From: Pseudomonas fluorescens
Lineage (GTDB): Bacteria; Pseudomonadota; Gammaproteobacteria; Pseudomonadales; Pseudomonadaceae
Assembly: GCF_900215245.1 (NCBI RefSeq)
Contig: NZ_LT907842.1
Coordinates: 620,001-684,000, forward strand
Direction: 5' to 3'
DNA length: 64,000 bases
The position numbers and the translations under genes are program-made. Position 1 is the stretch's first letter, and each line of letters starts with the position of its first letter. Below, in pieces: positions 1 through 64,000 of the stretch. The notes under the pieces are model-generated. The model made no database searches and was not told the DNA's origin. It was given only the letters and a program-made list of their open reading frames with translations.

Positions 1-108
1 GCCTCTGAACTGACGGCAGGAAGTATGACTAATAACAGAGCTTGCCAGCGGCCCGCTTCATTAGTCACCTGGAAGTCTAGAAGAGGAAAAAACAAACGCC
101 ACTGTCGA

Positions 109-693
109 TCACATCCCGTAGTGCAACAACGTGGGCACATCTACATCCCACAGGATCCCTGGGTCATCGACGGCAACTTCTCGCAGGCCCGCACTGGCAA
201 ACAGCGGCTTGGCCCCACGGTCTCCGGTCAGCGCCATCAAAGCAGGGCCGAACGAACGTCCAAACGCGACGGGATGCCCATACTGACCGCAATGCACAGG
301 CGCGCTGATGTCAGCCTCCTCCAGCGCGGCGATCACTTGCTCAATACTGGAAGGCAAGATAAACGGCATGTCTCCCAGCACTATCAGCCACCCCTCAGCC
401 GCAGCGCTGGCCGCGACAGCTGCCGCAATACTGTCGCCCATGCCGGATGAATGCAGCAACAACACCTCACACCCGTAGAGCTGCGCCAGGCGAATCACTT
501 CAAGCCGCTCTGGCGTGGTCACCACCCACCGCGCTACGACACGCTCAGGCAAGGTCATCAGCACTTGCTCGATGACCGGCCGCGTCACGCCATCGCGCCC
601 CACGCAACGGGCCAGTAACTTATCCTGATCAACGCCGGCTTCAGCACGAAAGCGGCTGCCCTGCCCCGCTGCCAGCACAATCGCCGTAACCAT
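109..693 (-). CDS. MocA/MobA-like nucleotidyltransferase
   Basis: A 194-residue NTP-transferase of the MobA/MocA family, which attaches a nucleotide to the molybdenum cofactor in the cytoplasm. The nucleotide-binding signature LAAGQGSRF lies at residues 7-15 with Lys25 downstream, and the metal-binding LGDMP is at 106-110. Length is normal for the family (about 190-200). Its ATG overlaps the stop of the upstream xdhC-like gene by one base (TAATG), so the two are translationally coupled, and the pairing supports a role in maturing a xanthine-dehydrogenase-type molybdenum enzyme. Whether it transfers CMP or GMP cannot be read from the sequence. The family is clear; the exact substrate is inferred. 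Confidence 0.87.
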   Translation of the reverse strand: MVTAIVLAAGQGSRFRAEAGVDQDKLLARCVGRDGVTRPVIEQVLMTLPERVVARWVVTTPERLEVIRLAQLYGCEVLLLHSSGMGDSIAAAVAASAAAEGWLIVLGDMPFILPSSIEQVIAALEEADISAPVHCGQYGHPVAFGRSFGPALMALTGDRGAKPLFASAGLREVAVDDPGILWDVDVPTLLHYGM

Positions 694-1679
694 TACTCAG
701 CCGCCACCGGCAGCGGTTTCTTCTGCACCGGTGCCACGCCATTTTTGATCGCGACAATTTCCGCCATCAGTGACAAGGCAATTTCGGCCGGTGTGTGGCT
801 ACCGATATGCAGACCGATCGGCCCATGCAGACGTGCAATCGCCTCCGCCGACAAACCCAGCGCGGCCAGGGTTTCCCGACGTTTCTGCGTATTAACCCGC
901 GAACCGAGGGCGCCAATGTAGAACGCCGATGAGTTCAGCGCCGTCAGCAGCGCCATATCGTCCAATCGAGGGTCGTGAGTCAGGCAGACGATGGCCGTGC
1001 GCTCATCCGTCTGGATATTCAATACCGCCTCATCCGGCATGCCGGGCACAAAGCGGCCATGTTGTTCTTCCCAGCCGTAGACGAACTCTTCGCGCGGGTC
1101 ACAGATCAGCACTTCGAAATCCAGCAAGCGCGCCATCTCGGCCACGTAACGCGACAGTTGCCCGGCACCGATCAACAACAGGCGCCAGCGTGGGCCGTAG
1201 ATAGCGCGTAAGCGTTCGCCATCAAACGTCACCGTGTCGGTCTTGCTCGCCGCACCCAGGCTCACGTGGCCGGTGGCCAGGTCCAGCTCGCGGGCGACGA
1301 TTTCATGCGCTTCGCAACGCTGCAGCAGCTCAGCGACCCAACGCCAGTCGTCCACCCGCTCTTCCGTCAAGCGCAACGTGCCGCCACACGGCAGGCCAAA
1401 ACGCGCCGCTTCATCGCGGGTAACGCCGTAGGTCACCAACTGCACCGGCGGGCCGTCATCCACCCAGCGGCCGTCCTGCAACCGCGCGATCAAGTCATCC
1501 TCAATGCAACCGCCGGACACCGATCCGATCACCACACCATCACCGCGCAAGGCCAACATCGCCCCCGGTGGACGCGGTGCACTGCCCCAGGTCTGAACCA
1601 CGCTGTACAACAGCACTCGCTGCCCGGCGCGGCGCCATTGGAGCACGCTGCGCAGGACATTCAGATCCACGCTATCCAT
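693..1679 (-). CDS. XdhC/CoxI family protein
   Basis: A 328-residue protein with an N-terminal XdhC/CoxI domain (about residues 20-65, with GSVSGGCIEDDL at 52-63) and a C-terminal Rossmann-type domain (LLLIGAGQLS at 167-176, then VLICDPREE). Members of this family bind molybdenum cofactor and help insert its sulfurated form into molybdenum hydroxylases such as xanthine dehydrogenase. Cys58 in the SGGC motif and Cys98 in LPCGG are candidate functional cysteines. It is co-transcribed with, and overlaps, the MocA-like gene. The catalytic subunits of a molybdenum enzyme are not in the window. Family assignment is firm; the client enzyme is unknown. Confidence 0.87.
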   Translation of the reverse strand: MDSVDLNVLRSVLQWRRAGQRVLLYSVVQTWGSAPRPPGAMLALRGDGVVIGSVSGGCIEDDLIARLQDGRWVDDGPPVQLVTYGVTRDEAARFGLPCGGTLRLTEERVDDWRWVAELLQRCEAHEIVARELDLATGHVSLGAASKTDTVTFDGERLRAIYGPRWRLLLIGAGQLSRYVAEMARLLDFEVLICDPREEFVYGWEEQHGRFVPGMPDEAVLNIQTDERTAIVCLTHDPRLDDMALLTALNSSAFYIGALGSRVNTQKRRETLAALGLSAEAIARLHGPIGLHIGSHTPAEIALSLMAEIVAIKNGVAPVQKKPLPVAAE

Positions 1680-1757
1680 CCAACCTCCGCCGCGTTATTG
1701 AAGAGCTATTGATTGACTGTAAAGCAAAAGATTCCAAAAGTGATCGGGTACAAACGC

Positions 1758-1784
1758 AAACGCCCCGAACAAGTCGGGGCGTTT
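1758..1784 (-). terminator. Terminator after dctA
   Basis: An 11-bp perfect stem (AAACGCCCCGA / TCGGGGCGTTT) with a 5-nt loop lies between the 3' end of dctA and the start of xdhC. The A and T flanks allow function on either strand; on the minus strand it ends the dctA transcript. Confidence 0.75.
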
Positions 1785-1821
1785 GTGAGTGGCTTCGGCG
1801 TCAGTTCACGCCATCTACCTG

Positions 1822-3156
1822 TTACTTCACTGCAGCAGGCGCAGGACCTTCGGCCACACCCAGGTCATCTTCCGGACGGGTGTCGGAGATGCCGGTACCG
1901 CCGGATGCCAACTCGCTCTGCAGCTTGTCGGTGTCCAGTTCGTTGACCCACTTGGCCACAACGATGGTGGCAACGGCGTTACCCACCAGGTTGGTCAGTG
2001 CGCGGGCTTCGGACATGAAGCGGTCGATACCCAGGATCAGCGCCAGGCCGGCAACCGGCAGGTGACCAACGGCCGACAGCGTCGCGGCCAGCACGATGAA
2101 GCCCGAGCCGGTCACGCCTGCAGCGCCTTTGGAGGACAGCAGCAGCACCAGCAACAGGGTGATCTGGTGGGTGATGTCCATGTGGGTGTCGGTCGCCTGG
2201 GCGATGAACACGGCAGCCATGGTCAGGTAGATCGAAGTACCGTCGAGGTTGAAGGAGTAGCCCGTCGGAATCACCAGGCCTACTACGGATTTCTTCGCGC
2301 CCAGACGCTCCATCTTGATCAGCATGCGTGGCAGTGCGGATTCGGAGGAGGAAGTACCCAGTACGATCAACAGCTCTTCACGGATGTAGCGAACCAGCTT
2401 CAACACGCTGAAACCGTGCGCGCGGCAGATGGCGCCCAGCACCACCACCACAAACAGGATGCAGGTGATGTAGAAGCAGATCATCAGCTGGCCCAGTTGC
2501 ACCAGGGAACCTACACCGTAGGCACCGATGGTGAACGCCATGGCGCCCAGGGCACCGATGGGGGCGAGCTTCATGATCATGTTGATGATGTTGAACATCA
2601 CGTGGGCGAAGCGATCGATGAAGTCCAGCACCGGCTTGCCGTAGGCACCCAGGCGATGCAGGGCGAAACCGAAGATCACCGAGAACATCAGCACTTGCAG
2701 GATGTCGCCGTTGGCGAAGGCACCGACGATGGTGTTCGGGATCACATTGAGGATAAAGCCAACCACGCTCTGGTCTGCACCAGCGGTCACGTAGGCCGCG
2801 ACTTTAGAGGCGTCCAGGGTCGCTACGTCGATGTGCATGCCGGCGCCCGGTTGCACAACGTTGACGACGACCAGGCCGATCAGCAGGGCGATGGTGGAGA
2901 CCACTTCGAAGTAGAGCAGCGCGTAGCCGCCGGTTTTGCCCACCGATTTCATGCTTTGCATGCCAGCGATGCCGCTGACAACGGTGCAGAAGATGATCGG
3001 GGCAATGACCATTTTGATCAGCTTGATAAAGCCGTCACCCAGTGGCTTGAGGGCCACGCCGGTCTGCGGGTAGAAGTGACCGAGCAAAATACCGATAACG
3101 ATTGCAACGATCACCTGGAAATACAGGGATTTGTAGATTGGCTGACGAGTCGTCAT
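1822..3156 (-). CDS. dctA: C4-dicarboxylate/H+ (Na+) symporter DctA
   Basis: A 444-residue inner-membrane symporter of the DAACS family, importing succinate, fumarate and malate. It has many hydrophobic segments, the re-entrant-loop serine cluster ([13 protein letters not shown]) and the signature [13 protein letters not shown], as in GltPh/DctA. I start at the ATG at 3156 ([14 protein letters not shown]), preceded by AGGAAC at the right distance; an upstream in-frame extension lacks a ribosome binding site. The C-terminal tail is acidic and proline-rich. The gene sits next to phoPQ, as in P. aeruginosa. Regulation usually goes through DctB/DctD and sigma-54, but I found no canonical -24/-12 site here. 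Confidence 0.95.
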
Positions 3157-3389
3157 TGCAAAGTTCCTCAATCGCACCGTGTGGCAAAGATCCGCCATTG
3201 CCAACGACACTTGAATTGCGAACCCTCCTGCACTGGAGGGATTTGTTGTTTGCGAGGCCGGGTCTGTAGGAACAAGCCTGCGCTGTAATCCTTATCGCAA
3301 ACGTCGTGCCACTTTGCTTAAAATCCCTGAAGGCCTTTAGACATCAGGGCTGGGGGTTTTCATGGCCTCGCCAGGGCCGCGCATAACGT

Positions 3390-3444
3390 GGCGGAAATCC
3401 GCCCACTCACCCAATCCCGTCCTACAATTTGGCGGATATCCGCC
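3390..3444 (+). promoter_or_regulatory. Twin GGCGG-N4-CCGCC palindromes upstream of the AraC gene
   Basis: Two 14-bp palindromes, GGCGGAAATCCGCC (3390-3403) and GGCGGATATCCGCC (3431-3444, perfect), differ at one base. Their centres are 41 bp apart, close to four helical turns. They lie 57 bp and more upstream of the ATG at 3501 in the divergent region between dctA and the AraC-type regulator. The 344-bp gap also holds a weak hairpin near 3223-3240. The pair looks like a two-site operator; the protein that binds is not known. Confidence 0.5.
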
Positions 3445-3500
3445 TTGTCGCCCCGCTCGGTGATGACTAACATCCGTCACTCCATGGACGAGGCCCTCAC

Positions 3501-4499
3501 ATGCGTGAACGTACCATCGCCAGCCACTACGCCCGAGCCGCCCTCGGCGGTGCGCGCCGGGCGGGTTACGACTATTCGGGTTTGTTGCTGCAGGTGGGCA
3601 TCACGCCGGAGCTGCTCACCGAACCCCGCGCCCGAATCGCCCCGGAACAATTCACCCGGCTCCTGCAAATGCTCTGGCTGGCGCTGGACGACGAATACCT
3701 GGGGTTTGCCGAAGGCCCGAGTAAGCGCGGCACCTTCGCCATGATGTGCCACGCGCTGATTCATTGCCGCACCCTGGAGAAGGCTCTGGAACGCGGTTTA
3801 TTATTTTATAGCCTATTCCCACAGGGTCCGCGCTGGCAGCTGACAAAAGAAGGCGAGATGGCTCGCTTGAGCCTGGACGATTCGCAACTGTGGGACCCGG
3901 ACCACTTCCTCAGCGAATGCCTCCTGGTGATCTGGCATCGCCTGGGCAGTTGGTTGATCGGCCAGCGCATCCGGCTCCATCAGGCAACGTTCAGCTACTC
4001 AATGCCGACCCATGCCGGCGAATACGACCTGCTCTTCCCCTGCCCTCAGGTCTTCGGTGCGCCGCGCAGCAGCCTGGTGTTTCCCAGTCGCTACCTGAGC
4101 CTGCCGTTGCTGCAGGACGAGCGGACCCTCAAGCACTTTCTGGAGCGCTCCCCCGCCGACCTGCTGTCCCGGCCGGATGAAGGCGACAGCTTGAGCAGCC
4201 AGTTACGCCGTTTGCTCAGCCGCGACCGCAGCCCTTGGCCTGACCTTGAAGCTGTCGCGCAGCACCTGCACATCAGCGCGCAAACCCTGCGCCGGCATTT
4301 GCGTGAAGAAGGCACCAGCTTTCAGGCGCTCAAGGATGAGTTGCGCCGAGACATCGCCATCTACCATTTGGGCCGCGCAAATTTGTCTTTGCAGGCGATC
4401 GCCGAGCAGCTGGGTTTTTCCGAACCGTCAGCGTTTCATCGGGCGTTCAAGAAGTGGACGGGGCTGACGCCAGGGGCGTATCGGGCACAGGAGAGCTAG
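3501..4499 (+). CDS. AraC family transcriptional regulator
   Basis: A 332-residue regulator with an N-terminal ligand-binding domain of the Arabinose_bd type (about residues 20-205) and a C-terminal double helix-turn-helix AraC domain (about 235-330). The second HTH reads SLQAIAEQLGFSEPSAFHRA, followed by FKKWTGLTPGAYR, the hallmark of the family. Length is typical for the OruR/ArgR-like or lipase-regulator branch in Pseudomonas. It is transcribed away from dctA and preceded by two strong palindromes (3390-3444). The effector and the target genes cannot be told from the sequence. Confidence 0.88.
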   Translation: MRERTIASHYARAALGGARRAGYDYSGLLLQVGITPELLTEPRARIAPEQFTRLLQMLWLALDDEYLGFAEGPSKRGTFAMMCHALIHCRTLEKALERGLLFYSLFPQGPRWQLTKEGEMARLSLDDSQLWDPDHFLSECLLVIWHRLGSWLIGQRIRLHQATFSYSMPTHAGEYDLLFPCPQVFGAPRSSLVFPSRYLSLPLLQDERTLKHFLERSPADLLSRPDEGDSLSSQLRRLLSRDRSPWPDLEAVAQHLHISAQTLRRHLREEGTSFQALKDELRRDIAIYHLGRANLSLQAIAEQLGFSEPSAFHRAFKKWTGLTPGAYRAQES

Positions 4500-4528
4500 C
4501 GGGGTGTTAGCTGGGCGGGGCGGGGCTC

Positions 4529-4600
4529 ATCGCGGACAAGCCCGGCTCCCACCTTTAATGGGTGAATACCTTCAAAATGTGGGCGCTGGCTTGCCAGCGA
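4529..4600. repeat. Degenerate REP-like intergenic repeat
   Basis: The convergent gap between the AraC gene and phoQ holds a worn pair of the Pseudomonas REP-type arms (ATCGCGGACAAGCCCGGCTC and, inverted, GTGGGCGCTGGCTTGCCAGC). Such palindromic units recur in this window at 7836, 52231, 55137 and 58878. Confidence 0.5.
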
Positions 4601-4624
4601 TGAGGCTGGTACAGCCGCTGCACA

Positions 4625-5971
4625 TCAAATACCCGGGAAGTGAATCCGGAACGCCGCGCCACCCAGCGCTGAATCGCCAAGCGTCAGGCGCGCGCCATAG
4701 CTTTCGATGATGTCCTTGACCACTGCCAGGCCGATGCCCTGCCCCGGGTGCTGGCGATCCAGCCGTTCGCCCCGTTGCAGAATCCGCGCACGCTGATCGG
4801 GCGGCACGCCTGGGCCGTCATCTTCAATGCACAGCTCGGTGCCTTCGAGGTTTTCCACCAGGCTGATGCGCACTTCGCTCAGGCACAGGCGATAAGCGTT
4901 TTCCAGCAGGTTGCCGAGCATTTCGAGCAAGGCGCCCTTCTCGATCGGCACATCGCATTCCGGCGGCAAGTCAAAAGACACGGTGACGCGTTTGTCGCGG
5001 TAAACCTTATCGAGGGTGTCACACAGGCTTTGCAACACTGGCTCAAGACGTACCTGGTGACGCACCAGGCCACTTTTGCGCAAGCTGGCGCGCTGCAATT
5101 GATAGCCGATCTGCTGGCTCATGCGTTCGATCTGCGATTGCAATACCCAGGCTTGACCACGCTCCTCCGGCCGCTGGGCCATGTCTTCACTCACCCCTTG
5201 CAGCACGGCCAGCGGGGTTTTCAGGCTGTGGGCCAGATCGTCGAGGGAATCGCGGTAACGCGCACGTTGCTCACGCTCGCTGTGCAGCAAACGGTTGAGG
5301 GAGCCGGTCAGGCGCAGCAGTTCGCGGGGGTGTTCTTCGGTCAGGCTTTCGCGGGTGCCGCCTTCGATCTGGTCAAGTTCCTGGCTCAGGCGCCGCAGGG
5401 CTTGTAAGCCCCAGGTCAGGCCCAGCCACAGCAGGGTCAGCAATACGAGCAAAGCCGCGCCAAACCCGAGGTAGAGGTTTTCCTGCAGGCCTTCAAGGGT
5501 CAATTGGTATTCGCGCACCGGTTGCAACGCCACGATACTGAACGCCGCACTCTTGCCGCCCAACAGCTTGACCTCCACGTCATACACGAAGAACTCCTGG
5601 CCACTGGCTTCGCGGATACGCGCAAACTCGTTGCCACGCCCGTCATAGCGCGGCTTGTAGTTGATGTTCTCTTCCTGGGTCGCCCGTGAGCGCCACACCA
5701 GATGGCCTTCTCGGTCGTAGATATAACCGAGCAGACGGCTGTCAGTGAGGTTGAAGCGCTCGTCCGGCAACTGCGCCGGCATCAGCAGGCGGTTGTTTTC
5801 GACCCGCGCGGCGGAAATCAGGGTGGTGACGTCCGACGCCAGGCGCTGCTCGATGGAATCCTGCAGCGCCAGGCTGAACGCGCCTTGCATGGCCGGCAAC
5901 AAGCCCAGCATAAACAGCACGGCCAGGGTGGTGGCCGCGAGCATCAAGCGCACACGTAGCGAGCGAATCAA
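4625..5971 (-). CDS. phoQ: Sensor histidine kinase PhoQ
   Basis: A 448-residue membrane kinase, the same length as PhoQ of P. aeruginosa, which senses low divalent cations and cationic peptides. TM1 is about residues 9-31 and TM2 about 167-189, enclosing a periplasmic sensor domain. The phosphoacceptor is His248 in DDLAHSLKTPLAVLQ. The ATPase domain has the N box (NLLENAYR) and DDGPGV plus GIGLAVV G boxes. Its start codon overlaps the phoP stop by 4 bp, so the pair is coupled. In Pseudomonas PhoQ controls lipid A modification and polymyxin resistance through PhoP. Confidence 0.92.
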   Translation of the reverse strand: MIRSLRVRLMLAATTLAVLFMLGLLPAMQGAFSLALQDSIEQRLASDVTTLISAARVENNRLLMPAQLPDERFNLTDSRLLGYIYDREGHLVWRSRATQEENINYKPRYDGRGNEFARIREASGQEFFVYDVEVKLLGGKSAAFSIVALQPVREYQLTLEGLQENLYLGFGAALLVLLTLLWLGLTWGLQALRRLSQELDQIEGGTRESLTEEHPRELLRLTGSLNRLLHSEREQRARYRDSLDDLAHSLKTPLAVLQGVSEDMAQRPEERGQAWVLQSQIERMSQQIGYQLQRASLRKSGLVRHQVRLEPVLQSLCDTLDKVYRDKRVTVSFDLPPECDVPIEKGALLEMLGNLLENAYRLCLSEVRISLVENLEGTELCIEDDGPGVPPDQRARILQRGERLDRQHPGQGIGLAVVKDIIESYGARLTLGDSALGGAAFRIHFPGI

Positions 5972-6645
5972 CGGCAGCGCTCATTGAACAGGTAGCCCAG
6001 GCCACGCACGGTGTCGATCGGCTTGAACCCGGCCGGGCCTTCCAGCTTGCGGCGCAGGCGCCCGACCAGCACTTCGATCACGTTCGGATCACGCTCGTCG
6101 TCATCGGGGTAGAGCTGTTCCATCAAGCGGTCCTTGGCCACCACCTGCTGATGGTGACGCATCAAGTATTCGAGAATCCGATACTCGTAGGCAGTCAACG
6201 CCAGCGGTTGCTCATCCAGGGAGGCTTGCTTGCGATTCAGGTCCAGCAGCAGCGGCCCGGCGACGATGGTCGACTGGGTAAACCCGCTGGAGCGGCGCAG
6301 CAAGGCGTTCATCCGCGCTTCCAGTTCTTCGAACTGGAACGGCTTGACCACATAATCGTCGGCGCCGGCGGCCAGGCCTTCGACCTTGTCCTGCCAGTTG
6401 CCGCGCGCGGTGAGGATCAGGATCGGGAAGGTCTTCGCCTGGCTGCGCAGTTGGCGGATCAGGTCCAGGCCGCCCATGCCGGGCAGGCCCAGGTCGATAA
6501 TCGCCAGGTCGTGGTTGAATTGCCCGGTCTGGTACAGGGCTTCCTCGGCATTGGCCACGGCTTCGACCACGTGACCGCTGTCAGTCAGGCGAGTGAACAG
6601 GTGATGACGCAGCAGCGCCTCATCTTCCACGACCAGCAATTTCAT
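5968..6645 (-). CDS. phoP: Response regulator PhoP
   Basis: A 225-residue OmpR/PhoB-type regulator. The receiver domain has the acidic pair in VVEDEA and the phosphorylation site Asp51 (AIIDLGLPGM); the C-terminal winged helix ends in VLVGRLRRKLEG...VRGLGYLF. The ATG at 6645 (MKLLVVEDE) is preceded by GGAGAG; a TTG four codons upstream overlaps that site and is unlikely. Cognate kinase PhoQ follows directly. The operon starts with a small exported protein gene (6664-6972), and a fourfold GTTCAG array lies in its promoter. Confidence 0.94.
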   Translation of the reverse strand: MKLLVVEDEALLRHHLFTRLTDSGHVVEAVANAEEALYQTGQFNHDLAIIDLGLPGMGGLDLIRQLRSQAKTFPILILTARGNWQDKVEGLAAGADDYVVKPFQFEELEARMNALLRRSSGFTQSTIVAGPLLLDLNRKQASLDEQPLALTAYEYRILEYLMRHHQQVVAKDRLMEQLYPDDDERDPNVIEVLVGRLRRKLEGPAGFKPIDTVRGLGYLFNERCR

Positions 6646-6663
6646 AAGGCTCTCCAAGGCGAT

Positions 6664-6972
6664 TCAACTGTCCGACAGGGGAATATCATAGCGGCCCTGC
6701 AAGTCTTGCGGGCGCAGTTTAATGCCATTGTATTGGCCCGTCAGGTGTGTGTAGCCGGTGCGATAAGCGGGCTGCGGCGTGACTTGCCCCAGAAACTGCC
6801 CCCACGGCGCGGCCTGACTGCCCGCGTCGTCGAAGCTGACACGATGGATCAGGTTGCTGGATTTTTTGGTTTTTTCGCCACCAAATGCCGCAAATGCGCC
6901 GTCCGAAGCCTGGACCCCGGCTGTAGCACTGAGCATGGTTAACGCCAACATCAGCTTTTTGATCACAGTCAT
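6664..6972 (-). CDS. Small exported protein, first gene of the phoPQ operon
   Basis: A 102-residue protein with a signal peptide (basic start MTVIKK, hydrophobic core, probable cleavage after VQA at about residue 22), so probably periplasmic. No known domain is evident. It ends 18 bp before phoP on the same strand. In P. aeruginosa this position is held by oprH, a 200-residue outer-membrane barrel; the present protein is half that length and has no barrel-like pattern, so it is a replacement rather than an OprH homologue. Expression is expected to follow PhoP through the repeats at 7024-7062. Function unknown. Confidence 0.78.
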   Translation of the reverse strand: MTVIKKLMLALTMLSATAGVQASDGAFAAFGGEKTKKSSNLIHRVSFDDAGSQAAPWGQFLGQVTPQPAYRTGYTHLTGQYNGIKLRPQDLQGRYDIPLSDS

Positions 6973-7006
6973 GGTGCTTACCTCTACGCGTTTGGCTGTT
7001 GAAGCC

Positions 7007-7062
7007 AGACTACGCAGGCGCCCCTGAACTCCCCCTGAACAGGCTCTGAACCTGGCCTGAAC
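7007..7062 (-). promoter_or_regulatory. Four-fold PhoP box and -10 of the phoPQ operon
   Basis: On the minus strand GTTCAG occurs four times (plus-strand CTGAAC at 7024, 7035, 7046 and 7057) with an exact 11-bp period, i.e. hexamers separated by 5 bp. This is the geometry of PhoP boxes (hexamer-N5-hexamer). A TAGTCT element (7007-7012) lies 11 nt downstream of the last hexamer, the spacing expected for a PhoP-activated promoter. Two usual dimer sites in tandem are inferred, implying autoregulation. Confidence 0.75.
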
Positions 7063-7108
7063 CGTTGCGGGCTATCCACTGGCGTGCCAACTCGGCAAAA
7101 TACCGCAC

Positions 7109-7825
7109 ATGACGCCCTTACCCGCTTGCTGCACCCCACTCGATGCCCACTGGCCGCTGCCCGTTCCATTACCAGGCACGGTGTTCCTCAGCACGCGATT
7201 CGACCCGGCCTTATTGATCGCCGACGATTTTCAGCGCAGTGCCGTGCCGCCGCCGCCCAGCATCCAGCGCTCGGTGGCCAAGCGCCAGGCAGAATTCCTC
7301 GCCGGCCGCCTGTGCGCCCGCGCGGCATTGCAACAGCTTGATCAGCTCGATTGCGTACCGGCCATCGGCGAAGACCGCGCGCCGGTGTGGCCCGGGCATA
7401 TCAGCGGCTCGATCACCCACAGCACTGGGCATGCGGCAGCGATAGTCGGGCACAAGGCACAATGGCGCGGGCTGGGCATGGACCTGGAGAATCTGCTGAC
7501 ACTGGAACGCGCGGAGCGCCTGGCCGGGGAAATTCTCACCACCGATGAATTGCAGCGCATGGCCGCGCTGCCGCGCGAGCAGATCGCCTTACTGGTAACG
7601 CTGACCTTTTCGGTCAAGGAAAGCCTGTTCAAGGCGCTCTACCCGATCGTGCAGAAGCGCTTTTACTTCGAGCATGCCGAGGTGCTGGAGTGGTCGGCGG
7701 CCGGGTATGTGCGGCTGCGGTTGCTGACGGATTTGTCTGCACAGTGGTGCCATGGCACGGAGTTGGAGGCGCAGTTTGTGGTGGATGGGGAGCAGTTGTT
7801 GAGCCTGGTGGCTGTCCGCGCCTGA
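7109..7825 (+). CDS. pcpS: 4'-phosphopantetheinyl transferase PcpS
   Basis: A 238-residue Sfp/EntD-type transferase that moves phosphopantetheine from CoA to carrier proteins of fatty-acid synthase and siderophore synthetases. The family motifs are present: RxxEFxxGR-like QAEFLAGRLCAR (60-71), GMDLEN with the magnesium ligands Asp125 and Glu127, and FSVKESLFKA (167-176). It resembles PcpS, the single broad-range enzyme of Pseudomonas, and lies in a matching neighbourhood. It is transcribed divergently from the phoPQ operon; the 136-bp gap carries the PhoP repeats. Confidence 0.9.
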   Translation: MTPLPACCTPLDAHWPLPVPLPGTVFLSTRFDPALLIADDFQRSAVPPPPSIQRSVAKRQAEFLAGRLCARAALQQLDQLDCVPAIGEDRAPVWPGHISGSITHSTGHAAAIVGHKAQWRGLGMDLENLLTLERAERLAGEILTTDELQRMAALPREQIALLVTLTFSVKESLFKALYPIVQKRFYFEHAEVLEWSAAGYVRLRLLTDLSAQWCHGTELEAQFVVDGEQLLSLVAVRA

Positions 7826-7835
7826 TCCAGCGTTA

Positions 7836-7900
7836 TCGCAGGCAAGCCAGCGCCCGCAGGAGAATGCATTCCAACGGTGGGCGTGGGCTTGCCCGCGACA
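7836..7900. repeat. REP-like inverted repeat
   Basis: Two inverted arms (TCGCAGGCAAGCCAGCGCCC and, in reverse sense, GGGCGTGGGCTTGCCCGCGA) face each other in the convergent gap between pcpS and the downstream kinase gene. The sequence is of the common Pseudomonas REP type. Confidence 0.65.
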
Positions 7901-7906
7901 GCAGTG

Positions 7907-9517
7907 TCAGGGTTTATCCTGATCCCGCGGCCAACTCAGGCTAAAGCACGCCCCGCCCAAATTGTTGCTCTTACTGATCAACGCCCGTCCGCCGTGCCAA
8001 TAGATAATCCGTCGCACAATCGACAAACCCAGGCCATGCCCGCCCGATGCACGGGTGCGGCTGTCGTCCAGACGCAGGAAAGGCGTAAAGATCCGCTCCC
8101 AGGCGCTTTCCGGCACACCGGGGCCGTCGTCTTCCACATCGATGCGACAACGCACCTGGCCCACCTGATAGCTGATCAACACCTGGCCCTGGGCATGGCG
8201 CATGGCATTGCTCACCAGGTTTTGCAGGGCCCGGTGCAAGTAGCGCGGCTCGGCGTCGACCCAGGCGTCATCCCAATGTGCCGAAGACAGGCAGATGCCC
8301 CGGGCGACGTTGACCTGCGGGCGCAGTGGCGATAATTCGCCGATCACCTGATCCAGTAACGCATTGAGGTCGACCCGCTGGAAATTCAGCGCCGGTGCGC
8401 CTTGCTCCAGGCGGGCATAGGTGAGCATTTCGTCGACCAGGCCATCCAAGTCCTGGATATCGCTGTCCATGCCTTCCAGATATTTGCGCCGCGCCTCGGG
8501 AGTGGCGGCGTCGCCGATCATCTCCAGACCAAAGCGCAGGCGTGCCACCGGGGTGCGCAGCTCGTGGGACACCGCACGCACCAACTCGCGCTGGATCGCC
8601 AGCAATTGCTGCAAGTGCTCGGCCATGCCATTAAAGGCCGCGGCCAAGCGCCCCACCGAGTCGGCACCCCGAGCCGGGACACGCACCTCAAGGTTGCCTT
8701 TGGCGATGCGGGTGGCCGCCGCTTCCAGGCCTTTAAGGCGTCGCTCAAGCTGACGCACCAATAAATAGACGATCAGGCCGATCAGGGTCAGGCTGATCAG
8801 CGCGATCAGGATCAGCCATTGCGGCGGGTAAGGGCTCATTTGATACAGCGGGCCGATTTCCAGTACCCACGGCGTACCGACCATGCCGGCAAACACGCGG
8901 ATTGAATCGCCGCCCTTGCCCAACGCCATCACCGTATCGCCTTCCGCGACCCGACGGCGCTGGTCGTCGTCCATGTCGGTCGCGTCCAGGGTCATGAGGT
9001 GCATGTCAAAACCAAAACCCTTGGCTTCCTTGATATCGGCCAGTTTCTGCGGCTGCTCGGCGACCGGGAAGCGCACCAGTTCGTCCGCCAGCAGGTAAAT
9101 CGTCGCGCGGGCCAGTTGTTCGCTGATCTGCTGGACTTCGCCGCTGAGTACCAGTTGCGACTGCTCACTGACCAGGCGCAGCACGCGCGCCGCGTGCGGC
9201 CCGGTCTGCTCCACCAGCACCTGGCCGCGTTGCAGGCGAGTGCGCTGGCCCAGGTCCAACTGCGCGTCGGCCAGCGGGCGCAATTCCAGGGGAATGCCCA
9301 ACAAGCGTTCCCACACCGCCAGGGCACGCTGGCGCTCGATCGGGCTCATGGGCTGCAGGTTGTCGCCCATCAACGCGAAAGTGCCGTGGGCCAGGCGCTC
9401 ACGGTACTGGCCGCTGCGCACTTCGTTGAGCAGGTGCAAGGCCAGCACGCCCAGTAACGCCACTAACACCAGGGCCGCGCACATGCCGCCGTAGATGCGC
9501 AGAAAGATCGAGTTCAC
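7907..9517 (-). CDS. Sensor histidine kinase (RstB-like)
   Basis: A 536-residue inner-membrane kinase: TM1 at about residues 7-29, a long periplasmic domain, TM2 at 234-254, HAMP (about 255-308), the phosphoacceptor His318 in AVSHELRTPVARL, and an ATPase domain with NLVSNAMRHA, DDGPGV and GHGLGLSIV. It starts with GTG, which overlaps the stop of the response regulator (GTGA), so translation is coupled. The pair precedes nrdA, matching PA1158-PA1157 next to nrdA in P. aeruginosa. The signal is not known. Confidence 0.88.
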   Translation of the reverse strand: MNSIFLRIYGGMCAALVLVALLGVLALHLLNEVRSGQYRERLAHGTFALMGDNLQPMSPIERQRALAVWERLLGIPLELRPLADAQLDLGQRTRLQRGQVLVEQTGPHAARVLRLVSEQSQLVLSGEVQQISEQLARATIYLLADELVRFPVAEQPQKLADIKEAKGFGFDMHLMTLDATDMDDDQRRRVAEGDTVMALGKGGDSIRVFAGMVGTPWVLEIGPLYQMSPYPPQWLILIALISLTLIGLIVYLLVRQLERRLKGLEAAATRIAKGNLEVRVPARGADSVGRLAAAFNGMAEHLQQLLAIQRELVRAVSHELRTPVARLRFGLEMIGDAATPEARRKYLEGMDSDIQDLDGLVDEMLTYARLEQGAPALNFQRVDLNALLDQVIGELSPLRPQVNVARGICLSSAHWDDAWVDAEPRYLHRALQNLVSNAMRHAQGQVLISYQVGQVRCRIDVEDDGPGVPESAWERIFTPFLRLDDSRTRASGGHGLGLSIVRRIIYWHGGRALISKSNNLGGACFSLSWPRDQDKP

Positions 9518-10239
9518 AGCGGCATATCGGCAGCGGCTTCGGGGACGAACAGGTAGCCTTTGCTGCGGATGGTCTTGATCAGCCGTGGGTGGATCGGGTC
9601 GTCGCCGATCTTCGGACGAATGCGTGAGATACGCACGTCAATGGAGCGGTCCTGGCCGTCGTAGCCAATACCGCGCAAGGCGATAAAGATTTCTTCGCGC
9701 GACAGAATGCGCCCGGCATTGGCGACCAGCAGCCACAACAGGTCGAATTCGGCGCTGGTCAACTCGATGCCGCCCTCATGCAGCCAGGCTTCGCGCAGGG
9801 CGTTGTCCACCACCAATGGGCCGAATTGCAGGCGGCGCTGGTTTTCCACGGCAGCAGGTTCCGCGGGCTCGCTGCGCCGCAGCAAGGCCTGGATACGTGC
9901 CAGCAACAAGCGCGGGCGCACGGGCTTACACACATAGTCGTCGGCGCCCATGTCCAGGCCAAGCACCTGGTCCATGTCGTCGGTGCGCGCAGTGAGCATC
10001 AGAATCACACCGTCATAGCGCTCGCGGACGTTGCGGCAGATGCTCAGGCCATCTTCCCCCGGCAGCATCAGGTCGAGGATCACCAGATCAGGCTGTTCGG
10101 CGATGATGCGCGCCGCGGCCTGGGCGCCATCGCTCTCCACCGACACCTGCAAGCCGTTGCTCTCCAGGTATTCACGGGTCAACTCGGCCAATCGCTCGTC
10201 GTCCTCGACAATCAATATTTGCCAGGCTTCTTGCTCCAC
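9514..10239 (-). CDS. OmpR-family response regulator (RstA-like)
   Basis: A 241-residue regulator with a receiver domain (VEDDERL at 11-17, phosphorylation site Asp56 in VILDLMLPGEDG, Lys in VCKPV) and a C-terminal winged helix (SAEFDLLWLL ... DVRISRIRPKIG ... IRSKGYLF). It is the first gene of a two-gene operon with the kinase that follows. The promoter must lie in the 796-bp gap shared with nrdA. Targets are unknown. Confidence 0.9.
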   Translation of the reverse strand: MEQEAWQILIVEDDERLAELTREYLESNGLQVSVESDGAQAAARIIAEQPDLVILDLMLPGEDGLSICRNVRERYDGVILMLTARTDDMDQVLGLDMGADDYVCKPVRPRLLLARIQALLRRSEPAEPAAVENQRRLQFGPLVVDNALREAWLHEGGIELTSAEFDLLWLLVANAGRILSREEIFIALRGIGYDGQDRSIDVRISRIRPKIGDDPIHPRLIKTIRSKGYLFVPEAAADMPL

Positions 10240-10569
10240 GGGTGATCCTCGTCGCGCTCTAGAGAGTGGTCATGACACGGCGATCAAATGGTGGGCTGGC
10301 TTGCCTGTTCGCCCAGTTTGATGTTCACCGGTCATAGCCTGTTTGTAATGTTGTGCGGGCATAACACTGACTGTCAGTAGGCCGATTGTAGCCACGGGCC
10401 AGCCCTCCAGCACAAGCCGGGAAATCCATTCGGTGATCGCGTTTTTTTGTGATAGGGTTCGCGCCCCCAAAATTCCAATCGGCTGTTTTTACCTTGGAAT
10501 ATTCAGTGACAAACGGCGCAATCCAGCCGCACTGCGGCCTACACGGGCGTTCCATGTTTCATACACATT

Positions 10570-10590
10570 TTACCCACAGCGTTATCCACA
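10570..10590 (+). promoter_or_regulatory. DnaA boxes upstream of nrdA
   Basis: TTATCCACA (10582-10590) is a perfect strong DnaA box. TTACCCACA (10570-10578) differs from it at one base and has the same orientation, 12 bp upstream. DnaA control of nrd genes is established in E. coli; here it is inferred from sites alone. Confidence 0.6.
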
Positions 10591-10616
10591 GGTAGTGCGT
10601 TGCTAAGACCCCCAAA

Positions 10617-10665
10617 ACGCATTATCTTGTACCTCGGCGCTAAAAAAACCCTACATGTAGGGTTT
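10617..10665 (+). promoter_or_regulatory. nrdA: NrdR box pair upstream of nrdA
   Basis: A perfect 20-bp palindrome (10646-10665, core CCCTACATGTAGGG) matches the NrdR box pattern acaCwATATwGtgt at most conserved positions. A weaker copy (ACGCATTATCTTGTAC, 10617-10632) is centred exactly 31 bp upstream, the spacing typical of paired NrdR boxes. NrdR represses class I ribonucleotide reductase genes when dATP is high. Confidence 0.65.
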
Positions 10666-11035
10666 CAAGCGAAAAACCAAACACAGATCAGACAAGAAAC
10701 TCAAGTGCTTTCTTGCTCCCGTTTGGTTGAACCAACGCATTTTTTGAAAGCCCAAACCGCGCACGCGGATGGCAGCCGTTTTCCCGCCACAAGGGCGAAA
10801 AACGGTACGGGTGTTGCAGTGCTTGGAGCGAGCAACTGTCACCCAACAGGAATACGGCGCAGGGTTCTTTAATGGCCCGAGCCGAAGACTTCGGCATGGA
10901 AGCGGCGCGATGAGCTCCCTTCCTCCTGTCCCGAAGTTGTTATGCCAGGCCAAGGCCTGTTGTAAGTGCTTCAGGACGGAACGGTGGGCACCGTGATGGT
11001 GCCCAAATAAATATAGAATGTGGAGACAACCCCCC

Positions 11036-13930
11036 ATGCAAACCGACACAACTCGCGAGAACCCGCAGGGCTCCGTGCCGCAGGCCGCTGATTCGAACCT
11101 GGATCTGTCCGCCACCGCACCTGGCCAATTGCGCGTGATCAAGCGTAACGGCACTGTCGTTCCTTACACCGATGACAAAATCACCGTCGCCATCACCAAA
11201 GCGTTTCTTGCAGTTGAAGGCGGCACCGCTGCTGCCTCGTCGCGCATCCACGACACCGTTGCCCGCCTGACCGAACAAGTCACCGCAACCTTCAAGCGTC
11301 GCATGCCCTCGGGCGGCACCATCCACATCGAAGAAATCCAGGACCAGGTTGAACTGGCCCTGATGCGTGCCGGCGAGCAGAAAGTGGCGCGCGACTACGT
11401 GATCTACCGTGACGCCCGTTCCAAGGAACGCGCCGTACGCACCCCGGCTGAAGAAGCGGCCGTGCAAGCTCACCCCTCGATCCGTATCACCCTGGCTGAC
11501 GGCACGTTTGCGCCGCTGGACCTGGGCCGCCTGAACACCATCATCACCGAGGCCTGCGAAGGCCTGGAAGAAGTCGACGGTGACCTGATCCAGCGCGAAA
11601 CCCTGAAAAACCTGTACGACGGCGTAGCCCTGACCGACGTCAACACAGCGCTGGTGATGACTGCCCGTACCCTGGTTGAACGTGAGCCGAACTACTCGTT
11701 CGTGACCGCGCGCCTGCTCATGGACACCCTGCGTGCCGAAGGCCTGGGCTTCCTCGGCGTCGCCGACAGCGCCACCCACCACGAAATGGCCGACCTGTAC
11801 GCCAAGGCCCTGCCTGCCTACATCGCCAAGGGTATCGAATTCGAATTGCTGAACCCGATCCTGGCCACCTTCGACCTGGAAAAACTCGGCAAGGCGATCA
11901 ACCACGAGCGCGACCAGCAGTTCACGTACCTGGGCCTGCAAACCCTGTACGACCGTTACTTCATCCACAAGGACGGTATCCGCTTCGAACTGCCGCAAGT
12001 GTTTTTCATGCGCGTGGCCATGGGCCTGGCGATTGAAGAGAAGCACAAAGAAGACCGTGCCATCGAGTTCTACAACCTGTTGTCGTCCTTCGACTACATG
12101 TCGTCGACGCCGACCCTGTTCAACGCCGGCACCCTGCGTCCACAGCTGTCCAGCTGCTACCTGACCACCGTGCCGGATGACCTGTCGGGCATCTACCACG
12201 CGATCCACGACAACGCCATGTTGTCCAAATTCGCTGGCGGCCTGGGCAACGACTGGACCCCGGTGCGTGCCTTGGGTTCGTACATCAAGGGCACCAACGG
12301 CAAGTCCCAGGGCGTAGTACCGTTCCTGAAAGTGGTGAACGACACCGCCGTAGCGGTCAACCAGGGCGGCAAGCGCAAAGGCGCTGTCTGTGCCTACCTG
12401 GAAACCTGGCACATGGACATTGAAGAGTTCATCGAGCTGCGCAAGAACACCGGTGATGATCGTCGTCGTACCCACGACATGAACACCGCCAACTGGATCC
12501 CGGACCTGTTCATGAAGCGCGTCTTCGATGACGGCCCGTGGACCCTGTTCTCGCCATCCGAAGTACCGGACCTGCACGACCTGACCGGCAAGGCCTTCGA
12601 AGAGCGTTACGAGTACTACGAAGCCCTGTCCCAGTACCCGGGCAAGATCAAGCTGTTCAAGACCATCCAGGCCAAAGACCTGTGGCGCAAAATGCTCTCC
12701 ATGCTGTTTGAAACCGGCCACCCATGGCTGACCTTCAAAGACCCGTGCAACCTGCGCAGCCCGCAGCAGCACGTGGGCGTGGTTCATAGCTCGAACCTGT
12801 GCACCGAGATCACCTTGAACACCAACAAGGACGAGATCGCCGTTTGCAACCTGGGCTCGATCAACCTGCCGAACCACATCACCAACGGCAAGCTGGACAC
12901 CGCCAAGCTGGAACGCACCGTGAACACTGCCGTTCGCATGCTCGATAACGTTATCGACATCAACTACTACTCGGTGCCACAAGCGAAGAACTCCAACTTC
13001 AAGCACCGTCCGGTCGGCCTGGGCATCATGGGCTTCCAGGACGCGCTGTACCTGCAGCACATTCCTTACGGTTCCATTGCAGCCGTCGAGTTTGCCGACA
13101 AGTCGATGGAAGCGGTCAGCTACTACGCGATCCAGGCTTCCTGCGACCTGGCCGATGAGCGTGGTGCCTACGAGACGTTCCAGGGCTCGCTGTGGTCCAA
13201 AGGCATCCTGCCGCTGGATTCGCAACAGATCCTGATCGAGCAACGTGGCCAGAAGTACATCGACGTTGACCTGAACGAATCCCTGGACTGGGCACCGGTA
13301 CGTGCCCGTGTGCAGAAAGGTATTCGTAACTCCAACATCATGGCCATCGCGCCGACCGCCACCATCGCCAACATCACTGGCGTGTCGCAGTCGATCGAAC
13401 CGACCTACCAGAACCTGTATGTGAAATCGAACCTGTCGGGCGAATTCACCGTGATCAACCCGTACCTGGTTCGCGACCTTAAAGCCCGCGGCCTGTGGGA
13501 CTCGGTCATGATCAACGACCTGAAGTACTACGACGGTTCCGTGCAGCAGATCGAACGCATCCCGCAAGAACTCAAAGAGCTCTACGCGACCGCTTTCGAA
13601 GTGGACACCAAGTGGATCGTTGACGCCGCCAGCCGCCGTCAGAAGTGGATCGACCAGGCTCAGTCGCTGAACCTGTACATCGCCGGCGCATCGGGCAAGA
13701 AGCTCGACGTGACCTACCGCATGGCGTGGTACCGTGGCCTGAAAACCACTTACTACCTCCGTGCCCTGGCCGCGACCAGCACCGAGAAGTCGACCATCAA
13801 CACCGGCAAGCTGAACGCTGTTTCCAGCGGCAACCACGGTGATGATTCGGTTCTGGCTGCTCCAGCCGGTCCTGCGCCAGTACCAAAGGCTTGCGCGATT
13901 GACGAGCCGGATTGCGAAGCTTGCCAATAA
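11036..13930 (+). CDS. nrdA: Ribonucleoside-diphosphate reductase class Ia, alpha subunit
   Basis: A 964-residue catalytic subunit that reduces ribonucleotides to deoxyribonucleotides. Two tandem ATP-cone domains occupy about residues 31-225 (LRVIKRNGTVVPY begins the first, SIRITLADGTFAPL the second), as in the P. aeruginosa enzyme and unlike E. coli, which has one. Active-site blocks include LSSCYL, NLCTEI (radical cysteine) and VCNLGSINL; the C-terminal EPDCEACQ carries the CxxC relay pair. The ATG at 11036 (MQTDTTRENPQG) has GGAGA upstream. nrdB is not adjacent: a terminator follows. DnaA and NrdR sites precede it. Confidence 0.96.
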   Translation: MQTDTTRENPQGSVPQAADSNLDLSATAPGQLRVIKRNGTVVPYTDDKITVAITKAFLAVEGGTAAASSRIHDTVARLTEQVTATFKRRMPSGGTIHIEEIQDQVELALMRAGEQKVARDYVIYRDARSKERAVRTPAEEAAVQAHPSIRITLADGTFAPLDLGRLNTIITEACEGLEEVDGDLIQRETLKNLYDGVALTDVNTALVMTARTLVEREPNYSFVTARLLMDTLRAEGLGFLGVADSATHHEMADLYAKALPAYIAKGIEFELLNPILATFDLEKLGKAINHERDQQFTYLGLQTLYDRYFIHKDGIRFELPQVFFMRVAMGLAIEEKHKEDRAIEFYNLLSSFDYMSSTPTLFNAGTLRPQLSSCYLTTVPDDLSGIYHAIHDNAMLSKFAGGLGNDWTPVRALGSYIKGTNGKSQGVVPFLKVVNDTAVAVNQGGKRKGAVCAYLETWHMDIEEFIELRKNTGDDRRRTHDMNTANWIPDLFMKRVFDDGPWTLFSPSEVPDLHDLTGKAFEERYEYYEALSQYPGKIKLFKTIQAKDLWRKMLSMLFETGHPWLTFKDPCNLRSPQQHVGVVHSSNLCTEITLNTNKDEIAVCNLGSINLPNHITNGKLDTAKLERTVNTAVRMLDNVIDINYYSVPQAKNSNFKHRPVGLGIMGFQDALYLQHIPYGSIAAVEFADKSMEAVSYYAIQASCDLADERGAYETFQGSLWSKGILPLDSQQILIEQRGQKYIDVDLNESLDWAPVRARVQKGIRNSNIMAIAPTATIANITGVSQSIEPTYQNLYVKSNLSGEFTVINPYLVRDLKARGLWDSVMINDLKYYDGSVQQIERIPQELKELYATAFEVDTKWIVDAASRRQKWIDQAQSLNLYIAGASGKKLDVTYRMAWYRGLKTTYYLRALAATSTEKSTINTGKLNAVSSGNHGDDSVLAAPAGPAPVPKACAIDEPDCEACQ

Positions 13931-13940
13931 GCTGAGTGCG

Positions 13941-14006
13941 TCCTGGGCTTGAACGCCCAGGATTTATAAACCGACAAACCCTGCAAAGGGCTTGTCGGTT
14001 TTTTTA
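13941..14006 (+). terminator. Terminator after nrdA
   Basis: A first hairpin (TCCTGGGC / GCCCAGGA, 13941-13962) is followed by ACCGACAA ... TTGTCGGT and seven T residues (13970-14006). It ends the nrdA transcript, which therefore does not extend to nrdB. Confidence 0.85.
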
Positions 14007-14035
14007 TGGCTGGCGTTTATGCGCGTCCATGTCAG

Positions 14036-15142
14036 TTATACGAACGTATATGCACCATCGTCCGGTTTAGGACTACCTCCTCGCCCTCCGTTCAGTTCGA
14101 CTTGACCGCCAATCACTGCCATCGCATGCCCACTAAAAGCAACGACGCCCAACTTGCCACTCGCCAGTTCATCGCTCGAAGATCTTCGGTATAGACCTCG
14201 CAAACCAAGACGGTCCAACCCTTCCTGAAGAACCTCACCATCATTCAGGCTCTTTAACGCAGCAGCATAACTTTGCCCGGCATAATCGTCGTTATCTTCC
14301 TTCTGTGCCCGCTTTGCGCTAACGGCATACATAAAGTTGGCATTGGTCATTACCTCCGGATTATCACCTTGGAAACGAGCCTGCTCCGCCGCTTGCTTCA
14401 ACTCGCTTTGGGATATATGGACCTGGTACCCATCTCGCATTTGAACGTCGAAGCCGTCACCCGCCTGCTTTACATCTTTAAACACGTCGGTAGGCTTCTG
14501 GCCAAACTGCATCATCGAAGCTTTAATCGCTGCAATCGTGGTGCAGTTTCCAGTGCCTGGGCTCTGGCTAAAACTACTCCAGATATTGCCACTCTCCGTT
14601 CCCACGCCAGGCTTTTTCCCGGGATTGCTCTTGTCTGGTTTGTAATGATGAAATTGAGCACCCTGGGTAAACGGCAGATTGCTCATGCTTTCCCTGGGGC
14701 CAATATTCGCCGAATTTGATCCGCCACCGCCGCCTCCCCCACCACCGCCGCCTTTGCCTGGTGATGGCTGCGGCGAAGGAGACGGTGACGGTGACGGCTC
14801 ATCCGGGAAAAAATCCGGAAACAGCTTCTTCAACAACGCGAGCAAATCGCTGGAGGCGTCCTTCTTCAACGCCTCAAGGATCTCCTTGAACTTCTCCTCA
14901 CCCAACTCCTTGCGCTTTTCATTGAGCTTGTCGCGCAGGTCCTGGGCAGTTTGGTTTTTATTGCCCTTTTCGGCCTCATCCAGCTGTTTGAGCATCTGGG
15001 CGACGGCTTTTTTATCGACCTCTACGTCATCCTTTTTTTCCTCTGCACGGCTTACGCCCCACAGATTTTGCCCCGCACCGCCCACGTCATAACGCACACC
15101 TCCAGCCCCATGGCCAGACACCGACAGATCCCACATATCCAA
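14036..15142 (-). CDS. Hypothetical protein, possible papain-like cysteine protease or effector
   Basis: A 368-residue protein with no signal peptide or membrane segment. Residues 33-110 are highly charged and helical (Lys/Glu-rich), then a PSPSPSPSPQPSPG stretch (117-129) and 11 glycines (131-141) form a flexible linker to a globular C-terminal part. That part has Cys200 in GTGNCTTIAAIKAS and His339 in FSGHAMAVIGG, a Cys...His spacing and context like papain/calpain-fold enzymes, with Asp361/362 as a possible third residue. It sits alone between nrdA and flgE, read leftwards and convergent with nrdA. I infer a possible secreted or injected effector; no secretion genes are nearby. Confidence 0.6.
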   Translation of the reverse strand: MDMWDLSVSGHGAGGVRYDVGGAGQNLWGVSRAEEKKDDVEVDKKAVAQMLKQLDEAEKGNKNQTAQDLRDKLNEKRKELGEEKFKEILEALKKDASSDLLALLKKLFPDFFPDEPSPSPSPSPQPSPGKGGGGGGGGGGGSNSANIGPRESMSNLPFTQGAQFHHYKPDKSNPGKKPGVGTESGNIWSSFSQSPGTGNCTTIAAIKASMMQFGQKPTDVFKDVKQAGDGFDVQMRDGYQVHISQSELKQAAEQARFQGDNPEVMTNANFMYAVSAKRAQKEDNDDYAGQSYAAALKSLNDGEVLQEGLDRLGLRGLYRRSSSDELASGKLGVVAFSGHAMAVIGGQVELNGGRGGSPKPDDGAYTFV

Positions 15143-15270
15143 CCCCCGTAAGAACCCATACCTTTAATCCCGATAAGTGGAAAAAGCGGCGTGGTCGGTT
15201 CCAACAAAAGCCTGTCAGTTGGCAATCTCGCGCAAAGTCGGAATTGTTTCCGGTCAAATAACACGCAAAA

Positions 15271-15294
15271 AAAAGCCCCTCGCAGGAGGGGCTC
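15271..15294 (-). terminator. Terminator after flgE
   Basis: On the minus strand an AGCCCCT/AGGGGCT stem is followed by eight T residues. It ends the flgBCDE transcript, so flgF and later rod genes are not transcribed from here. Confidence 0.85.
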
Positions 15295-15309
15295 TTGTTC
15301 GCAGCCGCA

Positions 15310-16620
15310 TCAGGTCATCTGAATGATGGTCTGCATGATGGTGCTCTGGGTGGAGATCGTCTTGGCGTTCGCCTGGTAGTTGCTCTGGGCCTTGATCAGG
15401 TCCACCAGCTCGTTGGTCAGGTTGACGTTGGAGTTCTCCAGGGATTTGGACACGATCGAACCCAGCGTACCGGATTGCGGGGTGTCGTAACCCGGCTGGC
15501 CCGATGCGAAGGTTTCTTTCCAGGCCGTGCCGCCCGCCGGCTGCAGGCCCTGCTCGTTGTTAAAGCTGGCCAGGGAAAGCTGGCCGATGGCCTTGCTCTG
15601 CTGGTTGCTGAAGGTGGCGAACATCACGCCGTTACCGTCAATGCTCAGGCCGGTGATCTGGCCGGTGGCGTAGCCATCGGTGACCGGCGGGTTGCGGTAA
15701 GTGGCCGAGTTGTACTGGGTAATATTGGCCATGTTAATGGCAATCCCGCCAGGGTTGGCGTTCGCACCGTTTTTGGTCCACACACCGTTGGTCACGGTGC
15801 CCGGCACCCAACCGGTCAGCTGCAAGGTAGTGCTGGAGGTTGTACCGGTGATAATCCCGGTGAGTTTGCCGGAACCGTCGAAGCTCAATGTCGAGGCGAC
15901 CGGAGGCGTCGAACCCGTGCCGGTAGGTGCCGAACCGTCAGGGTTACGGCCATCGATCAGGGTGTAGGACTTCCAGGTGTTGGAATCCGTTTTCACCACG
16001 TATTGCACCATTGGGTGGGCGTTACCCTGGGTGTCATACAACGTGGTGTTGTATTGGGTGCTGAAGGTGGTGGAATCGGTCGGATCGAACGGCTTGAGCG
16101 TTTGGTCGATCACCGGCGACGAGGAGTTCAGGTTACTGGTGGAATCCACCTTGCTGGAAGCCTTCGGCGGCAGGTTCGACAGGTTCAATTGCAGGTCGGT
16201 CAGTGCACCTTTGACGATGTTGCCATCGGCGTCCGCCGCGTAGCCTTGCAGGCGCGAGGTGCCGGTATTGTTGGTGATATAGCCGTCTTTATCCGAGTGG
16301 AACGAACCGTTGCGCGTGTATTCCAGCGAGCCGTCGCTGCCTTTCTGCACAAAGAACCCGCCACCCTGGATCGCCATGTCCAGCAGACCGCCGGTGTTGT
16401 TGACGTCGCCCTGGGTGAATTGCTGTGACACTGCCGCCAGGTTCACACCGCTGCCGACACTGTTCTGGCCGGTGCCGAGCTTGGACGCCGCGTAAATGTC
16501 CGAAAACTCCGCGCGGGACGATTTGAAACCGGTGGTCGCAACGTTGGCAATGTTGTTGCCAGTGACGTCCAGTTGTTTGTTGGCCGCATAGAGACCGCTA
16601 AGGCCGATATTAAAAGACAT
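15310..16620 (-). CDS. flgE: Flagellar hook protein FlgE
   Basis: A 436-residue hook subunit, exported through the flagellar type III channel. The N-terminal rod-family signature is clear (SGLYAANKQLDVTGNNIANV, TTGFKSSRAEF), followed by FlgE D1/D2 domains, and the C-terminal heptad helix ends in NELVDLIKAQSNYQANAKTI. It is the last gene of flgBCDE here, 31 bp after flgD. Unlike the usual order, flgF does not follow. Confidence 0.95.
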   Translation of the reverse strand: MSFNIGLSGLYAANKQLDVTGNNIANVATTGFKSSRAEFSDIYAASKLGTGQNSVGSGVNLAAVSQQFTQGDVNNTGGLLDMAIQGGGFFVQKGSDGSLEYTRNGSFHSDKDGYITNNTGTSRLQGYAADADGNIVKGALTDLQLNLSNLPPKASSKVDSTSNLNSSSPVIDQTLKPFDPTDSTTFSTQYNTTLYDTQGNAHPMVQYVVKTDSNTWKSYTLIDGRNPDGSAPTGTGSTPPVASTLSFDGSGKLTGIITGTTSSTTLQLTGWVPGTVTNGVWTKNGANANPGGIAINMANITQYNSATYRNPPVTDGYATGQITGLSIDGNGVMFATFSNQQSKAIGQLSLASFNNEQGLQPAGGTAWKETFASGQPGYDTPQSGTLGSIVSKSLENSNVNLTNELVDLIKAQSNYQANAKTISTQSTIMQTIIQMT

Positions 16621-16651
16621 GTTTCTCTCCCTCTGCCGTATTGAGCCGGCT

Positions 16652-17383
16652 CTATGTACCGATAGTCTGAATTTGCGACAGCTTGACGCTGCCCATGCCG
16701 CCAGCCAGGTTCAGCAGCATTTCGCCGCCGGTCTTGCTCAACGTCACGCTGGTCACCGTTGCCGGCAGCGACGTCAGCAGAGCAACCGAGTCGCCCTTGT
16801 CATTCTTGGTGCTGGCCGCGAAGGTGTAAGTCCCGGCTGGCGCGACCTCACCTTTGTCGTTCTTGCCGTCCCAGATAAAACTGGAATCGCCGGCGCTCTG
16901 GGTGCCCATATCGATGGTGCGCACCACATTACCGTCCTTGTCGGTGACCTTGACGGAGACATTGCCCGTCGCCGACGTTACCGCCACCGAACCGGTCATG
17001 CTCTTGCTGGTATCAACCATCGCCTTATCGGTCTGGGTGATGATCGAACGCCCAACCAGCGACGACGCCTGCAGCGCCTGCGAGGAGCTGAAGTTGCTGG
17101 AGATCGAATTCACCGAGTCGTTCAGCGTGTTGATGCCTTCCAGGCTACTGAACTGCGCCAACTGCGCCACGAACGCGCCGTTGTCCTGAGGCGACAGTGG
17201 GTTCTGGTTTTTCAGTTGGGTCACCAGCAGCTGCAGGAACGCATCTTTGCCCAGCGCCTGGTTACCCGTGGCCGCCTTGGCAGCCGAGTTGAGGCCGCTG
17301 TTGTCCGTCGCGGTCTTGACCTTGGTGTTGAACAGGTCCTGAACCGCCGTGTTGGGTGTAGAAGTGGTATCAACGATGGCCAT
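16652..17383 (-). CDS. flgD: Flagellar hook-capping protein FlgD
   Basis: A 243-residue scaffold needed for hook assembly. The conserved N-terminal region reads KDAFLQLLVTQLKNQNPLSPQD, and the C-terminal half is the FlgD Ig-like/tudor part (GTYTFAASTKNDKGDSV). Length is typical. It lies between flgC (16-bp gap) and flgE in one operon. Confidence 0.95.
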   Translation of the reverse strand: MAIVDTTSTPNTAVQDLFNTKVKTATDNSGLNSAAKAATGNQALGKDAFLQLLVTQLKNQNPLSPQDNGAFVAQLAQFSSLEGINTLNDSVNSISSNFSSSQALQASSLVGRSIITQTDKAMVDTSKSMTGSVAVTSATGNVSVKVTDKDGNVVRTIDMGTQSAGDSSFIWDGKNDKGEVAPAGTYTFAASTKNDKGDSVALLTSLPATVTSVTLSKTGGEMLLNLAGGMGSVKLSQIQTIGT

Positions 17384-17399
17384 TATTTGGCGCCCCTTA

Positions 17400-17852
17400 T
17401 CACTGACCCAGGGTCAGGACCTTCTGCATCATGGTTTTGGCGGTGTTCATCATTTCCGCGTTGGTCTGGAACGAGCGGCTGGCGGAAATCATGTCGGCCA
17501 TTTCCTCGACCACGTTGACGTTGGGGTAGTACACGTAACCCTTTTCGTTCGCGGCGGGGTGGTTAGGCTCGTAACGGGCCTCCAGGTTGCTCTGGTCTTC
17601 GACCACACCGAGTACCTGCACGCCTTGGCCTGCGGCATCCTGATTCTGGAACAGCGAATCGCCGCTACCGCTCTGGCCGGCCTGGCCGCCCTGGAACATG
17701 GTGGCGAACACCGGGTGACGGGCGCGGTAAGTCTGGTCAATGCTCGAAGACACGGTCTCGGCGTTGGCGATGTTACTGGCGACGGTGTTCAAACGCGTGG
17801 TCTGCGCGCTCATGCCACTGCCGGCAATATTGAAAACACTGGCTAGGGACAT
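17400..17852 (-). CDS. flgC: Flagellar basal-body rod protein FlgC
   Basis: A 150-residue proximal rod protein. The rod motif is SGMSAQTTRLNTVASNIANA near the N-terminus and the C-terminal helix is ISASRSFQTNAEMMNTAKTMM. It starts 3 bp after the flgB stop. Normal length. Confidence 0.95.
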   Translation of the reverse strand: MSLASVFNIAGSGMSAQTTRLNTVASNIANAETVSSSIDQTYRARHPVFATMFQGGQAGQSGSGDSLFQNQDAAGQGVQVLGVVEDQSNLEARYEPNHPAANEKGYVYYPNVNVVEEMADMISASRSFQTNAEMMNTAKTMMQKVLTLGQ

Positions 17853-17855
17853 GGC

Positions 17856-18263
17856 TTATTCTCCACGCAGGGCTGACATCAGCCCTTTGAATTTGCTGTT
17901 GAGCAGGGTGAAGCTGGCCTGGAAGTTCACCGAGTTCTCGGCGTAGGCCGATTGCTCAAGTTGGGCATCCACGGTGTTCTGATCGATCGATGGTTGCATC
18001 GGCGTGCGATACAGCAGCGACTCGTCACCACTGCCCAGGCCTTGCGCTTCAATATGACGGCTGTTGGTCATGTTCAAGGCAAAGGTGCCGTTCTTGGTCT
18101 TGTCCTGCTGCGCCGCGAGCACAGCGGAGAAGTCCAGGTCCCGAGCCTTGTAGTTCGGGGTATCGGCGTTGGCAATGTTGTTGGCCAGGACTTCAGCACG
18201 CTGGGCGCGGAAGCCCAGGGCTTGTTCGTGGATACCGAGCGCTTTATCGAAGCTGATGCTCAT
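17856..18263 (-). CDS. flgB: Flagellar basal-body rod protein FlgB
   Basis: A 135-residue proximal rod protein, first gene of flgBCDE. N-terminal rod motif LGFRAQRAEVLANNIANADT, then TPNYKARDLDF; C-terminal helix ends SAYAENSVNFQASFTLLNSK. A sigma-54 site lies about 44 bp upstream (18307-18322), consistent with the FleQ/FleR-controlled class of Pseudomonas flagellar genes. Confidence 0.95.
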   Translation of the reverse strand: MSISFDKALGIHEQALGFRAQRAEVLANNIANADTPNYKARDLDFSAVLAAQQDKTKNGTFALNMTNSRHIEAQGLGSGDESLLYRTPMQPSIDQNTVDAQLEQSAYAENSVNFQASFTLLNSKFKGLMSALRGE

Positions 18264-18306
18264 GGCGGAAACCTTTAGGCTGACCTGCTTTTCGTATCTG
18301 GGTTAT

Positions 18307-18322
18307 AGCAAGGCGCATGCCA
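18307..18322 (-). promoter_or_regulatory. Sigma-54 promoter of flgBCDE
   Basis: Minus-strand TGGCATGCGCCTTGCT fits the -24/-12 consensus TGGCACN5TTGCW with the GG-GC spacing of 10. It ends 43 bp before the flgB start. Confidence 0.8.
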
Positions 18323-18413
18323 ATTCGTTCAAGGCCCGTAATTCAAGGGTTTGCGAGGGGAATGCCGGCGGCAATGCCAGAAAAGCGGCAACGAACTTCC
18401 GCGTGGCGCCAGG

Positions 18414-18439
18414 AAAGCGGCAACCGCGGTTGCCGCTTT
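18414..18439. repeat. 26-bp perfect palindrome
   Basis: AAAGCGGCAACCG and its exact complement meet with no spacer. A partial copy of one arm (AAAAGCGGCAACG) lies 33 bp to the left. It sits in the 329-bp divergent gap between flgB and the 261-residue gene. It could be an operator, a cruciform or a REP remnant. Confidence 0.7.
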
Positions 18440-18592
18440 TACACATTGGCGGCAATGGTGCAGAGGAGGACATCGAGGGTACCGGCAGGCCTGACCGTTG
18501 GTCCGCACTGTCATTTCTGACAGTTGCGGAGCCTGCCGCCCCGGATGCTTGATTGCGCGGACACCCTTTCCTGAATAGCGCAGAGGCTCTAC

Positions 18593-19378
18593 ATGCTGAC
18601 CATCCCGACCCTCGGCTTCAAGTTACAAGACACAGCCCAGCCGATCCCGAACCTGAACACCAACCTGCTGGTGGGTAACTACGCAGAATTGACCTCCGCT
18701 ATTCCCGTGCTGCGAGCCGATTTCATCAATGTAAACATGAGCAGCAGCATCACCGGCGGCGTGTACAACCAAAGCTTTGAGGTAGGGGCAGATGCGCCCT
18801 CTCTCAACATTTCGATACCCCGGGTGTTTGTTGAAGCCAACATAGGCAACTACGTACAACTACTGTTGCGCATCAGCCGTAACAGGGTCATTTCTTCCGC
18901 GCCGACCGCGACGGTGAGCATTAATAAAGGCCCCGTCGTCGTCCCCCCCACCCCAACCACCGTATGGGATTTCAGCGATGGCACTTTCCAAGGCTGGGTA
19001 CCTCAGGGGCCTTACGTCGGCGGTTTGCTGCGTATTAGCAATGGCAGCGTGGTGGCCGACATCCCCAACAGCCAAGCAACCAGTGCCCACATCATTTCCC
19101 GCGCAGTGCCGGTGATTGCAGGGCGCACGTACGATTGCAGCTTCGAGGTCATTGGCGGTATGGCCACCAGTGACGGCTCGACCCTGTACATGACGATAAA
19201 TGGCAGCCGGATCGGCACCGACGTACAGAACATTACCAGCGCACAGCGGCAAACCGGGACAGGGACATTCACGGCGCCCCTGACGGGCGACGTCCGTCTA
19301 GGCATTTTCAATGCGAAGGTACCCAACGGGATTCATCGTCTTTCCCTGGGCAATATCCGAATGACCGCCAGGCCCTGA
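18593..19378 (+). CDS. Hypothetical beta-sandwich protein
   Basis: A 261-residue protein with no obvious signal peptide. The N-terminal 115 residues are beta-rich; a PPTPTT hinge (about 117-122) leads to a C-terminal domain starting VWDFSDGTFQGWVPQG, a pattern like carbohydrate-binding beta-sandwich modules (the TFQGW stretch followed by GRTYDCSFEVIGG and a closing GNIRMTA strand). It is preceded by GAGG and sits divergently between flgB and cheR, breaking a normally uninterrupted flagellar locus. Ligand-binding or surface roles are possible; function unknown. Confidence 0.65.
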   Translation: MLTIPTLGFKLQDTAQPIPNLNTNLLVGNYAELTSAIPVLRADFINVNMSSSITGGVYNQSFEVGADAPSLNISIPRVFVEANIGNYVQLLLRISRNRVISSAPTATVSINKGPVVVPPTPTTVWDFSDGTFQGWVPQGPYVGGLLRISNGSVVADIPNSQATSAHIISRAVPVIAGRTYDCSFEVIGGMATSDGSTLYMTINGSRIGTDVQNITSAQRQTGTGTFTAPLTGDVRLGIFNAKVPNGIHRLSLGNIRMTARP

Positions 19379-19419
19379 GTCAGTCCGAGCCGTCGGCACC
19401 CCTACTTTGAGCCCATGAA

Positions 19420-19449
19420 AAACGGGAGGCCCTTGCGGGCCTCCCGTTT
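19420..19449. terminator. Bidirectional terminator
   Basis: A 13-bp perfect stem (AAACGGGAGGCCC / GGGCCTCCCGTTT) with a TTGC loop separates the convergent 261-residue gene and cheR, with A and T flanks. Confidence 0.9.
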
Positions 19450-19469
19450 GTTTTGACTCACCCCCCCCA

Positions 19470-20297
19470 TCACTTCGCCTGGTAAATGATGCCGGGGCTG
19501 CACTGCACCATCTGGTAATGATCCGGCAGGCCGTTCAACGCCTCGGACGCCCCGAGGAACAGGTAACCGCCGCGCTTGAGCGTGCCGTGAATGCGCAACA
19601 GGATGTCCTTCTTCACTTCCGCCGAAAAGTAGATCAGCACGTTGCGGCAGAACACCATGTCGAACTTGCCCAGGCTGGCGTAGCTGTCGAGCAAGTTGAA
19701 CGAACGAAACTCCACCCGGCTCTTGATGGGCGCCTTGACGGCCCAACGCCCCGCGCCTTTGGAGTCGAAGTAACGCTGCAGGCGTTCCTGGGACAAACCA
19801 CGGCCCAGGGCCAGGCTGTCGTACTCACCCGTTTTGCAATTGGTGAGCATCGTGCCGGACAGATCGGTGGCGACAATTTGCGCGCCGGCCTTCAGTTGCC
19901 CCATGTTGGTCCGCTCGAACTCGTCGATGGACATCGAAATCGAATACGGTTCCTGCCCCGAAGAGCAGGCAGCCGACCAGATTCGCAGCCGCTGGCCCGG
20001 GCTGGCCTTGATGGCCTCCGGCAGCACCTTGCTCTTGAGCACTTCGAAAGGGTAGGTGTCGCGAAACCATAAGGTTTCATTGGTGGTCATCGCATCGACC
20101 ACCATTTCTTTGAGCCCGCTGCGTGGCTGCCCCTGAATACGCTGAACCAACTCACCCAGGGACTTGATGCCCTGCTGTTCCATCAGCTTGTTGAGACGGC
20201 TGGATACCAGGTATTGCTTGTTTTCACCAAGCAATATGCCACAGGCTTTTTCCAGGAAGACCCGGAACTGTTCGAAATCCAAATTACCCGTAGACAA
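19470..20297 (-). CDS. cheR: Chemotaxis protein methyltransferase CheR
   Basis: A 275-residue enzyme that methylates glutamates of chemoreceptors with S-adenosylmethionine. The N-terminal alpha-helical domain is followed by TTNETLWFRD (71-80) and the SAM-binding motif SAACSSGQEPYS (108-119); NVLIYF lies later. It follows cheV on the same strand, 44 bp away, as in other Pseudomonas. Confidence 0.95.
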   Translation of the reverse strand: MSTGNLDFEQFRVFLEKACGILLGENKQYLVSSRLNKLMEQQGIKSLGELVQRIQGQPRSGLKEMVVDAMTTNETLWFRDTYPFEVLKSKVLPEAIKASPGQRLRIWSAACSSGQEPYSISMSIDEFERTNMGQLKAGAQIVATDLSGTMLTNCKTGEYDSLALGRGLSQERLQRYFDSKGAGRWAVKAPIKSRVEFRSFNLLDSYASLGKFDMVFCRNVLIYFSAEVKKDILLRIHGTLKRGGYLFLGASEALNGLPDHYQMVQCSPGIIYQAK

Positions 20298-20341
20298 TGA
20301 TACCGCCTCTTAAATCGTGTGACCGCCAGGAGGAAATCCTC

Positions 20342-21274
20342 CTAGCTGTGATCTGCTGCCTTGATCCGGTCGACAACCCGGGATGCCAGGTCATCAGGAC
20401 GGAATTTGGCCAAAAAGTCATCGGCACCGACTTTCTTGACCATCGCCTGATTGAATACGCCCGACAACGAAGTATGCAGGATGATATGCAATTTTTGCAT
20501 GCGTGGATCGTTACGTATCTCGGCCGTCAGGGTATAGCCGTCCATTTCTGGCATCTCGATGTCGGAAATCATCATCAAGAATTCTTCTTCCGGCTTCTTG
20601 CCTTCATCCACCAGCTTGCGCAGGTAATCCAGGGCCTGGCGACCATCGTTGAGCGCCACCACTTCCACACCGACGGTTTGCAGGCAGCGGCTCACCTGTT
20701 TGCGTGCCACCGAGGAGTCATCCACCGTGAGCACACGCAGGGAAATCGCCTTGTGCGCGGTCTCGGCGTCCACGACGCCCACCGAGATCGATTCCGAGGT
20801 AGGGGCCACTTCGGCGAGGATCTTCTCCACGTCGATAATTTCCACCAACTGGTTATCGACCCGCGTCACCGCCGTGAGGTAGTGATCGCGCCCGGTGCCC
20901 TTGGGTGGCGGATGGATCTCCTCCCAGTTCATGTTGACGATGCGCTCCACCGAGCGCACCAGGAAACCCTGGGTCTTGGTGTTGTACTCGGTGATGATCA
21001 CGAACGGGTTCTCGCGGTCCTGCAGACCGGCGGAACTCGTGGCCAGGGCCAAGTCAAGAATCGGTATGGTCGCGCCACGAATGTTGGCCACGCCGCAGAC
21101 CACAGGGCTGGATTTGGGCATTATGGTGAGCTTGGGGCACTGCAACACTTCCCGCACTTTAAACACATTGATGCCGTACAGCTGTTTGCCATCCAGGCGG
21201 AAAAGCAACAACTCCAGGCGATTCTGCCCTACCAGCTGTGTGCGCTGGTTTACTGAATCCATTACTCCTGCCAT
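20342..21274 (-). CDS. cheV: Chemotaxis coupling protein CheV
   Basis: A 310-residue fusion of a CheW domain (about residues 15-155) and a receiver domain (about 178-305) with the phosphorylation site Asp238 in MMISDIEMPEMDG and the acidic pair in TVDDSS. It couples receptors to CheA and helps adaptation. Transcribed with cheR and divergently from flgA. Confidence 0.95.
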   Translation of the reverse strand: MAGVMDSVNQRTQLVGQNRLELLLFRLDGKQLYGINVFKVREVLQCPKLTIMPKSSPVVCGVANIRGATIPILDLALATSSAGLQDRENPFVIITEYNTKTQGFLVRSVERIVNMNWEEIHPPPKGTGRDHYLTAVTRVDNQLVEIIDVEKILAEVAPTSESISVGVVDAETAHKAISLRVLTVDDSSVARKQVSRCLQTVGVEVVALNDGRQALDYLRKLVDEGKKPEEEFLMMISDIEMPEMDGYTLTAEIRNDPRMQKLHIILHTSLSGVFNQAMVKKVGADDFLAKFRPDDLASRVVDRIKAADHS

Positions 21275-21302
21275 GCCCAGACTCCTACGCTAAAACCTTT
21301 GG

Positions 21303-21319
21303 GGGTACGACGCGTACCC
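21303..21319. promoter_or_regulatory. Palindrome in the cheV-flgA divergent promoter region
   Basis: GGGTACG-ACG-CGTACCC, a 7-bp perfect inverted repeat with a 3-bp centre, lies in the 82-bp gap between the divergent starts of cheV and flgA. Its position suits an operator; no known Pseudomonas regulator is recognised. Confidence 0.4.
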
Positions 21320-21356
21320 AACACTAAACGGCACGAGCTTTGCTATTTATTGATTT

Positions 21357-22121
21357 ATGAACCTTATAACGACAGTTTCCCGACGCCTTCGCCTCCCACG
21401 GTATAGCAGATTGCTCTGCGTCTCGATGGCACTGCTCGCCTTGGGCTCGGGCGTCACGGCACGTGCAGATAACGTCACCTTGCCTGATCTCCTTATCGGC
21501 GTCACTCAAGGCTTTCTTGAGTTCACTGTAGAAGATTATCTGGCGACCACACAGACACCTGGGCGTTATGAAATCCAAGTCAACCCGTTAGACCCACGCC
21601 TGCGCATGCCAATGTGCGACAAGGAATTGACGGCCTCACTGGAAAGCCCCGCCCAGCCCATCGGCCGCGTGACGGTAAAGGTGCGCTGCGAAGGTGCATC
21701 GCCCTGGACCGTGTTCGTGCCGGCACAGGTCAAACTGTTTCGCGATGTCGTGGTGGTCACTCGCCCGCTCAAACGCACGGGTATCATCGGTTTTGAAGAC
21801 GTCGCCCTGCGCGAACGGGATATCAGCCTGATCAATCAGGGCTACCTCACCTCGCTGGATCAGGCGGTCGGGCAAAAACTGACCCGACCAATGGTGACCG
21901 ATCAGGTCATCACATTGGTCCACCTGGAACAGGCTGAAGTGATTCGCAAGGGCGACCAGGTGGTGATTTCCGCCAGCAGTGGCGGGCTGACCGTCAAGAT
22001 GCCGGGCGAGGCGCTGTCCAACGGCGGCATGAGCGAACAGATTCGAGTCAAGAACCTCAATTCCAACCGTGTCATCAAGGCGCAGGTGACTGCACCAGGC
22101 CAAGTTGAGGTGGCGTTATAG
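21357..22121 (+). CDS. flgA: Flagellar P-ring assembly chaperone FlgA
   Basis: A 254-residue periplasmic chaperone for the FlgI P-ring. A signal peptide spans about residues 1-38 (cleavage after ARA). The mature part has the FlgA/SAF domain: [18 protein letters not shown], and the C-terminal [20 protein letters not shown]. It precedes flgM, matching PA3350-PA3351. Confidence 0.93.
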
Positions 22122-22199
22122 ATCACTGGTATCAAACGCCAGCTTTTCCTACACTGTGCGTTGGATGTCGGCCTGTGCAGGTTTATTGTCAATCGAACC

Positions 22200-22226
22200 T
22201 AAAGTTTGTTCGGGTATGGCCGAAAA
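22200..22226 (+). promoter_or_regulatory. FliA (sigma-28) promoter of flgM
   Basis: TAAAGTTT, 11 bp, then GCCGAAAA closely matches the FliA consensus (TAAAGTTT-N11-GCCGATAA). It lies 37 bp before the flgM start, so flgMN are expressed late through FliA as well as with flgA. Confidence 0.88.
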
Positions 22227-22263
22227 CATGGCAAGCGTCCAAATACCCAGAGGTTTTTTTATC

Positions 22264-22587
22264 ATGGTCATTGATTTCAGTCGTTTGAATAACACCCCGG
22301 CTTTGCCCGGCAATACGCGCACCAGTGGTGCCAAGGACAGCGTAGAGGCCAAAGCCCAGCCCCTGCCCGCCAAGGCAGAACAGGCCGGCGCCAGCCAGAG
22401 TGGGGAATCGGTACACCTGAGCAATGAGGCTCAACAGTTGCAAAAGGTCACTGACTCGCTGCGCGATCAACCCGTTGTCAATAAAGCCCGCGTGGCCGAA
22501 TTGAAGCAGGCGGTCGCCGATGGCAGCTATAAAGTCGACAGCAACCGTGTAGCCAGCAAGCTGCTTAACTTCGAAGCCGAGCGCTAG
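22264..22587 (+). CDS. flgM: Anti-sigma-28 factor FlgM
   Basis: A 107-residue anti-sigma factor that holds FliA until hook completion and is then exported. The N-terminal half is disordered and Ala/Gln-rich; the C-terminal FliA-binding part reads [13 protein letters not shown] and ends [10 protein letters not shown]. The ATG at 22264 ([10 protein letters not shown]) matches the family start. A FliA promoter precedes it. Confidence 0.93.
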
Positions 22588-22635
22588 GCAAAGGCCTGCG
22601 CAGGGCTTTTGGACGCTTAAACCCCAAGGCCAGCC

Positions 22636-23106
22636 ATGCACCACGACGAACATTTGCTCCAACTGATCATTGATGATCTGGCGCCGACGCAACAGTTGCT
22701 CGAGCTGCTCAAAGAAGAATCCCTGGCCCTGTACGGCCGGGACATGCGCTTGCTGGAAGAAATTCTGGCGCGCAAGCAGTCGCTGATCGTGCTGCTGGAG
22801 CAGCATGGCAAGAAGCGCAGCGAAATTCTCATCAGCCTTGGCCTGCCGGCTGATCACGACGGCCTCGCACAACTGGCCAGCCATTCTTCGGTTGGCGATC
22901 AGTTGCTGGCGCAGAGCACCGCACTCAATCAGTTACTCGCCCAGTGCCAGGAAGCCAACCTGCTCAATGGCCAGTCGATCCAGCTTCAGCAAGCTACGAC
23001 CGCCAACCAGCTGCGTATACTTCACGGCGGAGAACCTCCGGCGCTTTACAACGCCCAAGGTTCTACCTCACGTCTGGTCAAGCCAAGCACCCGCAGCCAA
23101 GCCTGA
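22636..23106 (+). CDS. flgN: Flagellar export chaperone FlgN
   Basis: A 156-residue helical chaperone for the hook-filament junction proteins FlgK and FlgL. It shows the FlgN pattern of a long amphipathic helix pair (LLQLIIDDLAPTQQLLELLK, then LARKQSLIVLLEQHGKKRS). It follows flgM by 48 bp in the same operon. Confidence 0.9.
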   Translation: MHHDEHLLQLIIDDLAPTQQLLELLKEESLALYGRDMRLLEEILARKQSLIVLLEQHGKKRSEILISLGLPADHDGLAQLASHSSVGDQLLAQSTALNQLLAQCQEANLLNGQSIQLQQATTANQLRILHGGEPPALYNAQGSTSRLVKPSTRSQA

Positions 23107-23202
23107 CGCCGGTTTACAGCGCGCCCTATCCAAGGCGCGCAACATGCTGGCAAAATGCCGGTTCTTGCGTGTAGTCGTATTTTGTCTGGAGATGGAAGAA
23201 CC

Positions 23203-23952
23203 GTGTTCAACGCCCTTAATGCGGAAGATGCTCCGCAGCCACCCAAGGTGCTCACCACGCCTCTGGAAATCGCCAGCACATTACGGATGCTGCAAGAGAG
23301 TCATGATCCGCTGATCATCACCTTCCACGAACGCAGTCAGCGCTTCCAGAGCTACCTGGTGGCCGTTGACCGGGACAGCAAGACACTGGCGCTGGACGAA
23401 ATGATCCCCCGTGACGGTGAACGTTATCTCGAGAATGGTGAGCCGTTCCGTATCGAAGGCTTCCATGAAGGTGTGCGCGTCGCTTGGGAAAGCAACGGCA
23501 CGCTGACCATCAGCGAAAAAGACGGCCATCGCATCTACACCGGCAGCATGCCTGCCGAGGTGGTCTACCATCAGCGCCGCAATGCCTTCCGGGCCGCGTT
23601 GAAGCTGGCGCAACTGGTCAACATCGAACTGGGTGGCGAAAAACTCAAGGCGCCCATCAGCGGCAAGTTGCTGGATATATCCGCCACTGGCTGCAAGTTG
23701 CGCTTTGAAGGGGATATTTCCGAACGCCTGCAGCTGGGCCAGGTCTATGACCGCTTTATCGCCGCCCTGCCCTTCGGCAGCATGACCACTTCCGTCGAAC
23801 TGCGTTACCTGCACTTCGAAGACAAGATCAACACCACCTTCGCCGGCGTGCGCTTCCACAACATGAGCGGGCTGGTGCAGCGCCAGGTGGAACGTTTTGT
23901 GTACCAGCTACAGCGCGAAGCGCGGCGGTTCGACAAGGACGACGATTTTTAA
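23203..23952 (+). CDS. ycgR: Flagellar brake protein YcgR (PilZ domain)
   Basis: A 249-residue c-di-GMP receptor that slows flagellar rotation. An N-terminal YcgR domain is followed by a PilZ domain with both binding motifs: RRNAFR (125-130, RxxxR type) and DISATG (158-163, [D/N]xSxxG). I choose the GTG at 23203 because GGAGATGGAAG lies before it and the extension upstream has no family similarity. It ends the flgM-flgN-ycgR unit. Confidence 0.92.
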
Positions 23953-23971
23953 GTCTTAGCGATCGCGGCAA

Positions 23972-24009
23972 AAAAAACGGGCAGATCCTGATGGGATCTG
24001 CCCGTTTTT
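23972..24009. terminator. Bidirectional terminator
   Basis: AACGGGCAGATCC and its complement around a TGAT loop, flanked by A and T runs, separate convergent ycgR and the MFS gene. Confidence 0.9.
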
Positions 24010-24013
24010 GCTA

Positions 24014-25405
24014 TCAGGGGCGCGCCCTGCTCAGATCGTGAGGATGGTCGTCTGGGCCGAGCGGCTCCGGCGGCCCTTCGAACGCCGGCTCATCGGCTGG
24101 CGACTGCGGATCCGCTTCAGCCTCCGGTTCGGGGTCAGGCACCACGGTCTGCATCTGCTCCTGCACCACCGCCTCGTCAACGCGGGGGTCCAGGCACGCG
24201 ACCAGCGGCGAGCTGGACATGCTGTCGGGCATCGCCACGTGGTGCAGTGGCGCATCATCCACCTGATGCAGGTTGGTCACCGCTTTCGGCCGAATACGCC
24301 AGACCAGAATCAACGCACACAGGCTGAAAAACGCATACAGCATGTGGCTGCCGAACAGCTTCATGACCACACCGGCCAAGAGTGGCCCGACACTCGCACC
24401 AACCCCGTAAGTCACCAGCAACATGGCCGTCAGCGACACTCGGCGATCACCCTCAACATGGTCGTTGGAAAACGCTACCGCCAGCGGGTACAGGCAGAAT
24501 TGCACCAGCGAACACAAGAACCCAGCCACGAACAGCACTTCCAAAGGCACGTGGGTCATCACCGCCAACGGCAACGCCGCCACCGCCAGACACAAGGCAA
24601 AGCAGCGAATCAACAAGGCCCGGTCATAACGGTCCGACAACCAGCCCAACGGCCATTGCACCAGCAGACCGGCGAAAATGCAGCTACCCATAAACAGACC
24701 GACCTGTTCAGTGGTCAGCCCCTGCTGTGAGGCGTAGAGCGGCGCCAAACCGTAGAACGAACCCACGATCAACCCCGCGCCCAAAACCGTACTGAGCGAC
24801 TGTGGCACCCGCTTGATAAAGAAGCGCGGCTCCATCGGGGCGGGATGCAGGGGCGCTGGGTGAATCCGTCGCGTCATGGCCACGGGCACCAGGCACAACG
24901 CAAAGCACAAAGCGACCAGCATCAGCAATTCAAGACCGAGCTCGGGGTGCATCACCAGGATCAACTGACCCAACACCAACCCCAGGTAGGACGCGATCAT
25001 ATAGCCGCTGAACACCACGCCTCGCTGCTTGGCATCCGCCTGCTCGTTGAGCCAGCTTTCGATGACCATGTATTGGCACATCATGCCCAGACCCACAATC
25101 ATCCGCAGCACGATCCAGGCCGGCAGCCAGTTGATCAGGCCATGCCCGAGCACCGCTGCACCGACAATCCCGGCGCAGGTGGCATATGCACGAATGTGCC
25201 CGACCCGGGCGATCAGGCGGTGACCGATCTTGCCACCCAGCACCAGGCCAAAGTAGTTGGCCGCCATGAGCGCACCCACCCATAAGCTGTCGACATGGTC
25301 GGCCGCCAGGCGCAATGCAAGGTAAGTACTGAGCAGGCCGGACCCGATCAACATCATCAAGGAGGCGAAATAAAGGGCTCGAAAAGATTTCCAGATTTGG
25401 CGCAT
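24014..25405 (-). CDS. MFS transporter
   Basis: A 463-residue major facilitator of the YcaD-like type, with about 12 membrane segments in residues 10-390 and the motif A variants (GGKIGHRLIARVGH between TM2 and TM3, GWLSDRYDRALLIR in the second half). An acidic, proline-rich cytoplasmic tail of about 70 residues (PDPEPEAEADPQ) extends beyond the usual end. Substrate unknown. It is followed by a strong terminator shared with ycgR. Confidence 0.85.
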   Translation of the reverse strand: MRQIWKSFRALYFASLMMLIGSGLLSTYLALRLAADHVDSLWVGALMAANYFGLVLGGKIGHRLIARVGHIRAYATCAGIVGAAVLGHGLINWLPAWIVLRMIVGLGMMCQYMVIESWLNEQADAKQRGVVFSGYMIASYLGLVLGQLILVMHPELGLELLMLVALCFALCLVPVAMTRRIHPAPLHPAPMEPRFFIKRVPQSLSTVLGAGLIVGSFYGLAPLYASQQGLTTEQVGLFMGSCIFAGLLVQWPLGWLSDRYDRALLIRCFALCLAVAALPLAVMTHVPLEVLFVAGFLCSLVQFCLYPLAVAFSNDHVEGDRRVSLTAMLLVTYGVGASVGPLLAGVVMKLFGSHMLYAFFSLCALILVWRIRPKAVTNLHQVDDAPLHHVAMPDSMSSSPLVACLDPRVDEAVVQEQMQTVVPDPEPEAEADPQSPADEPAFEGPPEPLGPDDHPHDLSRARP

Positions 25406-25632
25406 CGGCGTTCCGAGCGGCTCCTTGCAGTGAGGGACAGGGCTATCGGAATGATAGTCCGGTGTTACCAGGCCCGGACAGGCGATAAAGGCTGTTTTCC
25501 GGGAATATTTTGCTTAATAGCTCAGACGCTGCCTGGCCGGTTGCAAGGTACAAAGGTTGCGATAAATAACCACGCACCTGCTGTGAACGCTGATCACCGG
25601 CAAGGTTCGACCGGTGTTCGTCAAGCACGCAC

Positions 25633-25670
25633 AAAAAAGCCCCGCCAGAGCAATCCGTACGGGGCTTTTT
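25633..25670. terminator. Bidirectional terminator-like hairpin
   Basis: AAAAAAGCCCCG and CGGGGCTTTTT enclose a loop of about 17 nt. It lies just outside the left border of the old integration scar. Confidence 0.7.
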
Positions 25671-25708
25671 AGAGGAGCCACGAATCTGGCGTCCCACGGC
25701 CGGTTCGA

Positions 25709-26071
25709 TTCCTTGTCTTGGTCACCCCTTTATAGCCAACGAGTCTAGTCACCAAGGCGCGCATTCGTGAAAGACGGCTAGCCTCGTAATCGAGTAGCGA
25801 TGGCAGGGATGTCGCTACTCGTTCTGCTAGCAATGACTAAAGGAAATACCTCCCATGGACGGCTCCGCGATCACAACGTTTCAGATTATGAGCGTTGCCC
25901 TGCGTTTTGCTTGGCGACCATGAGGAAACGGCTCAGAACCAGCCCCGCGTGATGCGCCGGGCGGGTGCTGGTTCGTGCACCTACAGCAATGCTCATGCTG
26001 TCGTCATTTCGTCTTGGAAGAGGCGAGATATGACGATTAAGAAACACCCAAACTTATGAAAGGAAAATAGC
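25709..26071. other. Non-coding stretch in the old element
   Basis: No gene supported. A 22-codon ORF at 25855-25923 has a fair ribosome binding site but no other support. A GAACCAGC/GCTGGTTC stem lies at about 25936-25972, upstream of the 102-residue gene. Confidence 0.4.
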
Positions 26072-26380
26072 GTGCCTTATCTCGTCGAGTTTCATAACAG
26101 AGCAGGTTTCGCCTCAAGCTTCAGGGTCGAATGGGACGGCGGCGAATGCCCTCCCGATAGAACCGAGATGACCACCGCCGGTGGCGTTGCGAAGGTCAAC
26201 CTTCGTGAGCAAAATGTTCCCGAGGGCGCCTCCTGCTGGGCGAGAGCCTACGTTCAGGGCGGGCCAAACCACGACTCGGGCGACAACTTCACCTACAGAA
26301 GCGCCGATACTTCTGTCGCGTCTTACTCAATCACCGGCACCACGCTCAACTCCTCCTTCGAGTTGGACATCAACGACTGA
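26072..26380 (+). CDS. Small beta-sandwich-like hypothetical protein
   Basis: A 102-residue protein starting with GTG (GAAAGGAAAATAGC upstream). The alternation of short hydrophobic strands (YLVEFHNRAGF, SFRVEWDGG, GASCWARAYVQGG, ASYSITGTTLNSSFEL) suggests an all-beta fold; the first block is loosely like the beta-sandwich tail of pore-forming cytolysins. No signal peptide. It is the only gene in the eroded element and is followed by a good terminator, so it is a self-contained unit. Function unknown; the cytolysin likeness is weak. Confidence 0.55.
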   Translation: MPYLVEFHNRAGFASSFRVEWDGGECPPDRTEMTTAGGVAKVNLREQNVPEGASCWARAYVQGGPNHDSGDNFTYRSADTSVASYSITGTTLNSSFELDIND

Positions 26381-26492
26381 GCACGCAGCTCGGTCACTGT
26401 GGGTGACGGGGCGTTTGCTGCGTCGCCTCCGGACCACCGACCGGCAGGCGTTGATGAGGCTGCTCAAGGGGCTTGCTTAAAACGCTGACAAA

Positions 26493-26530
26493 AAAAAGCC
26501 CCATGAGCACGTGGCTCAACGGGGCTTTTT
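26493..26530. terminator. Terminator after the 102-residue gene
   Basis: AAAAAGCCCC / GGGGCTTTTT with an 18-nt loop that can pair further (GAGCACGTGGCTC). It ends the transcript of the gene at 26072. Confidence 0.85.
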
Positions 26531-26610
26531 GCTGCCTGTAACATTTCTGTTGCACCCGCTGTGCACGAGCGCTCAACGACAACAACAGAAACGGCTGGAG
26601 GTCTTTGTTT

Positions 26611-26660
26611 ATATGGTGTCCCAGGGCCGGTTCGAACGGCCAACCTTCCCCTTAGGAGGG
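26611..26660. repeat. attL: 50-bp repeat containing the tRNA-Arg 3' part
   Basis: Fifty bases identical to 41820-41869. They hold the 3' 38-47 nt of tRNA-Arg(CCT), from the anticodon loop to the CCA end, on the minus strand. This truncated copy marks the left junction of the 15.2-kb element. Confidence 0.93.
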
Positions 26661-26753
26661 TCATATCAAGCCCAGCCACCATTGAGGCGACCCAGTATTT
26701 ATTGGCCTTAGCGTCCGGTTGTGTCCGTAAAAACGACCCCGTATAGTTCTTTT

Positions 26754-26778
26754 TGCACCCACCATGCACCCATGGAAA
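26754..26778 (+). promoter_or_regulatory. Left arm-type integrase site
   Basis: A 25-bp sequence built of two TGCACCC units 11 bp apart and ending CATGGAAA. It matches 41756-41780 at 24 of 25 positions, in the same orientation, and lies 94 bp inside attL, as expected for integrase arm sites. It overlaps the 5' end of the integrase gene region. Confidence 0.65.
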
Positions 26779-26782
26779 CAGA

Positions 26783-27994
26783 TTGAAAGAGAAGCTAACA
26801 GCCAAACTGCTGGGATCACTGCAGGTCACTGGCAACGAATACGAAGTTCACGATACCACCGTCGGCGGTCTATTCGTGCGTGTTACTGCCGCAGGTGCAA
26901 AGTCTTACGTCGTCTCCTGGGCCCGTGGCCGGAAGAAGACTTTAGGCCGTGTCGGCATTCTCACGCTTGATCAAGCGCGCACTGAGGCAACTCAGTACCT
27001 CGCAGAAGCCAGATCACATGGAGAGCCTCTGGCGGTCACTCAAGGCCGAAGGGGCGCCACCCTGCCCTCCTTGCGTGACTTCATTGAAGACACCTATATG
27101 CCGTGGTTCAAGGCGCATCACAAAGGCCACGAGAAGACGCAGCACACCCTCAGTAATAACTTCGACCCAATCATGGCCCAGCGCCTGGACGCGATCACCG
27201 GGCGAGACCTGGAGCAGATCCGTACCGGATGGATGCAGGCCGGCAACAAGGCCTCGACGGTGAATAGAAAAATGGGCTCAATCAGTGGTGTTTTCAGTCG
27301 TGCCGTTGAGTGGGAGTACATCGATACACACCCGCTGACCAAGCTGAAACAGCTCAAAGTCGACTCAAAGGGGGTGATTCGCTACCTGGCTGCCGACGAG
27401 ACCAAGCGGCTACGCGAGGCCTTGGACGCTCGACAGGATGAAATGAGGGTCGAGCGTGAGAGTGCGAACACTTGGCGGACGGACCGCCACAGAGAGCCGA
27501 TGCCAAGCCTGCTGCAACTGCCCTTCACCGATCACCTGAAGCCAATGGTGTTGGTATCGTTGAATACCGGCATGAGGCGCGGAGAGCTGTTCGACCTGAA
27601 ATGGTCAGCGGTGAACTTCGACACGAAGACAATCACAGTCGCCGGGGCCACCACCAAGACAAGCGATACGCGCCACATCCCGATGAACAAGGAGACTATT
27701 GGTGTGCTGGAAGCCTGGAAGAAGCAGGTGAGCAAGTCGCCGTATGTGTTCCCAGGTCAGAGCGGCGGTCGCTTTGAGGACGTCAAAAGCGCCTGGCTCA
27801 AGTTGCTTGAGCGGGCGCAGATCGACGGGTTTCGCTGGCACGATATGCGTCACGACTTCGCGTCACGCCTGGTAGTGGCTGGCGTGCCGCTCAACACGGT
27901 GCGGGATCTGATGGGGCACGCCGATATCAAAATGACGCTGCGCTACGCTCACTTGGCGCCAGGGACAAAGGCGGCGGCGGTTGAGTTGATTTAG
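26783..27994 (+). CDS. Tyrosine recombinase (phage-type integrase)
   Basis: A 403-residue site-specific recombinase. An N-terminal DUF4102-like arm-binding region (VHDTTVGGLFVRVT) precedes a SAM-like core-binding domain (about 95-190) and the catalytic domain with Arg265 (TGMRRGE), His353 and Arg356 (HDMRHDFAS), His379 (LMGHADI) and Tyr388 (TLRYAH). No ATG fits; I start at TTG 26783, with GGAA 5 bp before it, while TTG 26753 is also open. It sits next to attL at a tRNA gene, the standard place. Intact. Confidence 0.92.
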   Translation: MKEKLTAKLLGSLQVTGNEYEVHDTTVGGLFVRVTAAGAKSYVVSWARGRKKTLGRVGILTLDQARTEATQYLAEARSHGEPLAVTQGRRGATLPSLRDFIEDTYMPWFKAHHKGHEKTQHTLSNNFDPIMAQRLDAITGRDLEQIRTGWMQAGNKASTVNRKMGSISGVFSRAVEWEYIDTHPLTKLKQLKVDSKGVIRYLAADETKRLREALDARQDEMRVERESANTWRTDRHREPMPSLLQLPFTDHLKPMVLVSLNTGMRRGELFDLKWSAVNFDTKTITVAGATTKTSDTRHIPMNKETIGVLEAWKKQVSKSPYVFPGQSGGRFEDVKSAWLKLLERAQIDGFRWHDMRHDFASRLVVAGVPLNTVRDLMGHADIKMTLRYAHLAPGTKAAAVELI

Positions 27995-28674
27995 CGTTTT
28001 ATACCCAAGCTCTCAATCAAATCATCAGACTCTCGCTCTGCACCCAGATAACCAATCCCATCGTCATCCTGAAATACCACTCCAGGGACTTTGATGTCTG
28101 GCGCTACTGAAGAGAGCGGCTTACCTATGTACTCTTCCACCTCTTCCGTAGATAAATCAGCACAAACTCCTTTGTCAGCAAGCTCCGCTGCCCGGTCCTT
28201 AATTAGCCCCCAAGCAAGCTTTATGGTTTTCCGCTTCGGGGTTACAAAAACAGTTTGACCGTCTTCGCTCTGCTGGAAAGCTCCCCCCATACGCTCGAAA
28301 GCGTAACTTCTGTAATCAGCATCTGCCTTGCTACGGACCTCATATTTTGTGAAAAAAATGTGGTTAGCACCCTCAAGCACGGAACGAATACAGCCCTCTT
28401 CATGATTTAGCAATGACGGGGTGAACATAGCCATATTAACCACCCTATCACTTTCAATCGGCGACCAAATTCGCTCGGACGCATACACAAGTGACTGCTC
28501 AGCGCTGGCCAGTACCACCTTACGGTCGTGCGCTAGGCGCGACACGGCAGACTCGATCACACCTGTGATGCTCTGGTGACCAACTCTAGACAAAAGCTCG
28601 ATAAGAAATTTGACGCGAGGGTCGAGCCTCAACGTCAGCGCATCGGTCTTCTTCGGCGTTTTTTTAATCGTCAT
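27991..28674 (-). CDS. Hypothetical protein with N-terminal ribbon-helix-helix-like motif
   Basis: A 227-residue protein, convergent with the integrase and overlapping its stop by 4 bp. I start at ATG 28674, where AGGAGA precedes; a longer frame upstream has no such site. The first 50 residues (DALTLRLDPRVKFLIELLSR, then TGVIESAVSRLAHDRK) look like a ribbon-helix-helix DNA-binding or antitoxin-like motif. The rest is acidic and unlike known families. It reads away from the AlpA-like gene, so the shared 149-bp gap may be a control region for integration and excision. Confidence 0.6.
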   Translation of the reverse strand: MTIKKTPKKTDALTLRLDPRVKFLIELLSRVGHQSITGVIESAVSRLAHDRKVVLASAEQSLVYASERIWSPIESDRVVNMAMFTPSLLNHEEGCIRSVLEGANHIFFTKYEVRSKADADYRSYAFERMGGAFQQSEDGQTVFVTPKRKTIKLAWGLIKDRAAELADKGVCADLSTEEVEEYIGKPLSSVAPDIKVPGVVFQDDDGIGYLGAERESDDLIESLGIKR

Positions 28675-28823
28675 CAGGTTCTCCTTGCCGCGAAGTATAC
28701 GCCTTGGTGAGTCCCATTCAATCCGAATATTACTGCACATAATTTGACGTGCAGTATTTCTATAGGTTAGCCTTCTGGCGACTGGCAAAACTCAATCCAT
28801 TAAACGCCAGACGGAGAATATCC

Positions 28824-29024
28824 ATGTCCCAAATTGCTCAACCTACCCCTCTCTCAGTGAGCGTTGAAGACGCTGCGAGGCTAGTCGGTCATTCCCGCTC
28901 AGGGATATATGAGGTGATCGCGCAAGGAGAGTTGAAGGCCTTCAAGCTCGGTAAACGCCGTCTAATCCTTGTAACTGAACTCAAAGCTTGGATCGAACGC
29001 GCAGCAAAGGTCGGCGCACGGTGA
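28824..29024 (+). CDS. AlpA/excisionase-like helix-turn-helix protein
   Basis: A 66-residue protein with a MerR/excisionase-type HTH: VSVEDAARLVGHSRSGIYEV, then ELKAFKLGKRRLI. GGAG precedes the ATG at 28824. Proteins of this type control integrase action or activate satellite genes (AlpA). It opens a rightward operon of four tightly linked genes. Confidence 0.82.
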   Translation: MSQIAQPTPLSVSVEDAARLVGHSRSGIYEVIAQGELKAFKLGKRRLILVTELKAWIERAAKVGAR

Positions 29025-29146
29025 AGTGCGAAAAGAATAAGGAGTGGGGATTGCGCAAGGCTGCGCGAGAGATTGCCAAGGCGGTGCTCGAACACCGCCT
29101 TAGCGAAAACACACTGGATAGCACCAACGTGAAGGGCAAACTATGA
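29021..29146 (+). CDS. Small protein of 41 residues, coupled
   Basis: GTG start overlaps the previous stop (GTGA), and its TGA overlaps the next ATG (ATGA). The product is basic and helical (WGLRKAAREIAKAVLEHR). Double coupling is the main evidence that it is real. No function recognised. Confidence 0.55.
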   Translation: MKCEKNKEWGLRKAAREIAKAVLEHRLSENTLDSTNVKGKL

Positions 29147-29379
29147 CACGTCATTCTTCAACAGAGCAAGACTGCAAGATGATGGAGGCCCTGCGAAACG
29201 GGCCGGTATCGACCATCGAAGCCGCCAAGGACCTGGATATTGTCCAGCCCCCCAACACCATCCGACGCCTCAGGAAAAAGGGTCACGAAATTCGCACCTA
29301 CTGGACGCACCAGTCCACCGAGCCAGGCCGGCCACCTCACCGCGTCGCCAAGTACATCCTGATGCGCGAAGCGTCGTAA
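29143..29379 (+). CDS. Small winged-helix DNA-binding protein
   Basis: A 78-residue protein with an HTH of the phage Helix_turn_helix type: VSTIEAAKDLDIVQPPNTIR, RRLRKKGHEI, followed by a beta wing (RTYWTHQSTEPGRPPHRVAKYIL). It overlaps the 41-residue gene by 4 bp. A regulatory role within the element is likely. Confidence 0.75.
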   Translation: MTRHSSTEQDCKMMEALRNGPVSTIEAAKDLDIVQPPNTIRRLRKKGHEIRTYWTHQSTEPGRPPHRVAKYILMREAS

Positions 29380-29407
29380 TCCAGAGCTCGTAGAGGTCTC
29401 CGCAGTT

Positions 29408-30295
29408 TTGCGGCGACCTCTTGCGCCTGCCTGTGAGCTGCCGGTGGGCTTCGGCCCGTTGGTTATCCAGCCGAATTACGCTGAGGTCGATTCAGTGGAA
29501 TGCCTAGCCACAAAACTACTTAGCCGTGGCGACACGGTTAGCATTGAGCGTGGGCAGCTCGTCATTCAACCGGCGAGCGGCAAGCCCGTACCGCCGGAGT
29601 GGATCAGTACCAACCGGGCCAGAATTTGCCGTGAAGTGCTTATATCGGTGGGCCTGGATGCATTCGAGTACGTAGGCTATTCAACTGGGCACTACGGCAA
29701 AACCCGGAGCGCCGGTATCACGCTTCAGTTTGTCTCGATGCTGTCCGGCCAATCTGTCTACGCAGTGTTCAACGCCGATCTGACGCGTCAGCGGAACACC
29801 GCTACGGCTAAGGCTGGCGCTATGCTGCCAAAAGGACAATTCCGCATCGGCAAGCGCAGCCACTTCTACAAGTTCTGGATGGGGACCGGCCTGCCTTTTC
29901 CTCGGCGGCTGGCGGCTATGCACGATTACATGGGGAAGCTACGTAGCGTCCTGGTGACTGGATCAGTGACTGATGACCGCTTCAAAGTCGGCAGTCTGCT
30001 GCCTGTCAGTCTGACCGCAGAGCAATTCGGAGCAGCCATTTTGCCGGACAACATCCGGACAATTTCCGGACAAGCGCCGGACAACTCCCGGACAAAAGTA
30101 CCGGACAAGGAAATGCCTACAGACCACGAACCAAAAGGGTTACAGCCGTTTCCAACTACGTGTGCTTCAAACTACGGAAACAAGGTAATAAGGGAGGACG
30201 GTTACAAGACCTTTCCTTACTCCCCCATACACACACCTAAGCCACCACAGGACCAGAGTGTTGATGAGTGGTTGGAGGCATACAGCTCAACCTGA
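29408..30295 (+). CDS. Replication-protein candidate with intragenic iterons
   Basis: Up to 295 residues; no ATG is suitable, so the start is TTG 29408 or GTG 29444. The core (ICREVLISVGLDAFEYVGYS, QFRIGKRSHFYKFWMGTGLP, FPRRLAAMHDYMG) is a family I know only as recurrent, uncharacterised proteins of Pseudomonas mobile elements. The C-terminal part includes LPDNIRTISGQAPDNSRTK, encoded by six CCGGACAA repeats (30044-30108). Because the repeats fall in different reading frames, the DNA, not the peptide, appears to be conserved; this recalls the lambda origin inside gene O. A replication-initiator role is inferred. Confidence 0.65.
   Translation: MRRPLAPACELPVGFGPLVIQPNYAEVDSVECLATKLLSRGDTVSIERGQLVIQPASGKPVPPEWISTNRARICREVLISVGLDAFEYVGYSTGHYGKTRSAGITLQFVSMLSGQSVYAVFNADLTRQRNTATAKAGAMLPKGQFRIGKRSHFYKFWMGTGLPFPRRLAAMHDYMGKLRSVLVTGSVTDDRFKVGSLLPVSLTAEQFGAAILPDNIRTISGQAPDNSRTKVPDKEMPTDHEPKGLQPFPTTCASNYGNKVIREDGYKTFPYSPIHTPKPPQDQSVDEWLEAYSST
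30044..30108 (+). repeat. Six CCGGACAA iterons inside a coding sequence
   Basis: Exact CCGGACAA at 30044, 30055, 30066, 30077, 30088 and 30101. The first five have a strict 11-bp period with variable 3-bp spacers; the last is 13 bp on. They occupy codon phases 0, 2, 1, 0, 2 and 0. Helical phasing and frame independence point to a protein-binding array such as a replication origin. Confidence 0.85.
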
Positions 30296-30332
30296 TCTAC
30301 TTTGCTGAGAAGGCACCGACCGCCAACAAATG

Positions 30333-30366
30333 AAAAAGGGCACCACCCTGTTTCGGGGTAGTGCCC
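30333..30366 (-). terminator. Terminator of the 121-residue gene
   Basis: On the minus strand GGGCAC-T-ACCC and GGGT-G-GTGCCC form a stem followed by five T residues, 34 bp after the stop at 30400. Confidence 0.8.
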
Positions 30367-30399
30367 TCGATGCTGCGAAGGTTTCGTTGCTTATCAGCC

Positions 30400-30765
30400 C
30401 TACTCCAACACCACCGCGCGGTATTGCTGATCGCCGCCCAGGTCATCCGAGCCGAACAGAGCCTGATTGACGGCCTTCCTACTCTCAAGCAGAAGGTCAT
30501 GCTCATCATGAGTGCCAATGTCCGCCGCAATCCACTCAGGGAGCTCCTTACGCCGCCGCATCTCGCTTAGGTGCGTCCACCACCGGGTAGCGTAACGACG
30601 CTCTGCAAGAATGAGTTCAACCACTAAGGTTCGTTGCTTCTCGGTGAAGAGGGGCAGGTGTACGACGCTGGAGTCGCCCACCTCAGTGCCTACCGAGCCC
30701 TCCGCTTCAAATTCGGACTTGTCTTGGCCTTTCAGGGCGTTACTGATATTTTGGTAAAGTTGCAT
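30400..30765 (-). CDS. Hypothetical protein
   Basis: A 121-residue acidic protein (MQLYQNISNALKGQDKSEFE...). The ATG at 30765 has GAAGGTGA before it; the longer frame has no such site. Residues 45-85 are helical and charged (TEKQRTLVVELILAERRYAT, RWWTHLSEMRRRKELPEWI). No domain recognised. It is read leftwards with the small gene at 30911 and ends at a terminator. Confidence 0.6.
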   Translation of the reverse strand: MQLYQNISNALKGQDKSEFEAEGSVGTEVGDSSVVHLPLFTEKQRTLVVELILAERRYATRWWTHLSEMRRRKELPEWIAADIGTHDEHDLLLESRKAVNQALFGSDDLGGDQQYRAVVLE

Positions 30766-30910
30766 GACGTTCACCTTCAAGTTGCGTCGTGTGATCGCCA
30801 GGCCGCTGTTAGCGCAGCGGCTTGGCACCTCTTCTGAGATGGCCCAATTCAGGACCATCGACCTGATCGGCTAATTTCTCAGCCGATCAATCGGCGAAAT
30901 ATTCCGCCGG

Positions 30911-31129
30911 TTACTGTTTACCCTTCTCGCTGATCCAGCCTGCCGCCCAGCTCATGGGGTCTTTCGACTCCATCGGATCTAGTGGCTTGCCGTCTCGCGC
31001 CGCCTGTTTACCCTCCTCCTCTGTCTCTGTGTGAATCCACATCGTGGTGTTCTTATAGCCAGCTGCGCGTTGTCGCTCTTTGAATGCGCGCTGCCGCAGC
31101 GTGTTGGGGCTTTCGGTCTTGTCAGTCAT
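30911..31129 (-). CDS. Small DNA-binding-like protein, probable self-repressor
   Basis: A 72-residue protein. LRQRAFKERQRAAGYKNTTM followed by WIHTETEEEGKQAARDG suggests a basic arm, a short beta strand and helices, as in ribbon-helix-helix repressors. Two identical 16-bp operator-like repeats lie directly upstream (31141-31188), which supports autoregulation. Related small proteins are frequent in prophages; the function is inferred. Confidence 0.6.
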   Translation of the reverse strand: MTDKTESPNTLRQRAFKERQRAAGYKNTTMWIHTETEEEGKQAARDGKPLDPMESKDPMSWAAGWISEKGKQ

Positions 31130-31140
31130 CTAGCCTTCTC

Positions 31141-31188
31141 ATTACCGGTAACGCAAACCATACTGTCACACCATTACCGGTAACGCAA
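31141..31188 (-). promoter_or_regulatory. Twin operators ATTACCGGTAACGCAA
   Basis: Two exact 16-bp copies (31141-31156 and 31173-31188), each with the perfect palindrome TTACCGGTAA, with centres 32 bp apart (about three turns). They start 12 bp upstream of the 72-residue gene and are the obvious control site for it. Confidence 0.75.
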
Positions 31189-31362
31189 GACGAGGATTCT
31201 AAAGATTGTAGGATCTCGGATCGAAGCTTCTGATGTGCCAAGCAGATTTGAGCTTGATTCGATCGATACAGATCATAAGTTCACACAGAACCAAGGTTAA
31301 TGGAGTCTGCACAAAAATCTTCTTGATGGCATAATGCCCTCGAACATCAAGGATGGCTAAAA

Positions 31363-32379
31363 ATGACCGTAGATAGCTCCGCTGAAATCTTAAATAATCT
31401 CCACATAGATAGAACAATAAGAGCACGATACTTATTTACATTTACCCCACTACTTGTGGCAGCTTTATTAAAATTCTATATAGAAGTAAATTTTAACCCA
31501 AATCAAAATTTAAAGTTAACGATAGCAGAATATCTGTACCCAGCCCTTATAGCCATTAGCTTTATTTCCGCATTGCTTTGGTACCTACATACCGGCTTCA
31601 GAGATAGAAAAATACTCGAACAACAAGCAAACTTTGCCACACCACAAGCAAAGAGCGAACTAGCATACAACGAAAAAATCTCCGAATTAGAAAGCAAAAT
31701 AAAACATCTACAAACCTTAAACCCTGAAAGAATTGAGAGCACAAGAGAACATACACACGCCATTCAGAGCACATTTAATTCCGATCTAAACACAGCTGAA
31801 AAGCACAACTATCGACAACGGCTAAATTTAATAATCAATCTATCAAGAGACCTATCCTTCAAAAGGATAAAAAATGAAATTAGTCGATCAGGGTTTCGTG
31901 GCATTGTTTATCTTACAACTGGTGTATGCCTAGCTATCCTAGGTATCCTAGGACTGGCCGGCTTTGTATTTCCCGGTGCATTCGGGACTTACTCAAAGCT
32001 ATTTGATAGCGTGCCCCCAGTTGGCGCGAGCGAATATGCAGTTGCAATTCACTACACCTCAAGATTTTCATTAATTATCTCAATTGAGATTTTAGCGTAC
32101 TTTTTTTTGCGACTGCATAAGTCGAACCTAGTCGACGCTAAATACTATCAAAATGAGCTGACCAACCTCGAGCTAAAATATATATCACTAGACGCCGCAC
32201 TTTACTTAAAACGTGCAGATATAACACACAAAGTAATTTCAGAGTTTTCTGAAACCGAAAGAAATCACATTCTCGAAAAAGGCCAATCAACTATTGAACT
32301 AAAGAGGGTCGAATTAGAAAAAAATCAATTCATTGAAATCACTAAATCACTAGTATCCCTAGCACCGAAATCCAAATGA
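31363..32379 (+). CDS. Four-TM coiled-coil membrane protein (AT-rich cargo)
   Basis: A 338-residue protein. Hydrophobic segments lie at about 23-42, 57-76, 180-202 and 234-251; residues 82-175 and 258-330 are charged, helical and coiled-coil-like (YNEKISELESKIKHLQTLN). Base composition is far more AT-rich than the rest of the window, with many AAA, ATA and TTA codons, a sign of recent transfer. It is followed 122 bp later by the GIY-YIG gene of the same composition. No known family; a defence-type sensor/effector pair is one possibility. Confidence 0.75.
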   Translation: MTVDSSAEILNNLHIDRTIRARYLFTFTPLLVAALLKFYIEVNFNPNQNLKLTIAEYLYPALIAISFISALLWYLHTGFRDRKILEQQANFATPQAKSELAYNEKISELESKIKHLQTLNPERIESTREHTHAIQSTFNSDLNTAEKHNYRQRLNLIINLSRDLSFKRIKNEISRSGFRGIVYLTTGVCLAILGILGLAGFVFPGAFGTYSKLFDSVPPVGASEYAVAIHYTSRFSLIISIEILAYFFLRLHKSNLVDAKYYQNELTNLELKYISLDAALYLKRADITHKVISEFSETERNHILEKGQSTIELKRVELEKNQFIEITKSLVSLAPKSK

Positions 32380-32501
32380 CACCCTCCCTTATAATTACCA
32401 GCACTGAGGTCATGATGTATAACCTTCCAAAGTTTTCATAAAGCGAACGAAAATCAAAAGAAACGAAACGTTTACCACTGAACCGATATGGAGATCGCTC
32501 G

Positions 32502-33353
32502 ATGACACCAGGCTACATATACGTCCTGCAAAACGAGCTCTTTGGGCCCTACGTAGTTAAGATTGGTCTAACAACATTAGAACCCGACTTAAGAGCACTG
32601 CAGCTTTACAGCGGCTCATCAGGCGTACCAACACCTTTCGATATTTTCACTGCCTACTCAGTAGGTGACTGCAAACTTGCAGAAAAAACAATTCACAAAC
32701 GCTTAAAAGCGTTTAGGATTAACGGGAGGCGAGAGTTTTTTCGATCCGCACCGTCAGTAGCAGCGTCACTAGCGTATGAAACTTGCGCAGAAATCAATAA
32801 CAGGCTGGGACTTACTCCGCCAGAACCCTTCATACTAAAAATGAAAAAAAGCAAGAACAATAGAAAAGCAACAGAAGAGATAGAGCGTAAAATTACTTTA
32901 CCTGAGGACAGTTTCAGGTCAGTCAAAATTGAGCTTCATAAGCTAAGAGCGAGTCCACCGGGAATCAGTAAATTGACCCCTGAGCAAGAGGATAGGATAA
33001 AAGTAGTAGCAATGCTACTTTCCAACATCTACCCTTCCGCACTGCAAGATTGGTTAGAAGATTTTACGCGAGACCGCACCCCTGAACGCGAGCTTTGCAT
33101 TTGGGAGCACATCACCAAAGCCTATCTCACAATTGAAGAAATAGAGATTGCCAGTGATGATTTTAAGCTTGAGGCGTTTGCTTTGCTCTTGCTTCGGTCT
33201 ACATCAACAACGGCAGAGGTCTTAGCTGATATGACCTTAAGACACTTCACCTACAAATCAGCCAAGCGACTCCTACAAGCATACGAGCTCAAACCAAAGC
33301 CACTATTAGTTACAACAAAACGCCCAGTCTGGGCAACAATAAACCTTAACTAA
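32502..33353 (+). CDS. T5orf172/GIY-YIG nuclease-domain protein
   Basis: A 283-residue protein with an N-terminal T5orf172 (MUG113-like) domain at about residues 3-90: GYIYVLQN, VVKIGLTTLEPDLRALQLYS, the AEKTIHKRL helix with the catalytic-type Glu, and GRREFF. This is a branch of the GIY-YIG nuclease superfamily found in phages and anti-phage loci. The C-terminal 190 residues are helical with no match I recognise. AT-rich like its upstream partner. Confidence 0.78.
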   Translation: MTPGYIYVLQNELFGPYVVKIGLTTLEPDLRALQLYSGSSGVPTPFDIFTAYSVGDCKLAEKTIHKRLKAFRINGRREFFRSAPSVAASLAYETCAEINNRLGLTPPEPFILKMKKSKNNRKATEEIERKITLPEDSFRSVKIELHKLRASPPGISKLTPEQEDRIKVVAMLLSNIYPSALQDWLEDFTRDRTPERELCIWEHITKAYLTIEEIEIASDDFKLEAFALLLLRSTSTTAEVLADMTLRHFTYKSAKRLLQAYELKPKPLLVTTKRPVWATINLN

Positions 33354-33398
33354 TAAGCCACTACTAACCGATATAAAATTTCAAATGGATATAGTTAA

Positions 33399-33803
33399 TC
33401 AAGGGGATTTCACTAGATATTTCGGGGCAGGGATATAAAACTTATTCTTCAAGTAGTGGTAACAAGTATCCACGAGATGGATAGAGTCGCCTCTGTGGGG
33501 CCACTCAAAATGAAGTACAATATCGCTAGTCAAGTATTGACCACTAATCGACGTAGTATAGTTCGGCAAACCGAGATGATAGTGCCAGAGATTATTTGAG
33601 CTTGTATAGGCAAAATCAGGATGCTTCGGATCAAGCCCTTTCCAGGAATGAGAAATCTTCCCAGGGTAATTGCGAAAATCTCTCAAGCCGACAGACATGA
33701 ACGTCGCAACAAAACTCACTACAGCGTTCTGTTGATCTTCAGGATAATTCTGAAATTCCAGAGCAAACAGATCGTTGTAGGAGGCAGAGTAAGGCAATGG
33801 CAA
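33399..33803 (-). CDS. Toxin-like protein of a two-gene module
   Basis: A 134-residue protein starting with TTG directly after the stop of the 61-residue gene. It has the block LWHYHLGLPNYTT, then DIVLHFEWPHRGDSIHLVDTCYHYL and FYIPAPKYL, a compact alpha/beta pattern like RelE/YafO-type toxins. The small upstream gene with no gap fits an antitoxin-toxin order. I am not sure of the toxin family. Confidence 0.55.
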   Translation of the reverse strand: MPLPYSASYNDLFALEFQNYPEDQQNAVVSFVATFMSVGLRDFRNYPGKISHSWKGLDPKHPDFAYTSSNNLWHYHLGLPNYTTSISGQYLTSDIVLHFEWPHRGDSIHLVDTCYHYLKNKFYIPAPKYLVKSP

Positions 33804-33989
33804 TCATCCTTCATGAGTACCCAGATTGGCTTCAGCACGCTTCGCTGCGGCCAAGATATGTTCTCGAATCTGCTCCCCAGTAAGGCCCTGAGGGATGACA
33901 TAACGAGGCATATTGCGCGCCGTTTTCATGCGCTCTACGTCTAATGAGACGTTTTCTTTGGAGCTCTTCGTATGTGTCATGTTTTCCAT
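33804..33989 (-). CDS. Antitoxin-like small protein
   Basis: A 61-residue charged protein (VSLDVERMKTARNMPRYVIP, then QGLTGEQIREHILAAAKRAE) immediately upstream of, and abutting, the 134-residue gene. Size and order suggest a type II antitoxin. No fold recognised. Confidence 0.5.
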   Translation of the reverse strand: MENMTHTKSSKENVSLDVERMKTARNMPRYVIPQGLTGEQIREHILAAAKRAEANLGTHEG

Positions 33990-34660
33990 GATGCACCCCG
34001 CCTAGGGGAATGAGACCAGCAATGTGGATGCTAGCTGATAGGTAGAATTTCGCACTCGCCATTCGTCAGGCAGGTTGTGAATCCGCTTTCGCTCACCACA
34101 CCCACAGGATCCGGGAGCTTCCGACTCATCTTGAATCAAGTCAACAGGTGAATACCACGACCCGACTACTGGTTGATTGCCAAGACATTAGGCGAGCGGG
34201 CCTTCCTATATAAATAGGACCGCCTGAGCGTCTATCCGTTCAGAGTTGCACGTGACGCCCGCTGTGAGACGGATTGATCTCACTGAGACCATTTGGTCTC
34301 ACTGAGTGCGGAAAACAACACACAGAGTAGAAATCAACACAGGGGGTGGTCAACATCACCATACCTTTGCTGCAAGACCCGGGATGGAGCCTCCTCTCTT
34401 CCCTTCGAGACAGACCATATGAGCCGAATCGGATCTGATCATCTGCTTCGCGCCGCTTTGTCAGATCAGCAGGACGGATAAATGTCCCGGCAGGTTTGGC
34501 CCTCATCTGCCAATCAGCAGGATCGTAAATCGGAAATCTTCGAGGGCACTCCATCAACTAAGACGAAAGGGTATAGGCCGAGCCCTTAAAATGCGGTTAT
34601 GGTGGCACTCTGCCTGTCCGATTGGATCCAGCTGGGTCCAGGCAGGAATGGAGAGCTGCA
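33990..34660. other. 671-bp non-coding control-like region
   Basis: No supported gene. It holds TCCTAT-ATAA-ATAGGA (34204-34219) and a cluster of nested repeats at 34264-34306, upstream of the KilA-N gene. Confidence 0.45.
34264..34306. promoter_or_regulatory. Nested operator-like repeats
   Basis: GTGAGA...TCTCAC (34264-34283) overlaps a TCTCACTGAG direct repeat (34278 and 34297, 19 bp apart) that flanks GAGACCA-TT-TGGTCTC (34285-34300). Overlapping symmetric and direct repeats of one motif suggest cooperative repressor binding. Confidence 0.5.
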
Positions 34661-35413
34661 ATGAACGAACAGATGGATCTTATCCCTAGACGGGTAGAAG
34701 GCGCATTGATCCACCAGCGCACTGCTGATGGATACGTGAATGCAACTGCAATGTGCAGTGCCTCAGGCAAAGGATTTCACGATTACTCGAGGCAGGTAGT
34801 GACCGGAGAGTTCCTATCAGAACTTTCTAGGTCGAACGGCATCCCCATTGATTCATTGGTAATCACCGTAATAAACGGCCCTGTCGAAGCACGTGGGACT
34901 TGGGTTCACCCGGACGTTGCAATCAACCTAGGTCAATGGTGCTCCCCACGTTTCGCAGTAGCGGTAGCTACCTGGGTAAGAGAGTGGCTTGCAGAAAAAG
35001 CAAACCCACAAAACTTGCCGTACCATATGAAAAGGTATATGGCCAACAGAGGGGCCGTTCCACCTACTCATTTTTCAATGCTGAACGAAATGGCGCTAGT
35101 GTTGATAGGTCCTATGGAGGATGCTGGCTACAGGCTGCCAGACAGAATGCTCCCGGACATCTCGGAAGGCCGTATGTTTTGCAAGTGGCTTAGGGATACC
35201 AAAGGTATCGATACCGATGCCCTCCCAACATACCAACATCGGTTTGAAGATGGCCGGGTAGTGTCGCCAAAGCTTTATCCCAACGAGGTGCTCGGTGACT
35301 TTAGAGACCATTTTCACAGAGTCTGGCTCCCTCAAAAGGCTGTCGCATACTTTAAAGATCGCGACGCCCAAGCGCTTCAATACCTCCCACTATTAATTGG
35401 CAACAACAAATAG
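34661..35413 (+). CDS. KilA-N domain protein
   Basis: A 250-residue protein whose first 120 residues form a KilA-N DNA-binding domain (VEGALIHQRTADGYVNATAM, DYSRQVVTGEFLSELS, then GTWVHPDVAINLGQWCSPRF). The C-terminal half is of the phage antirepressor type but is not assignable. ATG at 34661 with GGAGAG upstream. KilA-N proteins occur in phage regulatory regions. A long array of stem-loops follows its stop. Confidence 0.88.
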   Translation: MNEQMDLIPRRVEGALIHQRTADGYVNATAMCSASGKGFHDYSRQVVTGEFLSELSRSNGIPIDSLVITVINGPVEARGTWVHPDVAINLGQWCSPRFAVAVATWVREWLAEKANPQNLPYHMKRYMANRGAVPPTHFSMLNEMALVLIGPMEDAGYRLPDRMLPDISEGRMFCKWLRDTKGIDTDALPTYQHRFEDGRVVSPKLYPNEVLGDFRDHFHRVWLPQKAVAYFKDRDAQALQYLPLLIGNNK

Positions 35414-35415
35414 CA

Positions 35416-35881
35416 CCTGACAGCAGGCCGGAACAGGCACGCGACACGGTGATCCACCACTGGTGGAAGATGCGTCCAAAACTGGACGCATCAAATCCGC
35501 GCCACGTTTTCACATCTCGCAAAACGTGGCGCGGAACCTGGCATACCAAAATGGGAGGCCAGGTTCAGCCCCCTGGGGGTTGGATGGATTTGAAATCCGA
35601 CCAACTTCCCCCACTGGGGAGAGTTCCTCAAATTGATGAAAAGTCCCACCACTCCACAGTCACTTCCTGCACCGCAGGATGAATGACTGGGCTGAAAACT
35701 CAGCCGTGTATCACTTTGGCTGTCGCCAACTTACTGCAACAAAAATCCCCTCGCCTCGACCAGCAAAACCAACTATTTCAGTCCCGTTCCGTCCCGTTAC
35801 ATGTAACACATGAGGTGCACCTAAAAAGCACTGGATAAATGATCAGATCATGCCTAATGTGAGTTTTTGAGCCACTCAAAA
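35416..35881. ncRNA. Array of consecutive stem-loops, possible structured RNA or cis element
   Basis: From the KilA-N stop almost to the next gene the DNA is a chain of inverted repeats: 35454-35466, 35469-35492 (10 bp, loop AAAC), 35496-35535 (15-bp perfect), 35535-35565 (8-9 bp), 35569-35579, 35579-35605, 35606-35621, 35665-35679, 35690-35705 (loop AAAC), 35716-35729, 35796-35807, 35813-35822, 35839-35851 and 35865-35881. The stems differ in sequence, and none ends in a T run, so they are not terminators or copies of one repeat. Transcription is not shown; type is a guess. Confidence 0.6.
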
Positions 35882-35900
35882 CCCATTCGAGGCAGCACCT

Positions 35901-36077
35901 ATGAACACAGCTAAGCCCGCCCGAGGACGTCAGCACAAACCAACTCGCTCCGAAGTTGCTGCCGCCTGGGGCCGCCTTCGCGAAGCCGCAGCAGACGGAA
36001 GCGTTCAAGCATCCGCCCTGCTGATAGCCCTTGCTGAAAACAAACCAGTCATCGCCATGGAATCGCCAGCCGCATGA
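35901..36077 (+). CDS. Small protein of 58 residues
   Basis: ATG at 35901 with GAGGCAGC upstream; its TGA overlaps the ATG of the DUF5681 gene (ATGA). The product is Ala/Arg-rich (RGRQHKPTRSEVAAAWGRLR). Coupling and codon use support it. It opens the rightward run of phage-like genes. Confidence 0.6.
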   Translation: MNTAKPARGRQHKPTRSEVAAAWGRLREAAADGSVQASALLIALAENKPVIAMESPAA

Positions 36078-36490
36078 CTGATCGCGATAAAGCCGGCAAG
36101 TGGAAGCCAGGACAGTCGGGTAATCCCGGCGGCCGATCCGGCCAGACGCAAGAGCTGCGCGCCCGGCTCGCGGAAGGTGCAGACGCCGTGACAAAGAAGG
36201 TTCTGACAGCAGCCAAGAAGGGCGATATGCAGGCTTGCCGACTGATCCTTGAGCGCCTGGTACCGCCAATCAAGCCAACTGCCGAGACAGTGTGCTTCGA
36301 ACTCGACGACACCGACCTACCCAGCGCAGCCAAATCAATCCTTCGCGCAGTTGCCGCCGGCGAGCTACCGCCCGACCAGGGCAAAGCATTGATCGAAGGG
36401 CTAGGCGCTGTTGCCCGGGTAATCGAAGTTGCCGAGCTACAGAAGGCCGTTGAAGAACTCCGTGAACAGATGGAGGGAATGCGGCAATGA
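36074..36490 (+). CDS. DUF5681 domain protein
   Basis: A 138-residue protein with the DUF5681 signature KWKPGQSGNPGGR at residues 10-22, followed by a helical region (AKKGDMQACRLILERLVPPI) and a coiled coil at the end (VAELQKAVEELREQMEGM). Such proteins lie near phage terminase genes and may act like small terminase subunits, but this is not shown. Overlaps both neighbours by 4 bp. Confidence 0.78.
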   Translation: MTDRDKAGKWKPGQSGNPGGRSGQTQELRARLAEGADAVTKKVLTAAKKGDMQACRLILERLVPPIKPTAETVCFELDDTDLPSAAKSILRAVAAGELPPDQGKALIEGLGAVARVIEVAELQKAVEELREQMEGMRQ

Positions 36491-36918
36491 GCATTAAATG
36501 GATGCGCGCCGAGCTCAAGCGAATTGCAGAAAAGATCGGCGCCGAAGACGAAGAAACAGTGCTCGTTATGTTGACGGTGGTGGACTGCAGGGTTGACGCG
36601 GTTGAGGAGGAGATGGACTACCCCAACACAGTGGGCCACTCCTTCAACTATCCCGTCCTCGGCGTACAGACGGTCATGCACTTCCCACTGTGCACCATGA
36701 ACAGCTATGACGCGGCCAATCTGGCAGAGGCGTTCATTCTCCACGTCCGCGCAATTGAAAGCCTCCGCCGCCCCGCTCCGGTAGGTGTGATGGATATGCG
36801 GCCATTCCCAAGTTCTGGTGCCTGGATCTTCCCGCCATTGGCTGACGGGCAAGACATCAAAAGTCATGTCGCCGAACAGTACCGGCTGATCCTCGATGCC
36901 CGCCATGAACATCCGTAG
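36487..36918 (+). CDS. Hypothetical protein
   Basis: A 143-residue protein, coupled (ATGA) to the DUF5681 gene. Acidic, soluble, no domain recognised. The next frame overlaps its end. Confidence 0.6.
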   Translation: MSIKWMRAELKRIAEKIGAEDEETVLVMLTVVDCRVDAVEEEMDYPNTVGHSFNYPVLGVQTVMHFPLCTMNSYDAANLAEAFILHVRAIESLRRPAPVGVMDMRPFPSSGAWIFPPLADGQDIKSHVAEQYRLILDARHEHP

Positions 36919-37114
36919 CCAGGTGGCCAAGCTGCGTCAGCAATCCGGGCTCACTCAATTCAATCGTGACGTGCGAGAGATCAGCGCCCTTATGGATGAG
37001 TTGCACCTAGCAGCAGCCGGCGGTGGCACCCGAGAAAACGTTTCCCTACTCGAGATCCTGAGCGAAGCCTCAGACCAAAACCGGCCGAACCACGGCCAAA
37101 CAATCAAAAGGTAA
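36905..37114 (+). CDS. Small hypothetical protein
   Basis: A 69-residue helical protein (MNIRSQVAKLRQQSGLTQFN) overlapping the previous gene; an ATG at 36896 would add three residues. It lies in the same operon. Function unknown. Confidence 0.5.
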   Translation: MNIRSQVAKLRQQSGLTQFNRDVREISALMDELHLAAAGGGTRENVSLLEILSEASDQNRPNHGQTIKR

Positions 37115-37118
37115 CTCA

Positions 37119-37961
37119 ATGAAAATCGGCAAACGATCCGTCCTCAAAGTTGGCTTGGCCAACCTCCATTACTCCGAATACGAGCACTCCCAGGTAGAGG
37201 CAAGAACCTTCAATATTCAGCGCCCCGATGGCACCAAAGGAACCTGGCAGGCCGGTGGCTTGCTGAAGTCGGTTCGCCATTTGCAGGGCTTGTCGCTAGA
37301 GGCGTTCAAGGACCTCGGAGAAGAAATTCTCTCGATTCGCGAGAACAAGGACCTCAACGCCGCAGCCATTGAGCGCAAGGGCAAGGAGCAGATCGATGGA
37401 ATCATCCCCGCCCTGATGCCGGCGATGGAGAAGGCGGCAAAAGATATGCTCACGTTGGCACAAACAGTGGCCAGCGGCTTTGCAGCGGTGACGCCTCGCG
37501 CCAGCTCAGACGTTGTTGGCTTCCTGGCTGATCAGGAGCTACGCGCCATCGTGCGATGCCTCAAGCCGGAAGAGCGCCAGCGACTAGTCGCTGAGGCGCG
37601 CGCAGGCAGTCACCCTGATGTTGTAGAGGCGGTGCTAAGGGCAAACCCAATGCTCTCCGGACTATCGCCAGAGGCGGCTGACAGTCTTTCTCGCGCAGGT
37701 ATTGCCGCGTCCCGCGCCGAAGACATTGAAGGGCTAAAGCAGATGCTAGCGATCTACGATGACGTGCTGGCCACCGCCTCCAATGCTGGTGTCGCACTGA
37801 GCGGCATGGTTGCCAATTCGAATGGGTACACCGGCCGGTTTGAGAAGTGGCGATCGGGCTGCGAGGGCTCCGAAGCGCTTCGTGACTGGTTGAGCAAACT
37901 CCCGGCAAAGCATCAACCAAAATCTGGCGCCGCGGAAAGCAAGCAATCCGATACCGAATGA
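37119..37961 (+). CDS. Hypothetical protein
   Basis: A 280-residue soluble protein starting 4 bp after the previous stop. The middle is helical (AFKDLGEEILSIRENKDLNA; ALMPAMEKAAKDMLTLAQTV). No known family. Its size and place among phage-like genes suggest a structural or regulatory role, without direct evidence. Confidence 0.6.
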   Translation: MKIGKRSVLKVGLANLHYSEYEHSQVEARTFNIQRPDGTKGTWQAGGLLKSVRHLQGLSLEAFKDLGEEILSIRENKDLNAAAIERKGKEQIDGIIPALMPAMEKAAKDMLTLAQTVASGFAAVTPRASSDVVGFLADQELRAIVRCLKPEERQRLVAEARAGSHPDVVEAVLRANPMLSGLSPEAADSLSRAGIAASRAEDIEGLKQMLAIYDDVLATASNAGVALSGMVANSNGYTGRFEKWRSGCEGSEALRDWLSKLPAKHQPKSGAAESKQSDTE

Positions 37962-38013
37962 CCAATAAGCGCGGGGCGTATCACATCGATCGCCCTCCAG
38001 CGGAGAGACGCAT

Positions 38014-38364
38014 ATGACCACTGCCAAGATCCGCCGAATGCTGGAAGTCATCCGTGATGAGCTCAAGCCCTGCGAGATGCTGGTTGTAACCGTACCGCCA
38101 GACAGCGCCCGCCCCGTCACCCATTGGTGGGCCTCATTGGAGCTGGCCAGAAAGCACCGAACCGTCGCTATGAGCTGCGACGCATCGCTAGCTGCAGAGA
38201 TTGTTCAGCACCTCCATGACCTCGACAGAAATTCACAGAAAACGGCGGTCTTGTTCCCCGAGCACACCACCCCGAGATCAGATTATTTGATCACCCCAGG
38301 CCAGGGCAGTACCGCCGCGCAGTTAGCCGCTGATGCCTATCGAGAAATGAGAAAAACAGAATGA
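38014..38364 (+). CDS. Hypothetical protein
   Basis: A 116-residue protein with GCGGAGA before the ATG. It overlaps the next gene by 4 bp (ATGA). No domain recognised. Confidence 0.6.
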   Translation: MTTAKIRRMLEVIRDELKPCEMLVVTVPPDSARPVTHWWASLELARKHRTVAMSCDASLAAEIVQHLHDLDRNSQKTAVLFPEHTTPRSDYLITPGQGSTAAQLAADAYREMRKTE

Positions 38365-38708
38365 CCACATACCAAGAACGATTTACCGAGGCGTGCAAGA
38401 CGCAACGTTTTCAATCGCACGAGCTGATACAAGGCCCGGATGCCGGATATCTGGTTTGGGAAGTGCAGCACCCCAGCAATGGGCAGAAGGTCGTCATCGA
38501 CGGCCCGTTCTTTACCGAGGAGGAAGCCCGGGTTTCGGCCGACCTGATGCGGGGAACATTCCGCGGCGCCCGGGCCAGCGAAGCGATCTACAACCGGGTG
38601 TGGAACTACGACCCGCGCCAGGAGCAACTGACTATCGACCAGGCGCATATGTCGCGCGCAGTTCTTGCCATTCGCCTGGGGCTTCCAGCCCCCTCCACCA
38701 ATCCATAG
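38361..38708 (+). CDS. Hypothetical protein
   Basis: A 115-residue protein with a repeated small alpha/beta look (GYLVWEVQHPSNGQKVVIDG, PFFTEEEARVSADLMRG). Coupled to the gene before it and followed after 8 bp by the tail gene. Function unknown. Confidence 0.6.
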   Translation: MTTYQERFTEACKTQRFQSHELIQGPDAGYLVWEVQHPSNGQKVVIDGPFFTEEEARVSADLMRGTFRGARASEAIYNRVWNYDPRQEQLTIDQAHMSRAVLAIRLGLPAPSTNP

Positions 38709-38716
38709 GAGGCCCC

Positions 38717-39313
38717 ATGACCGCTACAGCAATTGAATACGCTCCACTCACCACCATCAAACTGTGTGGGCAGCTACGACAGTTCGGTAAGTCCTACCAG
38801 TTCTCCGTCCGAACGCCAGCCGAGGCGATCAAAGCACTGTCAGTGCAGATCCCAGGGTTTGAACGGTTTCTGTCTAACGCAAAGTCTCGCGGGCTCGTGT
38901 TCGTGGTCTTTCGAGGCAAGAAAAATATCGGTGAGGGTGAGCTTGGATTTCAAGGCAAAGGCGACATCATCATTGCCCCTGTGATCTTAGGCAGCAAACG
39001 CTCTGGAGTTCTGCAAACAGTCATCGGCGCCGTGCTGATCGCAGCCTCATTCTTCACGTTCTGGGCACCTCCAGTATCAGCAGGTCTATTTGCATCTGGC
39101 GTGGGTATGGTCGCCGGCGGTGTTATTCAAATGCTCAGCCCGCAGGCAGGTGGCCTCAAGACCAGCGCAGCGCCGGAGAACACCCCAGGCTATGCCTTCG
39201 GCAGTGCTAAGAACACCACGGCATCCGGAAACCCAGTACCGCTGTGTTACGGCAAGCGGCGGGTAGGCGGCGCGCTCATTAGTGCCGCGATCTATGCAGA
39301 GGATCAAGCTTGA
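38717..39313 (+). CDS. Lambda I-like tail assembly protein
   Basis: A 198-residue protein of the lambda gpI/TAI family: an N-terminal beta-grasp part (IKLCGQLRQFGKSYQFSVRT), a glycine-rich hydrophobic stretch (TVIGAVLIAASFFTFWAPPV), and the C-terminal SGNPVPLCYGKRRVGG. AGGAGG precedes its ATG. In phages this gene sits next to gpK and gpJ in the tail-tip cluster; here no other tail gene is present. The ORF is intact, which argues for a retained function such as altering a helper phage's tail. Confidence 0.85.
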   Translation: MTATAIEYAPLTTIKLCGQLRQFGKSYQFSVRTPAEAIKALSVQIPGFERFLSNAKSRGLVFVVFRGKKNIGEGELGFQGKGDIIIAPVILGSKRSGVLQTVIGAVLIAASFFTFWAPPVSAGLFASGVGMVAGGVIQMLSPQAGGLKTSAAPENTPGYAFGSAKNTTASGNPVPLCYGKRRVGGALISAAIYAEDQA

Positions 39314-39345
39314 GCATCCGATAGATTTACGAGCCTTATGCGCCC

Positions 39346-40017
39346 TTAAATATATTTAGCCTCTAACGCAGAAAGCTTTCTAGCAATCGCATCAGTGGCC
39401 GCGTAGATAGCGCCCCTTTTCTCGGCCACTGTCTCATCCGTTTTCCCACTGAAGATCTGACCTACGCCACGCGTGCTAGTCGGCTTGCGGCTATCGGGGG
39501 TCACATACTTTTGTTTTGCCTGCTCATGCACCAGCTCTCTAATGCGAGCGGAAAGATCATTAGAATAGTTTTGCCATTCCCAATCGTTTTTAACCACTAC
39601 CTTATCAAGCAGAACACACTGGTCTCTGAACGATCGTAAAGCCTTACCCACGAGGCCCGTTTCGCCTAATTCGGTCGATTGATCAGATCCCTCTGCATAC
39701 GAACGAATCCATCGAGCCTCTAAGATATTCAAAGCAGCTTCGACCTCTCTGAGCGCCACATTAGCATCCCAAACAACGCCTAAAGCCTTTCCATGAATGA
39801 TTTGCAGCTTCCAGCTATTCCATCCCTTAAAAGCAAGCCCCGCGAGCAGAACCGCTGCAATGGCTTGAATAAGAGCAGATACAGAATTTATTAAACCGAA
39901 TGCCTTATCCGTGCTCTCAGGCCTTCCGTCCGTGAGCGTCGAATAAAAAATCGCACAAACAAGTATGGCGAAAGCAGCCAACAATCCATAGAAACCAAAA
40001 GAGTAGTGATTTTTCAT
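39346..40017 (-). CDS. Two-TM membrane protein
   Basis: A 223-residue protein with membrane segments at about 8-28 and 43-65, and a long soluble, helical C-terminal part. It runs against its neighbours. Base use is slightly more AT-rich than the flanks. No family recognised; a defence or exclusion role is only a guess. Confidence 0.65.
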   Translation of the reverse strand: MKNHYSFGFYGLLAAFAILVCAIFYSTLTDGRPESTDKAFGLINSVSALIQAIAAVLLAGLAFKGWNSWKLQIIHGKALGVVWDANVALREVEAALNILEARWIRSYAEGSDQSTELGETGLVGKALRSFRDQCVLLDKVVVKNDWEWQNYSNDLSARIRELVHEQAKQKYVTPDSRKPTSTRGVGQIFSGKTDETVAEKRGAIYAATDAIARKLSALEAKYI

Positions 40018-40188
40018 CTAGAAAAAGGCCCAAATCAAATAGTCATGATACCTATCACTAGGGTGTTTCACATGGTATGCCTATCCAGATACAGGCTTAT
40101 TTTGCCTTTTCCGTGCTTTTCGCTTGATAAGTAACACCCATAGTGCAACAGTATTAGTAGAACGCCCTAACTGATACAGGCACCCATC

Positions 40189-40803
40189 ATGTTCATCCGC
40201 GCATACCTCCGAGCCTCCACCGAAGAACAAGACGCCGGCCGTGCCCGGGCGTCGCTCGAGCAGTTCGCCAGCGACCATAACAAGGTCATTGCAAGCGAGT
40301 ACCTGGAGAACGCCAGCGGAGCGACTGCGGACCGGCCTGAATTGCTGCGCCTGCTCAAGGATGCCCGGAAGGGTGATGTACTGCTGGTGGAGTCAATAGA
40401 CCGCCTCTCACGCCTTCCTGTGGAGGATTGGCAGAAGCTAAAGACCGCTATCGACTCCAAGGGCTTGCGCATCGTCGCGCTTGACCTGCCGACCAGCCAT
40501 CAGGGAATGCAGGACACTAAAGGTGACGAGTTCACCAGCCGGATGCTGGGCGCAATCAACTCGATGTTGGTGGAGATGATGGCGGCGATCGCACGCAAGG
40601 ATTACGAGCAGCGTCGCGAGCGACAGGCACAGGGCATCGAGAAGGCGAGAGCCGCCGGCAAGTACCAGGGCCGGCCAGTCGACGAAGATCTGCACAAGCG
40701 CGTTTCGGAACTGCTCGGCGCCGGCCTGGGCATTCGCGCGACAGCGCGGCACGCCAACTGTTCAACCACTACGGTATTACGTATTCGTGACCTAGTACGG
40801 TAA
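40189..40803 (+). CDS. Serine recombinase (resolvase/invertase type)
   Basis: A 204-residue recombinase with the catalytic Ser10 (AYLRASTEEQ), LLVESIDRLSRL, the linker helix (EQRRERQAQGIEKARAAGKY) and a C-terminal HTH (GIRATARHANCSTTTVLRI). Size matches Tn3/Pin-type enzymes. No res or inversion sites are recognised next to it. Confidence 0.88.
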   Translation: MFIRAYLRASTEEQDAGRARASLEQFASDHNKVIASEYLENASGATADRPELLRLLKDARKGDVLLVESIDRLSRLPVEDWQKLKTAIDSKGLRIVALDLPTSHQGMQDTKGDEFTSRMLGAINSMLVEMMAAIARKDYEQRRERQAQGIEKARAAGKYQGRPVDEDLHKRVSELLGAGLGIRATARHANCSTTTVLRIRDLVR

Positions 40804-40841
40804 TAACACAACTCACCTTCCTCACCAGCTTAGGACTACGA

Positions 40842-41729
40842 ATGGAACAAGATCATCCCCTAGGTGAAGGCATCACCTACGACAATTACTACAACTCAAG
40901 TCTGAGCAATCTCGATGCAGCCACGTGCGAAGCAGTCGCAGTTGGGCAAGCTATAGGTCGTCAAATGGCCAAGCCCCATATCGGATACTCAACCCAAATA
41001 TTTACCCGCCTATGCGGACACGCGATGTCCCTTATGCGCGCAGTTCCTCGAACACGCTGGGTTATAGCGGACTTTGAAGATTGGGATTTCGGGTGCGCGG
41101 CGGGCCACAGCAGAGCAATCATTGAAGGTTTTTTGTTATTCCTCTACATCATTGAGGAGCCTTCATGCGCCCAGGAGTGGTCATCTAAATTAAATGTGAT
41201 GCACTTAAATGACTGCTGTAGACGCATAAAACTGCTGACAAATTCGAACGCAATGGAAGATGTGGAAGGGCTCACTGAGCAGGCTGAGGAACTCAGGGGC
41301 AGACTACGAGGTAACGAATGGTTCTTGAGTCTAAACGCATCGGTTCAGAAGCGATGTCTGGCGGGAGACAATCTCATGATTGCAAACCGCGACGAGATGC
41401 TTGAAAAGGCGGCCTGGGACAAAAAAGATTTTTATGCAAACTGGGATCTTCTATCTCAATATGCGCACGTCCTTCCAATTTCGTTTTATAGAATGGAGCC
41501 AAACGGCCGCGGCACTGGCATCGAAAACGATACAGACAAAGCCTATATCGCCCTGACCATGCAACTCAGCGCAGAAACACTTGAGAAAGCTACTGACCTG
41601 CTCGTGGAAGCTTTCCCTTATACCGCAGCAGTCAGAAAGGGCATTCAATCAAAATTTTCGCCCGGACCACGAAGCAATAGGCCGATAGCACCTGCAGCCA
41701 ACAAGAAGAAAAAGATAAGAAAGAAATGA
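40842..41729 (+). CDS. DUF5677-like hypothetical protein
   Basis: A 295-residue protein, mostly helical. The AAGHSRAIIEGFLLFLYIIE block and YANWDLLSQYAHVLPISFYR fit the DUF5677 pattern, seen in accessory regions. The C-terminus is very basic (NKKKKIRKK). It is the last gene before the attachment site. Role unknown. Confidence 0.65.
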   Translation: MEQDHPLGEGITYDNYYNSSLSNLDAATCEAVAVGQAIGRQMAKPHIGYSTQIFTRLCGHAMSLMRAVPRTRWVIADFEDWDFGCAAGHSRAIIEGFLLFLYIIEEPSCAQEWSSKLNVMHLNDCCRRIKLLTNSNAMEDVEGLTEQAEELRGRLRGNEWFLSLNASVQKRCLAGDNLMIANRDEMLEKAAWDKKDFYANWDLLSQYAHVLPISFYRMEPNGRGTGIENDTDKAYIALTMQLSAETLEKATDLLVEAFPYTAAVRKGIQSKFSPGPRSNRPIAPAANKKKKIRKK

Positions 41730-41755
41730 GCTAGATGCCGACTAAAGGCTTCGCC

Positions 41756-41780
41756 TGCACCCGCCATGCACCCATGGAAA
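41756..41780 (+). promoter_or_regulatory. Right arm-type integrase site
   Basis: TGCACCCGCCATGCACCC followed by ATGGAAA matches the left arm (26754-26778) at 24 of 25 positions and lies 40 bp inside attR. A worn copy with the same offset to the tRNA is found at 26551 in the older element. Confidence 0.65.
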
Positions 41781-41819
41781 ACGAGAAGGGGAAGCAGAAA
41801 TGGCTGCAGGCGTTGAATA

Positions 41820-41869
41820 ATATGGTGTCCCAGGGCCGGTTCGAACGGCCAACCTTCCCCTTAGGAGGG
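41820..41869. repeat. attR: 50-bp repeat in tRNA-Arg
   Basis: Identical to 26611-26660. It is part of the intact tRNA gene, so insertion left the tRNA functional. Confidence 0.93.
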
Positions 41870-41899
41870 GGATGCTCTATCCAATTGAGCTACTGGGAC
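41823..41899 (-). tRNA. tRNA-Arg (CCT)
   Basis: Acceptor GTCCCAG pairs with CTGGGAC, the D arm reads AGCTCAATTGGATAGAGC, the anticodon loop CTCCTAA gives CCT, and the T loop TTCGAAC is regular. CCA is encoded. It is the integration target of both elements. Confidence 0.96.
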
Positions 41900-42226
41900 A
41901 AATGTCAGCCATCAGGCCTAAGACGCGGCGACGGACGGCGTGCATGTTAACGGCCGAGGTGGGTTTTGTCATGTCGTCCGTAGGCTTTTTGAGTGTAGGC
42001 CGATCCTTGTTCAGAGAATGTCGGTTTCGTCCCGCAACCACGGGCCCCTGAGCGCTATCGTGCAAAATGCACTCCCCCAAAATGCCATCATTGCAAATTG
42101 CAACCTATCGAGCCTCTGAAGTAGACTCAAGCCGTTGATTTTATTGGAATAATAGATTGGCACGGGACCTGCAATACTTCTCCTACAAGCCCCATTCAGC
42201 CACGGCGTTAAGCGGAGAACATGACC
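41900..42226. other. 327-bp gap without a gene
   Basis: Nothing firm is visible between the tRNA gene and the small membrane gene; the tRNA promoter must lie near its left part on the minus strand. Confidence 0.4.
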
Positions 42227-42454
42227 ATGAACAGTGCCCTTCTGTTAGCCCTCAACACCATCGCCCTGGCTGTACTGGTGATGTTCCATTTTCAGTCGAC
42301 TGGCAGCAACGATCCAGCCCAGCTCAGCCAGGCAGTGCCGCACCATCTGCAACAACGCCCGCAACTGGCGGTGATGACGCCCAACGCACAATCACCGGTA
42401 CGCCTGACCCAAGGCACCCAGGCCGCACCCGCATCTGAACATTGGGTTTTCTGA
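42227..42454 (+). CDS. Small membrane-anchored protein
   Basis: A 75-residue protein with one N-terminal membrane segment (ALLLALNTIALAVLVMFHF) and a Gln/Pro-rich tail. Two ATGs are close (42221, 42227); GGAG is better placed for the second. It is followed 11 bp later by another small membrane gene. Function unknown. Confidence 0.65.
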   Translation: MNSALLLALNTIALAVLVMFHFQSTGSNDPAQLSQAVPHHLQQRPQLAVMTPNAQSPVRLTQGTQAAPASEHWVF

Positions 42455-42465
42455 GGAAATCGCTC

Positions 42466-42645
42466 GTGACCAAATCCGCCTGGCTATTTTTAAGCCTGAC
42501 TATTCTCGCAGGCATCCTGGGCCTGAATACCCATTCGCAAGATGGACAAACTAGCGCGTTTGTTGCCGCTGGCGTGTTTGCAAGCCTCCTCCTGCTGTCG
42601 CTCATCGTCGGCCGCAAAATCAAATTCGACCCGGTTTTACGCTGA
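42466..42645 (+). CDS. Small two-TM membrane protein
   Basis: A 59-residue protein starting with GTG after GAGGAAAT. Two hydrophobic segments (SAWLFLSLTILAGILGL and AFVAAGVFASLLLLSLIVG) with a basic end. Forms a small operon with the gene before. Function unknown. Confidence 0.65.
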   Translation: MTKSAWLFLSLTILAGILGLNTHSQDGQTSAFVAAGVFASLLLLSLIVGRKIKFDPVLR

Positions 42646-42696
42646 CCCCACCTCCTCCCCCTCGTTCGACCTTACGTCGCCCCGCCCTAGTAAATC

Positions 42697-42736
42697 AGCA
42701 AATTGCCACTAGTCTTAAAGGTGAGGGCAAAATGCC
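42697..42736 (+). promoter_or_regulatory. AmrZ-like sites upstream of amrZ
   Basis: GGCAAAATGCC (42726-42736) and AGCAAATTGCC (42697-42707) resemble the GGCAAAACGCC core bound by AmrZ, in keeping with its known autorepression. The rest of the 391-bp gap (42646-43036) holds no gene. Confidence 0.45.
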
Positions 42737-43036
42737 ACTTTGCGATAGGATGTGCGGCCTCAACCCCTGAGCAGCCTTGGAATTACGGGAAGTTCCGTTC
42801 AAGAATGGCTCATTGGAAAGTTTTCAAACCAGTCCGCAAAAATGCAAATGAATGCTGGCATTAAGCCTTTAGGCAGTTCAATATTTGTCACAGAATTGAC
42901 GCCAAGGAAATGTCAAATCTGAGGCATGATGCGGCCTCTTTGCAATTCGGGTTGAACTTTGGTCGTGAGCCTTGTCTTAACACTCATCTTGCGGCCAATT
43001 CCAAAAACCGCTCCCCTGAACTAACCGGTTAAATAT

Positions 43037-43363
43037 ATGCGCCCATTGAAACAGGCAATTTATTCCAGCCGTACGGCTGACAAGTTCGTCGTACGTCTGC
43101 CAGACGGAATGCGGGAACGCATTGCCGAGGTGGCTCGCAATCATCACCGCAGCATGAACTCCGAAATCATCGCGCGCCTGGAACAGAGCCTTATTCAGGA
43201 AGGTGCGTTGGGTGAAGAGTTGAGCATGCGCCTGGACAGCCCCGAGCTGTCACTGCACGAACGCGAACTGCTGCAGCGTTTTCGTCAGCTCTCCCACCGC
43301 CAGCAAAATGCCCTCGTCTCGCTTATTGCGCACGACGTTGAGGCGGCCGCAGAAGCCAATTGA
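43037..43363 (+). CDS. amrZ: Ribbon-helix-helix regulator AmrZ
   Basis: A 108-residue regulator of alginate, motility and c-di-GMP genes. The RHH core reads [39 protein letters not shown], and the C-terminal tetramerisation part [19 protein letters not shown], nearly the P. aeruginosa protein. It starts with an N-terminal arm that is shorter by two residues. A terminator follows. Confidence 0.95.
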
Positions 43364-43378
43364 TCTGCAACTGAAAGC

Positions 43379-43408
43379 CGAAGCCAGCCATGTGCTGGCT
43401 TTTTTTTG
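43379..43408 (+). terminator. Terminator after amrZ
   Basis: AAGCCAGC-CATGT-GCTGGCTT followed by T8. Confidence 0.93.
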
Positions 43409-43448
43409 CCTGCGATTTGGGAAAGGAAGGTAAGGAATAGCCAGCAAA

Positions 43449-43470
43449 GCGGGAGCAGATCTGCTCCCGC
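43449..43470. repeat. 22-bp perfect palindrome after mgtE
   Basis: GCGGGAGCAGA and its exact complement, in the convergent gap between amrZ and mgtE. It has no T run; possibly a REP-type unit or a weak terminator of mgtE. Confidence 0.6.
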
Positions 43471-43479
43471 AGGAATGGA

Positions 43480-44922
43480 TCAGAGCAGGAAGATGGTCGC
43501 CAACCCCAGGAAGATGAAAAACCCACCACTGTCGGTCATGGCCGTAATCATCACACTGGCGCCCATGGCCGGGTCACGCCCAAGACGGGCCAGGGTCATG
43601 GGGATCAGCACCCCCATCAGCGCAGCCAACAGCAAGTTAAGGGTCATGGCAGCCGTCATCACGACACCCAGCGACCAGCTGCCATACAGCAAGTAGGCCA
43701 CCACTCCGATCACACCACCCCATACCAAGCCGTTAATCAGGCCCACGGCCAACTCTTTGCGCAGCAGGCGCGAAGAATTGGCGGTACTCACCTGGTCCAA
43801 CGCCATCGCGCGCACGATCATGGTGATGGTCTGATTACCGGAGTTGCCGCCGATACCGGCCACAATCGGCATCAGCGCCGCCAGGGCCACCAGCTTCTCG
43901 ATAGAGCCTTCGAACAGCCCAATCACGCGCGAGGCAATGAAGGCTGTGATCAGGTTAATTGCCAGCCAGGCCCAACGGTTATGCAGAGAACGCCAGACCG
44001 AGGCAAATATGTCTTCCTCTTCACGCAAACCCGCCATGTTGAGGACTTCGGTTTCACTCTCTTCACGAATCAGGTCGACCATTTCATCGATGGTCAAACG
44101 GCCTATCAACTTACCGTTCTTGTCGACCACCGGTGCCGAGATCAAGTCATAGCGCTCAAACGCTTGCGCAGCCTCGTAGGCGTCTTCATCCGGGTGAAAA
44201 CTCACCGTATCGCTGGCCATCAAATCCGCAACTTTCTTGTCGGGATCATTTACCAGCAGGCGCTTGATCGGCAGCACGCCCTTGAGAATGCCTTCGTAGT
44301 CGACCACAAATAATTTGTCAGTATGGCCAGGCAGCTCTTTGAGGCGACGCAGATAACGCAGTACCACTTCCAGGCTGACATCTTCGCGGATGGTGACCAT
44401 CTCGAAGTCCATCAGCGCACCGACCTGGTCCTCGTCATAGGACAGCGCAGAGCGCACGCGCTCGCGTTGCTGACTGTCGAGCGCTTCCATCAGCTCATGG
44501 ACAACATCTCGAGGCAGCTCAGGGGCGAGGTCAGCCAGTTCGTCGGCGTCCATCTCCTTGGCGGCGGCCAGGAGCTCATGATCGTCCATGTCGGCGATCA
44601 GGGTTTCACGGACCGAGTCGGATACTTCAAGGAGGATGTCGCCGTCACGGTCAGCCTTGACCAACTGCCAGAGGGTCAGACGATCATCCAACGGCAAGGC
44701 TTCAAGGATATAGGCGACGTCGGCGGAGTGCAGGTCATCGAGTTTGCGCTGCAACTCGACGAGGTTTTGCCGGTGAACCAGGTTTTCAACGCGGTCGTGG
44801 TGCGGACCTTCCTGGCGGTGCGTGAGGTCTTCGACCACGCGCTGACGCTGCAGCAGCTCGATGACTTGAGCCAGGCGATCCTGCAGGCTGTCTTGTGTTT
44901 TCTTTACTTCTACTTCGGTCAT
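43480..44922 (-). CDS. mgtE: Magnesium transporter MgtE
   Basis: A 480-residue magnesium channel: N domain (about residues 45-140, with HSADVAYILEALPL), two CBS domains (about 145-270, DLMASDTVSFHPDED), a plug helix and five membrane segments (about 300-478, PIVAGIGGNSGNQTITMIVR). The N and CBS parts gate the channel by magnesium. I start at 44922 where GGAG precedes the ATG; a longer frame lacks this. Confidence 0.95.
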   Translation of the reverse strand: MTEVEVKKTQDSLQDRLAQVIELLQRQRVVEDLTHRQEGPHHDRVENLVHRQNLVELQRKLDDLHSADVAYILEALPLDDRLTLWQLVKADRDGDILLEVSDSVRETLIADMDDHELLAAAKEMDADELADLAPELPRDVVHELMEALDSQQRERVRSALSYDEDQVGALMDFEMVTIREDVSLEVVLRYLRRLKELPGHTDKLFVVDYEGILKGVLPIKRLLVNDPDKKVADLMASDTVSFHPDEDAYEAAQAFERYDLISAPVVDKNGKLIGRLTIDEMVDLIREESETEVLNMAGLREEEDIFASVWRSLHNRWAWLAINLITAFIASRVIGLFEGSIEKLVALAALMPIVAGIGGNSGNQTITMIVRAMALDQVSTANSSRLLRKELAVGLINGLVWGGVIGVVAYLLYGSWSLGVVMTAAMTLNLLLAALMGVLIPMTLARLGRDPAMGASVMITAMTDSGGFFIFLGLATIFLL

Positions 44923-45271
44923 AGGCGAACTCCACTCCCAGCAGCGGGGCACGCCGGAAGGATCAATCAGTCAATTCATGATTGGTAAAGCGGGGTACTG
45001 AGTAACTACTGGGTAAGTCCATGGAGGTATTCCACAAGCCCCGGCGGGGCTGACGGGCGCAATGATACACGCTGCGCACGCTTTTAACGTTAAAAAACTG
45101 GAAATTACAAGCGCTTGCGAGCCAAAGCTAAGCATCGGCTGGATTTATGAACTGCGACGACACAGCTCGAAGGGAAAACACATGGAACGCAAGAAAAGAT
45201 GAAGCCCAGGATCAATCCTACACAAACCCCAGACGGCAAAAAGCCCGCACTAGGCGGGCTTTTTGTTTGTA
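44923..45271. other. 349-bp gap before the tRNA cluster
   Basis: Contains the mgtE leader and the terminator of the tRNA cluster; no gene seen. Confidence 0.45.
45238..45265 (-). terminator. Terminator of the tRNA-Arg cluster
   Basis: AAAAAGCCCGC-ACTA-GCGGGCTTTTT just after the last tRNA on the minus strand. Confidence 0.85.
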
Positions 45272-45348
45272 TGGTGCACTCGACAGGATTCGAACCTGTG
45301 ACCGCTCGGTTCGTAGCCGAGTACTCTATCCAGCTGAGCTACGAGTGC
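45272..45348 (-). tRNA. tRNA-Arg (ACG), copy 1
   Basis: GCACTCG acceptor, D arm AGCTCAGCTGGATAGAGT, anticodon loop CTACGAA (ACG), T loop TTCGAAT, encoded CCA. Identical to the copy at 45421. Confidence 0.97.
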
Positions 45349-45420
45349 AGATTGTGTTTTTAGACCAGATCACAACTGGTTGGAGCCGAGTCACCTGCAT
45401 TGCTGCAATTGACTCTTAAA

Positions 45421-45497
45421 TGGTGCACTCGACAGGATTCGAACCTGTGACCGCTCGGTTCGTAGCCGAGTACTCTATCCAGCTGAGCTACGAGTGC
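45421..45497 (-). tRNA. tRNA-Arg (ACG), copy 2
   Basis: Identical 77-nt copy, 72 bp from the first, on the same strand. Encoded CCA. Confidence 0.97.
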
Positions 45498-45605
45498 ATT
45501 TGTTGCCGCGCATTATAGGCCGTTCAATCTCTATGTAAAGCTATTTTTTCGAGTATTTTCAACAACTTACCGAAAAAACCAGATTGCAACGTACTAAGCA
45601 AATAA

Positions 45606-45696
45606 TGGCGGAGAACGGGGGATTCGAACCCCCGACACCCTTTTGAGGTGTACTCCCTTAGCAGGGGAGCGCCTTCGGCCACTCGGCCAGCTCTCC
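45606..45696 (-). tRNA. tRNA-Ser (GCT)
   Basis: Class II tRNA: acceptor GGAGAGC, anticodon loop CTGCTAA (GCT), a long variable arm (CACCTCAAAAGGGTG) and encoded CCA. Upstream of the two tRNA-Arg genes and downstream of csrA in one orientation. Confidence 0.97.
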
Positions 45697-45758
45697 GCAA
45701 CACGGGGCGTATATTAACCACGTTCATCCCCGTTTGCAAACATAAAAAACGATAAAAA

Positions 45759-45947
45759 TTAAAGGCTTGGTTCTTCGTCCTTCTCTTTCTTGATCCGCAG
45801 GTAGATTTCCTCGCGGTGGACAGCTACCTCTTTCGGAGCGTTAACCCCGATACGTACTTGATTGCCTTTGACGCCGAGCACGGTCACGGTGATTTCGCCA
45901 TCACCGATAATCAGGCTTTCTGCGCACCGACGAGTCAGAATCAGCAT
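45759..45947 (-). CDS. csrA: Carbon storage regulator CsrA/RsmA
   Basis: A 62-residue RNA-binding regulator that blocks ribosome binding at GGA motifs. [20 protein letters not shown] and [12 protein letters not shown] are canonical. ATG at 45947 after GAGGTG. It sits downstream of lysC, as RsmA does in P. aeruginosa. Confidence 0.97.
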
Positions 45948-46086
45948 AGCTTTCACCTCACGCATTTCAGTTCAGGAACAACAGTCTGCAAAAAAAAGGC
46001 GTTCGACCTACAACCTGATGGCCATAGCCCTAACGACCTAAGTATTGTCGAGCGCACGCAAAAGACCATGCGCTCCACAAAAAATG

Positions 46087-46110
46087 AAAGGCGCGGTATA
46101 CCGCGCCTTC
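46087..46110 (-). terminator. Terminator after lysC
   Basis: GGCGCGGTATACCGCGCC with a T-rich tail on the minus strand (CTTTCATTTTTTG). Confidence 0.8.
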
Positions 46111-46121
46111 CTGGTATCGCC

Positions 46122-47363
46122 TCACTCGCCCGGTCGGGCCGGAGCGTCCAGCTCAAAAGCGGTATGCAACGCGCGCACAGCCAGCTCCAGGTACTTCTCT
46201 TCGATCACCACCGAGACTTTGATTTCCGAGGTGGAGATCATCTGGATGTTGATGCTTTCCTTGGCCAGCGCCCCGAACATACGGCTGGCAACACCGGCAT
46301 GGGAACGCATGCCGACACCCACGATCGACACCTTGGCAATCTTGATATCCCCGATCACTTCACGCGCGCCAATCTGGCTCGCGGTGTTCTCCAGGATCTT
46401 GTGGGCCGCATCGTACTCGTTGCGGTGCACGGTGAAGGTGAAATCGGTGGTGTTATCGTGCGAAACGTTCTGCACGATCATGTCGACTTCAACATTCGCG
46501 TCGCTGATAGGCCCGAGAATCTTGAAAGCCACGCCCGGGGTGTCTGGCACGCCACGGATCGTCAGCTTGGCTTCATCGCGGTTGAAAGCGATGCCGGAAA
46601 TGATCGGCTGTTCCATGGATTCCTCTTCATCAATAGTAATGAGGGTGCCCGGACCCTCTTTGAAGCTGTGCAATACGCGCAGCGGAACGTTGTACTTGCC
46701 GGCGAACTCCACCGCGCGGATCTGCAACACCTTGGACCCGAGGCTGGCCATTTCCAGCATCTCTTCAAAGGTGATCTTGTCCAGACGCTGGGCCACGGAC
46801 ACCACACGCGGGTCGGTGGTGTACACACCGTCCACATCGGTATAGATCTGGCATTCATCCGCCTTGAGAGCCGCTGCCAGCGCCACGCCGGTAGTGTCCG
46901 AACCACCACGACCGAGGGTGGTGATGTTGCCCTGCTCATCCACACCCTGGAAGCCCGCTACAACTACCACGCGCCCGGCTTTCAGATCTGTGCGGATTTT
47001 CTGATCGTCGATCTGCAGGATGCGCGCCTTGGTATGCGCACTGTCGGTCAGGATGCGTACCTGGCTGCCAGTGTAGGACACGGCCGGCACACCACGCTTG
47101 TTCAGCGCCATGGCCAGCAATGCGATGGTCACCTGCTCGCCGGTGGACACAATCACATCCAACTCACGCGGCAGTGGCTGTTGATCACCACTGATTGCCT
47201 TGGCCAGTTCGATCAGGCGATTGGTCTCGCCGCTCATGGCCGACAGCACCACCACCAAGTCGTCGCCGGCATCGCGGAATTTCTTAACCTTGTCGGCGAC
47301 CTGCTCGATTCTTTCGACAGAGCCGACCGAGGTGCCTCCAAATTTCTGTACGATCAAAGCCAT
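46122..47363 (-). CDS. lysC: Aspartate kinase LysC
   Basis: A 413-residue kinase that opens the aspartate pathway to lysine, threonine and methionine. Start MALIVQKFGGTSVGS with KFGGTSV; substrate motif FQGVDEQGNITTLGRGGSDT; two ACT domains in the last third (GVPDTPGVAFKILGPIS, IVGVGMRSHAGVASRMF) for feedback control. It follows alaS on the same strand. Confidence 0.96.
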   Translation of the reverse strand: MALIVQKFGGTSVGSVERIEQVADKVKKFRDAGDDLVVVLSAMSGETNRLIELAKAISGDQQPLPRELDVIVSTGEQVTIALLAMALNKRGVPAVSYTGSQVRILTDSAHTKARILQIDDQKIRTDLKAGRVVVVAGFQGVDEQGNITTLGRGGSDTTGVALAAALKADECQIYTDVDGVYTTDPRVVSVAQRLDKITFEEMLEMASLGSKVLQIRAVEFAGKYNVPLRVLHSFKEGPGTLITIDEEESMEQPIISGIAFNRDEAKLTIRGVPDTPGVAFKILGPISDANVEVDMIVQNVSHDNTTDFTFTVHRNEYDAAHKILENTASQIGAREVIGDIKIAKVSIVGVGMRSHAGVASRMFGALAKESINIQMISTSEIKVSVVIEEKYLELAVRALHTAFELDAPARPGE

Positions 47364-47459
47364 TTCTAAGCCGCCTCAGCCCGTAAAGGGGCGCCCAATA
47401 AACAATCTTCCAGCAACCGAACAAGCCCATGACTAGACCATGGGCCGGTTAACAGCGCC

Positions 47460-50078
47460 TTAAATGCCAGCCTCGACGAACGGCACGGTCAGAGCCAGGG
47501 CCGCGTCCAGGGCACCGGCGTCTACACCACCGCCTTGCGCCATGTCCGGACGACCACCGCCCTTCCCGCCCACTGCCGCGGCGGCTTGCTTCATCAAATC
47601 ACCGGCCTTGAGTTGGCCAGTCAGGTCTTTGGTTACACCGGCAACCAGAACGACCTTTTCCTCATGGACACCGCCGAGCAGGATCACTGCGCGGCCGAGC
47701 TTGTTCTTCAACTGATCGACCAAGGCCAACAGCGCCTTGCCATCCTGACCGTCCAGGCGCACCGCGAGGACTTTCACACCTTTAACGTCCAGAGCCGCAG
47801 CCGACAGATCGTCGCCCGCCGCGCTGGCCGCCTTGGCCTGCAACTGCTCCAGCTGTTTCTCCAGCGCACGGTTGCGCTCCAGAACGGCCGACAGTTTGTC
47901 GATCAGGTTGTCGCGGCTGCCCTTGACCAGGCCGGCCGCTTCCTTGAGTTGTTCTTCAGCCGCATTGAGGTAGGCCAGGGCCGCAGCGCCGGTCACCGCC
48001 TCAATACGACGCACGCCGGACGCCACACCGCCTTCGCTGAGGATTTTCAGCAGGCCGATGTCGCCGGTGCGGCTGGCGTGGATACCGCCACACAGCTCCA
48101 CGGAGAAGCTGCCGCCCATGCTCAGTACGCGCACATCGTCGCCGTACTTCTCGCCAAACAGCGCCATGGCGCCTTTTTTCTTGGCGGTCTCGATATCGGT
48201 TTCTTCGGTTTCCACCGGCGTGTTCTTGCGAATTTCAGCGTTGACGATGTCTTCCAGCGCCTTGATCTGCTCAGGCTTGATCGCTTCAAAGTGGCTGAAG
48301 TCAAAACGCAGGCGCTGGCTATCGACCAACGACCCCTTCTGCTGCACATGCTCACCCAGTACCTGACGCAGCGCGGCGTGCAGCAAGTGAGTGGCCGAAT
48401 GGTTCAGAGCGGTTGCATGCCGTACGTCGGCATCGACCTGCGTATCGACCGGCGCACCGACCGTCAAGTTACCGAGTACCAGCACGCCGTGATGCAGGAA
48501 TGCACCGCCGGTCTTGGTGGTATCGCGCACTTCAAAACGACCCGACGTCGAGCTCAGGAAACCACAATCACCCACCTGGCCACCGGACTCGGCGTAGAAC
48601 GGCGTCTGGTCAAGCACCACCACCGCTGCCTCGCCTTCATTCAACACGTCGACCGACTTACCGTCTTTATACAGGGCAACGATCTTGGCCGAACCCACAG
48701 TTGCCTGGTAGCCGATGAACTCGGTGGGCACATCGACCTTGACCAAGGTGTTGTAGTCCAGGCCAAAGGAGCTGGCGGAACGGGCACGTACACGCTGGGC
48801 CTCCATCTCACGCTCAAAACCGGCCTCATCGACGGTCAGCTCCCGCTCACGGGCGATGTCGGCGGTCAGGTCCATCGGGAAACCGTAGGTGTCATACAGC
48901 TTGAACACCACGTCGCCCGGCACCACGGTGCCTTTGAGCTCGGCCAGGTCCTGCTCCAGAATCTTCAAGCCGTGCTCCAGGGTCTTGGAGAACTGCTCTT
49001 CTTCAGCCTTGAGCACGCGCTCGATATTGGCCTGCTGCTGCTTGAGTTCCGGGAAGGCATCGCCCATCTCGGCCACCAGCGCGGCAACGATTTTGTAGAA
49101 GAAGCTACCGGTCGCACCCAGCTTGTTACCGTGGCGGCAGGCGCGACGGATGATACGGCGCAACACGTAACCGCGACCTTCGTTCGACGGCAGTACACCG
49201 TCAGCGATCAGGAAGCTGCAGGAACGGATATGGTCCGACACGACCTTGAGCGAAGACTGGTTGTCGTTGGCGCAACCAATGGCTGCGGCCGAAGCGCTCA
49301 GCAGGTTGGTGAACAGGTCGATTTCGTAGTTGGAGTGAACGTGCTGCATCACCGCACTGATCCGCTCCAGGCCCATGCCGGTGTCAACCGACGGCGCCGG
49401 CAGCGGGTGCAACACGCCATCGGCGGTGCGGTTGAACTGCATGAACACGTTGTTCCAGATTTCAATGTAACGGTCGCCATCTTCTTCCGGCGAGCCGGGT
49501 GGGCCGCCCCAGATGTCGGCGCCGTGATCGTAGAAAATCTCGGTGCAGGGGCCGCACGGGCCGGTATCGCCCATGGTCCAGAAGTTGTCGGATGCGTAGG
49601 GCGCGCCCTTGTTATCGCCGATGCGGATCATGCGCTCGACCGGTACGCCGACTTCTTTGGTCCAGATGTCATACGCTTCGTCGTCCGTCGCGTAGACGGT
49701 GACCCACAGTTTTTCCTTGGGCAGCTTCAACACGCCGGTCAGGAAGGTCCAGGCGAACGTAATCGCGTCTTTTTTGAAATAGTCGCCGAAGCTGAAGTTA
49801 CCCAGCATCTCGAAAAAAGTGTGGTGACGAGCGGTGTAGCCGACGTTTTCCAGGTCGCTGTTCTTGCCGCCGGCGCGTACGCACTTCTGGCTGCTGGTCG
49901 CGCGGGTATAAGCGCGCTTTTCCTGGCCCAGGAAGCAGTCCTTGAACTGGTTCATCCCCGCGTTAGTGAACAGCAGGGTTGGGTCGTTGCCTGGGATCAA
50001 GGAGCTGGAGGCTACACGGGTGTGACCTTGCTCTTCGAAGAAGCGAAGGAAGGCTTCACGGATTTCTGCGCTTTTCAT
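47460..50078 (-). CDS. alaS: Alanyl-tRNA synthetase
   Basis: An 872-residue class II synthetase. Aminoacylation core at the N-terminus ([20 protein letters not shown], motif 2 in [11 protein letters not shown]), editing domain with the zinc set [12 protein letters not shown] and CGGIHAS, and a C-terminal oligomerisation part ending in the glycine-rich [18 protein letters not shown] at 50078 with GGAAG upstream. A palindrome around TATAAT lies 62 bp before the start. Confidence 0.97.
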
Positions 50079-50139
50079 TAGGTTCTTCCACGGAGTCTGA
50101 GGCCAAAGGCCAGTGCGCAACATCATCAGACGGAGCGAC

Positions 50140-50171
50140 GGCAAAGGGCCGCATTATATCGGCCCTTTGCC
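50140..50171 (-). promoter_or_regulatory. alaS promoter inside a 12-bp inverted repeat
   Basis: GGCAAAGGGCCG and its exact complement flank an 8-nt centre that on the minus strand makes ATATAATG, with TATAAT at 50153-50158. It lies between ltaE and alaS. In E. coli AlaRS binds a palindrome flanking the alaS transcription start; the arrangement here is alike. No strong -35 is seen. Confidence 0.55.
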
Positions 50172-50224
50172 AGTGGTACAGCGTGTTTATGTGATAGAAA
50201 CAGTCAATTAGACGGTCTGCACTG

Positions 50225-51229
50225 TCATTTTCGGGAAAACTCGACAAATGTCTGCACGACCTGCTCGATCTGCGCCCGGCTGACGTCCAGATGAGTGACC
50301 ATGCGCAGGCGCGGCGCGGCGCTCAACTTGATCCCGCGCTCGGCAGCAAACGCCTTCAAGGCCTGAGCCTGGTCGCCGATCTGCACGTACACCATGTTGG
50401 TCTGAACCGGCTCCACCGCGTAACCGGCCTGGCGCAACGCATCCCCCAGCCATTGGGCATTGGCGTGGTCATCGGCCAGGCGCTGCACCTGATGATCCAG
50501 CGCATACAGCCCCGCTGCCGCCAGGGAACCGGCCTGACGCATACCGCCGCCGACCATCTTGCGCAAGCGGCGCGCCTTGGCGATCAAGGCCGTGGAACCG
50601 CACAACACCGAACCCACTGGCGCACCCAGGCCTTTGGACAGGCACACCGACACGGAATCGAAATGCTGGGCAATCTCCCGCGCCGGCACGCCAAGCTTGA
50701 CCGCCGCGTTATAAATACGCGCGCCATCCAGATGCAGCGCAAGGCCGTGTGCCTGCGTGAACGCACGCGCCTTCGCCAGGTACTCCAGCGGCAGCACCTT
50801 GCCCTGCATGGTGTTTTCCAGCGCCAGCAGGCGGGTGCGGGCGAAGTGGAAGTCATCGGGTTTGATCGCCGCCAACACCTGGTCCAGGTCAAGGCAGCCG
50901 TCTGCCTGCACCTCCAGCGGCTGCGGCTGGATCGAACCGAGGACGGCCGCACCGCCGCCTTCATATTTGTAGGTATGGGCTTGTTGCCCGACGATGTATT
51001 CCTCGCCGCGTTCACAGTGGGCCATCAACGCCAGCAAGTTGCTCATGGTGCCGGTGGGCACGAACAACGCCGCCTCGAAGCCCAGGCGCTCGGCCAACTC
51101 GGCCTCCAAATGGTTGACGCTGGGGTCTTCGCCGTAGACATCGTCGCCGCTGACGGCAGTGGCCATCGCGTCGAGCATGCCGGGGGTGGGTTGGGTCACG
51201 GTGTCGCTACGCAGGTCGATCACAGACAT
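50225..51229 (-). CDS. ltaE: Low-specificity L-threonine aldolase
   Basis: A 334-residue PLP enzyme that splits threonine to glycine and acetaldehyde. Family blocks: [47 protein letters not shown], and the PLP lysine in [14 protein letters not shown]. It matches PA0902, next to alaS. Confidence 0.95.
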
Positions 51230-51423
51230 GAAACAAGCCTCTAACGGGTGTGTAAGTTCCTTTTATGGCTGATTACTGCGGGTAAAGCCACGGAATATCA
51301 AGCCCCCATCAGCTTCAATCGAATACCAACCAAACAAACCGATATAGGTTATCGATAAGGCGATCGTGCAGTTTTTGAAAAACCATGTTAAAAACTCTCC
51401 GCCGCCAGGGTTCTGGCGGCAAC

Positions 51424-51584
51424 GTTCTCAGGGCGGGGTGTAATTCCCCACCGGCGGTAATTGCACGCAACGTGCATAGCCCGCGAGCGCTTGGCGCCTT
51501 GAACTGCTCACGCAGGTCGGCGGCAAGGTCAGCAGACCCGGTGTGATCCCGGGGCCGACGGTCATAGTCCGGATGAAGAGAGAA
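51424..51584 (+). promoter_or_regulatory. FMN riboswitch (RFN element)
   Basis: Canonical blocks in order: TCAGGGCGGGGTGTAATTCC, CCACCGGCGGTAA, then GGTCAGCAGACCCGGTGTGA, GGCCGACGGTCATAGTCCGG and ATGAAGAGAG. It lies 118 bp before ribH and should lower its expression when FMN is high. Confidence 0.95.
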
Positions 51585-51672
51585 CGGGATTGGCACCTAA
51601 GGGCCGCGCGCCGTATTCATGCTTGCATGACGCGGCTGTTCGTACCCTTAAATCCCATTCGATTCATAACGC

Positions 51673-51695
51673 CCTGTTTTTTTCTTAAACAGGAG
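51673..51695 (+). promoter_or_regulatory. SD-sequestering hairpin in the riboswitch platform
   Basis: CCTGTTT pairs with AAACAGG around a 7-nt loop; the right arm includes the AGG of the AGGAG ribosome binding site 7 bp before the ATG. A translational output of the riboswitch is inferred. Confidence 0.6.
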
Positions 51696-51702
51696 TCAGA
51701 AC

Positions 51703-52212
51703 ATGCAACCCACCGCAATCGACAGCAAAAGCAAAAACCACCACGGCGAGCGCGTCGCGTTTATCCAGGCCTGCTGGCACAAGGATATTGTCGACCAATC
51801 CCGTAAAGGCTTCCTCGCCGAAATGATCGCCCAGGGCTACCAGGAATCGGACATCGATTTCTTCGAAGTCGGCGGCGCCTTTGAAATGCCCCTGCACGCC
51901 AAGCTGCTGGCCAAGACCGGCCGTTACGCCGGTATCGTTGCCGCCGCGCTGGTGGTGGACGGCGGCATCTACCGTCACGAATTCGTCGCCCAGTCCGTCG
52001 TCAGCGGCCTGATGCAGGTTCAGTTGGAAACCGAAGTGCCGGTGTTCTCGGTGTCCCTGACCCCGCACCATTTCCACGCCGGCAGCGAACACCACACGTT
52101 CTTCTACGAGCACTTCGTGCACAAGGGCCAGGAAGCTGCGCGCACCTGCGCCGACACCCTGCACAAGGTCCGCGCGATCCGTCGCAGTGAGCCACGGGCC
52201 GTAGCCGTTTAA
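51703..52212 (+). CDS. ribH: 6,7-dimethyl-8-ribityllumazine synthase (type II-like)
   Basis: A 169-residue lumazine synthase for the penultimate step of riboflavin synthesis. Conserved parts: VAFIQACWHKDIVDQSRKGF, VGGAFEMPLHAKLLAKTGRY, VVDGGIYRHEFVA and SLTPHHFH. The sequence is more like the RibH2 type (Brucella, Mesorhizobium) than the housekeeping RibE/RibH. It is a single gene under its own FMN riboswitch, separate from a rib operon. Confidence 0.92.
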   Translation: MQPTAIDSKSKNHHGERVAFIQACWHKDIVDQSRKGFLAEMIAQGYQESDIDFFEVGGAFEMPLHAKLLAKTGRYAGIVAAALVVDGGIYRHEFVAQSVVSGLMQVQLETEVPVFSVSLTPHHFHAGSEHHTFFYEHFVHKGQEAARTCADTLHKVRAIRRSEPRAVAV

Positions 52213-52230
52213 GCAACACCGCAAACTAAT

Positions 52231-52347
52231 GTGGGAGGGGCTTGTGTGGGAGTCGGGCTTGCCCGCGATGCAGTCACCGCGGTGTGTCAGCCACACCGCG
52301 GTGATGCTATCGCAGGCAAGCCAGCTCCCACACAAGCCCGCTCCCAG
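52231..52347. repeat. REP pair with a 13-bp perfect stem
   Basis: Inverted REP arms (GTGGGAGGGGCTTG and CAAGCCCGCTCCCA) enclose TCACCGCGGTGTG-TCAGC-CACACCGCGGTGA (52274-52304). It separates convergent ribH and astE. Confidence 0.8.
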
Positions 52348-52373
52348 CTGTAGCTCCGGTTAAGCCTGAAGAT

Positions 52374-64000: not shown

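Follow-up and report, generated by a model that had tools for sequence, protein, structure and literature searches.

In phage lambda, the iterons and an AT-rich region of the origin lie in the middle of the gene encoding the initiator protein O, as described in PMC7466680. In the Vibrio cholerae satellite PLE, whose initiator belongs to the RepA_N type, the DNA-binding domain and the iterons have been reported to covary and to be swapped as a module, with the C-terminus held in common (PMC8263062). SGI1 is described in PMC7433901 as an integrative island that replicates after excision, with an HTH_17 gene before rep and an iteron origin near rep. Capsid-forming phage-inducible chromosomal islands (cfPICI) have been named as a further class of element in PMC11389934. 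The locus described here shows, or is proposed to show, likenesses to each of the first three systems.

The stretch analysed, referred to here as the window, comprises 64,000 nt of Pseudomonas fluorescens DNA (assembly GCF_900215245.1, contig NZ_LT907842.1, positions 620,001-684,000, forward strand). At a probability of roughly 0.78, one gene in this window encodes the initiator of a tRNA-integrated, satellite-like element and carries the origin of replication within its own coding sequence, in the manner of lambda O.

The element and its proposed initiator

The window contains an element of 15.2 kb (26611-41819) that is bracketed by 50-bp att direct repeats and sits integrated in a tRNA gene (Table 1); a sequence-only reading had put its size at 15 kb, which agrees, and the exact bounds between the att repeats can now be added. 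That reading had also started the proposed initiator gene at TTG 29408, giving a protein of 295 residues, but the GTG at 29495 is the more likely start because many homologues are 266 aa long and begin at that position. Two hairpin-like sequences, one with a TTCG loop, lie upstream of the gene at 29390-29480, and they appear similar in close relatives when judged by eye. On the opposite strand to the integrase, a 265-aa protein (27991-28788, minus strand) has weak similarity to Arc-like repressors (PHROG 582, E 0.13), and a serine resolvase/invertase (PF00239; 40189-40803, plus strand) is encoded close to the right end of the element. A KilA-N protein (34622-35413, plus strand) matches PHROG 6287, the BstA abortive-infection replication inhibitor, with an E value of 1e-60, and the element may thus carry a KilA-N/BstA-like anti-phage gene.

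Table 1. Features of the element and of its proposed initiator gene, in window coordinates
Feature	Position	Strand	Basis
attL, 50-bp copy of the 3' part of tRNA-Arg(CCT)	26611..26660		identical to 41820-41869
attR, within tRNA-Arg(CCT) 41823-41899 (-)	41820..41869		identical to 26611-26660
Tyrosine integrase	26753..27994	+	PF00589, E 6.8e-30
AlpA/excisionase-like HTH_17 protein	28749..29024	+	PF12728, E 7.6e-13
Winged-helix HTH_39 protein	29143..29379	+	PF14090, E 3.8e-23
Proposed initiator gene, 266 aa (295 aa from TTG 29408)	29495..30295	+	homologue lengths
Predicted folded core, OB-like barrel and helices (coding part)	29495..30040	+	AF2, pLDDT ~90
Helix 168-180 LAAMHDYMGKLRS, proposed recognition helix (residue 173 at 29924-29926)	29909..29947	+	AF2, covariation
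Stretch under strong synonymous constraint, proposed origin	30029..30215	+	codon identity
Iteron 1 CCGGACAA	30044..30051	+	word count
Iteron 2 CCGGACAA	30055..30062	+	word count
Iteron 3 CCGGACAA	30066..30073	+	word count
Iteron 4 CCGGACAA	30077..30084	+	word count
Iteron 5 CCGGACAA	30088..30095	+	word count
Iteron 6 CCGGACAA, 13 bp after iteron 5	30101..30108	+	word count
Box 1 AACTACGTG, +53 bp from iteron 6 start, +110 bp from iteron 1	30154..30162	+	locus comparison
Box 2 AACTACG	30170..30176	+	sequence, locus comparison
A/G-rich ACAAGGTAATAAGG stretch; modestly AT-rich part in homologues	30180..30193	+	sequence, locus comparison
Conserved C-terminal motif QSVDEWLEAY, without synonymous constraint	30254..30283	+	homologue alignment, codon identity

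The product of the gene is named hypothetical or uncharacterized protein wherever a source gives a name. The window protein has no match in Pfam, PHROGs or NCBIfam, initiator families in Pfam or PHROGs are matched by none of 33 homologues, and no match to a plasmid iteron Rep or RepA_N family was obtained in Pfam (33 homologues) or NCBIfam (five homologues). Membership of the lambda O family by descent was rejected, as 0 of 33 homologues gave a sequence match to an initiator family in Pfam or PHROGs, a remote descent being possible. Searches with the predicted fold returned matches at background level, the top weak ones being ssDNA-binding PrgE and RadD. In the AF2 model, residues 216-274, which are encoded over the array and the boxes, are poorly ordered (pLDDT below 50), and a C-terminal helix spans residues 285-293; this predicted succession of ordered core, disordered linker and C-terminal helix would suit an initiator whose linker carries the origin.

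Array geometry and selection on DNA

As the sequence-only reading had described, six copies of CCGGACAA lie inside the coding sequence, at offsets of 0-11-22-33-44-57, and the codon phases (0, 2, 1, 0, 2, 0) and peptides (PDN, IRT, SGQ, PDN, SRT and PDK) that it had assigned to them are both correct. Elsewhere in the window, the word occurs only at 55992 on the minus strand, which gives a total of 7 against 2.33 expected over both strands, a number reached in 0 of 100 shuffles, and the pair CCGGACAA-N3-CCGGACAA is confined to the array in the whole 6.5 Mb genome (four overlapping matches).

Homologues ranging from Pseudomonas to SAR92 share this geometry. Six 8-mers at the given offsets, searched for in the last 400 bases of each frame with A favoured at positions 5, 7 and 8, were fitted in 57 distinct loci with scores of 28-40 out of 40, at least 36 being reached in 30 of them; this count is without L020, which is a fragment, and L043, a decayed locus with three copies left, 11 and 13 bp apart. 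The first copy stands in codon phase 0 in 54 of the 57 loci, and the other three, L079 and L080 (fitted in phase 2) and L058 (phase 1), have an uncertain register. The word itself varies by lineage (CCGGACAA, GGGCACAA, CCATACAA, CCCGATAA, AGCGACAA and CCAGACAA, with CCGGGTAA and CCCGACAA in further genomes), yet it is largely common to the copies within one array, and several marine arrays are uneven at word positions 1-4. The expectation that every homologue would retain CCGGACAA itself is wrong; what homologues retain is the geometry, and not in all cases this word.

Recoding controls, which used a free best 5x11 fit, unlike the offset-given six-copy fit, placed 48 of 58 loci above all 300 synonymous recodings made with their own codon usage. 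In the ten exceptions, the numbers of recodings out of 300 that reached the score of the natural sequence were 6 (L014), 1 (L019), 1 (L033), 214 (L043, decayed), 3 (L046), 1 (L047), 13 (L049), 2 (L050), 27 (L055) and 5 (L058). Among 12 further loci, eight beat every recoding and L096 was matched by 1 of 300; those not standing out were L103 (257/300), a fragment of the core, L106 (123/300), whose array lies mostly beyond its frame, and L099 (256/300), which has no array. L099, from genome G763, is a true exception, a full-length distant homologue that keeps the C-terminal motif without the 11-bp array, and it has lowered confidence in the reading of an intragenic origin. A conserved PDN/RT peptide unaccompanied by DNA repeats was not seen, L099 being without both.

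The ratio of synonymous-codon identity to its expectation, analysed in 49 loci after eight short ones had been left out, is around 2 across most of 30029-30215, and the remainder of the gene shows 1.0-1.33, with 1.2-1.55 at its 5' end. In the 1043 pairs that are less than 50% identical, the observed/expected ratio is 1.89 for the array, 1.69 for the spacer, 2.02 for the boxes, 1.45 for 30200-30226, 1.04-1.11 upstream and 0.99 for the C-terminal DEWLEAY part. It follows from these ratios along the gene that conservation acts on the protein in the last 22 residues and mainly on the DNA in the preceding 185 bp. The proposal that selection acts on the DNA rather than on the peptide is thus upheld by the recoding controls, by the two-fold excess of codon identity among proteins less than 50% identical and by the L106 array, which runs past a stop codon. 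The 65-bp array that had been taken as the selected DNA is indeed included, but it forms only the first part of a constrained stretch of about 185 bp.

The remainder of this stretch contains a second motif. When a 100-bp stretch is scanned for the best AACTACGTG match, 50 of 56 loci (L058 was also left out here) have it at exactly +53 bp relative to the sixth iteron; the distances in the other six are 52, 52, 49, 54, 69 and 93, and at least 7 of its 9 letters are present at exactly +53 in 47 of the 56. The 110 bp between box 1 and the first iteron equal ten 11-bp steps. Most loci have an AACYACG-like word and then a GTAA-containing stretch after box 1, and a modest local AT peak of 60% is found at +120..+150, against 42-55% in the other 30-bp bins. 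The constant distance of box 1 suggests a single nucleoprotein site.

Covariation of helix and iterons

Residue 173, in the proposed recognition helix, was compared in 121 proteins, namely the window protein and the best 120 of 156 matches. Within this set, it is D in all 66 PD-type proteins, for which CCGGACAA was deduced from the peptide, and K or R in all 53 GH-type proteins, which have GGGCACAA arrays; the two proteins with GD-type arrays have K at 173 within a variant helix. At the DNA level, in a search that admitted only D, K or R at this residue and in loci that include close relatives, all 47 loci with D173 have C at iteron position 2 and all 10 with K/R173 have G there, the latter spanning Pseudomonas, Paraglaciecola and a third lineage (L079, L080). 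In new genomes, read by eye, D or E accompanies C2 in L092-L096 and K accompanies G2 in L106, and L105, with E, is mixed. The rule as read, an acidic residue with C2 and a basic one with G2, is the pattern expected of an amino acid facing a base, and residue 173 is therefore a putative base contact.

The helix and the array have been exchanged together as one cassette between proteins that are 85-99% identical over residues 44-155, as indicated by a drop in identity over residues 156-235 and its recovery beyond. In 155 pairs of opposite iteron class with at least 85% identity over residues 44-155, identity is 0.90 over 100-155, 0.59 over 156-167, 0.42 over 168-195, 0.40 over 196-211 and 0.27 over 212-235; beyond 235 it returns to 0.62 and 0.76, close to the 0.65 and 0.79 of 386 same-class pairs (pair counts without the two GD proteins). 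On the tree of residues 44-155 (117 rows), 15 changes of iteron class are counted, against a mean of 40 and a minimum of 33 after shuffling; on the tree of residues 156-211 there are two. Independent pairs on supported branches number only four, all of them concordant (p 0.125), so that this support is limited. The covariation and the joint swapping support the earlier proposal that the host gene encodes the reader of its own array.

Distribution, relatives and derived copies

Among 398 Pseudomonas genomes, the gene was detected in 16 (the genome of origin and one fragment counted). With the genome of origin counted each time, the numbers are 17 of 398 for the family, 12 of 390 for the order and 3 of 369 for the class. 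There are 39 named loci, including Stutzerimonas, Microbulbifer, Colwellia, Paraglaciecola, Zhongshania, Neptuniibacter and SAR92, and four viral contigs also carry the gene; relatives across these loci are not independent. An integrase match lies upstream on the same strand in 26 of these 43 loci, and the others are on short contigs or have no integrase near enough for the test. Islands in other Pseudomonas genomes (L083-L085) share the integrase, the HTH_39 protein and several further genes with the window element. In L061-L063, the gene is surrounded by integrase, AlpA-like, HNH-like, TerS-like, TerL, portal and HK97-type capsid genes and, by reading, a protease-like gene; capsid, portal and TerL were assigned by Pfam on L063 and by tblastn for L061 and L062, and tblastn was also used for the AlpA-like gene. 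The ends of the IMG/VR contig L060 overlap exactly over 127 bp, att core included, so that the contig closes on itself; an excised circle would give this result, and tandem integrated copies would give it equally.

Sister elements are informative about the slot that the gene occupies. The G392 island has structural proteins 95-99% identical to those of L061-L063 (HNH 67%). The region from its integrase gene to its capsid genes encodes an HTH_36-like protein (E 0.0018, which does not reach the curated cut-off) that is followed directly by TGGGATTTTTTCC repeats (L088:10547-10712; at 10547, 10569 and 10643, and inverted at 10698), so that the slot appears to hold another initiator-like gene with its own repeats. 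The HTH_36 domain is also that of a phage protein to which PMC4936722 gives the name replication protein. Both iteron classes have left remnants, accompanied by tandem ACTACGTG-like boxes, where the G392 island ends on the right beside a tRNA-like sequence (L082:7950-8170). vB_Pae_U1, whose integrase is 61% identical, has a gene annotated 'replication protein O' and a primase downstream of cox.

Several copies are altered. The distant homologues L105 and L106 have the DEWLAEY motif at the N-terminus and not at the C-terminus. In L106 (G1192), an array of eight words spaced 11, 11, 11, 11, 11, 13 and 13 bp, the second and seventh of them weaker, continues across a TAG that follows the third word, which leaves five copies beyond the frame; this copy may be decayed, with pitch and word kept. 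In G860, two related islands (L100, L102; L109, L110), 97% identical over about 1 kb, have a frame in which the array, the boxes and the C-terminus are kept and the DNA-binding core is gone, and these are possibly dependent derivatives. G964 has a fragment with an array scoring 39 of 40.

Proposed mechanism and alternative explanations

The initiator reading builds on the geometry, the DNA-level constraint, the helix/iteron covariation, the cassette swapping, the att sites and the circular relative computed here. Anatomy, genomic slot and analogy point to an origin, the slot holding replication-type genes in the sister elements G392 and vB_Pae_U1. The integrase and the AlpA-like protein would excise the element first. 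The N-terminal folded core would bind the six iterons, whose spacing of about one helical turn would align the protomers on one face of the DNA, and the AACTACGTG/AACYACG/GTAA stretch, at its constant distance, would serve either for strand opening or for a second contact. Varied peptides would be tolerated in the disordered linker that this origin DNA encodes. After excision, recruitment of the host replication machinery would fall to the short C-terminal DEWLxxY helix. Since only about 100 bp separate the helix from the iterons, recombination could swap both as one cassette and change replicon specificity in one step. Among the presumed activities, which are binding, strand opening, helicase recruitment and replication, the step from site-specific binding to replication is the most exposed.

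The DNA-level constraint and the covariation would be explained equally well if the array were an operator and the protein a repressor or activator of its own gene, controlling transcription or element immunity, with no origin involved. This is nevertheless unlikely, because the likely start is some 550 bp upstream of the array, which occupies the 3' part of the gene, because an initiator accounts better for the second motif at its fixed distance, for the linker disorder and for the conservation of the C-terminal motif, and because the corresponding slot in G392 holds an HTH_36-like protein and then another repeat array. A centromere-like site, or a single-strand or recombination site for an OB-like protein, would assign the locus to maintenance of the circle rather than to initiation; 11-bp direct-repeat arrays do occur in plasmid partition sites, and the core resembles an OB fold with weak matches to ssDNA-binding PrgE and RadD, but the fold evidence is weak and replication-type genes fill the slot in sister elements, which makes such a role very unlikely.

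The chance is slimmer still that the array is a pac-like packaging site read by a terminase-like protein of the same gene. Some phages are known to have a packaging site within the small-terminase gene, and the carriers are phage-satellite-like and need packaging recognition; against this, a separate small-terminase-like gene lies beside TerL in L063 (7307-7768; PF05119, E 6e-4, 20.6 bits, cut-off 24.7), and G1208, by reading, seems to have one too. With this TerS-like gene in L063, although its match is below the cut-off, the proposed initiator gene was rejected as the element's small terminase with its own pac site. Linkers are often repetitive, and the repeats might have arisen through recent duplication or as a side effect of a repetitive peptide linker, but all three phases are used, the peptide is unrepeated, the pattern is lost on recoding, the word varies by lineage yet is common to the copies of one array, and the L106 array continues beyond the stop codon, which leaves this explanation next to negligible.

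If the initiator reading holds, the locus would represent a proposed replication module for satellite-like elements in several gammaproteobacterial families, in which one DNA stretch has to code for protein and simultaneously keep to a fixed 11-bp binding geometry. Whether satellite replicon specificity evolves by compact cassette swaps, as reported for PLE in PMC8263062, also becomes testable. On balance, and by a narrow margin over even odds, this may be a replicon family not described before. Its recognition helix and iterons would together make up one exchangeable intragenic cassette of about 240 bp with a readable residue-173 rule, satellites would switch specificity in one recombination step, perhaps escaping interference or incompatibility, and the shortened copies in G860 and G964, reduced to origin and C-terminus, would live off the initiators of intact elements. 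No description of such a family was found in the open-access literature, a weak absence given that only open-access texts were covered. The natural series of paired protein and DNA variants makes the recognition rule readable and testable.

Comparison with known replicons

Elements of the cfPICI class carry integrase, AlpA-like, capsid, portal and TerL genes in about 10-12 kb. By this list, taken from general background, L061-L063 have the gene content of cfPICI, and the window element may differ from it, as capsid, portal and TerL genes were found neither among its 10 ORFs scanned nor in its close relatives L083-L085. The arrangement of lambda O recurs here insofar as the iterons lie within the coding sequence of a putative initiator; in contrast to lambda, the locus has 8-bp words at an 11-bp pitch with a final 13-bp step, a predicted OB-like core and a second motif at a fixed distance. 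The oriV of SGI1, with four 17-bp iterons, is placed downstream of rep in the account of PMC7433901, whereas the array described here is intragenic. The PLE iterons, as described in PMC8263062, are three semi-palindromes of about 30 bp in an intergenic origin, whereas the proposed origin here is intragenic and about 80 contiguous codons make up the specificity cassette.
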